Positions 1 to 64,000 of a DNA stretch of 64,000 nt are shown here, piece by piece. Source of the stretch: Microthyrium microscopicum (lineage: Eukaryota > Ascomycota > Dothideomycetes > Microthyriales > Microthyriaceae). Positions within the stretch are counted from its first letter, which is position 1. Every line of letters starts with the position of its first letter. A model generated the notes under the pieces. That model made no database searches, was not told where the DNA came from, and saw nothing but the letters and a program-made list of their open reading frames with translations. The position numbers were made by a program, and so were the translations under genes. The DNA lies in contig MU004240.1 of the NCBI GenBank assembly GCA_010405405.1, positions 78,217 to 142,216 on the forward strand, written 5' to 3'.

Positions 1-2990
1 ATATAAATATAATCTCTAATAAAAATAGTAATAAACTAAATTATAAAAGTTAGTAAAATATTTCTAAAATATAAGTAAATAACTTACTACTAATAATAAT
101 ACTAAAAGTATAAAGTAGAAATACTACTAGAAAAGAAGCTTAAATTAAATATTAGAATATAGTAAAAAAAGTAAAAAAAAGTAAAAAAAAGTAAAAATAA
201 ACTTACTAAAAAAAGCTATAAAAAGCTTTAAAAAAGTATTTTCTATACTTCTAAAAATAGAAATAAAAAATAGAGACTACTTAGTAATATACTAAATAAC
301 TAAAAAAAAGTTAGTTAAAAAAAGTAAAAAAAGTAAAAAAACTTACTAGAAAAACTTATAAAAAAAGTAAAGATATATACCCTAAAAGGGTAATAATATA
401 TAAACTAGTTAAGAGTAGTAGTACTTTAGAATATATTTCTAAAAAGTAATTTTTTTATAAAATTTAAGAAAGAAGAATTAAAAGAGAGGGAAGAGTACCT
501 TATATAGAGATTTTAGATTAAATTAACTATAATCTAGCTTAGAATATAGTTAAACTAATTAAAATATAGTTAGTCTAATCTAAAATCTCTATATAAGTTA
601 CCCTTCCCTCTCTTTTAATTCTTCTTTCTTAAATTATTAAAGTTTTATCTTTTTAGTTTTTAGCTATAGCTAGTATTTAAAAGATATTATTTTTATATCC
701 TTTTTTCTTCCTCTTTCTAGCTATAGTCTTTATCTAGCCTATCTTAGCCTAGTTCGTAAGTTATTCTAATTTTTATAAAGATTTTTTTATTTTTTACTTT
801 TATTAACTTTTTAAATTAGAATACTTTAGCTAGACCTCTATGTAATAGAACCTATTAGTAAGTAATTAAACCCTTTATATAACTAATACTAATATTAATA
901 GAGTATTCTTTCTTACGTAAGTAGCTTACTAAAGCTTAGAGATTTTAAGTAGAGTTTTTAGGCTATTAAAATGCTTTAATTTTAACTAAAAGAATATCTA
1001 ATCTTAAAATCTTTATCCTAAAAAGGAATAGCACTATTAATAGCCTTTATTTAGGCTATATAGTCTTCTTTATAGATAAATAGAAACTTAAATATGCCTT
1101 TTTTAGTATTAAAAATAACCTACTTTACTAAGGAATTAATCTTAATTATACTTTTACTATATATTACGCTCTAGAAGTATGTAAGATTAATATAAATTAT
1201 ATCTTCTTATATAATTAAGTAGATACTACTATACTTATTCTATCTACTATTATTTAAATTTAGACTAGTATAGGTTATTAATAAATAATTAATATACTAG
1301 TATTAAGTATAGATTAGTTAGGGCTAAAAATAGCCTTTAAAAAGTAACTTAAAAGGTATCTAGAAGCTATAAAGTAAGTAATATTTCTTTATTTTATTAA
1401 TTAATTAATTAATAACTAATTATTAAATAGATCTTCTCTAAGCCCTAGTTATAAACTATCTTCTTTTTCTACTAGTGCTTTTTAATTTAGGATCCTAAGG
1501 TAAGTTATATTCTATTATTTTATTAATTAATATCTAATAAATAATAGTTATTCTAAAAGCTCTATTTTTAGACCCTAAGAAGCAACTATTTAGGAAGCTC
1601 TTTATATACTTACTAAAAAGTATTTAGCTTAAAAAGCTACTAAAAAAGAAGCTATAAAAGCTAAAAGAGTAGCTTTTAGAGCTAAATTATAATAAAAGTA
1701 CTTAGATAAAGTAGCAAATAATTAGGCTATTAAAAAGGCTAAAAAAGTAACTACTACTATTAAGCACGTAGCTTATATTATAAGTTACTAATTATTATTA
1801 ATTTTAATACTTTAGCTAATTTCTTTTAAGTAGAAAAATAAGCTTTAGTAAAGCTAAAACTAGTAGCTTTTAAAATAGCTCTAGATAGTTATATTTCTAA
1901 ATTAAGAAATACTTCTTATCTTAGCGCTAGTTTTATTACTACTATTAATAAAGAAGATAAAGTAGACTTTAAATAGAAAGATTTAAATATTATAGATTAG
2001 TAGTTCTTATTTTTAGTTTTTATTTTTACGTCTATACTTATTTAGTTTTTCTTTTATACTAAAATAAAGAGGAAAGATAGCTTAGAAAATATAGTATTTT
2101 TTTCTAATTATAATGTATATCTTTTTATATCTTATCTTTTAGTTATAGATATAATATTTATTAAAGTTTAAAGTTAAATTTAAGATTAAATATAATATTA
2201 TAAGATATAGATAAGAAAATCTAAATAGGCTATTTTAAAGAACGTAGCTTTTACTATAGGTTAGTATTTTTATTAGATATAATAACTTAATAATAACTAC
2301 TATTACTAAATAGTTAAAAATATAAATAAATCTTTCTATTATATATAATAGTTATAACTAATATTTATATTAGTAATTAAGTCTATAGTAATATTAAGCT
2401 AATATATACTATAGTACTATATATATATTCTATATATTACTTAGAATTTAATATAATATCTAAATATATATATTTCTTTTACTTAAAGTATTTAATACTA
2501 TTATAAATATTAAGTTATAAGCTAAAACTAATCTATAGCCTTAAAGAATATACTTAGTTTAGTATAATATATCTTAAACTATTTTTTATTATACTATAGT
2601 TAGTATTATATAAAATTAAATCTAAGATTTTAAATTTATTAAGTTATTTTAGAAAACTTATTATAACGCTATAACTAGTAGTATTTAATAAAAACTAAGA
2701 CTAGATTTAAAATCTCCTAGTCTAGAGCTATTAAATGATATAAAAATTATTTAAAAATAAATATATTTAAATTATAATAAGTATTATCTAGTTTGACTAG
2801 TATACTTAATTAAATACTAGTATTTACTAGATTAATATAATTATATACTAGTACTAGATTAGACTAGTTTTTACTAAAACTAGATACTAGTAATACTAGA
2901 TTTAGTCTAAAAAATCTTAAACTAGATACTAGACTAGATTAGATTTACTAGATACTAGATTAGATAAAACATACTAGATTCGTAACCCTA
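1..2990. repeat. AT-rich RIP-like block, degenerate repeats
   Basis: About 3 kb of extremely AT-rich DNA with no open frame of useful size. CA and TG dinucleotides are scarce while TA is everywhere, and the remaining C is mostly followed by T, the footprint expected when RIP turns C to T on both strands. It starts before the window and ends sharply near 2990, where ordinary composition resumes. The last 200 bp (about 2790-2985) are made of loosely repeated ACTAGAT-like units. A Lys/Ala-rich run around 1600-1780 hints at the charged tail of a transposase, but I cannot assign a family. I infer dead transposable elements. Confidence 0.8.
461..635. repeat. foldback palindrome, about 60-bp arms
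   Basis: The left arm (461-520) is repeated as its reverse complement at 576-635 with only two or three mismatches; both arms begin with AATTTAAGAAAGAAG when read inward. The spacer is about 55 bp and also AT-rich. This could be a foldback MITE or the abutting termini of two elements. No clear target duplication can be seen because the flanks are RIP-like. Confidence 0.75.
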
Positions 2991-4322
2991 ATCTTTTAAT
3001 AGAGATATACTTGCTCTCTATTATGTACTTATTACAATGAAATAGTCCTAGATAATGTTGATAGAACCTGACATGAAATGTAGTAGAAGAAATAACGTGG
3101 CGATTACTAGCTCAGAGGGAGCACACTAGTCAAGTGCTCTTGCCTCTTCAAGTCTGTCAACAAGATAATTGGCGCACTGTATCATCTACAGTGTCTCCCA
3201 CCTAATAAGTTCTATAAAAAGATGTTATTTACTCACTAGTGCATTCAATGGAAACCCGACGGTTCTGGCCGCGTATTAACGGCAAATACAACACTTGGTT
3301 CTATAGCATAGCAGATGGTAACCAGCGCATTTGATGGCAGCGGGTCATTTATTTGTGTCTACCAGTTGTCTGGGTGCTCAAAACTACATTGGGCTTTCTA
3401 TTGAATACTAATGACGGGACAAATGTTTCACGTTCAAGCCCACGAGTTCATTGATCGCACTTTGACAGCTATGGCCATTGTGCGATGCTTCCCTGTCTCC
3501 TGGGCCTCAAATTCTGGTTGAGCAAAGACTATTTAGACGGCTAACAACTCCTCCAACAAAATTAATAGCAAAGAACTAAATTTAGGATACATCCAAGCTT
3601 CACAGTTGGTGTTTGGAGAGTTACAACTTACAGGGCGTCGGATCCGGAACTTCCATCATCAAATTTACCAAGTATTCATAACTTAGATTGCTTGATACGG
3701 TTGGTATTGACCACTAATTACGCAAGTTAATCAACTTTTCAGCAGAAATTATGCTAGTCAATCAATTTGGGATTCGTATTCTCTTATATGATATGTGATG
3801 ATCCATGTTCTAAAGATAGAATAACGTTTTTTAGAGTTTAGACTAGTGGTTTGCAACTGGGGAAACAACGATTGACATACACGTGTGCAGGGTTGTTGCA
3901 TATCCTTTTTGACGATCAATTCCTTAGTTGCTTGCTTTTAAATTAACATGATCAGCAATATGCTAAAAAAAGGATATGGTATCAGTGCGATCAAGAGCCT
4001 GATACAGGACGTAGCGAATTTCTGCTTGAACCACACTTTGTATTTGCTTCTATCGGCACGGTAGGCATATGACGATATGACCACATACCACAGACCACAG
4101 ACACGCATGTCGAGGTCACAACTCGGTGGGAGCGTGTTGTTTAATCTGTCAACCTCTAGGTAGGGAAAGTTCAAGGCATAATTGAAGGAATTCGTATGCA
4201 TCATTACGCTAAATTCAAAATGGATGTAAAGACCCCTGCTATCTCAAAGGGGGTATCTAAATCGTGAGGCTGAAAGGGGGAAATTGTGAAGCTATTTTAC
4301 AGTGATTATGCGATTTGAAGGC
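2991..4322. other. intergenic, no supported gene
   Basis: Normal-composition DNA between the AT-rich block and the transcription factor's 3' end. Only short frames occur (for example 3938-4204, minus), without recognisable domains or convincing splice partners. It contains the 3' flank of the minus-strand gene; nothing else is supported. Confidence 0.6.
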
Positions 4323-7300
4323 CTAGAACCATGGGCCTACCCAGCCAGTGTGACCGACCTCTTCTAGAACGCTTATGGCACCTTCGATGAGCTCGCCTGC
4401 GCCGCTATTTCGGTGCCCAGCACCTCCTAGTACCCATGCAGACCAGCGTAGGATCGCACCAACCCCAATTTTCCACGAAGGAAGCATACGGGTAGGAGGT
4501 AGAATAGGTAGGGCTGGGGTGAGCAGCCCAGAGACGATTGGAGTGCCGGGAGAGGAAACAGATTGTCCTATGATTATGGGCGGATAGGAAACGTTCGTTC
4601 GTAGAGGCATGCTGGCTAAAATATGAGGTTCTGCGAGGTGTGTTGTTATAGGTTGAGCAGTTGTTGATGGTGTAAGAGTAGATGCAACTTCATTGACGTC
4701 TGCTATGGCGAGCTTGACAAAGTCTTTAACATGACTTTCTGCACGGGATGGCTCCCAGTCAAATGAGTCAGTTGTGTCATGCTCGGTGGGATAGGAATGC
4801 CGGCGAGCAGACAACGAGATTCCAGCAAACGTTGCTGACCATAAGACCAATGAAGCAAAATATAAAGCAAGCTCGCAGCCAAATGCGAGGTCAAGATGCG
4901 GGTTCTGCACAGTCGACACCTCGTTGATGATCTGAAGGGCAATCGAAACTGCTTGAACATATGGTGAACGCTGGGTACCGTTTACGTTGGAGAGGACAGG
5001 TAGTGCTTGTTCCGTCCTGAAGATTTGTTAGTGTGATATTCTCCGACGGAAACGTTTTGGCAAATCTCATAACCGGCTATGGGATTCATTGCATGATATG
5101 CGCTCCGTTGCAGCTAACATGTGCGTTGCATGCTGAGAAGTTTATGGAAGAAATCAAGGTGTTTACAGGCGGGCAATCTTACCAAGTTCGCATTTGCTGC
5201 TTCAATCTGTCATACTCCTCAGCGGCAGAGGATGCGTCCCCCGCTAAGCGCTTCGAGAAGAACCAACTCTTTCCAGAGGTGGCGACCAAAGCTCTGAAGG
5301 GAGTCAATGATATCAGTTGTACAGCGAGCAGCATTATTCGGATGGAATGGTGATTGGAGAGACATCGGGAGAGGATATTGATTCGCGATGGCTCGAATAT
5401 GGAGTGTGACGGTCCTATAAACGTCATGTTCGGGTCGTTGATCTGACATGTAACGGATGAAGCGTAGCAGCCTACAATCAATGCAGATTCGAAAGGACCG
5501 CAATTGATGTCAGGTACGTTGCAATCAACGTTATCAAGAAGCTCGAATATCGTGGTTGTTGGTAAATGCTCAGTTCTCAGCATTTGTGCCCAATCGTCTG
5601 GCTTTGGTGCGTCCCACAGAGCATTTGGGATAGGCACGTAAAGTTCCGGTCCAGACAATGCGGCAGCATGATTTGGGCGAGAAAGTAAAAGCGCGTGTCT
5701 CGAGTCCAAGATATAGCAGGATGACAACAGACGTTCTCGGCCATGAACTTCTATCCAGGTCATCCATTGTCGTGGGAGGGATTCTTCAGAAGTTTGACTG
5801 ACGTCTCCCAGTCTGTCTATTGTAGATCTAGGCTGCTCGTTCCTATGTATGTCCCATAGCTGTGTATGTTAGTTATAGTTCCTCAAGGGTGATTAAGCAA
5901 TCTACCATGTCATAAACCCCAATAAACAATTTCGACAGAGTTTCAGGGGCTCGTTTTGCTTTGAAGTGGGAGAGATATTCTAACAAAACAACTGCCTGCA
6001 TGATTTCAAGTGGCATAGCTGATGGCTGCTGATATTGCTGTTGGATAAGTTAGAATGTGTAACTTTTATAGCGAATATTAACGAACCTTGGTAATCTTTT
6101 CTGCGCATCTCTCCAGTAATATTCGACTGTCTGACCCAGCGAACCATTCATGTGTGAATTGAGCCCCAATGGCCATAATCGCAGCCAACAAGACCGAACC
6201 GCCTGGCAGTCTTCGATACTGAGTGAACTTTTGTTTATGAAGAATTGGAAATATGGGATGGAAGTGTCTCCAGTATGCTTCTACATAGATGCGCTGACGG
6301 TCTTGGCTAAGAAGCTGTCCAATTGGCCCATTTTGGGAAGAATCTTCATACGAAGTACTCGCCGAGTTTGATGGCATTAGCTGGGGTGGAACGGCGATTA
6401 CAGGCGCCGAAGATGACCTTGAAGTGCCGGTGATTACAGTCATATCTGGCTCGAAATAAAGTTGCTCCCAGATTGGTGGGCTATTCGTTTCAGAGTTTAA
6501 TCCGGACCAATCAAGAACGTTAGTGTATGGAAAGGTACTGCTCAAATCGATATTCGTTGGAGCAGATGAAGGATTGTTGTATTGTGGCCAAGGTGAGGTA
6601 ACTGCTGGTGAAGGCGGTAAGAATATATGGCTGGAACCAAATGCTTCATCTGCCCAATTCGAAGAATCAGGAGGAAATTGCGGTCTAATCCACGGGCCTT
6701 TGTCCGAGTTGGGATATACTGTTGCAAAACTGTTCAAGTTTCAAAGTCAGTATAAGAGCAGTATTTGAGCTTTTCAATTTCTCAAAACCAATCGAACTCA
6801 CTCAATCTCAACAGACGTATATGTACTGTCAAAGAGGTTACATGAGCCAAACTTGTATGATTCAAAGAAGATCAGAACGTACCTATCCGTTGAAGAAGGC
6901 GGTCTTGGGCTGAATTCTCGTTCAGCTTGTTCGTGTTTGATCGAGTCAGCTGGCAATTGTACAGCTCCGCAGTTCGCTTGATGAGGTTCGCTAGATACTC
7001 GAGAAGATATAGACTCGAGGTCTGCGGAAGGATGATGGCTACTAAATTTTAGCAATGGAGATATTACATGAAATGTTGGAGTTCGTACTACTTGGCGACA
7101 TGGCGGGATAGTAGATCCTCTCGATAGAACCCTCTTCTGCATACTTTGCACTGAAGCGGCGATGCTCGGTGATTGTATTGGTGTCGTCTGTACCAAAACG
7201 GTCAGTTCGTATGTTCGAAGCGCAAGGACTTTCCAAACAGAGTAAACATACAGGAGATGTTCGTTTCTAGAATATACCTGTGCGCCTCGTTAGACTGATG

Positions 7301-7709
7301 TTTTCAAGTGGCAATGAAGCCGTTTTTGGTCGATTGGTGGAGATGCAAGCTGAATGCAGATGGTGTAGATGCACAAACGTACCTTTCCACACTGTTCGCA
7401 AGTGTGAATTCTTACGCCTTTCAAAGCTTTTGAGATGCGACCAGTTTTGGTGAAAGCAGGACGACCAGACTGATTGTCGTTCATGTTCGCTCCTACATTG
7501 TCGGTAACATGGGAAGATTGTCTCCGCTTTGCTGGACGGTTTGACGGCCCGGAGGGAATAGACATAGCCATCCCCGAGTTTTGTCGTTTGGACACACGAG
7601 ATGATGTAGCTTTACTCTTTGTCAGGGGTGTATGCCTTGTTCGGCGAGTCCGTTCTGATGCTGAGGTAGACTGGCGGGGCTGAACAGAAGATGCTTGCTG
7701 GTCGCTCAT
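4323..7709 (-). CDS. C2H2 zinc-finger / fungal_trans transcription factor
   Basis: Nuclear DNA-binding regulator read on the minus strand through about seven exons. A Ser/Thr/Arg-rich N-terminus leads into CEQCGK (near 7385); splicing from there yields two fingers. The first fits C-x2-C-x12-H-x3-H (CEQCGKVYSRNEHLLRHQYNH split by a short intron); the second is CKVC...SRHVAKNSH (x12, x5). A disordered Ser/Pro region follows, then the fungal-specific transcription factor domain (middle homology region): PIFPILHKQKF and GGSVLLAAIMAIGAQ near 6080-6290, continuing through 5878-6040 and 5179-5870. The last exon starts just upstream of 4919, joined through ACTTG|gtaaga, and ends in TAG at 4323-4325. 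Start: MSDQQASS at 7709; an in-frame ATG at 7760 is possible. The architecture resembles AmdX-type C2H2 regulators. Targets cannot be inferred; there is no adjacent cluster. Confidence 0.85.
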
Positions 7710-10700
7710 CGTGGCAGTGCTGAGTGCTGAAGTATATATCAACGAGATGCCCAGGTGCATCAGCGCGCAATAAGATCAAAGTTAGCCAGCTTAACCAGTC
7801 AAATGGTCATGAGTAAAACCAGCACAGACAGTCAGTGCAGAAACGAAGATTGCAACATTCGAAATTGAAAATGGCGAGGCCAAATCGCAACTTCGATCGT
7901 AGCGAACGCGAAACTGGCTATTTCGAGATGTATCACTAGAGATCGTATGCTTTCAGTAGTGATAGGGGTGAATTCTGTCGCAAACCACTAGGGTACCTGG
8001 TGCAGCACTGCAGATCTCCCAAAAGCTGGCCGCCAGTGAAATGATTGAGGGTATATTATTAGGCTGTCAAGAGGTTTTGCGGGGAGTCCGAGCCAGAGTA
8101 TGACAGCTTGTCCGCAAGGGTTTGGTGTTAGTGTTCTTGATAGGAACCAGGAGTATGATTGCTGGTGCAATATAAGAAAGAAGGGCCAGGACGGAATGCG
8201 CGAAGGATAGATTATTTGGGCAATATTTGGAGAATAATTAGCTGGTTTCTCCGTCTTGATATATCCTTGTTCCTGGCAGCTAAACCTCCTAAGCTGCTGA
8301 CTAGGATAGCACCCAGACCACTGGCCTCTGGTCTCAGGGAGGCCTGAGGGAGGGTGAAGATCGATGGGCAGTATGTTATTGTCGAAGCTTGTTCTGCGCC
8401 CACGCCGTGGCGCTGAGTGGGCAGTTCCTCTCTCCTGGCGTCTGTATGCATCTGTGAATGGCTGACGGGCTTGCTTTTTGACCGCAAGGCGCAGTTTCCG
8501 CGAATCCGCAGCCTTCTGGGCTTGCTTTAGGAAATATTATTATGCACACTGCACAAGAGTAACCCAATCTGTCTTTCCTACTCTACCACGTCTACCTAAA
8601 TCGTCCGAAGCGGAGTTTTCGAGCCGCCCATCCAGGTCCCCAACACCGAGTTGAAGATTCAATATTGAAGAAGCGTAACACAACAGGCCTGTCGAACCTT
8701 TGCAAATCGTCCGTGTCCGGCCGTTGATGGCTTGAATTAGCAACAAATTATATTACCAGAACCGTGCGGCTGCTTCCGATGTTCGCTAAAACTTTGGAGT
8801 AAATGCCCTAAATGTAGCTATATTTGGCAACAGGTGGACAAGACATTTAGCGTACTGCCAGTGCGATGGATAATGAGTACTACCTTTTGCTATCGAGTGC
8901 TCTATTTCATATGAATTTCGCATAACAGATTCGGTTCTCGGCAGGATACGAGCTTAAACTTAGCCTTCCATGAAATGGTAGCAATTGCTGTATCGGAAAG
9001 ACAACATTCTTGTAATAATTCAGAAATTGTATGAAGTTACAATGGTTGCAAGCGCTCGACCTTCCGTGGAACACGTTCCTTTTCGTTGGTCTGCCGCGTA
9101 GAAAGCATTGGCTAGGTATTTATTGGTAAGGCTTGAACCAAATTAACTCTCAAAACCTCTCAAGTCTGTCCTAAATTGCTCCAAGCTTGGGTGACCGGTC
9201 ATTCAAACTAAGGTAAATACAGATTAGACTTGCCGCTTAGAGTGATCCAAGCTTCCAAATCTTTGCTAATTCTACTTGTGTACTTCTGTAAAACTGATAT
9301 ACTACCCGTAGAAATTGCCATTAGAATGAACCTCTCCGGGACTTGGTGAGAAAGGTATTGGAAATGGAGCCTCTGTTCTACCAGTATCTAGCCTTTCACT
9401 TTGTGAAGAGTCTGAAATTTCAAGATCCGAGAATTTAAGATTCATCGCGAATATTGTAAGCTGGTATGGGATTTTGTCCGAGAATACATACCGGTATATT
9501 CTTTGAATAATCCAAACTCAATAGTCCAAAGCCCGAGTTCACAACCAGATCCAATTCTCGAAAATCAGCGCCACTATCCCCTTCTCTCCAAGATCTAGAT
9601 AGGAGAGTGTGGAGCAGCGATTCTGACTGATAGTACATAACCCTCGTCAATAATACATCTGATCTTTTGGCGATCCTGCCATGTGTGGAATTGTGGATGT
9701 TATCCAATCGGAAGAGACGTTTTTACGGCCAAATAGTCTAGACATTGTTTTGCTTGGTCAATTTCCAAGCCTCCAAAGCTCTCCCTGAGAAATATCTGAA
9801 GCAGCTACAGACAGTGAAGTGAATAAGAGAAGAGTTGTTCCACTTCGCAAGACTCCTTACAATGAATCTCTCTTTGGTCAGTTGCTGTACTTCCAAACTG
9901 CTTCCAAGATTCCAAAGTTTTCAGCTTTACCTTTGAGGCTTATGCGCCAAAGTTTAAGCACATCTGACCGGAATTCTGGAGGCCGCCAATGAATCCTTTA
10001 ACGCCACGACCTGCAGCATGAACAGACGAGTGGCGCTATACAGCTCTATATGATTGGACGATAATTTTGTTTTTTATTCCGGCAGTCTGGGGATGAACCG
10101 CCTCAAAACGTTCGAATTTGGGGGCCAAAAATCATTATTCCCCTGAGATTCACAAGTACACGTATTACCTACTGGGAACTCATTGTTGTTGCCGAACGAT
10201 CCGGCAGGCCTAACGAAACCTTATTACTGCTTTTGATCAGATCGAGTTTTGAGTGGCAATTTCTGAAGTACCAATGACATCTACCAACGGGAGCGTAATT
10301 CCATGAGCTGAACTACGATTATGCAAGGTAACGGAACTTTGCCAACATTCATCTCCAAAGGTCTCGGACGGAAGAGCTTATTCAAAACATCCATATTCTA
10401 ACTTCTCAGCACCAACCATTAATGCCTCCCTTGTCTCATACTTGATTTGAAAAGAGATTCGCAACTTGATATTGACAGAAACAGCTCATTAAACCAGGAA
10501 TAAAGATGTTCCACTTAGCAGTACCTGGATAGACTGACTATTGAACACTTTGATCCTCGGTTTATGGTATGAGAGTAGGGTCTACCTTCACTTTGTTGTT
10601 AAAGAATCTCCCGATCAGGGTCATTGATCTTGCTTCGTGATACGGTAATATCGACGAAAAAGAAAAGGTCAGGAGCAATCATTCATCCCAGCGCCCACTA

Positions 10701-12593
10701 AGCAATCCATACCATACTACTTCCTAGCTTACGGTTGCTTCCGTTTTTCCAGTACACTTATGACAGCTAAGGCGTAGACTTAGGTTGACCATCCGGGCCC
10801 TATGAGATAAGTAGGACCCTGTCAGCCGGGTGAAACATCGTGGGGTTGGGAATAACACTATGGGTCTGTCAGTGGCGACTATAAGGCTGAGACTGGCACG
10901 TCTACAATGCGGAGTATTTTCAACTGAAATCGCTGGCGACAATAACCTGCATTTTATCTGGCATCCTTTCGCATCGGAGCTTGCCGTATTCTTGACTCTG
11001 GCCCAAAAGTTCGGTCCGGAGAATATCAAGAGAAGGCTGACCATATTTTTCTATGATCCACTGGTACTTTTTAGCCCTTTGAAGAGGTAGGTAAGTTGTA
11101 AAGTTACAGTGCAGATCGCATGCACCAAAAACCAACCGACCGTTATTACGGACCCACCCCTAAATCTTCCATACCCACCACTGGATCTTTCTCACCCACC
11201 CCTGAGTTACCTTGATTTTTATGTATCTAGACCAATACTCGAAATTCATTATATCTTAAACATTCTATAGGTAGCTAGAGAGATTCCAGAGCTAACGTCT
11301 TTTTCAGAAATTGGATAACTTGTCAAATAAATCTCTAATTACTCGATAAAGCTAAGAGACAAAAGGTGGCTTGAGACTTTGCATTATAACCTATTCCAAA
11401 TTGGCATATTAGCATTCCCTTTTTAGAATAAGCATAACTCGCTTATCTACCTTTAAAAGAAAATTTAGAAAGATCTTAGGGATAGTTTATATGTCGTTTT
11501 ATAGAATAGCTTTTCTGGATTTTAGTTACTTGTGCGTTGAGAGGTAGCATTTAGCAATATTAAATATGAAGGGTGGGCGAGGAAGATCTAGTGGTGGGTA
11601 TGGAAGATTTAGGGGTGGGTCCGTAATAACAGTCAAACCTTAATGCAGATCGCCTTGAACCGTTGGCTGGCATTGAACAGGAATACGTCAAACCATGAAC
11701 CAAGCGTTTGGATCTACCAGACAGCTTGTGTGCTCGAAACATTTTGAATATAGCGAATGTGTTCTATAATTTCATCTGTCTCTCTTCCGGAATCCCTTGG
11801 CAAAGCGCCGCAGGTTGCACGACAACAACCGCTTGAGGCCATGACAGATATCTGGGCCACTATGCAAGGTTGCTGCTACCTTTAGGCCAAGAATCCAAGG
11901 TGATTTCAGGCATTAGAGTACCTGTTATTTTGAGTTACTGTATTAGTGTTCAACCTGCGCATGATGCCATGCTCTGCCCGAATCCTGAACACGGTCACCG
12001 CCACACCATGCACGATTGTCAAGCTGACAGTACCTAGGTAGGTACTCATCGCCTTCCACTCTGTGGCTGCGAATACTGGGTAAATACTTGCCAATGCCAT
12101 TCGACTCTCCAGGTTGTTCTAGAACGACTGATATCTACTTGCGTGGATAAATTGCCAAGAAGGCAAGTCAGACGTAACTTGGAGCCTTGGAAATAGGAGC
12201 CCTGAGCGTCTATTAAGTTTAATGCCAAAAAATTTACGGAGGAAAATGTCACAAAGCACCATTTAAATGATCTACACAGCGAAGGTAGGCATTTGGCTCA
12301 CAAGGCAACAAACCGGCCTGTCAGACAGCACAGCCTCGCTGCATCTCCATGCTTTTGGTTGTCCGATTTCTGGGCAACTCCTCTTTCTCACGACGAACAC
12401 CATTTTCAACATAAGTTGCCACCAAGAAACCATCCTAGGTTCCCTCATTATTTCCCCATAAACTCCACTACCGTGCCGTTCTTCTGGAGTCCTGTTATTC
12501 TATACATCTAGGCTTAGCCCACTCGGACATGGCCCCCAGCGCCGCTTCCAGCCACTCAGAGTCCCTTATGGTCGCCCCATACGTTACGACATC
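7710..12593. other. gene-poor interval
   Basis: About 4.9 kb of ordinary-looking, not RIP-like sequence with only short unrelated frames (longest about 106 codons near 10.72-11.04 kb). I find no domain, no consistent chain of exons and no RNA gene. The only recognisable object is the TIR element at 11146-11626. It also holds the promoter of the minus-strand transcription factor and of the plus-strand ankyrin gene. Noncoding RNAs or a decayed gene cannot be excluded. Confidence 0.6.
11146..11626. mobile_element. MITE with about 57-bp TIRs, TA target duplication
   Basis: The ends are near-perfect inverted repeats: TTACGGACCCACCCCTAAAT... from 11146 to about 11202, matched in reverse complement from about 11571 to 11626. 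Each is bordered by TA (11144-11145 and 11627-11628), the target preference of Tc1/mariner-type transposases. The 481-bp body is AT-rich with no coding capacity, so it would have moved with a transposase supplied in trans. Mismatches between the arms are few. Confidence 0.8.
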
Positions 12594-15533
12594 ATGCAGG
12601 ACAGCCAAATACTCATTCAACGAGTGAGGCATGAAGCCAGCAGACTTATCGAGGAAGCATCGGATGGCTTGACATTATTTCGATGGCTTGATGATGCTGG
12701 TGAAGAAGGCCGAGAGTTGTACAACCGAGTGAGGAGTCTACATGAAGCTGTGCGCGACGTTGAGGTTGCGCTCAACCGTCGAGGCGATCAAATACGACAT
12801 GAAGACTCTCATCATGGAAGTGAAGACAGGAATCGCCGGCAGAGGGAAGAAGACCGCGTTCTGAAAAACACATGGGAGAACTTGAAAGCTTGCCATCGCA
12901 TTCTAATTTCGTTAACGAGGCTCCTGGCTGGATGGGGTGCGGAAGTTGAGCCAACTAGAACGCAAGCTTTACAACTGCATTTTAGATTAAATATACTTCA
13001 GAGAGGAAGAATAAGGCGACTCCATGAGAAGTTAAGATGGCGATTCGAAGCCTTAGGACCAAATATACAAGCTGTTAATCAGTAAGTAACAGCACCTCTC
13101 GACGGACAAAATAAGTGAGCCGTTTCGACAACTACTCCCATCGACTGCAATGGCTGCCATAACACTTCTTAAAGAGTGGCTACTCTAATTACCATCATAT
13201 TTGATAATCAGATGTAAAATCTGCGACGCTGATGGGAAGTAAAGCAATTACTCTTCAAGTATCTGTGTTATGCGTTGTCGAAACGGCTCACTTCTTTTGT
13301 CCACGAAGAGAAGCACCTCATAATTGCTGAATAGATTCTAATCACCTACAGGCTAATTCAGATGGATACACAAGAAAGAATAGCCCAGACAAATAGTCGT
13401 CTTGAGCGCCTTGAACAGGCCAATGATCGCATTGAAGCCATGTTCAATAGGCTAGAAAACGCCCCAACACAACGGACACCATCTCCACAAATCGCTCCCG
13501 AGGAATCTTGTACTACTGAGGATCCAGCTGCTACCCCAGAGTCCAACGAGGGTGACGATGCAGAAGACAGCGATGATGATACGGAGCATATGAGCGATAG
13601 AGAAAGTTTTCAAAGATCTCTCCGTCAGACACGCATTGGCTTCCTACAGCACATGAGCCATGACGAAAGGTCTTCCAGTATCGCTTTAGTGTCCACCAAT
13701 GAATCCCCATTGATTGACGATTCGAGCGATGGCAACTACTGGAAAGCACGCGCAACAAATGATCCAAGGAGAAGCCATGGCAATATTCATCGAAGTGTTT
13801 CGTTCGCGGATGACCCCGAAAGACCTGAAGCTATTGCCCACTTTCCACAGAAGACCGAGAACACTTACAACGACTTGCTATCAGAATATTATCATCGGGC
13901 AAGAGCAAATATGAGAGAAAAGCAATATCTTTTAGCTGAAAACAACCTTTTGACAGCAATCGAATTTGCGCAAGATCGAAAACAAGTGTATGGAACCCCT
14001 TTCAATGAAGTGGAGATGCAGGATATGCTTGGACGCATATTTCTTCGATCCGGGCGATTTCCAAGAGCATTGGAAGTCTGGGCACGACTCCTGCCTCGTG
14101 AGGGCGCTCCGGCACAGTCAGTGACTTTACAGGATTGCAAGAACTACTTCCTTGTTGGTGAAACACACTACCAGATGTGGGCATCGCAGAACGAAACCGA
14201 TGATCAAGCAATGGACGATCTCATTCAGGCAGAAAGAAGAGCAAACGCCGCCTATTACCACCTGGCGCGCATCATGGGTGATAACGAGGCATTGGAATGT
14301 CCCGAGGCAAGAGCCACCGCGGACCTACTATCAAGAATATATGATGGACTTGGTGATTCTGGGAAGGCTAGAGTATACCGCCGCTATGCACAAGGCATCC
14401 AATACAATGCCGACGCCGACGAGGAGCCAGCAAACGCCAGAGACGAAGCGATTTTACGAAGCAATGAGAAAGCTACACCTGAGCTTGTGCGAGCAATCCG
14501 CGGAAACAAAACTTCTCGTGCTTTGGCATTGCTGAAGAATACGGATCTAACATTCGACGTAGACAGGCACTTCAAAATTCGCGAAGGACGACATCCTGAA
14601 AATAAAGTTACGATGCTGATGATCGCATTCGATCTCTCGTCCGAATCAATAGTCAATGCACTTATTGAGCGCAACGCAGACATTAACAAGAAAGACGAGC
14701 TACATGATCGGTCTATTCTTCACCGCACTGCGGTGGCTGGAAATCCTGACATGGTCCGTCTTGCAATCAAGAACTGCAAAAGTGGTATGATGGAAGCTGT
14801 CGACAGCTATGGCCTTACTCCACTACTTCTCGCAGTGGAAGAAAACAGCGAACATGTGGTTGAAGTGGTTCAAATACTTCTGGATGCAAACGCTAACATC
14901 ACGACTACTAATCGCCATGGGGAAACTATTGTGCATCTTGCTGCTCTCAATGCATCTAAAAAGGCAAAGCCGTCTAATTTCTCTCATAGAGCAGTCGACC
15001 TTCTCCAATATCTAGTGCTAGAACGAAAAGATTCGCCAAACGATGCCAAAAACAATATCGGCAACACGCCGTTGATGCTGGCCTGTGAGAATGGGCATCC
15101 TGCTACTGTCGACGTCCTTCTCAAGGGTGACGCCGACCCTAACGCAACCAACAATGAGAACCGATCGGCGCTCTATCTCGCTGTTGATGGTGGTCTAGTC
15201 ATGCCGGAGCGAGAGCAAACAGTGCGACTACTTCTAGACAGCGACGCAGAAATCAACACGAACGAACTGCCCCGGAAGTGGAACAATTTCCCTCCCTTGT
15301 CCCAACGATCGGTCTCACCCTCCTATTCAGACAAGAAAAGCGATGATTCTCGCAATAATAGCATTTCCCGCAATCCACCAGCGCATCATCGGAAGTCTTC
15401 TAGGACCACTTTGGACATTCCTACACATAGCAGAGTAGAGAGGACTGATAGCACGAGCACTATGGAGACCACAAACTCCCAGGCCTCTAGAGGTTCTAGC
15501 AGGCTATTGCAACGGCTGTTTTCTTCGAATTAA
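12594..15533 (+). CDS. TPR-like / ankyrin-repeat protein, 889 aa
   Basis: Two exons (12594-13081, 13352-15533) give 2,670 nt in frame, 889 aa. Residues 1-160 are helical and charged, with a pattern (TWENLKACHRILISLTRLL) like the N-terminal domains of fungal STAND/NLR-type proteins; this match is by eye. A disordered acidic Ser-rich stretch follows. Residues about 335-510 (YYHRARANMREKQYLLAENN, GRIFLRSGRFPRALEVWARL) look TPR-like. Residues about 578-800 hold ankyrin repeats (SILHRTAVAGNPDMVRLAI, GNTPLMLACENGHPATVDVL). The tail is Ser/Arg-rich. No NACHT/NB-ARC P-loop is visible, so it is not a complete NLR. The single intron carries a MITE. The start is the first ATG of the frame; an upstream ATG at 12529 is out of frame. 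Likely a cytoplasmic protein-protein interaction scaffold. Confidence 0.85.
13082..13351 (+). other. intron of the ankyrin gene, enlarged by a MITE
   Basis: GTAAGT at 13082 to CTACAG at 13351 with a CTAAT branch-like site near the end. It joins CA|G CTA ATT in frame. Removing the 213-bp insert and one target copy leaves a 49-nt intron, typical for this window. Confidence 0.85.
13099..13311. mobile_element. 213-bp MITE with 8-bp target duplication
   Basis: Inverted arms (13099-13132 and 13274-13311) share GGACAAAA-AAGTGAGCCGTTTCGACAAC with one internal mismatch. They are bracketed by the direct repeat AGCACCTC (13091-13098 and 13312-13319), an 8-bp duplication as made by hAT transposases. There is no coding potential. 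It lies wholly within the ankyrin gene's intron. Confidence 0.85.
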
Positions 15534-16795
15534 AAACAAATAGGGCACTCAGCGACATGTATTGGAAGACTCATGATTGACGGCAATCTGGTCCCCGTCA
15601 TAACATAGAAATAAGTCGTGGCAAGGCGTTTTGTATCGGATGAAAAAGAGGTTTTTGGTATGGATAGACGTTTCGGAATACCCCTGATAGTTTGCTTTTT
15701 GCATTTCACATTTTGACTTTGTTACAAAACTTCATTCGGACATATGTTGTTGACAATATCCTGGATATTTTTGGAACTTATCATTTCATTAACTGCTTCG
15801 TTCTCCGTACCCACTCCTATACTGTAAGAATTAGGTACTTACCCAACATTGCATCTGGTGTGAACATAGTATTGATTTAAAGAATAAGGACCGTCGGTGA
15901 TATTAATATATTCCAATCGAACGATACACCAAACGCACGACGCCAATGACGAACCCTCTGCCGCTTGGAACGTATCTACACCTTTGGGACCAAAAAGGAT
16001 AGAGACGGAAAAGACTTTCATTCTAAGGAAGTTTGCTAGAGACTATTGAAGTATTGAAGCATACTAAAAATTGTTCATGAGGCAGGCTCAGCTGCGACTG
16101 TGGTTGTACTGAAAAATGGAGGAACAGCAGATGAAGTGGTTAGAAGCTCATCTCCTTCAGGCTGACCCATGAGTAGATCTTGAATTTATAAGGCAATTCA
16201 CTGGTACGCCTTGAAGCTGGTACCTTGCGTTCAGGGCAGCCCGGGAACTGTCAACTGTGGTTCTTCCAGGTTCTGGCCGTATGGTGCCCGTTTTGGTTTT
16301 CGGGCAGACACGCTGCAGTGGAGATAGAGGCGTGGTTTGCGAGGTCGTTGCAGATACATGTGATGATCACGAAGACTTTTGGAAGAAGGAGTAGTTGGTG
16401 GTTGACGTAGTGATAGCCAAAAGTTAGGCGTTGGAAGTAGTGGTAGACGAGCGCAATTTCCCAAAAGGGCAACCAGAAGAACAACCACCCAGACTTCTTA
16501 CTATTTATACTGGATTACCGCGCCAGATCAGTTCATTTAGACGCAAGTAGACACCCGGATAATCGCCTGCTCCTTCCCACACATGAGATTCGTCTAATTT
16601 CCCTAGAGTAGGTACCTCTAAATTTCTGTCTCGTCGTCCTGACTGCTCCATCCTGTGCTTCTGATATATCAACTCTCTTCCGAATACCACTACATTACCT
16701 CAACTTCTTCGTGGTAACCTATATCTCTCTCGTCCATCCTCCTTTCGCCACCACGTTCGCTATCCACTATAGCCTTTGCTGCGCTGGATATCGCC
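15534..16795. other. intergenic, no supported gene
   Basis: About 1.26 kb holding the 3' flank of the ankyrin gene and the promoter of the SLT-LysM gene. Short frames on both strands lack domains or splice logic. Confidence 0.6.
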
Positions 16796-18213
16796 ATGTC
16801 GTTCGTTAGACTCGTAAGTGCACGTGCATCTATACCATCTTGACCCGGGAGAATACAGTTGCTGATCAGAGAGTCTAGCTTCTGGCTGCCGGCAGCTTCA
16901 CACAAATCGTGCTCGCTGCGCCGCATGGTGCCTCTGCTTCTGCCCATCAGCTCTCCAAGCGTAGTACAGATCACTATCGCATGTATGTTGGCACTGCCGA
17001 TGCACCTGTCTGGCCAGTAGCCAACGAGTGGTGGGATACATTTGATGATATGTGAGTCTGCATGTTCCCGTGTCCCTGCACACGCATGCTGACTTTGTGA
17101 CAGGTTCAAAGGAAATATCGAGGTTATCCGAAATGGTTGTAGCCAGTTCCATGTACCCAACAACTCCGATCAAGAGATTGCTACAATCTTCACAGCCACG
17201 GGAGATATTGGACGCGAGGTGGGAATGGATCCTCGCTTCATTCTAGCCATCATGCTGGAGGAATCCAACGCTTGTGTTCGTGCTCCAACAACGAACAACG
17301 GCGTCCGCAATCCTGGTGTAATGCAATCCCACAATGGAGCTGGGACTTGCAACGATGGTCACGTCCAGAGTCCATGTCCAAAAGACGCCATCTATCAAAT
17401 GATCCGGGATGGTGTCCAAGGTACCGCCTATGGTGACGGCCTCCGTCAATTGGTTTCCAAAGCCCCCGGTCCTGCTGACAACAAGTACTTTGCCGCTGCC
17501 CGAATGTACAATTCAGGTTCCATTGATCCATCTGGCCATCTCGAAAACGGTGTTGCCACTCATTGTTACGTGTCAGATGTTGCCAACCGGTACGTTCTCC
17601 CAATTGCTCTCGATGGCTCCATGACTTGTTTTATGGTTTCATCTCGAAAAGCTCGAGTACTCTGTTCAAAGCGTACGAGCTCTAGTCGAGTCTTTTACTG
17701 ACAAATTCCAGGTTGAGAGGATGGGTTCGTGCTCAGAAGAACTGCCACCTTGACGGTGCTCCTCCTCCAGCTCTTTCACATTATCCCGACACTTCCAACT
17801 ACGACATGTCGTTTATTCCAGGTTTCGGTGGAAAATCGGCTGCACCTACTCCTGCTCCTGCTGCTGCTCCAGAGCCTGCTCCAGCTCCAGTTCCCGTTCC
17901 CGTTCCCGCTCCAGCTCACGTTAGCAAGGCTCCAGAGCCAGAGCCAGCGCCAGCTCCAGCTTCAGTACCGATTCCAGAACCAGTTCATGTTGAACAGCCA
18001 AGCAAGCCTCAAGCAGCCTTCTCCAATATGCGAGCACCCGGCGTTACCACCGAATGCGCCAAATACTACCTCGTCCAACATGGAGATTTCTGTCTCAAGG
18101 TCGGGGAGATGTTTGGAATCTCATTCGAGATTTTGCGACAGATGAACGTTGCCCTTGACGAACAATGTAGCAACTTGTGGTTGGGGTACGATTACTGTGT
18201 CCAGCCATTGTGA
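16796..18213 (+). CDS. secreted SLT-lysozyme-like + LysM protein, 392 aa
   Basis: Four exons (16796-16813, 16879-17051, 17104-17589, 17712-18213) splice in frame to 392 aa. Residues 1-19 form a signal peptide (MSFVRLLLAAGSFTQIVLA), with a Kex2-like KR at 33-34. Residues about 75-235 carry the three hallmarks of the lytic-transglycosylase (GH23/SLT) fold: E117-S118 (catalytic Glu in LEESN), GVMQ at 135-138 and AARMYNSG at 195-202, plus several cysteines. A Pro/Ala-rich linker (about 268-330) leads to one C-terminal LysM (about 335-390; YYLVQHGDFCLKV, NLWLGYDYCV). LysM binds GlcNAc polymers, so the substrate is probably peptidoglycan or chitin. Inferred role: bacterial wall lysis or cell-wall work outside the cell. 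The SLT match is by motif only; activity is not shown. Confidence 0.8.
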
Positions 18214-18875
18214 TGAGGCTCAGTGAGCATTTTGACTTTTCCCAGCAATGGCGTCTGGGGTTCTCGGGCATTCCCCAAGTTTTGAGTCGGGGACTCGTTC
18301 CAGGAGTAAAAGTGTCTTTGACAGACGCGTGAATATGTGCTAGCTTTCATGTTTATTCAGTATATTTAGTTTTTCAATAAAATCTCGAATACTAAAACGC
18401 GCCCATCGGTTTCTTGGCCCCTATCCGCTACGTTTTATTATCGACTGCTTGAATTCCTATTGAGTAGGTAGAAAATTTGAGGACTATCGAATACGACGCA
18501 GATTTAGAGCCTTTTTTGTAAGGTGTGTTGGTAGACATCGCACTCGATGGGACATGATGGCGGAATTGAGTGTGTTCAATCATGTTGCATCTCTTAATGA
18601 TATTGTGATGGGAGTAAGGCAAAATTATCATAAATATAATGAAGGAAGAAGGAAGATGAAGAGTAAAGGAAGATGCATGATAAAGAGATGGATTAAATGG
18701 AAAAGGTGGAGATCTTGATCTCAATGTCGCGTCTTCGTGGCTCAGCTTTCTGAGCCTAAATTCCTCCAACGTCATGCCCATCTCCCCATAATCCCCAAAA
18801 TATGCCAGGCTCTGCCATGCCACTCATATAAAATCCGTAGACCTCTCACCTGATTCCCTCTAACTATACCAAAAA
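18214..18875. other. intergenic
   Basis: About 660 bp between two plus-strand genes: 3' flank of the SLT-LysM gene and promoter of the oxygenase gene. Overlapping short frames on the minus strand are uninformative. Confidence 0.6.
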
Positions 18876-20084
18876 ATGGCTGTAAAACAATCCTTCCGCT
18901 CCGCCCTGAACCGTATCCGACGTCAATCTCGCGATATATCGAAATCTCCATCAGACACATATGACCCGCCACCAGGCCCTCCACCCTCCAAAAAAGCCCA
19001 AGATGCGCACTCATCAGTACCTCATCCACCAATCCACCCCGTCAATCTGCCGTTAGTCCTCCCGCACCATCGCTACAACCTCGCAGCCCAAGGCTGGACG
19101 ACCGTCACACTCTCTCCCCAACCTGTTGTCGACTCCCAGCGCGCCGCCGACCTACAATCCGCTATAGCCGCCCTATTCGCCGCAGCTCGCGTCTTTTTCG
19201 ATCGCGAACCGGAGTATAAAGCGCGCTTCTCCACGCCCGAGCTTAGCGAAGAGGGCTATAGCGCAATACCCGGTGAGAAAGAATTCTTCACGCTTCGAAG
19301 CTCCACGCATCTACCCGACGAACTCGCTGAGCCTGCAGCTCGATATTGGGCGCTCGCTGGCGAGTTGCTGGTGGATATGCTAGATGGTGTCAGCGCAAGC
19401 GTCGACATACAGCCAGATGCGCTGCGAAACCTAGCACAGCCGTGTGCGACACTAAGTACTGAGCGGACAGCGACGATGTTGCGGATGTTCAGATACGAAG
19501 GCTGGGAAGACAAAATCGTCGCAGAGCCACATTGTGATCTAGGCCTGCTTAGTCTAGTGGTGGGTGATGCGCCCGGGCTGGAGGTGTGGAACGGGCTAGA
19601 GAATGCATTCTATCCGGTTGAGCGGACGTATGGGCGGTTGGACGATAAGATGACCGTGCTTGGTGGACGGCAGTTGCAAAGGTTAACGAATGGTCTGTAT
19701 GCGCCGGGTGGGCATTTGGTGAGAAGTTATCCGCAGGGAAAGAGTGAGGAGAAGAAGAGATATCGACATTCGATTGTGTTTGTGTTGAGAGCGCATTATC
19801 CGGTGGTGATTCAGACAAAGGCGCTGGAGAGTGAGATTACGGGATCACAGCAGTTGATTCCGGATGGGATGACGGCTAGGGAACTGTTTTTGGCGATAAA
19901 GGGGGCGCATTATAACATCAATGCGGGGATGAAAGATCGGGAGGAACAGAAGAGACGGATGAGGGAGAAGAAGACTGGGCCTGGAACAGATCAAAGTGCT
20001 TCGACAAGTCCGGAAGAACAATTCACGACTGCATCAGAACAGGATTCTACGAAAGCGGCGGATCCAGCTCCTGGAACAGCTTGA
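18876..20084 (+). CDS. 2OG-Fe(II) oxygenase family protein, 402 aa
   Basis: Single exon. Residues about 55-330 follow the isopenicillin-N-synthase-like 2-oxoglutarate/Fe(II) dioxygenase plan: an N-terminal region (VNLPLVLP), then H219-x-D221 in EPHCDLGLLSL as iron ligands, H280 in APGGHLVRS as the distal ligand, and R297-x-S299 in RYRHSIVFVL as the co-substrate pair. The C-terminal 70 residues are charged and disordered. The N-terminal 50 residues are basic and Pro-rich without a signal peptide, so probably intracellular. The substrate is unknown; no biosynthetic cluster is adjacent. The 3' end converges on the LPMO gene with only 121 bp between stop codons. Confidence 0.8.
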   Translation: MAVKQSFRSALNRIRRQSRDISKSPSDTYDPPPGPPPSKKAQDAHSSVPHPPIHPVNLPLVLPHHRYNLAAQGWTTVTLSPQPVVDSQRAADLQSAIAALFAAARVFFDREPEYKARFSTPELSEEGYSAIPGEKEFFTLRSSTHLPDELAEPAARYWALAGELLVDMLDGVSASVDIQPDALRNLAQPCATLSTERTATMLRMFRYEGWEDKIVAEPHCDLGLLSLVVGDAPGLEVWNGLENAFYPVERTYGRLDDKMTVLGGRQLQRLTNGLYAPGGHLVRSYPQGKSEEKKRYRHSIVFVLRAHYPVVIQTKALESEITGSQQLIPDGMTARELFLAIKGAHYNINAGMKDREEQKRRMREKKTGPGTDQSASTSPEEQFTTASEQDSTKAADPAPGTA

Positions 20085-20205
20085 GATTTGTGCATTATGC
20101 GGCAATGACCCTGAATTGAATATATTTCGCTTTTAAAGCAGAGAAAAAGAGATATGTTACAAATACTAGTACAGGGAGTATACACAGGCCAGCCAGTTTT
20201 AATAC

Positions 20206-21187
20206 TCAACCACAAGTCCCAGATGGCAACTCCAACGGATACTCGCCATCTCCCTGTACAACAACTGGTCCAGGATCTGGATACTTGAGCTCCGCAGTCG
20301 TCTTTGGGCTTAAGCAGCCATTATTTACATCAGCAAAAAGCATGATCGGTCGCTGCGAGAACGCAACAACCGCATCATCACGCTTTCCAACACTCCGCTT
20401 CATTCCCGTTGAAGCCACTTGATGCTGCTTGTACTTCGAATGGCGATGTCCAGTCTTAGCATTGCAAGCGGCGCTGCTCACATTCGCAGCCGCCGCAGAC
20501 GATGTCGTCAAAGGCATACTAGATACAGACGCAGTCGCACTCCCATTGCCAATACCGCTCCCATCCACAACACTGGACGCATTACTCGCTTGACCGCCCT
20601 CAATCGTCACAGCCGCACAGCTCATAAAAAACTCCTGCTCTCGATTCATCCACGTCCAGGCGAACACCACCTCACCCCCCGGCAAGTCCTTTGGTACAGT
20701 AAACCCAAACTGCTGGTCCTCCGGTTCCATCCCGCCATTTCGGAGCGGACAGTTGCCCTCGTAAGAACTTACCACGTGGAACGAAGCGCCCTTATCAGTG
20801 CTGAAGCCAACTTGGCATGAGCCGCCATAGTGGTTGCCGCCCAGTGGAGCTGTGGAATGTGTCAGTGAATGATCTTATATGGAAGACATGATGAATGGGG
20901 TGAATGGGGAGAGGGGACCTACCAGGACCCCAAAGACTAAACGTCTGATTCGAGCCAGCAGTCCAAGTTGCGACTGAGGCGCCTTCAGATGTCCCCAGGA
21001 GGGATAAATAGCCGCGGCATGGCATGGGAGTTGTTTCGCCGCAGCAGTTATGCGGATAGTTGAGGGTCGTATCAGGGGTGATTGTGTTTGGATTGTTGAT
21101 GGCTTTAAAGGGCGGTGGCGAGTAAAGTTGCATGTGGGCTGTGGTGGACCAGATCGTAGCGAGGGTGAGAAGGACGCAGGGAAGCAT
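20206..21187 (-). CDS. AA11-like lytic polysaccharide monooxygenase, 302 aa
   Basis: Two exons (20923-21187, 20206-20849) joined through G|CT, 302 aa. The signal peptide MLPCVLLTLATIWSTTA is predicted to end just before histidine, giving the mature N-terminal His that chelates copper. Known AA11 features follow: HYGGSCQVGF (second copper His, mature position 79), SYEGNCPLRN, LPGGEVVFAWTWMNREQEFFMSCAAVTI. AA11 enzymes oxidise chitin. At the axial copper position, where characterised AA11 has Tyr in EMYMNC, this protein has Phe (EFFMSC, mature F147). A C-terminal extension of about 140 residues is Ser/Ala-rich, then basic, ending in a PDPGPVVV...GTCG block of unknown function. It is probably secreted and acts on chitin of its own wall or of prey. 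Confidence 0.8.
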
Positions 21188-22221
21188 TTTGATGGCAATT
21201 GGGGATGTTGTTTTAAGGATAGGGGTGATATTGTTACCGAAGTCGTGGTACTTATGCTGAGTAGTAGCGATAGAAATCAGCCGGATGAGAATGTGTCGGT
21301 ATGAGATGTAAGTTGACAATGCGATAGAGCATCTAGAACACTATGCAAAGAAAGAAGAGATAGATAGAGAGTGTTGATACAAGAAAAAAGCGATCGATTC
21401 AATATTGCCAGCGCATTTGGGTTGCTCTCGATGATGAGCAAAACTAGAGTAAATCATAAAAGTGGACGTCTGAGATGTTCACACGATTATGCAAATGGAG
21501 GAACATGTTGCTCGGATATAAATATGATCTTGACTCTCCTGTATCCTATCGTAAATGTACAGTGATCAATTTGATGCTCCTCAATTGCTGGTTCCGAGCT
21601 ACCATCAATCTGGATAGTATCATAGTGTAGATCTGAAACAGCCTTATCCAACTTTACTAGGAGAATTAGAAAACGCAAAACATCTTTGTGGTACACCAAG
21701 CGCTGGTGAGAAAGGGCTCGAGCCATATCCTCCCTGCCTGGAAAAGGAGGTCAACTGGGTGAGGAAATAAATGGCGTCTCGACCAAGTGCGAAATCTACC
21801 ACCGCACCTTGTTAAGAACCTATGCTGTAGAACTTCTTCTAAAAGCTCAATGATAAACAAAGTAAGTAGGACCGTGGCGTAGTGTATAGAATGGAAGTTA
21901 GAAACCAACGAAGCTGATGGGCCATGCCATTTATTATGTCCAGCGCTTGAAGGTCTAGAAAATTTTGTTGAATTGTAGGGAGATCGTATTGGGTTCGTGG
22001 TGCTCGACCTTTTCTACGAGATTAGACCATCGGTTGGGAAATGGTTGAGCCTAGATCAAGTAATCACGTTGAATGCAATTCCAAAAACATGATTTTGACA
22101 AGATAAACAACTTTGCTGTTCTATTCAATGCAATGACCATAGTCGAATTGCACTATCCACTAACCTAACACGTAGACATCCATGAGTATTTTTGTTCGCA
22201 CCAACTTTGACTTTGCGTTTT
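21188..22221. other. intergenic, no supported gene
   Basis: About 1 kb upstream of the LPMO gene and downstream of TCTP. It is moderately AT-rich, with no domain in any frame. Confidence 0.6.
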
Positions 22222-22865
22222 TTAGACCTTCATCTCCTTGAGGCCATGCTTCCAGAGGACAACATAGGGTGTGACACCATCCTCGCGATAGTTGAGAAGA
22301 ACGATCATGTGGTTGCCCTTGTCCTCGTCGAATCGAGCACCAATGAACATTTCGTAGTCGCCAAAGTTGCCGGCAATCTTCTTGGCATATGCTCCGGCAC
22401 CCTTCTTGAATGTGGCGATCTCTTCGGCTGGTGCGCCAGACTCGGTAAGCTTAGTCTCGATCATCTTCATGTAGCCTTAACAAATGTTAGCGCCTGCTTT
22501 GAATAGCTCCAACATCGCGCTCACCCTTGAGATATGTGAGATATCCCTTCTTGTCGAACTGGGTCTCTTGGTAACCAAAATCGTGGACGACATCGATAAC
22601 AGTCTCCTTGTTCTCCTCGATAGCCTCCTCTTCATCCTCGGCGGAGGGGTTGGCACCAGTATCGAAGCTTTCTCCTCCAACAGTCTTCCGCTTGCAGTCG
22701 GCTTCGTAGACGACTCCGTCGATAAGGTTCATGTCCCAGCCATCTGAGATGAGTTCGGCGCCGGTGACAATGTCCTATACGAGAATGCGGGGTCAGCATG
22801 AGTCGCGCCTCGAGGTTCAACAGGTGTTAAAGGTTATAGAGAAAGTATACCTCGAAGATAAGCAT
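22222..22865 (-). CDS. TMA19: translationally controlled tumor protein homolog (TCTP/Tma19)
   Basis: Three exons: a 15-nt first exon (MLIFE, 22851-22865), a middle exon (about 22522-22776) and 22222-22473. The product of about 170 aa begins [18 protein letters not shown] and contains the TCTP signature region ([20 protein letters not shown]) and the C-terminal ...[17 protein letters not shown]. The family is a small abundant cytosolic protein linked to ribosomes, calcium/tubulin binding and growth control; yeast Tma19 is ribosome-associated. It is full length with no missing core. It is divergent from SUR2 across about 700 bp that must hold both promoters. Confidence 0.95.
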
Positions 22866-23571
22866 TTTGAAGAATTAGAGAGCGAGTTGCGTAAGAAAGG
22901 AAGTGGTAGGGCCAGAGGCGAAGTGCGAGTAGTTGAAGATTTGTGTTTTGTGTTTTGTGTCTGGGTGGTGGAAAGGTGATATTTTTTAAGCGCAAAAAGT
23001 CGATGTTTTGGAGGGGCTGCACTAAATGTGTGGCCCTCGAATGAAATTTGGTTGGGTCACTTTGGCTGGCGCTAGCAGTCACTAACAGGCATTAACGGCA
23101 TACCGATCTCGGGAAGTCGGAAGAATGCTCAAGGCATTGAAATTTACCCCTCGGGCCGAACATATCTCAAATATCCATCAATCGATGATCAGCTCAATGA
23201 TTGGCACGTGCATATATCGCGACCATTACCCAGTCTCCAAAGTCCAAACTAATTTCCATCTCTCCGCTTCCCCAATCCCAGCTGCTTAATATTGCCACTT
23301 CGCCTCCTGTTTATAGACATTGCGCTCTCAGCTTTGTCTTGCTTCTCCTTTTCTTTCCTAATTCTCTTGTTTAACCCTCAGTCGCTCCTTACAGCTCATC
23401 GTCCGCCATACAGTATCCGCAGCATTTGTCCGGATCGCTTCGGCTCGTGTCAAACTGCACCCAATTTGCCCCCTATTCAATTATCAACTCAATCCACCAA
23501 CTCCCAATTGTTTTCTGTTAGAACCTCTAGTACCGGTCATACTGCTCTACTCTCTCCTATAGCCATTCGAA
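22866..23571. promoter_or_regulatory. divergent promoter region TCTP / SUR2
   Basis: Shared 5' region between the minus-strand TCTP gene and the plus-strand sphinganine hydroxylase. The SUR2 side is pyrimidine-rich (about 23250-23560, many CTCC/TTCTC runs), as common for fungal 5' leaders. No specific factor sites are claimed. Confidence 0.5.
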
Positions 23572-24938
23572 ATGGCATCTAATTACACTGTCCTCGACCT
23601 TCCGCCCCTGCCGTCATACGCCCTCAAACCACAACCTCCATTATTGCCATGGATGTCTGATGCGCTGTTTGCTCTCGTCCTGCCTATAGTCGCATACTGG
23701 ACTATTTCGCTAATCTTTCACGTCATTGATACATACGACATCTTCCCACAATACCGCCTTCACACCCCAGCAGAGATACTCAAGCGCAATCACGCGACCA
23801 GGTGGGATGTGTTCAGGGATGTGGTTCTCCAGCAGATTGTACAAACTATATTTGGCTACGCCGTGTCTTACTGGGACCCTGAACCGATATATGGCAAAGA
23901 GGACTATGATATCGCCATCTGGGCGCAAAGAATTCGCATTGCGCAACGAGCCATTCCATGGGCGCTGGGAGCCATTGGTGTCAACGCGGCTCAACTCAGC
24001 AGCAAGCTTGGTGGGCAAACCTCTGTCCTAGCTGGCGTACTATCTGGCGGAAAATATCCGCAGCTTCAAGAGCTGGTCACACTCAACGGCGAAAGCGTAC
24101 TGGCTCCATCATTTGCTTCGTGGGAAATCAGCACAGCCAAGATCATTTACTGGGCTCTGATCCCGCTCGTCCAATTCTGCGTTGGAGCCATCATTGTCGA
24201 CACATGGCAATATTTCCTCCACCGCGCCATGCACATGAACCAATATCTCTACAGTAAGCGCCCTCCCAATTCTCAACTCCCATATCCCACTAACAAAACC
24301 CAGCAACCCTTCACTCCCGCCATCACCGTCTCTACGTCCCCTACGCCTACGGTGCCCTCTATAACCACCCCATCGAAGGCTTCCTCCTCGACACCGTCGG
24401 CACAGTCTTCGCCTACCTCGTCACCGGCCTCTCCGCGCGCCAATGCATAATCTTCTTCACCCTCGCCACCGCCAAAACCGTCGACGACCACTGCGGCTAC
24501 GCACTCCCCTGGGATCCACTCCAACACCTTTCCGGCAACAATGCCGCCTACCACGACATCCACCACCAAAGCTGGGGTATCAAGACAAATTTCAGCCAGC
24601 CATTCTTCACTATCTGGGATAGCATGTTGGGCACCATGTGGAAGGGCGGCGATGTCAAATTGCGGTATGAGAAAGCGCGCAAGTCGGCGGATGAATGGTG
24701 GGAACAGCAGCAAAAGCATGCCGCGGCGATCGCGGAGAAACCACAGGAAAAGAATACGTTGGCTGGCGCACAGGTGCCGAGTTTAGCGGCGCAGAGCGTG
24801 GATGTACCAGAAATGCCCTCGTTGCGTCGCAGTCCTCGCAAGGCGACGTCAGGAAATCAGGCCTCGCTCAAGGGCCTCAAGGAGCGAATGAGTGGAAGTC
24901 TGCCAAATGGTGTACCGCGGGTCGAGTCGCGCCGGTGA
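23572..24938 (+). CDS. SUR2: sphinganine C4-hydroxylase
   Basis: Two exons (23572-24253, 24304-24938) give 438 aa. This endoplasmic reticulum membrane di-iron enzyme hydroxylates C4 of dihydrosphingosine or dihydroceramide to phytosphingosine. The fatty-acid-hydroxylase histidine boxes are present: HRAMH just before the splice, HSRHHRLYVPYAYGALYNHP just after it, and HDIHHQ further on, with the sterol desaturase-like spacing of Sur2. Hydrophobic membrane segments occur near residues 25-50 and about 205-220. A C-terminal charged tail (about 80 residues, SLRRSPRK) is disordered and longer than in yeast. The short intron is confirmed because the second histidine box is only in frame after splicing. 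Confidence 0.95.
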
Positions 24939-26184
24939 ACGCCAGGCGCGCAGATCTGACATATCGAGTTTTTGGGCGTTTTGATAGCGTATAATGATTA
25001 TTTTCCCTGGCGGCATAGGCTAGGCCGGCAAGTGGAGAGTGTTTTTGTTCAGGTTGATGAATGAAGAGGAGGTAATAATTATGTATATATGGGCACTATT
25101 GACCCTTGGTGGTGTTGGCGTTGGAGGCTGGCAGTGTAATTCTGTCGTTTGTAGAACCAGAAATTGGATTAGAGAACACAGAGGCATTCATCATTGTAAA
25201 AGCTTGTTGTGCTTCATGGACACTTTGCAAGGCGATGTTGGCTTGCTAGATACACTTGAAATAATCGGGCGAGTCCCCCACAATACAAAAGTCCTTGAGA
25301 CTCATCTTCTATCAAGTTTGAGATATTGAATACTTTCTCTGGCTTAAACTCAAGTAGTCGTTGAACGGACATTCCCATATGCTGTGATTTTTATGTCGTG
25401 ACACTTCTTTTGTAACGTTGTAGACCATGAACTTGCAAGGCAATTAGATGTTACGATAGTTAATTCCTAGCTAGCTCTTGGGCACTCTACTTCAAAGCAG
25501 CTATGTACACCGTCCATTCCTTCGTCTATGGTCAAACTAGTCCTTCTTCGACTTGCACGCCATTCCATGTTGAGCTGAATACCCCGGACGCCTAGCTAGT
25601 CAGCAGTAAGCATGGTCGGTTGGAACAACCATCTCGTTAAACTCCTCGCGAGGGCCTCATCATCCATACCAGTGCTCTGGTCGCTGATAAAATCAATGGC
25701 GCCAGTTGCTGTTTTTTGCCTTCTTTTCACCCAATTACCTACATAAAAGCCACCGCAACGCAAAGCTTCCTCCTTCAATCGAGGCGATCAGATTGAACGA
25801 CGATTCATGACAAACTTGCGATTTGAGTTTCGATAGGCATAATTATATGCAGTGCCTACAGTCAGAGCTTGGTTCGTACGAATTGGAGAGTCAGTAGGTA
25901 AAAGTCGACCACAGCAGCATGCGAGCTACGCGTGGCTACTGTGAAGACGCAGGACGGTGAACGCACACCGATGATGGATCAAGCTGATATGCCTAGCTTG
26001 CTCGACGTTTATAATGTAGCCCTGCTCAATACCGTCAATAAACTGACCTGATAAACATGTTTAGGGCAATAGTCAGTAGAGCAGGGAGGGTTTGTTTATG
26101 CCGTTTTGTGTGTTTTGCATGTTTTTTTGCGTGGTTTTGGCGAGTTTGTGTTGGAGGTGTGATTTGAGGACGGAAGCTGGGTTT
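24939..26184. other. intergenic, no supported gene
   Basis: About 1.2 kb between the 3' ends of SUR2 (+) and poly(A) polymerase (-). Frames such as 25039-25329 (+) lack recognisable features. Both 3' untranslated regions lie here. Confidence 0.6.
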
Positions 26185-28417
<2,233 letters not shown>

Positions 28418-29243
28418 GGTGATGGGATAAGAAGGGTACGGGGGCAGTGTTCAGCGGATCAGAGTAGCTGGTGGCCAGTATATATGAAGGGCGGGGTGAG
28501 CGAACTCTGACAAACTTCGGGTGGTGGTTCTTTGAGGACTGAAGCTATAGCGGTTCACTGCTTAAAGGGCAAAGCTGAAAGGGATGGATGAGAGATGTAG
28601 AGCAGCTGGTGGACTGAAGAGTGGATAGAGGATGAGAACGCCGCGATCTCACTACCGCAGCTTAAACCACAGTTGAGATGTTTAAGAGATGCGGGTTGAA
28701 AGTAAATAGGCGTTGCAGCTGGAGACCTGGAAGCCAGGATGGAGTTTGTGGTTTAGCCTTAGTTCACGAGCGGAAGGAGCGGAGGGGCGGAGGGAGCGGA
28801 GAACCTTGGAAGGAAGGGACATCCTGATTGATGCTTGGCTAAGGCAGAGCCAGTGAATAAAAAACGTGGTAGTCATTGCCATTTTAGCCTGGATTATTTT
28901 TGGGGCTCAGATGTCGTTTATCGCTCGTATCAAAATGCCATTATTGTGCAGTTTTGGGCTTGGCTCATGAGTTTTGATTGTTATTCAAAAGTTGATTGGA
29001 TCTCGCCTATTTTGCCAACTCTTAGTCTCTTCGACCTAACTAACCACTGTCGGCAAATTACGGAGTACGGACAACGGCGACACGGAAGCTAAATCCGAGC
29101 TTCGAAAACATCCTTCGCAGTCCTCTCCGCGGTTATTCTTTTCATTATTGCCAGATTCTCATCAATCAACAATCCCTCTCCTTTGCGCCCAGCACCCCTT
29201 CTAATACCAATCTCCCCTCTATTCCGCCTCTCACACATTCACA
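28418..29243. promoter_or_regulatory. divergent promoter region PAP1 / MIR1
   Basis: About 825 bp between two start codons facing away from each other. The MIR1-proximal part (about 29100-29240) is pyrimidine-rich (CTCTCC, CCCCT), usual for a highly expressed fungal gene. No individual operator is claimed. Confidence 0.5.
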
Positions 29244-30376
29244 ATGAGTGCCAGTTCTCCTGTCTCGACCAAGCTTGAGACCGTCAAGCAGGTCGTCGCT
29301 GCCAACGATCCAACAAAGATCTCCGGCATTAACCTCTACTCAAGATTTGCCTTTGCTGGCGCAGTCTGTTGCTCAATTACCCATGGCTCTCTTACACCAG
29401 TCGATGTGTAAGTTTCAATCACCTCAAACTCCTATCAACCTTCAATCGCTAATCTTCCTGCAGCGTCAAGACTAGAATACAACTCGACCCTGCCAAGTAC
29501 AACCAGGGCATGATCAACGGCTTCCGAAAGGTCATTGCTGAAGAAGGATTCGGTGCTGTCTGGACTGGTGCTGGACCTACATTCGCAGGTTACTTCCTAC
29601 AGGGCGCATTCAAATTCGGAGGATACGAGCTCTTCAAGCAACAATGTATCAATGTTCTTGGCATTGAGCAAGCCACCGCCTATCGCACACCCGTTTACAT
29701 GGTCTCTGCTGCAACTGCCGAGTTCTTTGCTGATATCGCTCTCTGCCCTCTTGAGGCTACGCGTATTCGTCTGGTTTCTCAGCCAACATTTGCCAATGGT
29801 CTCATTGGAGGTTTCTCCAAAATTCTCAGCACTGAAGGTGTTGGCGCTTTCTACTCTGGATTTGGTCCCATCTTGTTCAAGCAGTAAGTCAAAATTCCGG
29901 CGCGATATTCAGCTACGAGTCTAACTCTGATAGGGTTCCATACACCGTTACCAAGTTCGTCGTGTACGAAAAGGTTGCTGAAGCTATCTACGACAACTTC
30001 GTCAACAAGGCTACTGCGAGTGATCTTACCAACACTACCGTCAACCTTGGCTCCGGTCTGATTGCTGGTTTCGCTGCTGCCATCATCTCCCAGCCAGCTG
30101 ATACCATGCTTTCAAAGATCAACAAGACCAAGGGTCTTCCAGGTGAGAGCACCACCAGCCGTCTAGTCAAAATTGCTGGTGAGCTTGGTCTCAGGGGTTC
30201 TTTCGCTGGTCTTGGTGCTCGTCTCTTCATGGTTGGAACTCTGGTAAGTCTCTTCCTTATAATACAGTATTTTGCGCTCCTATTCTAACATTTTCTAGAC
30301 CGCTGGTCAATTCGCCATCTATGGAGATATCAAGCGCGTTCTCGGCGCCACCGGTGGTGTTGAACTTTCGAAATAG
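29244..30376 (+). CDS. MIR1: mitochondrial phosphate carrier
   Basis: Inner-membrane carrier importing phosphate with a proton for ATP synthesis. Four exons with introns at 29408-29463, 29884-29933 and 30243-30299. Three mitochondrial-carrier repeats are visible: [27 protein letters not shown] and [11 protein letters not shown], each with the P-x-[DE]-x-x-[KR] signature. Region [16 protein letters not shown] and the [12 protein letters not shown] block are typical of the phosphate carrier subfamily rather than other carriers. About 310 aa, full length, ending GGVELSK. Divergent from PAP1. Confidence 0.95.
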
Positions 30377-30668
30377 ACAGACTCTTCATAGATTCAGGGT
30401 TTGGAAAAAGAGTGTTATAGAAAAGGGTGCTAGAGGTCTGTTGTTCCATAGCGGCATGCGAAAATCTGCTTCGTAATTTCAAGTTCCCTTTTTATTAGAC
30501 TAGCGTAGCTATCATTGCGCTTCAGCTCGGTTCATGAGCAACGAGCAGCAATGCAGCTATAGACTATTGTTTCTATCCGGGGTGTATGTGGATTGGGATC
30601 ATGTATGATATTTACAGTACAGTAGGCAGTCATGTCTACACTTTGCGCAAAGTCTGCTTATTTGCACA

Positions 30669-30699
<31 letters not shown>

Positions 30700-31216
30700 A
30701 TTGTCTCTTCCTACATATGTACCTTTACTTGAAAACGTGTTTTAGTCCTCGGTTACCGGGCACATTCGCCGTACAGAATGAAGTCTAGTCCCACGCACGA
30801 TAAGCTACTCCAAATGCATGCATTCTAGTGGCCCAAAGACGCGATCTAGAATCTGGACAGGCTTATATGCACCTCAACGTCATCGCAAATTCCTTGCTCT
30901 TCTGTGATTTCTAGCCTGATGCGGCATTCTAGTCATATCATTGGTTATGAAAACAACATCTCTAGTCGACCCATATCGCCAAGACTATTTCTACTGCCTA
31001 GATTTTGACTTGAAAACCTTGGAATGAATATGGGAACAACAGGGGTTGGGAGTTGGGAGCTGGTCGGTACAAGTAGGAGCTGATTCTGATATTCATAGCT
31101 CCTGAGAAGCTTGTGAGCTTAGTTTTCCAACACCTCGACAATCTCTTCATAATACTCGAGTTACATCTCTTTGCTCTCTATCCTAATTAAATCAATATAC
31201 ATTCAGGACCGTCAAA
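30377..31216. other. intergenic with short tandem repeat
   Basis: About 840 bp between MIR1 and the amylase gene. It holds the 3' flank and promoter and a four-copy heptanucleotide array; no coding frame is supported. Confidence 0.6.
30673..30700. repeat. (AACTCTC)4 tandem heptanucleotide
   Basis: Three perfect AACTCTC units and a fourth with one change (AACTCTA), in the intergenic region downstream of MIR1. Likely a polymorphic minisatellite. Confidence 0.85.
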
Positions 31217-32857
31217 ATGGGGGATAATCAAGGTACGAACACAGCTGGCAGTCGCTATCAATCATCATCAATCTAACATCTTCCAGATAAAAAACCCACT
31301 CCGGGCAACTCCACTCTCCTCCAAGGCTTTGAATGGCATGTCCCAGCCGACGGCGAGCACTACAACCGCCTAAGCTCCCAAGTCGAAGCCCTCGCCGGCG
31401 TTGGCATCACCAACATCTGGCTACCACCCGGTTGCAAAGCCGCCTCACCTGAAGGCAACGGCTACGACATCTACGATCTCTGGGATCTCGGCGAATTCGA
31501 CCAAAAAAACAGCATACGTACCAAATGGGGTTCCAAAGAGGACCTTCTAGCGCTCTCAAAAAAGGCGCACGATCTCAATGTCGGCCTCTACTGGGATGCC
31601 GTGCTCAACCACAAAGCTGGCGCTGACAACCTTGAAAAATGCCGCGCAATCGAAGTCGATCCGAACAACCGTATGGAGGATATCGGAGAACCATATGAGA
31701 TTGAGGCATGGCTGGGCTTTGACTTTAAGGGGCGTGGAGACAAGTACTCGGCGTTCAAATGGCATTGGGACCATTTCACTGGTACCGACTGGAACCAAGC
31801 GAATGAGAAGAGTGCGATTTATCGCATTTTGGGCGATAATAAGCACTGGAGTGAGACGGTCGATAAGGAGGATGGTAATGCCGACTACATGATGTTTGCG
31901 GATGTCGATTATCATGTGGAAGATGTGGTTGAGGAGACGAAAAAGTGGGGTGTTTGGATTACGAAGGAGGTTGGATTGAAGGGTTTCCGGCTCGATGCTG
32001 TGCAGCATTTCTCAGAGGTGTTTACTGGACAGTGGGTAGACAATCTGCGCAAAGAGTGTGGCGATGATATGTTTGTCGTGGGCGAGTATTGGGTTGCCGA
32101 TACGCCGCGTCTGACTGAGTGGTTGGGTAAGATGGGACACAAGTTCTCTGTCTATGATGCCCCGTTGCTGTACAACTTCTCGCGGCTGTCTACTTCAGAA
32201 GGCGCGGATCTGCGATCAGTCTTTGATGGCTCGCTGGTCCAAGTCGAACCCGTCAACGCTGTTGTAAGTCCCGTTATATCCCCACCTTATCAGTATATAC
32301 TAACTATCCTTCAGACTGTCGTAATGAATCACGACACCCAGCCAGGTCAAACCGTCGAGACCAAAATCGAAGGCTACTTCAAACCGCTCGCCTACTCCCT
32401 CATTCTCCTCCGCGACGCCGGCTACCCATCTATCTTCTACGGCGATCTCTACGGCACGCAAGGTCCACACTCCGAGCCACCCTCATGCGGCGAGAAGCTT
32501 GCCGACTTGATCGCAGCCCGCCACCTGTACGCCTATGGTGAGCAAAATGACTACTTTGAAGAAGCCAACTGCATTGGTTGGGTGCGTAGGGGCACCTGGG
32601 ACAAGCCAGATGGATGCGCAGTAGTCATGAGCAATGCCGGGCCAGGTCAACGCCGCATGTTTGTCGGGGAGCTACATGCTGGTGAAAAATGGACGGATGT
32701 GCTTGGATGGGAGCAGGGAGAGATTGAGATTGGTAGCGATGGATTTGCTGAGTTCAGATGTCCTGGGGTTAGTGTGAGTGTTTGGGTAAATTCGAAGGCG
32801 GAGGGACGGGACAAGTTTCCAGTTAACTTCGACTCGGATATTTATAAGAAGGGATAG
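31217..32857 (+). CDS. intracellular GH13 alpha-amylase
   Basis: Cytosolic alpha-amylase or glucanotransferase of the GH13_5 type. Three exons; a 16-nt first exon (MGDNQ) joins DKKPTPGNS, and a second intron (about 32263-32314) precedes TVVMNHDTQPG. No signal peptide. The GH13 conserved regions are in order: DAVLNH, GFRLDAVQH (nucleophile Asp), VVGEYW (acid Glu) and VMNHDTQ (third Asp). Total about 520 aa. Relatives such as Histoplasma Amy1 and Aspergillus AmyD act on intracellular maltooligosaccharides tied to cell-wall alpha-1,3-glucan rather than feeding; that role is inference. No alpha-glucan synthase is adjacent. Confidence 0.9.
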
Positions 32858-33440
32858 AGCTTAGAGGCATAGAGGACTGACTAGACTTGGGCACACTACA
32901 CATTGGATACCCGGCTTTTGGATACAATAACGACTTTGATGATTCATATCTGTTCCATCAGAAGACTTGAGAATGAAAAGGGAGTTCCTATTTCTGATGT
33001 CAGTATCTATTTCTGATAGGAACAACTAGTCCTCAGATCAACATCTAGTTCCAATACTGCCTGTGTATTAATTTTGATTTCACCAAATAAGCTAGAGGTA
33101 CAATCGACATCGAAAGCGTTCTACTTGCCTCACCCTCCTCCATCACTGTAGATTTTCGATTTGAAAAGCTATTGGGACTTTAAATAAGAACGTTTGATCA
33201 TATACATTGAACGCTAATTCTTTGGAAGATAGGATCCGAAACAGTCATGATCTGTTCATTCTTGCTGCATCTACTCCAGAGTGATAGCTCTGTTCATCTC
33301 AACTCCAGCGTCAGAGATGAGGGGTTCCCTGTACTCTAACTACTAGTACTACGCCAATCTTTGAATTCAACGATCTCTTCTTCCGCATCTACATCGAATA
33401 GAATACTTCAGTTCAGCCCAAAGCTTCCTTCAGCTTAGAG
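32858..33440. other. intergenic
   Basis: About 580 bp: amylase 3' flank and promoter of the LisH/WD40 gene. No feature recognised. Confidence 0.6.
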
Positions 33441-34919
33441 ATGCCGGAAAATGAGGTGTCTGCCGAAGATTTGGTTGCGCGCTTTCTAAGGTTCCATGGA
33501 TATAACAAAGTCAGGCACAACCACGGTCGCCAGTTCTGATACGAATGCTAACCTTTGCTCATAGACACTCGATGCATTCTTGAATGAAGCGAACCTTCCC
33601 GCTGATGCCGGTGAGCATCTTGGCCCAGAATGGACGGTTGAGAAAGTCTTGTCAGAGAAGAAGCTGTATGACTTGACCGCGAACTTCGAAAAGACTAGTC
33701 TCAAAGAGAAAGATGCGTCATGGCAGACACCATGTGAGGGTACTTCCTCCGTTCCAAGGAGTGACTCTAACGATCTTAAGATCCTAGTGTTGCAAGCAAA
33801 CTCGAACTAGAATCGCCTTCCAACATACTGCAGACGAATGTTGTGAAAATGTTGGTATCGCCTTCAGACAACGAACCATCACAGGTGCTATTAGCCAGCT
33901 CAGCCGACAGAAAACTCAATTGGGCCAAACTAGACGGCTCGTCCATTTCCTCTCTATCAGTGTTCGGATTAGTCGCAGATTCGCCAATCCTATCGTTTGC
34001 CATCATCAAAGCACGCTATATAGCATTAACAACCATATCAGGGGCACTTTTTCTCTTTGATCACTGGTCGGATAGCGTAATATCAAAACGAAAAGATCAT
34101 TCAAAGTATGTTATTCAGGTAATAGCAACTGAATATGACTCCAGCCTTCTTCTAGCCACAGCTTCCTGGGACAATTCCGTAATACTCTACAGGGCAGCAA
34201 CCGGCAACAACACAATCACCATTTCGGAGCCTCTTGCAAAGCAGAAACTAGATTCACAACCCGAATGCATCATGTTCAAGGAAGATCCAGACACCAACAC
34301 ACTCTATATCTTATGCACCCGCAGGGACTCAACTTTTCTCTATTACTACCAAGTCACCAAAGACGACTTGCTTTTGGCCGGTAAACAGAACCTAGCACCA
34401 TTTGCGAACTCATGGATATCCTTCTCACCATCAATCATCGCGGCATGTCCTACAGACGATACGCTACTAGCCATCGCCACCTCTTCAATGCCACACATGA
34501 AGATTCTTTTCATCCGCACCTTATTTCCCCGCGAAGAACTTGATTCCGTCACTGGCGCACCCATTGCAGTAGCTCCAACGCAGGCGGCTAGAGATCAAGA
34601 TGTGGATCCGCGAGAAGCAGCAGCCGTAATCATTCATGCAAACACCTGGATATCACAGACTCGATACTCAACACCAACAGTAGTTTGGCGACCAGATGGT
34701 TCCGGTGTTTGGGTTAACAGTGATGAAGGGTATATCAAAGGAGTCGATCGAACAGGGAAAGTACAAGCTTCGCTTCAACAGCATGATGCCGGCTCCAAAG
34801 TGCGGTGTCTTTGGGCTGGCAATGCGATGGTGGGTGTTAGTGGCAAGGAGGAGGAGATTATTGTTAGTGGAGGATTTGATCAGAATGTGTTCTTATGGAG
34901 ATGTAAAGAAGAAGAATAG
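33441..34919 (+). CDS. LisH and WD40-repeat protein
   Basis: Three exons. The first ends at GGA TAT AAC AAA (intron start gtcagg), the second begins ACACTCGATGCATTC; joined they read ARFLRFHGYNKTLDAFLNEA, a clean LisH dimerisation motif broken by the intron. A second intron (CCA T|gtgagg to ttaag|AT CCT) restores the frame into the long last exon. That exon carries degenerate WD40 blades (LLATASWDNSVILYRA, IIVSGGFDQNVFLWRC). The protein is a probable scaffold; the partner complex is unknown. The 3' end converges on the six-Cys gene with 180 bp between stops. Confidence 0.85.
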
Positions 34920-35099
34920 TTAATTACTACCTAGGCAGTTTTTATATAGACATGGCTGATTTGTAAGTAAACAGCCGTCTTGCCATGAGCAGTCTAATCA
35001 ACTATTCCAATATCAAACAAGCAATAATGTGGATATCAATCTCGGCTCTGAGTTGCCCCAGTGCTCAATGAACCGATCCGTCACGTCCATACAAATGGA

Positions 35100-35704
35100 T
35101 CAAACATTATGGTTGGTCATATGGACGACCAAGTCATTGTCCCAGTCCTGTCTGGCGCCAATAGAGCCTTTGGTCGTTAGTTAGAAAGACACTAGATGTT
35201 ATAGAGCACTGTTCACTTACCACCGCGTTGTTGACAGGTGTTCTCGATGGCCTCGATGAGAGTCACAACCTCCCAACAGAAAATTTCGGTGATTGTGCCG
35301 TGACCCCAGGTGACACCAGAGATGAACAAACCATTCGACTGACAAAAGTGGCCATCCGGTCCTCCCACTGTCATACAGTAAGTGATGATGTTCGACTCGG
35401 TCTATCTAGATAGTAATAGACTGACCTTTGCACATGGTACCGGCCGGGAGAGACCGGATCTTGTCCTTGCAGATTCGGATGTCTTCGACGTTGAAGTTTC
35501 CGTCATTGCATGTAAGCGCATAGTGGTCATAACGAGCTTTGATGTCGCGACCATCTGGAAGAGAGGCATGTCAGCATACTCAACCTGAAAGGAACCATTA
35601 TATGGTCACTTACTGAGCTCTCCAGATGTAGCCACCGGCAGGGTCGCGGCCATGGAGAAGCCGATGGTGCAGAACACTGCGACAAGAGGAGCTAAGAAGT
35701 GCAT
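35100..35704 (-). CDS. six-cysteine secreted protein, copy A (144 aa)
   Basis: Four exons (35614-35704, 35426-35554, 35221-35367, 35100-35167) splice in frame to 144 aa. The signal peptide is MHFLAPLVAVFCTIGFSMA. The mature part has exactly six cysteines (46, 59, 72, 82, 104, 118), spaced C-x12-C-x12-C-x9-C-x21-C-x13-C, and ends DLVVHMTNHNV. It aligns along its whole mature length with the plus-strand protein at 40191-40721 (same spacing apart from one residue, shared FCQ, SG...WG and VVH...H-x-V). Even cysteine number and small size suggest a disulfide-stabilised extracellular protein, possibly an effector. Family not recognised. Confidence 0.82.
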
Positions 35705-37824
35705 TCTGCTGCAGTCTGAGAGGCTTGAAGCTTTAGTAGGGGTAGGAAGGTATTCAAATCTTTGATTCAAAGTTGAGCACAAGGGCCGGAGATGTGTACA
35801 CTGGTAGAGTTGAATAGCACCACTTAGTGAATGGAAGCAATTGTGGACAGAAGTTCTGAGAGTGTGAATAGCATGGCTTAAGTATAGACAGAGGCAAACG
35901 GATCTCTATCCAGGGAGCTCTCAAGCAAAGCTATGATAACTTGCCTTGTATAAGCTTGATGTCAATAACAGACCAAGCAAGGGTTGATGCTGAAAAGCTA
36001 CGACATGGTTTATGCCGAACATAATTGGAAAAGAGCCAAAAGCTTCACAAGTCTGCGTTTGCTCCACCTCTGAGTTGCCATGTCCAGCAGCCTGGCGAAC
36101 GAGCACTGTTGAAGGATCAGGCTCATATTCGGATCCCAATGGCGCTGTGATAAACTTGCAGCACGGTAACAATATCAGATGACACGCTTCAATTGACCTA
36201 GATGGTTTCCATCGTACTGTATGAAGAAAATATGCTTTGCTCCCCGGCATATTTAATAGCGAATTGAGAAGTTTAAGCACCCAAAGGAAGACGAAGCATC
36301 TGATAAAGCAGCGTAGTAGATGGTAGGCATAACATAGGTACTTAACGGAAGTGTATCGTTCATTTTGTTGACCTGCCATCTTGCTTGGGCTTACACCGAC
36401 ATTCAAGGCTTGATGGGGGATTTGATAGAACCCATCGTCTCCAGTGTCTACTTGACTTCATTGCCAAATCAATTCCAAACGTGTCGTTGCTGTTTGCAAA
36501 ACAGGTATAGGACTGGACACGTTCATTAGTTTGATATACCAATAGTGCTCGCACAGAGCGGGTTTTAAACCACTATCGATGAGCAACAGTAGGCATAGAG
36601 GATCTTCGACCACCAGTGACGGCAGGCGGGTATCTTTAAGGTGTGAGATCGATTGGTTCAAAAATACTTGCCATCTTGTGCAACAGTCGGTTATTACATG
36701 CAGCTGGTCTGTGTAGGTATAATCTCCGTTTGTACCATTGTAATCCGACAACGGCTGCCAGCTGGCTCTACTGGCTGATGCAAAAGACAATGAGTCGTTA
36801 TCTCCAGTACAAACAGACAAGATGGCGAAGTGACAGGTAAAACTGCGACCTTAGAGAATCCGCTGATCTTTTCAATACGCATTGAGCTTGGTGTTTTGTT
36901 GTCACATCTTGACCACAGCTGTAATTGCATTATAAGACATATTTCAAGAAGTTCGAAAATCGGAATTGCTCCTGAAGAACTCAAAATGAATGTTCCAAAG
37001 TCTAATGCTAGCTCTTTGTAGGGATGGCCAATTATTCATGAAGAACCTTGAAGCAGATCTGAAAGTCGGCAAGCAAACAACGACAAGCCAACCGACATTG
37101 CACGATGGTGAAACGAACCCCTTAGGAGAGTGGCTGCCTCCGGGATGTTTCAACGAATTTGTTTGGCCAAAGCAATGTGTTCCTGCAGCACAGATTCGTG
37201 CAGCGATCAGCACACAAAATCTTAGAGATAATTTCCCTTTTGCCGGCGCTCCTTGAATTCTTGCTGGGCTGTTCGCTGGGCTGCTAGGCGGTCTAGTCGA
37301 CTTTTGGACGAATGCGTTAAGGCTTGCCCCCTGACTGGACAATGTAAGCCATCCCTAGATCCACTCGGGCCTAAACAAGTCTAGTCAGGTACAGGCACGA
37401 CATGCCACAGACGACGCTCGACGCTGGAATTCGCAAAGCTGGCAGGTGTCAATTTTGGCGCTTGTCTGCAATCATGGGGAGCAGCGCTGTGTGAGGTGAG
37501 GCGTCGATGAGCCGTCAGTCGCTGGTCAGTCAGAAGTCTCCACTCGGCGACGGCGTTGAATGACTTGGCCGCTATTCCCACTTCCCTCCTGTTCATACAT
37601 CCTCCTTATCCTTTTGCCTGTTGTGTATTACTTCGAGCTTGTATGTTATTCTGACTCCAGTCACTCATTTCTTGGAATCATTCTATACACTCTTTTCTGG
37701 AATTGATTTCCATCATTACGTTCTTTGATAGACGAAACATTTCCAACAAAATCTACAAACAACACTTCAAAACAACCAATCCTTAACGACGTTCGTTTAT
37801 TTTCAAAACCTTAAATCAGCATCA
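35705..37824. other. intergenic, uncertain minus-strand coding
   Basis: About 2.1 kb between divergent secreted-protein genes. Open frames at 35921-36406, 36458-36820 and 36944-37342 on the minus strand, and 36990-37256 on the plus strand, are longer than chance neighbours but have no domain, signal peptide or splice chain I can defend. They may be a decayed gene. The promoters of copy A and of the Pro/Ala-rich gene lie at the ends. Confidence 0.5.
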
Positions 37825-38988
37825 TGAAGTTCCAACTCGCAACCGTCTCCCTTCTGGCCGCTGTAGCTCTGGCTGATAGCCACGGTCACGCCCTTCGACA
37901 TCTCAAAAGCCACCCGAAATTCAAAGCCGTTACTACCGCCACGGGTCATCATGGAAAGAATCTGGTATTGATCCTTCATATGTAGTGTCGATTTATGTAC
38001 GGAACTCTAACACTATATGTAGACTACCAATGCTCATCATGGCGGTCATAAGAACGGAACACACCATAACGTCAACACAACAACAACGATGACCTCGACC
38101 CAAACTCATACCGCAACCGTCACCGCGGCCGCCGTCTCTACTGCCGCCAACGAAGCAATTGGAACTCCTGGAAGCGGTACTCCCGGCTCTGGTGTCGCAG
38201 CTCCTGCCAACAATCAAGTACCTACAAGCGAACCTGAGGATTGCGACGAGGACGAAGATGAGAATGATCAGGAGGATATCTGCGAAGACGTCGTTACCGT
38301 AACATCAGCCATCTATGTCACCTCAACCCTTCCGGCCGGCGTTCCCGCACCCACTGGACCAGCACCTGCTGCACCTGCTGCACCTATTGCCCCAGCTGCC
38401 CCAGCTGCCCCAGCTGCTCCGGCAGCTCCAGTTGCACCCTCTGCTCCAGCAGCTCCAGCAGCTCCAGCCGCCCCAGAATCTGCCGCGCCAGCTGCACCGG
38501 AAACTCCAGAAACTCCAGAAGCTCCAGAGACTCCTGAGACTCCTGAGACTCCTGAAACCCCCGAAGGAAGCGGATCACAGCCATCCCCAATCTACCCCTT
38601 TTCCAACAGTACTGCGACCACCAGCAAAGTTCCTAGCGCTCACGAAACCTATGTCAGTCAACCACCCGCTGGCACCGGAGCTTCCGCGTCCTCGGATCTA
38701 GCTCTAGCCAAACCAAGTGGCGATTGGCTCAGCTCTTACCCCGTCAGCAGCAATGCGCCCGCGCCAACTTCAGCCAGCGCGATGCCAGTATCTAGCGAGG
38801 CAGCTCCAGCACCCAGCTCGGCACCTCCCGCACCATCCAGTGATGTTCCAGCACCAGCCGCATCCAGTGCACCAGCAGAGAGTGATAGCGTTGTCGTAGT
38901 TTATCAAACTGTCGCAGTTGTGCCGGAACCCGTCTCGAGCGCCGCGCCCGCCGCACGGTTCAGACAAATCCGACGAAACCTTCACTAA
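37825..38988 (+). CDS. secreted Pro/Ala/Thr-rich low-complexity protein
   Basis: Two exons; the first ends CATGGAAAGAATCTG|gtattg and the second starts ACTACCAATGCT. Signal peptide MKFQLATVSLLAAVALA, then a His/Gly-rich segment (ATGHHGK, NAHHGGHKNG), a Thr-rich run, an acidic patch with two Cys (PEDCDEDEDENDQEDICED), then a long Pro/Ala block with APAAP units merging into PETPE repeats, and a Ser/Pro/Ala tail. No GPI-type hydrophobic C-terminus is seen. This looks like a wall-associated, O-mannosylated protein. Repeat number in the Pro/Ala block may vary between strains. Confidence 0.78.
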
Positions 38989-40190
38989 GCGGAGGCAAAT
39001 TTGAGAAGGAGGGAGCGTGTCCATTTGAGCTTATGACCATAGAGATCGGAGGAGATATGCGAGTGTAGTGAACGAAACACGGCGCCGGAGTTGATGCCGC
39101 TGGGTATGCTGGTTCTTGTATCATTTCTTTACGTACATTTACACCAAGATTCTGTTTTGTCATTAGTAGGGTAGTTTAAATGGACTGGAATATAGAAAGA
39201 TTTTACGATTCATGGCTGTTGTAGACAATGCTATAATCTGCAGGTTGTGCAGTCCTTATATGCAGATAGGATATGGGTGATGACTCTTCCGGGGTTGTAC
39301 AATGGCTCCAAACATTCCGATAGGTATTCTTGGAGTGTTCATGCACTGCGACAGCTCGAGCTCAAATGTGGCAGACCTCGGGCATGGCAGAATGGAATCA
39401 AGATAACTACAACAAGTCTCATCGAAAGGAAATTTCCCATTCCAAGGCAACACAGCCTGGCTACCTTCTGTTCTAAAGTACGACTTACTTCAATCCAATT
39501 TCTAGTAATTTTCGGCTAATCTTATGGCTGTTGATACGATATCTCAGCTAGAACATATTGTCGCCTGGCTATTTCATGGATTAATCCTTCTCTCGACGAT
39601 TTAATTGTGGGCGAACCGGAAATATTCGGGACAATGCATGCCAACTTATATGGGGAAAAGATTGTTTGTCCTACCTTGAACCGGTTCGAAACGATTCTTG
39701 TCTAGGTGAATCGCTTTGAACAACGCTAATGATACGCTTCCTCAATACCTACAACCTCAAGCCGACCTCAGGTCAACCTAAACTTGCACCTGTCATTATT
39801 CAGCTAAATGCTGCCTGAACTTCAATGATGACAATAGCCTTCACAGAGAAGTGGATATTTCAATATCTATCTTGCGCCATGATTCTTGTACGCCTCAGTG
39901 ACTGTTGTGCTTCACTTCGGCTCACCTCCAAGAAAGAGGATTCCCAGCCGCTCACATAGTCACTGAACTCATTCTCAATGAATCAAGCTCGAGATGCCTT
40001 CACCTTATGCTCATTTGAAGCTTTAGTGACTTACAAGCGACCCGCCTACATGTATTTAAGCTATTTCGCAAATCCGCGTACTGCTTCTTGTTCTCTATCA
40101 AAAAACCTCCAATTCCACTCAGCGCATATCTGAAAATCTTTCTCGTACTACAAAGCCACTTAACAAAACCAAAGTCCTCTCAACTTCAAA
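38989..40190. other. intergenic, no supported gene
   Basis: About 1.2 kb between the Pro/Ala-rich gene and six-Cys copy B. An unremarkable 90-codon frame at 39247-39519 (+) has no features. Confidence 0.6.
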
Positions 40191-40721
40191 ATGCGCTTTC
40201 AAATCCTTTCCACCATTCTTGCTATTGCAAGTATCTGCATGGCCGTCGCGGTTCCATCCCCAGAGGCCAACCTAGGTAAGAATAACCTTAGACTTCTCTT
40301 ATAAGCCCCATCCCAGCTAACAACTTCCAGCCGTCCGCAACATAACTCAGTCGCTCAACTATCCGCTCCGTTGCAACACGATGAACCTAAACCTCAACGA
40401 CGCCCGAGCCTGTCGCACACGAATAGGCGATCTGGGATTCAACACAATGTGCCAGGTGCCTCCAATTTCGAGCGGAAACTTCTGCCAACAAGGCGGAGTA
40501 TACGTAAGCGGTCGGGCTTGGGGCGTGAACCCGCCAACCGAAGCTCACTGTTCGGTCGTTGGAGACATTGTGAGCATCATCATCAATGGATGCGGTAGTC
40601 AAGGTGGCTCCCTAGGTGTCTTTGGTTTGGATGGTGATGTAGTCGTCCATGTTGCTGTAAGTTTGGTCTTATTCAATCCGTCCTGATTTCAAGCTAACAT
40701 ATATAGGATCATGATGTTTGA
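40191..40721 (+). CDS. six-cysteine secreted protein, copy B (141 aa)
   Basis: Three exons (40191-40275, 40331-40656, 40707-40721) splice in frame to 141 aa. Signal peptide MRFQILSTILAIASICMAVA. Mature cysteines at 43, 56, 69, 80, 102, 116 give C-x12-C-x12-C-x10-C-x21-C-x13-C, matching copy A (35100-35704) to within one residue. The ending DVVVHVADHDV mirrors copy A's. The first intron is phase 1 and sits just after the signal region in both genes; the later introns differ, so the copies are not recent. Apart from small size and predicted secretion, function is unknown; candidate effector or antimicrobial. Confidence 0.85.
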
Positions 40722-41355
40722 GCGATCGGATGCCTATTGTGGCTGGGGCTTGTCATAAGCCGAGTTAGAGTTATTCATGAATGATGACTAGATTGATAGA
40801 GCCCATGGGCCTAAAATAAAATAACTAAAGGCATCATTTTCGTATCAAGATGCTAAAATAATGATGATGTGATTATATAAGTTTTCTGATGCCCATGGTG
40901 TCGAATGAAGTGCTCACGATTGAATATGGCCCCCAGGTGCGAGCATTCACAATATATACTCAAAATCCGCAAATAATTGTCAAGACACAAACAGGCGTGC
41001 GAGTGAGGCCCTCGTTTTGATCAAATTTGTGTGCTTGGAGGAATACGGCGCTAGCTGGATCGAGCTCTCACGATGAGCATAACAACAACCATAGCAACAA
41101 CACCGGTTCAACTCCCTCACTAACCATAGATTCCACGACCGAAATAAAGCACCGGGCTTTTGTAATGGTACACCTTCTATACAGTCGAACTGTTTGGGAG
41201 TTGTACCATGAGTTTTTGCTTTTTGGGATGACGGAGTTCGGTAATTTGTTTGTCTCTATATTTTTAGCTATTGGTCTATCAGTAGGGTGGTATATAACAG
41301 AAACCCCGGCGATGACGCCAAGGTGGGAAGTAGGAGTACGCTGTGAACAAGCTGT
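40722..41355. other. intergenic between convergent genes
   Basis: 3' flanks of copy B (+) and the Pcs60-like gene (-). A 129-codon plus-strand frame (41027-41416) overlaps the end of the minus-strand gene and lacks features. Confidence 0.6.
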
Positions 41356-43133
41356 CTATAATCGAGCCGTAATTTTCTCCTGCTTCAACATGGCTTCAGC
41401 CACATTCTTTCGCTGAATTTTGCCAGTCGCCGTTTTTGGCATGATATCAGTAAAGTACACCTTCACGACAGATCAATAACTTGTTTGTAGCTTCATAGCA
41501 TAGAAGCTGAACATACCTTCTTTGGTAGCTTAAACTTAGCCACCTTGTCCGTCATCCACTCCCTCAACTCTTCTCCCGACATCTGTGTTCCTTGCTTCAG
41601 TACCACCGCGATCCCAATATCCTGCCCAAAATGCTCGTCCGCAATCGCAAAGCTTACTGCCTCACCCACTGACGGATTTTGCACTAGCACATTATCCAGC
41701 TCAATCGGGCTAATCTTCTCACCACCCTTGTTAATCAACTCCTTGATTCGACCTGTCAGAAATAGGTATCCATCCACATCCATCTTGCCTTGATCGCCAG
41801 TTCGGAAGTAGCCATCGGCCGTGAAACTGCTCTCGTTTGCTGATGGATTGTTCAAATAGCCAGGCGTCACATTGGGACCACGGATACAGACTTCGCCCTC
41901 GCCACCCTGAGGTACTGCTTTACCAGCAGCGTCAAGGATACGCACGTCAACTCCTTGGCCTTTGCCGACACTGCCGGGCATGCGTTTGGCAGGGGGTAGT
42001 GGATTGGAAGTCATCTGATGGGCGGCTTCAGTCATGGCATAGGCTTCGAGAACCGGTGCTTCAAAAGTCCTTTCGAGGTCGTGAAAGACTTTAGGACTGA
42101 GTGGTGAGGAGCAGGAGCGGATGAAGCGGATATTGGGAACGGGTGATGGCTTGGGCGACTTTAATAAGATCTGATGGATAGTTGGGACCGCAGTATACCA
42201 GGTGGCGTGGTGATTGATGAAATCCTTCCAAAATTCAGAGGCGGAGAAGCGAATGGGGACGATGACTGATCCGCCGGTCGATAGTGGTGCGAGGAAGCCT
42301 GCCAGTAGGCCGTGGACGTGGAACAGGGGCATCACGAGAAGAGTTCTGTCAGCTTTGGTGAGTTGATATGTGTTTTGAATGTTCTCTGATGGTCTTGTTA
42401 GTTTCTGGAATTTTGAGATAGATGAATACTTATCAACTTACGCATCGTTCTCGTGAGGTTGGCATGTGTTAACGGCACAGCTTTCGGTCGACCGGTAGTA
42501 CCACTTGTATGAAGAACCAAGGCAACGTCGTCTGGCCGAGCTGTTGAAATTGATACTGGCCCATTACTTTGAAGTTTCCCTAGCTCTTTCATGTCCAATA
42601 CTATCTCGTTGCCATCCCAATAGCACTCTGCTATGGCAGCTTGGAACGTCTTGCCAGCTTTCACAGCATCAGCGTTCTGAGAGTATGCTCCCTTTGGTAC
42701 AAGAAGAAGCGCTGATTTGAGATCATCAATATAGAATTCGAATTCACCCTGTTTGTATGCAGGGTTCAGCGGAGCCGCAATGCTAAATATCCTTGTCAGC
42801 CATCATGTTCATAAGTCACGACTGTGACGATCATCTTACCCACGTTGCCACGAAGTTGCGAGAAACGACACCTACAAGACGTCAACCAGTCAGAAGGAGG
42901 TTCAATAAGTTTTTCTAGTAATAAGTGCGGCCTCTTACTATGAATTCCAGGCTATTGGGTAGGGCTATTGAAACGGCAGATTGAGGGCCAATGCCGGCTG
43001 CAGCTAGCTTGGCTTGAAATTGTGTGCATTGTGACACTAACTGCTGGTACGACAGCACAATAGGATTGGGACTACCTGGCACAATAATAGCAGTGTCGGA
43101 GTTTTGAGGTAGAGCGTTAGCTAAAGTAGACAT
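41356..43133 (-). CDS. PCS60: Pcs60-like peroxisomal acyl/oxalyl-CoA synthetase
   Basis: AMP-forming adenylating enzyme of the acyl-CoA synthetase superfamily. Several exons from MSTLANALPQ (43131-43133) to ...EKITARL and TAG at 41356-41358. The AMP-binding P-loop reads LHTSGTTGRPKAVPLTHANL; later motifs are AYAMTEAAHQMTSNPL, GYFRTGDQG, LTGRIKELINKGGEKISP and PKTATGKIQRK (catalytic Lys). The C-terminal ARL is a variant PTS1, agreeing with peroxisomal import. Yeast Pcs60/Fat2 is oxalyl-CoA synthetase; substrate here is inferred from similarity. An upstream in-frame ATG at 43205 is possible but I prefer the later one because the sequence begins to resemble the family there. Confidence 0.88.
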
Positions 43134-43702
43134 TTTGTTGTTGATGCCTTGAGAACAGTGACGGCGTTTGGAGATCAAATGGAAGGATAATGAGGCTCTG
43201 GCCAATGATCAGGGGTTAAGTACTAGGAACAGAGGTTGGAACGAGCTGCTGATGAAGACTTTCACGATCGGGGAAAACGGCCTTGATATAGATATGGAGT
43301 AGTGTAGCAATCAGCAGTGTTTGATGGAATTGACGTGGATAGAAACCACGGATATAAGGAAGGTCGAAGACGAGAATAGACGAAATATCGGGGGAGGTTC
43401 GGAAAAGCAAGGAGGGAAGCAGGCCAACGATAGCAGCGGAAGGGAGTTGTCACTCGTGCCTTGCGACAATTTGCACTTGAGCAGCAAAAGCAGCCTCGTT
43501 CAACAATCAGCAGCCAGTCGCATTTTGCAGAAAAAGTAAAATTTGAACAACGCGAGCCCAGCATCAGCATGAAATCTGTACTCTCGTCATATTGATCAGC
43601 ATCTGCATAATCAGAAGCAAGCGGTGTAGTAGTTGTATGTTAAAGAGCAGACGATATCGATCGATAATCAGCCATCTTCACTATCAAAATCTTGCTGCAT
43701 AA
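43134..43702. other. promoter region of PCS60 up to the repeat block
   Basis: About 570 bp of normal-composition DNA upstream of the Pcs60-like gene. Overlapping short frames on both strands are not credible genes. Confidence 0.55.
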
Positions 43703-44078
43703 TGGGGAGGGTTAGCTGCACCTTTTCCGACTTTTTTGTTTCGTATCCGAAAGCACGAATCTGAACTACAAAGAGCCTTAGCGTAAGCCTCATTATCATA
43801 GCCTAAGCTATAGCTCTTTTGAAAACAGAGTCAAGCTAAGCTAGCCGAAAGATATAAGCCAATAGTAATAGAGAGCTAAGAGAGATAGACAAGGCTAGGC
43901 TACGGTAGGTTAGAAAACGCCCTTTCCAAAGCCAAAATTGTGCTTAAATGTTGCTCTAAGGCCTTAAGCTGAGCTCAAAGCCCTAGAGCAGCTTTTTGGC
44001 AGGTTAACTTCTTTAGGAAGGGATTAAACGTACCGGAATACTCCGAGGTAGCAGGATTTGAGCAGCTAACCCTCCCCA
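43703..44078. mobile_element. small TIR element (about 376 bp)
   Basis: Begins TGGGGAGGGTTAGCTGC (43703) and ends with its reverse complement GCAGCTAACCCTCCCCA (44062-44078). ATAA stands on both sides (43699-43702, 44079-44082), a possible 4-bp target duplication. Its body is AG/CT-rich with RIP-like transitions and no frame. It touches the left end of the next element. Confidence 0.65.
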
Positions 44079-44623
44079 ATAACGTAGGGGACCCAGATCT
44101 CGTCAGACCCACTTCCCGTCACCCTAATTTGTATAGAGCCTCACCAAAAAGTAATGTATTTCAAATAGATATAATTCAACGACTAATAGCTAGAATTAAA
44201 TATCGTTTAAAATCCCTTATACTACATTTTCGTAGCTTTTAAGTAGTTATAATAATAAGGTCTATAATTCTTAAAAGGATAAGTAGGAGAAGATTTAAAA
44301 AAACCTATAGTAAAGTAACTAAAAATATCTTAATAACGATAAGGTATTATATAGCGAAAGCTATATCGTTATATAGCTCTTTCTCTTAGGATTCTAGAAA
44401 TATAATAAAATTTATATAAATGTTAAGAATAAAGCCTCTAAAAGTAATAAATAGTTTTAAAAAGGAATAATATAACGAATTATAAATAACTTCTTAAGTT
44501 AGTATAAATATTAGACTTTCTTTAGTATTTTAGAATCTAGAGAATAAGACTTATCTAATAATATAACTTTTGTCCTATAATATCTAGTTATTTAAAAGAT
44601 ATTTTTTATTACTTTACTATAGA

Positions 44624-44785
44624 TATTAGGGGTTAAACTCTCTAAAGCTATGCCCGTTTAAACTATCTCTATTATATATAAATACCTTAATTAAAGAGTC
44701 TCTTAACTCTTCTTTCTCTCTAAATTACCTTCCTATTTAGTAAGCTTATAATATAACTTATCTTTTTATTATCTAATCTATAATA
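44624..44785 (+). repeat. 5' LTR (162 bp)
   Basis: Starts TATTAGGGG (TG of the terminus mutated to TA) and ends ...CTATAATA where the right copy has ...CTATAACA. It contains a TATATATAAAT box near 44673. It matches 52041-52202 in exactly the same length, with scattered transitions only. Confidence 0.88.
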
Positions 44786-47700
44786 TTAGGTAACTTTAAA
44801 ACTAACCCTTTTTTTTATCTACTTCCTCTCTATCTATTAATAAATAGCTAGAATAGTAGACTAAGATTCCTTTTATTTAATAACTACTAGATAAGATAAA
44901 GAAATATTTTTTAAGAACTTTACTTATAAGAATATAGAAGTATACTTTACGTATATTAATTAATAATAAATAGAGCTATAAAACTACTTAGATATATCTT
45001 AAGAGGTAACTAATAATAGCTTATAATAAGTAATAAATAGTATTTTACTACTTAATAATACGCTTAATTTATCTATCTTATAATTATATATAACTACTAC
45101 TAGTTATAAATAAGCTCTATAATAACTAAATAGGTTAACTAATAAAATTTATATATAATTAAATAAAAATATATAATAGATTATAGTAGTCTATACTAAA
45201 CTTTAGGCTTAAGTTAATAGCTAGAATAAATAGCTTACTAATATCTATATTAGTAGTAAGATCCTTATATAATAAGTAAATAATATTATCTATAAGATAC
45301 TAACTTAATAGTAGTAGTAAGAATAGGAATAACTTTAGAGAAAATTTATAACGCCTAATATAACTTTTTCTTTAATATTAGCTATACTCTTTACTAAAAA
45401 AACTTCTAACTATAGCTATTACTCTTTTCTAATTTTATAAGCTAATTTTCCTTAAACTCTAATTATAATAGCTAGACTAGTAGCCTCTCCTTTATCTCTT
45501 TTAATAAATCTTTTAGCTACTTAATATAAGTTACTTTAACTACTACTATAAAACCTCTAACTAACTTTCTTAAACTTAGAATAATATTTATATAAAGACT
45601 TAACTTTTTACTCTAGTTTTTACTAAATAATTAAAGCAAAATTATATATTAATAAATAGATTTATATAAATAACTATATCTAAATTTACTATATATTTAG
45701 CTAGCTTATAGGAGATACTACTTAATAAGTTCTTTTCTAGATTTAGAATTCTACTAGCTATAATATTATAAGTTTTAGTAAGTTTATAGAATAAATAGAC
45801 TTTCTCTTCTATAACCTATATAAAGAAATAAGAGCTTTAGTAAACTTTTAAGGAATTTAGTAAAGAAGTAAAGAATAGAGAATCTTTTAGACTAAGTTTT
45901 AGTAATATCTTATCTATACTAGAGTATAATTTTAAGCTAATTTTATTTAGATATAATTCTTAGAAAACGCTATAGATTTTAGTCTTAGAATAGTTTTAAT
46001 TACTTATTCTTAGCCTAATAATTTAAATACCTTTACTTAAGAAGCTTTAGAGACTTAGGATTAAATAGTTTAAGCCTATATAAGTTATTATAGCTTAAGA
46101 GGCCTAAGCGTTAAAATAAGTACTTAGTAAAGTTAACTATTTAGAAATTAGGACTTAGACGTAATAGAAGGTATCTAAGTTAAAGCTAGCTAAGCCTAGC
46201 ATAATTATTATAAGTAAAATAACCTTTATTTTTACTATAGCTTAACTAATTATAGAATTTAGAATTATAAATAGATACTTTAAGTATTATTTAGAAGTTA
46301 GAATTTCTTCTATAGCTAGGCTAGCTATAGATAAGGATAAGGTAGAGGAAGTACTACTAAAGATAGATACCTATAGAATAATACTAATAAATTCTAGGCT
46401 AGTACTATTAATACTTTAAATATTCCTTAGAGTAGCTAGCTAGTAAGAGCTACTACTACTTAATTAAGAAATAATAATTCTTATAATAATCTATATAATG
46501 TTACTAATATAGAATTAGAAAATTAGTAAGCTTAAATTAAAAATATAATACTAAGCTAGAAAATTATAAAAATATTATTTTAAAATAGTATTAGAAGTTC
46601 TTTACTTAAAATATAGTTATAAAGCTCTTTTTAATACCTTTAATAGTAAATTAACTTTCTTTATATATAGGCTTTATTAATAGTAGCTATTTAACTTATT
46701 CTTTTATAAGTCTCTACTTTATTTAAAGATATAAACTTAAACGTATATTACTACCTTAGGTAATTCTTATTAAAAAGATAAATAGTAAGGCTAGAGAAAT
46801 TTATAAAATAGTAATTATAAAGATTAATATTAAAGGCTATAAAGAAACTATTTAAGCCTTTATAGTAAAAGAGACCCTAAGCTATAATATAATCCTTAGC
46901 CTACCTTAAATAAAAAAATAAAATATTATTCTCTATATAAAACTTAAGAAGCTAGTCTTTAATAAAATAGGTTATATAGTTATAAGTCTAAAGACTCCTT
47001 AGAAGAAATATAACTATATAGCGATTAGAGCTATAGTATTTAAAATACTTACCTAATAAGCTAGAAAATAAGTAAGATAGTTTTAAGAAGGCTTAATATT
47101 AATTATATAAGTCTTTACTATAAGTCTTTATAACTTATAAAAAGTCCTAGCTCTAAAGAAGTATATTAACTCTTATAGGAAGCTTCTTAAATAGTATTTA
47201 GATTACTTTAATCTTTTTTAAAGAGAGCTAGCTAATAAATAGCTACTTATCTAAGGCTCTTTTATAGACTATAAAATTAACTTAATCTTAGACGCTAATA
47301 GAAAGGAACCTTAGTTACCTTAGTAGATATTATACTTTATAAATTAGAATAAATTACTAGCTCTTAGAAGAATCTTTAATAATTTACTAAAAAGTAGGTT
47401 TATTTAAGTAAGTAACTTACCTATTAAAGTATTAGTTCTTTTTATTTATAAAGTAGATAAATTAATTTAGTTTTATTATAACTACTATGTATTAAATAAG
47501 TTAATTATAAAAGATTATTACTTCTTATTACTTATTTATAAAATACTAAATACTTTAGAAAAAGTATAATAGTTTATTAAGCTAAATATATTTTAAGTAT
47601 TCTATAAGATTTAGATATATAAAAGTAATAAGTAGAAGATAGCTTTTTAAATATAATATAGCTTATTTAAATAAATAGTAATATTATTTAGGTTATTAAA

Positions 47701-50700
47701 TACTCTAAGTACTTTTTAGAAGTTTATTAACTCTATTCTTTAGAATATTTTAGATAACTATATTTCTATATACTTAAATAATATCTTAATCTTTAGCTTA
47801 GGTACTAGGAAATAATATAAGGTTTACGTTTATAAAGTCTTTAAATAGCTATAAAAAGTAGAACTTTACTTTAATATTTAGAAGTATAAATTTATAACTA
47901 CTTAGATAATATACCTAAGCTATATTATTAAGGCTAAATAAAGAATCTTAATAGATTTAGCTAAAGTTAAAGTAATCTAAGAATAAGAGGCTTTTAAAAA
48001 TATTTATAGAGTTTAAGCTTTTCTTAGCTTTACTAACTTCTATTATAAGTTTATATTAAACTTTTAAATAATTATAGAACCTCTTATTTAATTTACTTAG
48101 AAAGATGTTCTCTTCTTATTTAAAGACTTAAAAAGAGCTACATTTAAAGAGCTAAAATAGCTCTTTATTATTAACTAAATACTAGCCTTATTTAACTATA
48201 ATAGAGAGACTTTTATTTATATTAATTTTTTTAGTTACTTTTTAGGAGCTATACTAGTATAAAAGAATAAAATAGATAAGTTTTAACTAGTAGTCTATTT
48301 TTCTAAAAAGTATAACTTTACTTAAAGTAACTACCTAATTTATAATAAAGAGATACTTATAATTATATTTACTTTAAAAGAATAGGACTTAAAACTATAA
48401 GTAGTAAAGAAGTTTAAAGTAATATTTAATTATAAAAACCTAGAGTATTTTATAAAACTATAGAAGTTTATAAAAAAGTACGTTTAATAATCTATTAAAC
48501 TTATAAAGTATAATATAATAATTAAGTATTAACTAAGCTTATAAAATAGCGTAGTAAATAATCTCTCTTATTATAAATAAGATATATCTTAGGACGTAGC
48601 TAATAAGAAGATCTAAGCTAGAACTTTTTAACTACTTTATACCTAAAAAAATTAATTACTTAAACTACTATAAGCTTTACTTATTTATATTACTACTCTT
48701 TTTATAGTAATTAAAAATAAATTAGTAAAGACTTTACTAGCTAATAAAGCTTTAATTTCTAGCTTATTATTACTAATACTAAACGTTCCTAAATTATTAG
48801 TAACTTAGTAGAATAAGGTAGTATAAGCTAATAATACCTATTAAGTAGCTTATTAAATAATTAAAGTTAGAGAATAAAAGTTTCTCTTATTAATTATAAG
48901 TATTAAGATCTCTATTCTTAACTACTTAATTAATAGTAAGAATTACTTTTATTAGAAAGAATAACTATAGATCCTAAATCTAGAACCTCTATAAATAGTA
49001 ATATTATAAGTAGCTTATATATTCTTAACTTAAGGCTATTCTAGCTATAAAGGCACTTACTAAGCTTTATAGTTATACTTTTTTTAGCCTAGAATTATAG
49101 CTAATATAAGACATTTTATAAGAAATTATAGTATATATAGCTAATTAAAAATTAGTTATAAGTAGAAAAGAAGCTTCTTAAAGCCTTTACTTATCCTAAG
49201 CTAATAATAATAAGAACTATTTATAAATTTTATAATAGACTTCCCTCTATTAAATAGATATATAATCTTAATAGTTATTATTAATTAGCTAAGTAAAGAA
49301 GTAATCTTAATCTCTCTTACTTAGAGAGAAGCTAAAAACGTTATAGCTATTTTCTTATAACGTATCTATTCCTTTTATAGTATTTCTAATATAATTATTT
49401 ATAATTATAACCTAGTATTTATAAAAGACTTTTAGATAAAGTTCTATATACTATTATAAATAAAGCTATAATTATTAACTATATTTTACTTTTAAATAGA
49501 TAGCTCTATAGAATAGTAAAACTTAGATATTAAAACTAAAGTATAAATATATATAAATTATATATAATTAAATTAGTTCTTACTAATATTAATACTTTAA
49601 CTTATACTTAACTTATAATACTTATCTATAATAGAACTTTTACCTTTCTTTCTATTCTATAGCTTTAAAAACTCTACCTTCTTAGACTTTTTTAAGTAAG
49701 CTTCTTTATCTAAATAGAAGAATACTTTAAAAGAGAAAGAAAAAGAAGTTACTTATATAATTTTAAAAGTTATAGAATAGGCTTAAGATACTATAATCCT
49801 TACCTAAGAAAGAATATAAGAATAAGCTAATTAAATAAGAATTTAAACGCCTAAGTATAAAGTTAGTAATTAGGTTTAGCTAGACCTAAAGAATACTAAG
49901 ACTAAATAAGTAAAGAAGAAGTTTAATTATTATTACTCTAAGTTTTAAGTTATAAAGATAGTAAGTTTATATATAATTATACTAAATATACTATAAAGAA
50001 CTAAAAAATTCTATATTAACTTACTTAGACTAGTAATAAATAACTTATTCCTAAGTTAAGATACTAATAATTCTTATCTACTATTAATCTTAGTTAAGAA
50101 CTTAGATAAAGAGGAATAAGAGAAATAGCTAGTAAAGAAGATTATAACTAAAAAATATAAAAAGATAATAAAGAGTAAACTCTATATAATTTATATTATT
50201 AAATAGATAGGTTATTTAGATATAATAGAAGAATTAATTAACTTTATTAAATAGTTAAAAGCCTACGTAAAGTAAATAAAGAAGATAAAGTACGTATAAA
50301 ATAATTATAAAAGATTAGTACTAAACTAGTCTATTCTTTAAGTATAACTAAGATTAAAAACTAGCTCTCTTATTATAGTAATTAACTTTATAGAGATATA
50401 ATTAGAGGTACTATTTATAACCTATATATAAAAATACTTTTTTTTTATTTATACTAAGACTTTCTTTCTTACTAAATAAAACTAGAAAATTATAAAAATA
50501 TAAAAAAACTAAAAAAATAAGATATACCTAATAAACTTTTATTACTAAGGAAGAAAAACTTAAGTAATACCTTAAGGTATAGAAGAACTAAAGTAGATAG
50601 TTAATAATAAAGGATTCTTATCCTCTTTAGTAACCTTCTCTTTATTATTATAAAGATACTTTTTATCTAAGTTAATATTATTATTATAAACGTAGTTTAA

Positions 50701-51473
50701 ATATATATTATTATAAAATCTTAAAAGCTAAATATAACTAATATACTATAGCTAATTCTTAGAATTAGAATAGCTAATATAGTAAGTATAACGCTACTTT
50801 TTATAAACCTTAGTCTTTTTAAGTTATAAGATATCTATATAATAAATACCTAAGGCCTTAAGATAACTAGCTTAGCTACTAGTTAACTAAATTATAGTAA
50901 AGGTACTCTAATAGATTATAATATTATGAACGTTAGGCTATAAACTATTAGTAAACCCTTTAGAGGAGGCGTTTAATAAATTAAGATAGTTATTAGAGGA
51001 ATTAGGAGAATAGTTAGCTATAGTATAAATAGCTTTACTTTATAAATACGTTAGTACGAACTAAGAAAAATAAAGGAAATATATATAGTCTAGTTAATAT
51101 AAAGTATCTTAAATAAAGTATAGTTTTGTAAATTATAGTAGTTAATAACTATATATATCTTTTTATAGATAAAAGTAGTTAGTAAATAAGGACTTAAGTT
51201 ATAAATAATATTATTCTAGTAATAAAGTAGAACTTAGGTAAGAGTATAAAAGCCCTTATTTACGTTATTTTAATAAGCTTTATGTATAGCTACCTTATAT
51301 GTAGTAGGTAAATAAGGTTAAGGAGTATTATAATTAGTAACGTATATATAAGGAGAAGTAATAGTAATAAGGATATAACTATTAAAGCTAATAGTATTAT
51401 TAAAAGTATTAATAATTAGAGTAGCTATCTCTATATAGTTAGTAAGGCTATAGCTATTATAACAAATAACTTA

Positions 51474-51530
51474 CTTAATTAATTAATTAATTAATAAATT
51501 AATTAATTAAGTAATTAATTAATTAATTAG
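51474..51530. repeat. (TTAA)n microsatellite
   Basis: A run of TTAA/AATT units inside the 3' non-coding part of the retrotransposon, downstream of the chromodomain remnant. Confidence 0.8.
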
Positions 51531-52040
51531 GTAAGGAAGAAGAAACTTAATAAGGACTAATTAGAAGAGAAGAAGCTTATTTAAAGTATAATAAAAGAAG
51601 AATAGTTAACTTTATAAAATAATATTACTTTATACCCTCTAAACGTATAAGTAAAAGTATAGTAACTTAACTATAGTTATATTCTTTTAATCTTATCTTT
51701 TAATATTATAATAAAGCTCTAACTAAGTATAAATAAGATAACCTACTAATTAAGTAACTTTTATAAGATTATAATTAAAAAGAACTAATATTATACGCTA
51801 AGAAAGGGGCCTTATACCTAGAATTTAGTTTAAAATAGGTAAAATACTAGTATAGAACTAATAGTTAATAACCTAAGCTTTATATTTTATACTTAAAAGT
51901 AAATATATAAATCTATACGTTATAAATAAAAGCTTTATTATAAACTATAAGAATAGTAAGTATTAGATATAGCTAGATAAGATTAAAATCTTATAATTAA
52001 CTTAGTATTTTAGCTAGAATTTTTTAGATAAGAGAAGTAA

Positions 52041-52202
52041 TATTAGGGGTTAAACTTCCTAAAGCTATACTTATTTAAACTACTTCTATTATATATAAAT
52101 ACCTTAATTAAAGAGTCTCTTAACTCTTCTTTCTCTCTAAGTTATCTTCCTATTTAGTAGGCTTATAATATAACTTGTCTCTTCGTTATCTAACCTATAA
52201 CA
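52041..52202 (+). repeat. 3' LTR (162 bp)
   Basis: Direct copy of 44624-44785, no indels. It keeps the terminal CA and is preceded by a purine-rich stretch (GATAAGAGAAGTAA, polypurine-tract position). Confidence 0.88.
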
Positions 52203-52669
52203 ATAGAGATTTTTTAACCTTTAATTTTAGGTTAATAAGACATAATACTCTAGCAAAAACCTAATAGCTTAAGAGATCTATCTTAGACTTATAAGCTCTT
52301 TAAATATTTAATAATTCTATCGTAAGGTGATTAAGTATTAAATATCTCAAAAGAGCTATTTTGGGTATAGAAGGGGTGACGAGAAGTGGGTCTGACGGGA
52401 TCTGGGTCCTCTACGTTAAGCTGTCTCAAAAAATTAGCCCAAACCCCTGCGTACTCCGTAGATCTAAACTGACAGGGGTTCCTTCCCGAAGTGCCAGATC
52501 CGACATGTCTTGGCGTGGCTCTCGTGGGTGCAGTCCGAGGTCATTTTCTCAACACCAACTCCATTTACACCACCACTTCATCAAAGCCTTACTTTGGCCT
52601 AATCACCATCTAATAAATCTTTTGACCCGATATCGCCTTCGACACCTTCCTCCCACGGCAATCACAAGC

Positions 52670-54342
52670 ATGGCCCCTAAGCTATCTCTCTATGCTAGCT
52701 TGCTAGACCCTGAATCCAAACAAGAAGACTCGTCTAAAGATGACGATGCGAGCTCCAAGAAGCAAGCTCTCAATGCCGGTAGACCAATAAATCCCTAGTA
52801 AGGACGTACAATTCATATCGCAGTTTGCTCACATATGCTCTGCTTCTACCTATAGCCCTCCGATTTCAACCTACCAAGAGACCACTTCTGAATGCGCAAA
52901 AACCAAAGCCCAAATTTGTCTCCAAGTTACCTTCCTCCTCCACAGGTCAACCTACCACCTCTCCGGACAAAGGCCCTGCTGCTCCAACTGCTCCACTTGC
53001 TGCGAAAACCTCACTTGCTGATTGGACTGCCGAGGACGATGGCTTTTACTATGAAGAGACTCGTAAACAGCGTGGTGGTCGCAAGAAGCGCAAGAAGAAC
53101 AAGGAGCAGGAACCTGTTGCCCAGAATTGGGACGACTTATATGATCCCGCCCGGCCAAACAATTACGAGGAATATATACATAGTGAGGAGCGAATCCAGG
53201 AGATAAGGGACTGGAAGGAAAGACTCTATGCCCACCGAATCACTCGCCGTGGTAGTAGCAGCCTATCAAGCGATGACGAGCAAAGACCACAAACGAACAG
53301 TGAGAAATTCAAACTCATGAGTATATTTTTACTGATCAAGACTTGTAGCTCAATTTGCACCCCCATCTGCCTACAACTTTGCTCCTCCGAGCTTTGGGCC
53401 GCCAGGTCAATCCACCAATGCTTCATCAGTAGACGTGGACATGGAAGAGTCTGGAGAGGATGCATTTGCTCGACGTATACGCTTGTCGCAGCAACAGAAT
53501 ATTCCAGCACCTCCGCCTTCTGATCCAATTCCTCCTCCACCGCCGCCTCCTCCGCCTCCTCCGCCATCCGATCCTGCGCCCTCTCATACTATATCGCGGG
53601 CGCCAGTTCGGTACAGTCTGCCAGACGCACCAACAGAGATTCAAGTTTCACAGACCGAGCTTCATACATTAGAGCAGGAAGGCACCAAAGAAGATACAGA
53701 AGCCATGGAAACCGACGAGCCCGCGCCGCGATCCAATCGTCCAGGCCAGAAAGGATTCGCAGAGCGCCTTATGAACAAATATGGATGGTCGAAAGGCAGT
53801 GGTCTGGGTGCATCTGGTACAGGTATCACAACTGCTTTGAAAGTTAAGGTTGATAAAAGCAAGAACTCTGGTGCTGGTGGCCATGGCAAGATCATTGGCG
53901 GTAAAAGAAAAGATGCTGATGAAGAGGGAAAGTTTGGTCCGATGAGTGAAGTCATCATTTTGAAAGGGATGGTGGATGGTATGGACTTGAATGTCGAAAT
54001 GGGCGCTGATGGCAAGCTTGTCCAAGAAATTGGCGAAGAATGCGGTGAAAAGGTTTGCAATTTGCTGGAATCAATGACAATGACTAACGCCCTATAGTAT
54101 GGACGTGTAGAGCGTGTTTTCATCCACAGAGATTCTCTAGAGGCATCTACACCTGTGTTCATCCACTTTACAAGCCAGCTTTCGGCACTTCGGGTACGAT
54201 CTCGTCGTGGCCGTAAATAGTATTATAAGCTAACTTTTTCTAGGCGGTAAATGCTCTAGAAGGTCGTAATTTCAATGGCAATACGATTCGAGCACGATTT
54301 TATGATACCGAAAAGTTTCAGCAAGGCAATTACAGCGCGTAA
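52670..54342 (+). CDS. SPF45: SPF45 (RBM17)-like splicing factor
   Basis: Nuclear spliceosomal protein for alternative 3' splice site choice. Start MAPKLSLYASLLDPESKQ; exon 1 ends GCC G|gtagac, later exons carry the conserved LADWTAEDDGFYYEETRKQRGG and NWDDLYDPARPNNYEEYIHS regions, a Pro-rich stretch (53520-53570), a G-patch (GFAERLMNKYGWSKGSGLGA) and a C-terminal UHM/RRM (YGRVERVFIHRDSL, AVNALEGRNFNGNTIRARFY) ending FQQGNYSA at TAA 54340-54342. Four or so introns; all junctions keep frame. The start codon lies only about 250 bp from the right end of the transposon block. Its 3' end converges on the next gene with 64 bp between stops. Confidence 0.93.
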
Positions 54343-54406
54343 TGCTCACCGAAAATTATTCAAGCCTCTCATATATCAACTGTTGGAATATATTCTGTTA
54401 CCAACT

Positions 54407-55764
54407 CTATGCTGTAGCCCCTGTAATCTTGACAGTGAAGTCCAACCCCTTGGCGACCTCGGCGGGAATCTTAAATGGATCAAACTTGATCAGCTTTTCA
54501 GGAGTATTCGCAACAACCAAAGTTGCCTCTTCTCCGGCACCCACAGTCGCCGATCCGGATCCAGCCTCCAAATCAACGTACTTGACTGATGAACCACTCT
54601 TGATGGCCAAAGTAGCAACAAATTCACTAGGAGCCTTAACAGCCACCGTAATCTGTCCCGTTCCCTTGAGTGGAATGATGCTGGCACCATAATATCTCGG
54701 CGCTCTTGCAGCCTTGACCTTGTATGACCCATCACCGGCCGCATCCACATTCCCATACTGCAACGTCTTGCGTTGCTGCGTGAACATGGCGTTTGCACTC
54801 TTATGTCCAATATCGACATAGGCCATGCGTGCCCAATACCGACCCATAATCTTGCTCACCTTCGTCGCGCCCGCCACCGTCTGCAGTGCATGCAGCGGTG
54901 TCTCATTACTGCGCACCTTGTACTTGCGGATCCAGTCTCTCATGGTGTCCTTGCCCAACCCAGCATAGTTGTCTGGGTTGTTTGTCAAGTATGTCATGAA
55001 TGGCCACGCCTCGTAGTAATTGCCGTTGTTCGGGGTGCCGTCGACCAGCACCCTATAGCTCTGCCCAATGACTTTGCGTAGGTCGATGATGGAGCGTCCT
55101 TCGGCTTGCGAGTAGTTGGCGCGCGCGGCGGCGCAGAGTGGCGAGGTTAGGTAGGTGTCGGCAAACCAGTTGGCGAGAGGTTCCCAGTAGGCGCCTGTGT
55201 TGCCTTGGTCGACCCAGTTGTTCTCGTGGTAGGTTAGAGCGTGACCATATTCGTGAACGACGACTTGGGGCTGTGCGACGGATCCACGGACGGCTTGAAC
55301 CCACGAGTAGCCAGATCTGTCGAAGCTTCATCAGTGGTGCTCAGAATATGAGGTGAAGGGAAAGTATTACCGCTCATCTGTGTTCATGACACCGCTGGCG
55401 CCAGTGAGTTGGGCACGCGCATAGATATTCTCCTTATAGTATGGGCCTTTATCGTCCTTTGCATATCGAGACAATCCGCTTGTCCGCCAGCCAAGCTCTT
55501 TTACAAAACACTGCACTCATCAGCCACGGTATCAAGCTTGATACGGTTCAAACTCACCTGATAAGCACCCTCGAGCCACTTCAGCGACGTGTCGGCTGAT
55601 GTACCCGCTCCGTATACGCGAAAATGCGGGCTATCCTTGAAATCCGCTCCACCACCTCCCATGGATGCCGCGCTCGAATTTGGATTCGGTTGGAAGACCT
55701 CTGGCTCGGCAGCGAATACCATTGCGGCCGCCGCAAGGCTGAAGGAAAGGAATGTGGCCACCAT
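54407..55764 (-). CDS. secreted gluzincin-like metalloprotease
   Basis: Three exons. Signal peptide MVATFLSFSLAAAAMVFAA, then a variable region and SWVQAVRGSVAQPQVVVHEYGHALTYHE. HEYGH is an HExxH zinc motif, and the next Glu candidate is exactly 20 residues after the second His (GAYWEPLANWFADTY), the same spacing as in thermolysin-type gluzincins. C-terminal beta-rich part (TGQITVAVKAPSEFV, DFTVKITGATA) may be an accessory domain. No peptidase family name is claimed; a secreted zinc endopeptidase is inferred. Convergent with SPF45; divergent from the Ayg1-like gene. Confidence 0.78.
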
Positions 55765-56522
55765 ACTGAAAAGTCACGAGTTCAAAAGAGTGTGGTTTGG
55801 TATACGAGATCACGATAGCTGGGAAGAGATGGTGCCAAGTGCCATATTGTTGGTATAAAAGGGTACTGGAAAATTTAAATTTGATACATATAATCTAGAG
55901 AGTGTTATCAAGGCCGAGGGCTTCGGCCAATTATAGATAGAAGTAGCTATTGAGAGTTCTGGGGTTCTTATGGTAACTGCAATCAATTTAGAGATGGCGG
56001 ACGAACAGATAGGGCTCTGTGCTCTGTGCCAATTTCGCGATTGTGACTATTCTTTCGGAGCGTTATGGTAGCCTCCCGATATATCTTGGTCTTTATCCTG
56101 GAATTTGGAGAGAATGCTTGGGCCGGAGGAAGGCTTGGTAGAAGTCTTGTTTCTGTGTTGTGCGTCTATAAGGCTGAAGTGGATCTCAGCCTTGCAAGTG
56201 GATTGAAAGGCTTATGTACCCACTTCAGCTGTCAACTCTTCCCACTCCATCTAACAGTATCTGTGTGTAGACCGTAGACTCTATTTCGCATTTCTGTGCA
56301 TGCACGTTTCTGTGACGCAGCTACAAAAGACTATATGACCAAGTCTGCCCAATTGAATTTGATAAGGCTGATTACGAGTGTTGAAAACAGGCGGTTCCCC
56401 GCACGGCAGGCCAGCTTCTACAAGTATATCAGCGTTTTCGAATCCACGTGGACTGTCATTTTCGAGTTCATTGTTTTTTCCAAGAAAATTGTAGAGTACT
56501 GTTGTTCGTTCGTCAACTCAAA
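55765..56522. promoter_or_regulatory. divergent promoter region, metalloprotease / Ayg1-like
   Basis: About 760 bp between divergent starts. It holds both promoters; short frames (56065-56277, 56296-56529) are not supported. No binding site is claimed. Confidence 0.45.
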
Positions 56523-57830
56523 ATGGTAAACTGGATTCTAGGAGACCTTTTCTTCAAGGACTTTGGCCATCAAGGCTCAGTCAAAAAGCTGTGGGAAGAG
56601 CGATGGAAGTTCCCGGTATGACCACGACCATCAAAATATCTCCTCTCTCATGGAAGTAGTACTAACAAATTCAGTGTACTCTTGGCGTGTACCCGTAAGT
56701 CTTATTGTCTGCTAGAAAAACCGCCAATCTCACCCAGCTAAAGCTTCCATGACGGTCAAATCGACGACTTTGCTCCCATCTTCGAGCATCTCATCGCCAA
56801 GAATATCAACGATCCATACGACGATGCCTGGTGCTCTGCTTTCACCCCAACAGCTGAACGCCTTGCTACCGCCGCTGAAGCCGCTGAAACTACCGGTGAC
56901 ATACCCAAGGCTATCGAACTTGCCAAGCGCTCTTCCACCGTGTATCGAATTGCACGTTTCCCATACATCGGAACGCCCATCAAGCAGCGCGCCTATGATG
57001 CTCAGAAAGCCATCTATATGCGCGGCGCAGCCCTTTGGGATCCACCGCTAAAGGACCTGAGTATTGCGCATACCCATGCGGAAAATGGCGATGGCACTGA
57101 GATTCCGTTATACACGCGCGTGCCCAAAGACGCAAGTGCGCAAAACAAGGCGCCAGTAGTACTTCTGATTACAGGACTAGATGGCCATCGACCGGACAAC
57201 TTTGAGCGCGTGGATCAGCAACTACAGCGCGGATGGGCGAGTGTAATCGTCGACATTCCAGGCGTAGCAGACTGTCCAGCCAACCGACAGGATCCAGCCA
57301 GCGGAGATCGGTTGTTTGCTGCAGTGCTGGACTGGATTGCAACGCAGCCTGAGCTGGATGCTAGCAAGGTGCTGGCATGGGGTTTGAGTGCTGGGGGATA
57401 CTATGCGATCCGGCTGGCACATGTGCAGGCAGACAAATTGGTGGGTGCCATTGGGCATGGCGCGGGGACACATCATTATATTGGACGTGAGTGGTTGAAG
57501 GAAGTGGATCATCATGAGTATCCATTTGATTTACAAAGGGCATACTTGGGCAAATATGGATATGGGAGCTGGGAGGAGTTGCTGGAGAAGTGTCAGAAGG
57601 AGTATAGCTTGGTGGAGTTGGGGATTGTGCAAAAGAAGAGCTGTCGACTGTTGTTGGTTAATGGGGTAATGGACGGGTGTATGCCTATTGAGGATTCCAT
57701 GTTGTTAATGGAGTATGGCACGCCGAAAGAAGGCAGATTTATTCAACAGAGGGCTCATATGGGATATCCGGAAGCTATGCCTATCACGTTCGAATGGATG
57801 GAGCAAGTTCTGGGCACCAAGAAACAATAG
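56523..57830 (+). CDS. ayg1: Ayg1-like alpha/beta hydrolase, 399 aa
   Basis: Three exons (56523-56615, 56675-56694, 56744-57830) give 399 aa; exon 2 is a 20-nt microexon (TGT ACT CTT GGC GTG TAC CC). Start MVNWILGDLFFKDFGHQGS. FrsA-like fold: nucleophile S253 in AWGLSAGGYY, acid D348 in NGVMDGCMPIED and H376 in RAHMGYP fit the catalytic triad. Closest recognisable function is Ayg1, which shortens a heptaketide naphthopyrone in DHN-melanin synthesis of Aspergillus. No polyketide synthase, scytalone dehydratase or reductase lies nearby, so a melanin role is uncertain; it may serve another pigment or be a general esterase. Confidence 0.85.
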
Positions 57831-57970
57831 AAGAGCGATGGTAAGTACATCTTTGGTAGAAAAAAATTGCTTAAGCATATTGAAGCTGCTAAATATATTA
57901 ATAGAAAAGTGCCAATTGAACCTAGTAGCTCCCAGGCCTTGTCGTTCTGTAAGGTCAAGCTCCATTTGCA

Positions 57971-58471
57971 TTACGAGCCGTACACTGGAGGGCAAGTCTC
58001 AAAAGTAGTCGTCGTGACTCCCGTGCTTGTTCCAGTAATCCATTCCGTACAAGTCGTCGATGACTCGGATAGAGACGACATGGTGGAGCAGGTTGTCGAT
58101 TCAAATGACCTAAATTCCGTAGTAACACTACTAGTCGGTGTAGTAACAGTGACATCGTATGTGCTCGTCGCCCACGAAGTGACAGGATATGATGTAGTCA
58201 CACATGAAGTTGTAGTGTCTTGATATTCCCGCATTCCAGTGCTCGTCTCAATATAAGTTACGATGCTCTCGGATGTCCATGTCGTTGGGATCATGACATA
58301 TCCATACTCCACGGTTGGCGAAGATGTTGTAGTTGTGAATGTACTGACGCTCGTTGTGGTTGTGCATGTTGCCGTGGTGTCGAAGATGCGAGGCAATGCC
58401 CATGCATTGACTGTTTGACCGAGCAAGAGGCTCAAGATCAGTCTGGAAGGAGAAGAAAGGCTGAAAAACAT
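57971..58471 (-). CDS. secreted Ser/Thr-rich protein, 166 aa
   Basis: Single exon from MFFSLSSPSRLILSLLLGQTVNA (signal peptide) with mature Thr/Ser-rich sequence (TTTTSVSTFTTTTSS) and repeated WTSES, TTSYPVTSWATSTYD motifs, with Cys at several positions, ending TFETCPPVYGS. It is probably O-mannosylated and wall-bound or extracellular. Converges on the Ayg1-like gene with 140 bp between stops. No known domain. Confidence 0.7.
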   Translation of the reverse strand: MFFSLSSPSRLILSLLLGQTVNAWALPRIFDTTATCTTTTSVSTFTTTTSSPTVEYGYVMIPTTWTSESIVTYIETSTGMREYQDTTTSCVTTSYPVTSWATSTYDVTVTTPTSSVTTEFRSFESTTCSTMSSLSESSTTCTEWITGTSTGVTTTTFETCPPVYGS

Positions 58472-60092
58472 AACTGCGGAAGCTTGATACAGTCAAATAA
58501 ACGAGTGTCTTTGGATTGGTTCTGATGGATCAGCACTACAGCAATGCGTTCTAGACTTGATATATAGCGTTCAAATCATGGAGCAGATTAGTGGCTCAGC
58601 CACCTAATATTCAAGAATGGCTCCAAGCATTCCTCGCTTGAGCTCTGTGGCCAGAGAATGTGGAATGCTAGAGATTAAAGAGGCTGGTGAGAACCAGGTA
58701 GGCTTCGTATCGGGAGATATTCAGCATCTGGCCAGACGGTAATTCATCAGTATTCGATTTTGATCATCGAGAGAATGATATTGCAAAGACATAGGAGCTA
58801 TCAAAAAACCATACCAGTCCGTGAGTTCATAGCCCACTCCACGCCGCACCGCACAAATAAATCAAAATGTACGAGCCTTAATGAAGTATTGGTTTTCCAC
58901 TCGCGATTCATTGCTACCTTCCTTGGTTGCCAATTCTAGCGCCAACTCCTAAGCCAGCGAAGTCAAGGACACCACAGTCAGATAGGAAGTCTTCGCTGCT
59001 CAAAACTTGGGGATTGCTATCAAAGCCTTCCACGCTTCTTTTCTGCTTGAAAGAAGTAGTATTCGTACTCTGAGGGTTGGTTACAATGGTTTCATAAGGC
59101 GGAAGATTAAATTGCCTCTCAGAATTGTCTTGTGTTGAACAATTTATAGTCATGCAGGTTATCTACCTGGCTCAACAGACCTGGAAGATTGGGGGAATGT
59201 AGACATACCACTTTGTTTGCACAAAAGTTTCTTGGATCGAGCCCGGTTTTGGAGATCACCTTTCAAAAATGAAGAAACAAGTTTTAATGACACCAGAGCA
59301 TTTGGAGAACAAGTGTTTTAAGGTGAAGTTGGTCGAAATGGCTAAGCTTCTAAAGAAAAGCCGCGAACGGGACGAACAGGAGGAAGATATTACATTGATT
59401 CTCATGAGACCAAACCTCATGGTACTGTCTTGCAGCAGTGTTATTCAGTCAGTACTCTAGTCGGGATCAAAATTGATCGCGCCATGAAACCTCCCGTTAC
59501 CTACAATATCTACCACAACCCTTCTGAAAAACTGACTTCAAAGCCTACCGCTGTCGATAATCTGGCAAAAATTTGATGCATTGGATGGGAATTCAAACGG
59601 TCTTTCTGCAATGAATCCTTTTGGCAGCTACCGTATTTGCTAGCTGTAGCGCTGAAATGGTCCACTTGTATTGATGCCTTGGAGCTAGAATATTTGTGCT
59701 TTCATCAATACAACAGACGAGTAGTATCCGTGAAGTTGTCTAGTCTGTCATACCACAATCAAGATCAGTGGTGGTACTTCTCGCAGACACGTCAGTTTAT
59801 CGATAACTCGATACCTTGGGGTGCAATGGCCTAGCACAATCTGTGTAGCTGCTTGCGACCAGTACGACAGTGATAGAAAGGGGAACTTGTGATATAATCC
59901 AGGCTCGTAGCTTTGGAGTCCCGTTGAAGACCTATTTCCCGGAATCCAACCCCATTTTAGCCTGTACAAACCAGGACACTTAAAATCGGCCTGGGAAGAA
60001 CTGGAACTCTCTCTACGAATACGAAGGGACCAGACCGGCGGCAGCTTTCAATCGAGTTGAGTTTCCAATGATGATGGATGGAGTGGATTGGG
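58472..60092. other. intergenic, no supported gene
   Basis: About 1.6 kb. Frames at 58914-59153 (-), 59269-59460 (+) and 59637-59834 (+) are short with no domain or signal peptide. Confidence 0.6.
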
Positions 60093-63000
60093 GACCGTCA
60101 GCAGTTCAAAAGACTTCCAACGGAGAACGCCGAAGGGGTAGATCTTTGCCAAAAAGGGTATAGCGCTTTGAACTTAGTTTAAACTATTTAAACTCAGTTT
60201 AAAGGCTTTAAACTCGTTTGAACTAGCTTTTTAGCGTATATTTTAACTAGAATAGGTTAAATATAATAGTAATTTTAATGTTATATAATAATCTTAAGAT
60301 ATAGATCTTTAGTAGTATGGAATATTAATATTTAAATAGTAGATTTTACGTATTAAACGTACTAGAATAGCAATATATTAATAATGCTAAATTTAATATT
60401 AAAGGGATATAAAATACTATAGTTTATATAGATAAAGTAGAAATCTAGATAATCCTATTACTACTATTAGTAAATTATTTAAGATATAATAGCTAATATT
60501 ATATAATCTAATACTACCTTTATTTTAATACCTATTAATCTAAATTAATCTAGAGTTAGATAACTTAATTTCTTTACTACTAAATGATTCTTAGCTAATA
60601 AGATTTCTATTATAATAGCCTTAATTTTTAAGGACTACGCTAATATTAAACTTATAAGATATATTATAGAATTTAGTATATTTTAAGTCTTAATAAGAGT
60701 CGTAGTAGTATAAAGATTAGATAATAATTCCTAATGACTACTTATAGAATTAAACTGTTATAACGCTAGATAGTTATAGTTAGAACGACTTTTAGAGCCT
60801 ATTATAGGCTCTTTAAATCTTATTAATATAGCCCTTTACTAGCTAAATTATTACTAAAAAGTGCTCTTATAGAAGGGGAGGTTAAGTAGCTACTAGGACG
60901 TCTACTAGGGTACTTTTAACTATACCTTTACGTTAAGGAATATACTAGTAATTAGAATATAGATTTTGTACCCTTACTAATATTATTAGGATTATAAATC
61001 GTTATAAGTAAGTGTATAGTAGTAATAGTAGTAACGCTATTATTAGATAGAAGACTTAGTAATAGAAAGATATTATAGCTAAGTATAAAAGTAATACTAG
61101 TTTACTATAAGGCTCCTCTAGATAGGCTTTTTAATAAGCTATTAAGAAAGCTATTAAACTATAGGTTATTAAACTAAAAGAAGAGTTAAGATATATTATA
61201 CTAATAAATAAATTTTGTATTAACTTAGACCTATTTATAGAGATATTCTAAAGGTATAAGAATACTATTTAATAGAAGAGGTCCTTATAGGATACTATTT
61301 ATTAACGCTATAAAGATACTATAAAACTTTAAGAGATACTTAACCTTACGTTCTTTAAGAAGTAAGCTCTTCTAACTAGTATTAAAAAGGATAAAGATAT
61401 TAAGATAAATACTATTAAGCCTAAAGATACTTTATATTTACTATTATTACTATTATTTTTAATATCTTTATTATTAGTACTAAATTAGGGTATTAAAGGA
61501 ACTACCTCTTACTCTAGACTAGTTCCTAGGATCCTTACTAAGTTATAGGCTTTACTAATTTAAAGTAGAAATATAAGTATTTCTTAAGGTTGTAGAACTT
61601 AAAAATTTATAACTAAAATTAATAGCGTTATAGATGTTTATAATTGTCTAGTTCTTTAGTTAGATAAGATAAATTTAGATAGGAATAGTACTTATTATAA
61701 GAATATTATTAATAATAAGAATATTAGTAGTAATAGTAATAATAAAGGAATTAAAATTATAGAATTAAGAAAAAAGGTAAGGATTATACGTTTAAAGATA
61801 ATAAAGATAAAAGATATATTAAAAAGTCTTTATAATAATAGGCTTTAAAAAGGATATTCTAGTATTTCCTATATAAATTAGTAGTAGATATAAAAGCTAG
61901 TTTTTATAGAAATATTATAATAAATATTAAAAGCTTTAAAAGTATATACTAAGGTTAAATAATTAGCTAGCTCTACTTTATTAACTTTCTCTTCTTTAGT
62001 AAGAATATCTAACTTTACTCTATAACTTCTCTTTTATCCTTTACTATAATAGATACTTAATATCTTTTAAATCCTCTTTGTCTACTATATTATTAAATAT
62101 ATTATTTAGATTAAGATACTATTAAATAATTAGTAAATTAATTTAAAAGTAAGAAGATACTATATTTCCTTAATAATAAGTATAGTAGTTAATAAGTAAG
62201 AATGATATTAATATATATGCTTTAACTAGTATTAATTTTATCTATAAACCTAATCTAAAATTAGATATTTCTTCCTTAAAAAGGGCTTTTATATTATTAA
62301 CTACTTGCTTAATAGCAATATAGTATTTAAATATCTATTTATTAAAGTCGTGCTAGATTTAGGTTAGATTCCCTTAGAATAGTGATATAATTAAATTGTT
62401 ATTTAAATAGGCTATATTGCTATATAGTAGTAATTTTAGGCCCCTATTAAATATTTAAAAGAGGTAAGTTATATTTATATCTATATAGGATAAATACTAA
62501 CTTATTAAAGTCTATTTTTAAGACCTAATACTAGTAATATACCTAGATTATTTAAACCTCTTAAATATCTTAAATCTATTACTATTATTAATCTGTTAGG
62601 ATAGTAAATAATTTAGTATTTTAAATAGTAAGCTTTATTATATTTACTATATAATAATTGCTAAATTGGTCCTTTAGGCTTATAGATATTAATATAAGTC
62701 TTATTAATATAACCTTAAAAGATATTATTACTACTAGCACAATTAATTACTCTAGAGTACTAATAGTATCTTTCTATATTTAAAAGGAGATAGAATTTAA
62801 GTAGGGATTTAGTATAACGTTAGTTAAGATATATAATAGTAGTATTAAAGTAAGTCTTTAGGTATATTATACTTTTACTAAAGTACTAATAGATGTCGTT
62901 ATAAGTATATATTTTTGCTAACCTATATAATACTATATAAAGTAGAAAAGGTCTCTTCTAATATGGATTTAAATAATCTTATAGAGAAAGATTCTTAAGA

Positions 63001-63464
63001 TTAAAGAGCTCTATTAGCTTAAGGATCTTTTACTTTAAAAATCTACGCTATATAAATTAATACTATAGGCGTTCTTTAATATAGATTTAGCATAATATAC
63101 TAATACTTAATAATAGTTTAGTGATCTAATCTATCCTTAAGATTCTAGTTAAAATAGTAGTATTTTAGTAGTAGTTCTCTCTCTCTTTAATTCTTAACTA
63201 TCGCGAGATGTAAAAGTAGTAGAATTACTACCACTATAGTAATTATTATTAAACGCTGTTTAATAGCGTTTATTTTAGTAGTATTTTAGGTAAGATTATA
63301 ACTAAAAAACGCGCGTAGGGGAAATTTGTATGTAAGTGTTTATCCCTACATAATATTACGCAAAATCGCCACTAACGTATATAATCGCTACTTTAGGCTA
63401 GATCTGTAGATCTGTTCAGTTCAGAGGAGTTCAAATCCTGGCGCCAAAATTACTGGCTGACGGT
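60093..63464. mobile_element. RIP-like AT-rich block bounded by a short inverted repeat
   Basis: About 3.4 kb: AT-rich, stop-filled, poor in CA/TG. The limits carry GGGGACCGTCAGC (60093 onward) and its reverse complement GCTGACGGTCCCC (ending about 63464), an approximately 13-bp inverted repeat that could be transposon termini; the adjoining bases do not give an unambiguous target duplication. A tandem palindromic AGTTTAAACT motif lies at 60168-60226. I recognise no transposase, but the content cannot be read through the mutations. Confidence 0.65.
60168..60226. repeat. degenerate tandem AGTTTAAACT palindromes
   Basis: About five copies of TTTAAACT/TTTGAACT in about 60 bp, each close to a perfect palindrome, just inside the left end of the AT-rich block. 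They could be transposase-binding subterminal repeats; this is inference. Confidence 0.6.
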
Positions 63465-64000
63465 CCCCATTATAGTCTTGCAAGTCTGATTCAACCGCGT
63501 CCGATGATCCGATTTGGATGATCATCAAAACAGTGTCGCAATAAGATCAGCATTGCCAAGTGTTCATTTTGAATGGCGGACTGGCGGTTGAAGATTTGGT
63601 TGGGAGGGAGTGGATTCCCCCTGCATGCACGGATCATTCAGGAACGCGACAAGCGTCCCAATGCGCGATATGATTGGTTACATCAAGATGTCAAGTGTGC
63701 TAAGGAGCCGCAACTGTTTGTTTCATGTTTCAACTTTGCACAGCTGAGGCTGAAAGATGAAATGGAGGCTCTCTGGTTCCTGTTGTGAACCTGTGGTTGG
63801 TTTGAACCTGACTGATACGTGGGAAATACAATTTGTTGGTTTGCGAATCTGATATCATGGTGAGCCCCTTGATTGTGCTGATCTGAGGACAACAGATACA
63901 ACATTGGTCATGAAGAAGTAGTCGTAACATGATGATGCACAGCATAATAGGTGAATAAGTGGCTGATGCGAACTCCTTTCTTGACGATTACACGAATTAC
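63465..64000. other. flank right of the AT-rich block
   Basis: Normal-composition sequence to the window end. Frames on both strands are short; nothing supported. Confidence 0.6.

What the first reader, a model, noticed from the sequence alone, without database searches (positions are those of the whole stretch)
35100..40721. Pair of related six-cysteine secreted proteins of unknown family
By splicing two genes in opposite orientation (35100-35704 minus, 40191-40721 plus) I obtain 144- and 141-aa proteins with signal peptides and the same pattern C-x12-C-x12-C-x(9,10)-C-x21-C-x13-C, plus a common C-terminal VVH-x3-H-x-V ending. The pattern does not match a family I know. They are probably old tandem duplicates, separated by a Pro/Ala-rich secreted-protein gene, and are good candidates for effectors or antimicrobial proteins.
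Basis: partly seen in the sequence, partly recalled or inferred. Interest (0 to 1): 0.75.

Follow-up and report, generated by a model that had tools for sequence, protein, structure and literature searches.

The report
Orphan killer-toxin-fold secreted protein family
Two small secreted proteins of a leaf-dwelling fungus belong to a scattered family of about twenty genes whose predicted shape matches a known class of fungal killer toxins, so they are probably weapons or effectors of a familiar kind with an unfamiliar sequence.

The parts
35100..35704 (-). Gene A (BT63DRAFT_482249), 144 aa; exons 35704-35614, 35554-35426, 35367-35221, 35167-35100
   Evidence: Spliced model identical to deposited protein; fold model m9e6a20b0ff45
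35168..35220 (-). Last intron of gene A, phase 1, between the two glycines of GGS; same place in 8 of 14 modelled paralogues
   Evidence: Of six donor/acceptor pairs that keep the frame into VVH, the one with a GTAAGT donor; positions
40191..40721 (+). Gene B (BT63DRAFT_442719), 141 aa; exons 40191-40275, 40331-40656, 40707-40721
   Evidence: Spliced model identical to deposited protein; fold model m2693ea3cad97
40657..40706 (+). Last intron of gene B, phase 0, between VVHVA and DHDV; this place is not seen in the other 13 models
37824..38988 (+). Pro/Ala-rich, low-complexity probable secreted protein gene between A and B; not part of the family
   Evidence: ORFs 37824-37985 and 38089-38988; no Pfam match for 38089-38985; 9-base tandem repeats; its intron was not modelled here

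Best explanation
A and B are two members of a dispersed family (21 loci found) of small secreted proteins in Microthyrium microscopicum with the KP4/ginkbilobin-2 alpha/beta-sandwich fold. Shown by computation: the gene models, family size, shared introns, and the same predicted fold for both, closest to the solved effector Zt-KP4. Inferred: a leader with a common N-glycosylation sequon, then a disulfide-held core (Cys56-Cys80 supported by joint loss). Inferred mechanism: the proteins are secreted and act outside the cell as killer-protein-like inhibitors, binding a surface target of competing fungi or other microbes and stopping growth, with paralogues diversified for different targets. I put fold and family at about 0.93 and the antagonism role at about 0.45; the figure below is for the whole statement.
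Against: No function was tested. By sequence there is no link to Kp4 or Hce2 (hhalign to the genome's own Hce2, probability 0.1). For B no Foldseek match reaches E 0.001 (0 of 216), ginkbilobin-2 comes close in E-value (8.0e-3), and KP4 itself ranks below some unrelated chains there (E 0.88). The model rests on five sequences, and residues 1-36 of B are unreliable. The core is neutral or acidic in 15 of 16 members, unlike many cationic antimicrobial proteins. The saprobic lifestyle of this species is recalled: the paper passages I saw give none for it.
Confidence: 0.55

Rival explanations
1. Plant-directed effectors: the proteins act on the living or senescing leaf (apoplast or cell surface) rather than on microbes, using the same fold.
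For: The closest solved structure is described as a pathogen effector. Zt-KP4-1-like structures are common among stripe rust effector candidates (PMC11952758, passages) and the fold is common among orphan effector candidates (PMC10462633, passages). UniRef names two members 'Ecp2 effector protein'.
Against: The species is not known to me as a plant pathogen (recalled). The title of the Zt-KP4 paper, seen only in reference lists, says that those effectors inhibit fungal growth.
Confidence: 0.22
2. Glycan-binding proteins: the fold is used as a lectin, as in the mushroom proteins Y3 and LDL, for defence against animals or for adhesion.
Against: Z to the lectins is clearly lower than to Zt-KP4.
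Confidence: 0.13
3. Structural, developmental or self-recognition secreted proteins that reuse the fold and harm nobody.
For: Fold does not show function. The cores are mostly neutral or acidic.
Against: Most of the nearest solved relatives are toxins, antifungals or effectors.
Confidence: 0.1

Closest known systems
Zt-KP4 (PDB 8acx), effector of Zymoseptoria tritici
   Different: 10-12% identity in those alignments; a PDB label quoted in PMC11952758 calls it Hce2 domain-containing, while no member here matches the Hce2 profile
Gnk2/KP4 structural family of orphan candidate effectors (PMC10462633)
   Same: Sequence-orphan secreted proteins grouped by the KP4/ginkbilobin-2 sandwich, found in all 20 species of that study (passages)
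   Different: I did not check whether Microthyrium was in the panel; this family has its own signature (Tyr39, Cys43-Asn44, GGS, VVH with C-terminal H-x-V)
KP4 killer toxin of Ustilago virus (PDB 1kpt) and Pfam Kp4 (PF09044)
   Different: No Kp4 profile match in 19 members, though the genome has two true Kp4 genes (95.1 and 93.9 bits)
Y3 and LDL mushroom lectins (5v6i, 4nds); plant DUF26 and ginkbilobin-2 (6gre, 6grf, 3a2e)
   Different: Lower Z; function differs; sites not compared
KP6-like expanded effector families (Venturia inaequalis, PMC9632046)
   Same: Expanded, sequence-diverse secreted families with a killer-protein fold (passages)
   Different: KP6 is a different fold from KP4 and was not among the matches listed here

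Membership tests
KP4/ginkbilobin-2 fold class (structural) | Alpha/beta sandwich superposable on a solved member over most of the domain | tested here: met
Pfam Kp4 (PF09044) | Match to the curated sequence profile | tested here: not met
   0 of 19 members at E up to 5; positive control: two Kp4 genes in the same genome
Killer toxin KP4 | Same disulfide connections and active surface, calcium-channel block | not testable with these tools
   No coordinates are returned; no assay. Connections here are inferred only for Cys56-Cys80
Pfam Hce2 (PF14856), Ecp2 | Match to the curated sequence profile | tested here: not met
   0 of 19 members at E up to 5; hhalign of A3 to the genome's own Hce2 protein, probability 0.1; positive control 105.6 bits. 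Caution: that true Hce2 protein does not find 8acx by sequence either, so sequence cannot exclude a distant kinship.
Cyanovirin-N (name given by UniRef) | Match to a Pfam cyanovirin profile | tested here: not met
   No cyanovirin model among the matches of 19 members at E up to 5; the model has two long helices, unlike the all-strand cyanovirin fold (recalled)
Y3 / LDL fungal lectins | Same fold with a sugar-binding site | tested here: inconclusive
Secreted fungal protein | N-terminal signal peptide | tested here: inconclusive
   Hydrophobic N-terminus in 16 of 16 members examined; no predictor run

The most novel reading that the evidence does not exclude
One fungal lineage has independently built a large arsenal on the KP4 fold with its own invariant signature (Tyr-CN, GGS and a C-terminal VVH-x3-H-x-V held at the very end while the rest diverges), and uses it as a target-diversified antagonism or allorecognition toolkit whose active site differs from those of KP4, Hce2 and the lectins.
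Probability: 0.15. Interest if true: 0.55.

Novelty: new member of a known kind. Interest (0 to 1): 0.36.

Why it matters
It places an apparent orphan family in a known fold class and shows such an expansion in Microthyriales. If the proteins inhibit microbes, they are some twenty natural variants of one scaffold with which to ask what sets target range. It also shows that a cysteine spacing without a database match need not mean a new fold.

Tried and rejected
Cyanovirin-N reading (UniRef name of A and B): no Pfam support. Hce2 and Kp4 membership by sequence: no match. PDB by sequence: profile 0 matches up to E 10; the RACK1 rows for B alone (best E 0.4) are noise; the genome's own Hce2 protein finds nothing credible either. 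Viral structure library: best probability 0.33, nothing at E 0.001. DNA scans with P0001: 25 stretches in viral contigs and 213 in prokaryote genomes, none confirmed. Two weak further rows (C14:764224, E 0.069; C3:2513372, E 0.456) were not followed and not counted. Models for C4:173372 and C3:483235 were unconvincing and left out of the alignments, though both loci are counted. In one search, 15 of the 19 aligned members were put in; C2_4307775 was misread because I gave one intron too few, and was dropped. Joint loss of Cys69 and Cys102 (1 of 19) is not used, since a cysteine lies close by and may be misaligned. An effector-like AT-rich neighbourhood as a family trait is not supported: in 19 paralogue loci held with about 1.5 kb on each side, no 500-base stretch fell under GC 0.39.

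Full report
WHAT IS THERE. The window lies in a genome of 36.9 Mb in 20 contigs. Gene A needs three introns and gene B two. The last intron of A was chosen among six donor/acceptor pairs that keep the frame into VVH, as the only one with a GTAAGT donor.

NOT CHANCE. A and B align at 35% identity, E 6e-25. With cysteines held in place, 0 of 5000 shuffles reach the observed score (202; largest shuffle 73).

NOT A PAIR. Six-frame searches of the genome with five members give 21 loci, A and B included, on contigs C1, C2, C3, C4, C8, C9, C10, C11, C12 and C16. The weakest counted, C16:162768 (best E 0.0048), gives a spliced model that aligns well with the family. By the tool's own note such counts are lower bounds. 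Nineteen were aligned (A3): Cys116 and GGS 120-122 are invariant, and Tyr39, Cys43, Cys69, Cys102, Gly124 and His135 nearly so (B numbering). A phase-1 intron between the two glycines of GGS, and one in the leader, are each shared by 8 of 14 usable models. My models were picked by similarity, which leans towards agreement; those of A, B and C3_484619 equal deposited proteins. In the tree of 19, A and B are sisters with support 84/87, A on a long branch (2.09 against 0.47); B with C16_144893 is not rejected (p-AU 0.258).

CYSTEINES AND LEADER. One of the four, C12_1050720, falls apart from the other three, but one shared loss is not rejected (p-AU 0.076). This supports a Cys56-Cys80 bond. An N-glycosylation sequon precedes the core in 14 of 16 members examined (not in A or C12_1050720), in eight as R-N-x-T; cores are neutral or acidic in 15 of 16.

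SEQUENCE RELATIVES. Protein searches with B, with A and with the 19-row profile returned 1, 1 and 5 proteins, all of M. microscopicum. The tool needs shared exact five-letter words, so relatives elsewhere can be missed. UniRef's names disagree: Cyanovirin-N for A and B, Ecp2 effector for P0003 and P0005. Pfam gives nothing convincing.

CONTROLS. The same genome holds one Hce2 gene (105.6 bits) and two Kp4 genes (95.1 and 93.9 bits), so those profiles work here and the family lies outside both. The genome's Hce2 protein does not find 8acx by sequence, although a PDB label quoted in PMC11952758 calls Zt-KP4-1 an Hce2 domain protein; sequence therefore cannot settle distant kinship.

LITERATURE (passages only unless said). 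PMC10462633: KP4/ginkbilobin-2 sandwich among orphan effector candidates in all 20 species. PMC11952758: Zt-KP4-1-like structures widespread in stripe rust. PMC9506348: Fusarium KP4-like genes strongly raised on contact with Trichoderma. PMC13211469: several killer toxins share an alpha/beta sandwich; KP4 blocks L-type calcium channels. PMC13324453: a KP4-like domain in an anti-nematode toxin. PMC9632046: expanded KP6-like families in Venturia. PMC13304671: KP4-like counted among fungal effector fold families. PMC13127573: antimicrobial effectors with old roots. The primary Zt-KP4 paper is not held; only its title was seen in reference lists. In ten paper searches no listed title concerned this family; that does not show that nothing is in print. 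No passage I saw gives the lifestyle of M. microscopicum.

HOW IT LIKELY WORKS. Best reading: secreted killer-protein-like antagonists, diversified by duplication. The step from fold to function is inference, and effector and lectin readings rest on the same evidence.

SURROUNDINGS. Neighbours look ordinary: a WD40-like ORF at 33849-34919 (under Pfam's cut-off) and an AMP-binding enzyme at 41493-42332. A low-complexity Pro/Ala-rich protein with 9-base repeats lies between A and B. The stretch has GC 0.48, but AT-rich blocks with a RIP-like dinucleotide signature lie at 1-3250, 44001-52500 and 60001-63500.

Noticed in passing
window 1-3250, 44001-52500, 60001-63500: AT-rich blocks (GC 0.20-0.24) with TpA/ApT 1.5-1.7 against 0.7-0.8 in the rest: looks like repeats degraded by repeat-induced point mutation.
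   Followed up: partly
G000:C12:54194-54490, C3:875769-876206, C5:209045-209398: True Hce2 (one) and Kp4 (two) genes in the same genome, outside this family.
   Followed up: partly
G000:C3:461162-485014: Three paralogues within about 24 kb, besides those on C11 and the two 18 kb apart on C16.
   Followed up: no
L011, L012, L017/L020, L019: Four paralogues have only four cysteines: the Cys56 and Cys80 partners are both replaced.
   Followed up: partly
L014 (C4:173372): A paralogue without a convincing gene model; may be a pseudogene or have an unusual intron.
   Followed up: no
window 38362-38558: 9-, 18- and 27-base tandem repeats in the Pro/Ala-rich gene between A and B.
   Followed up: no
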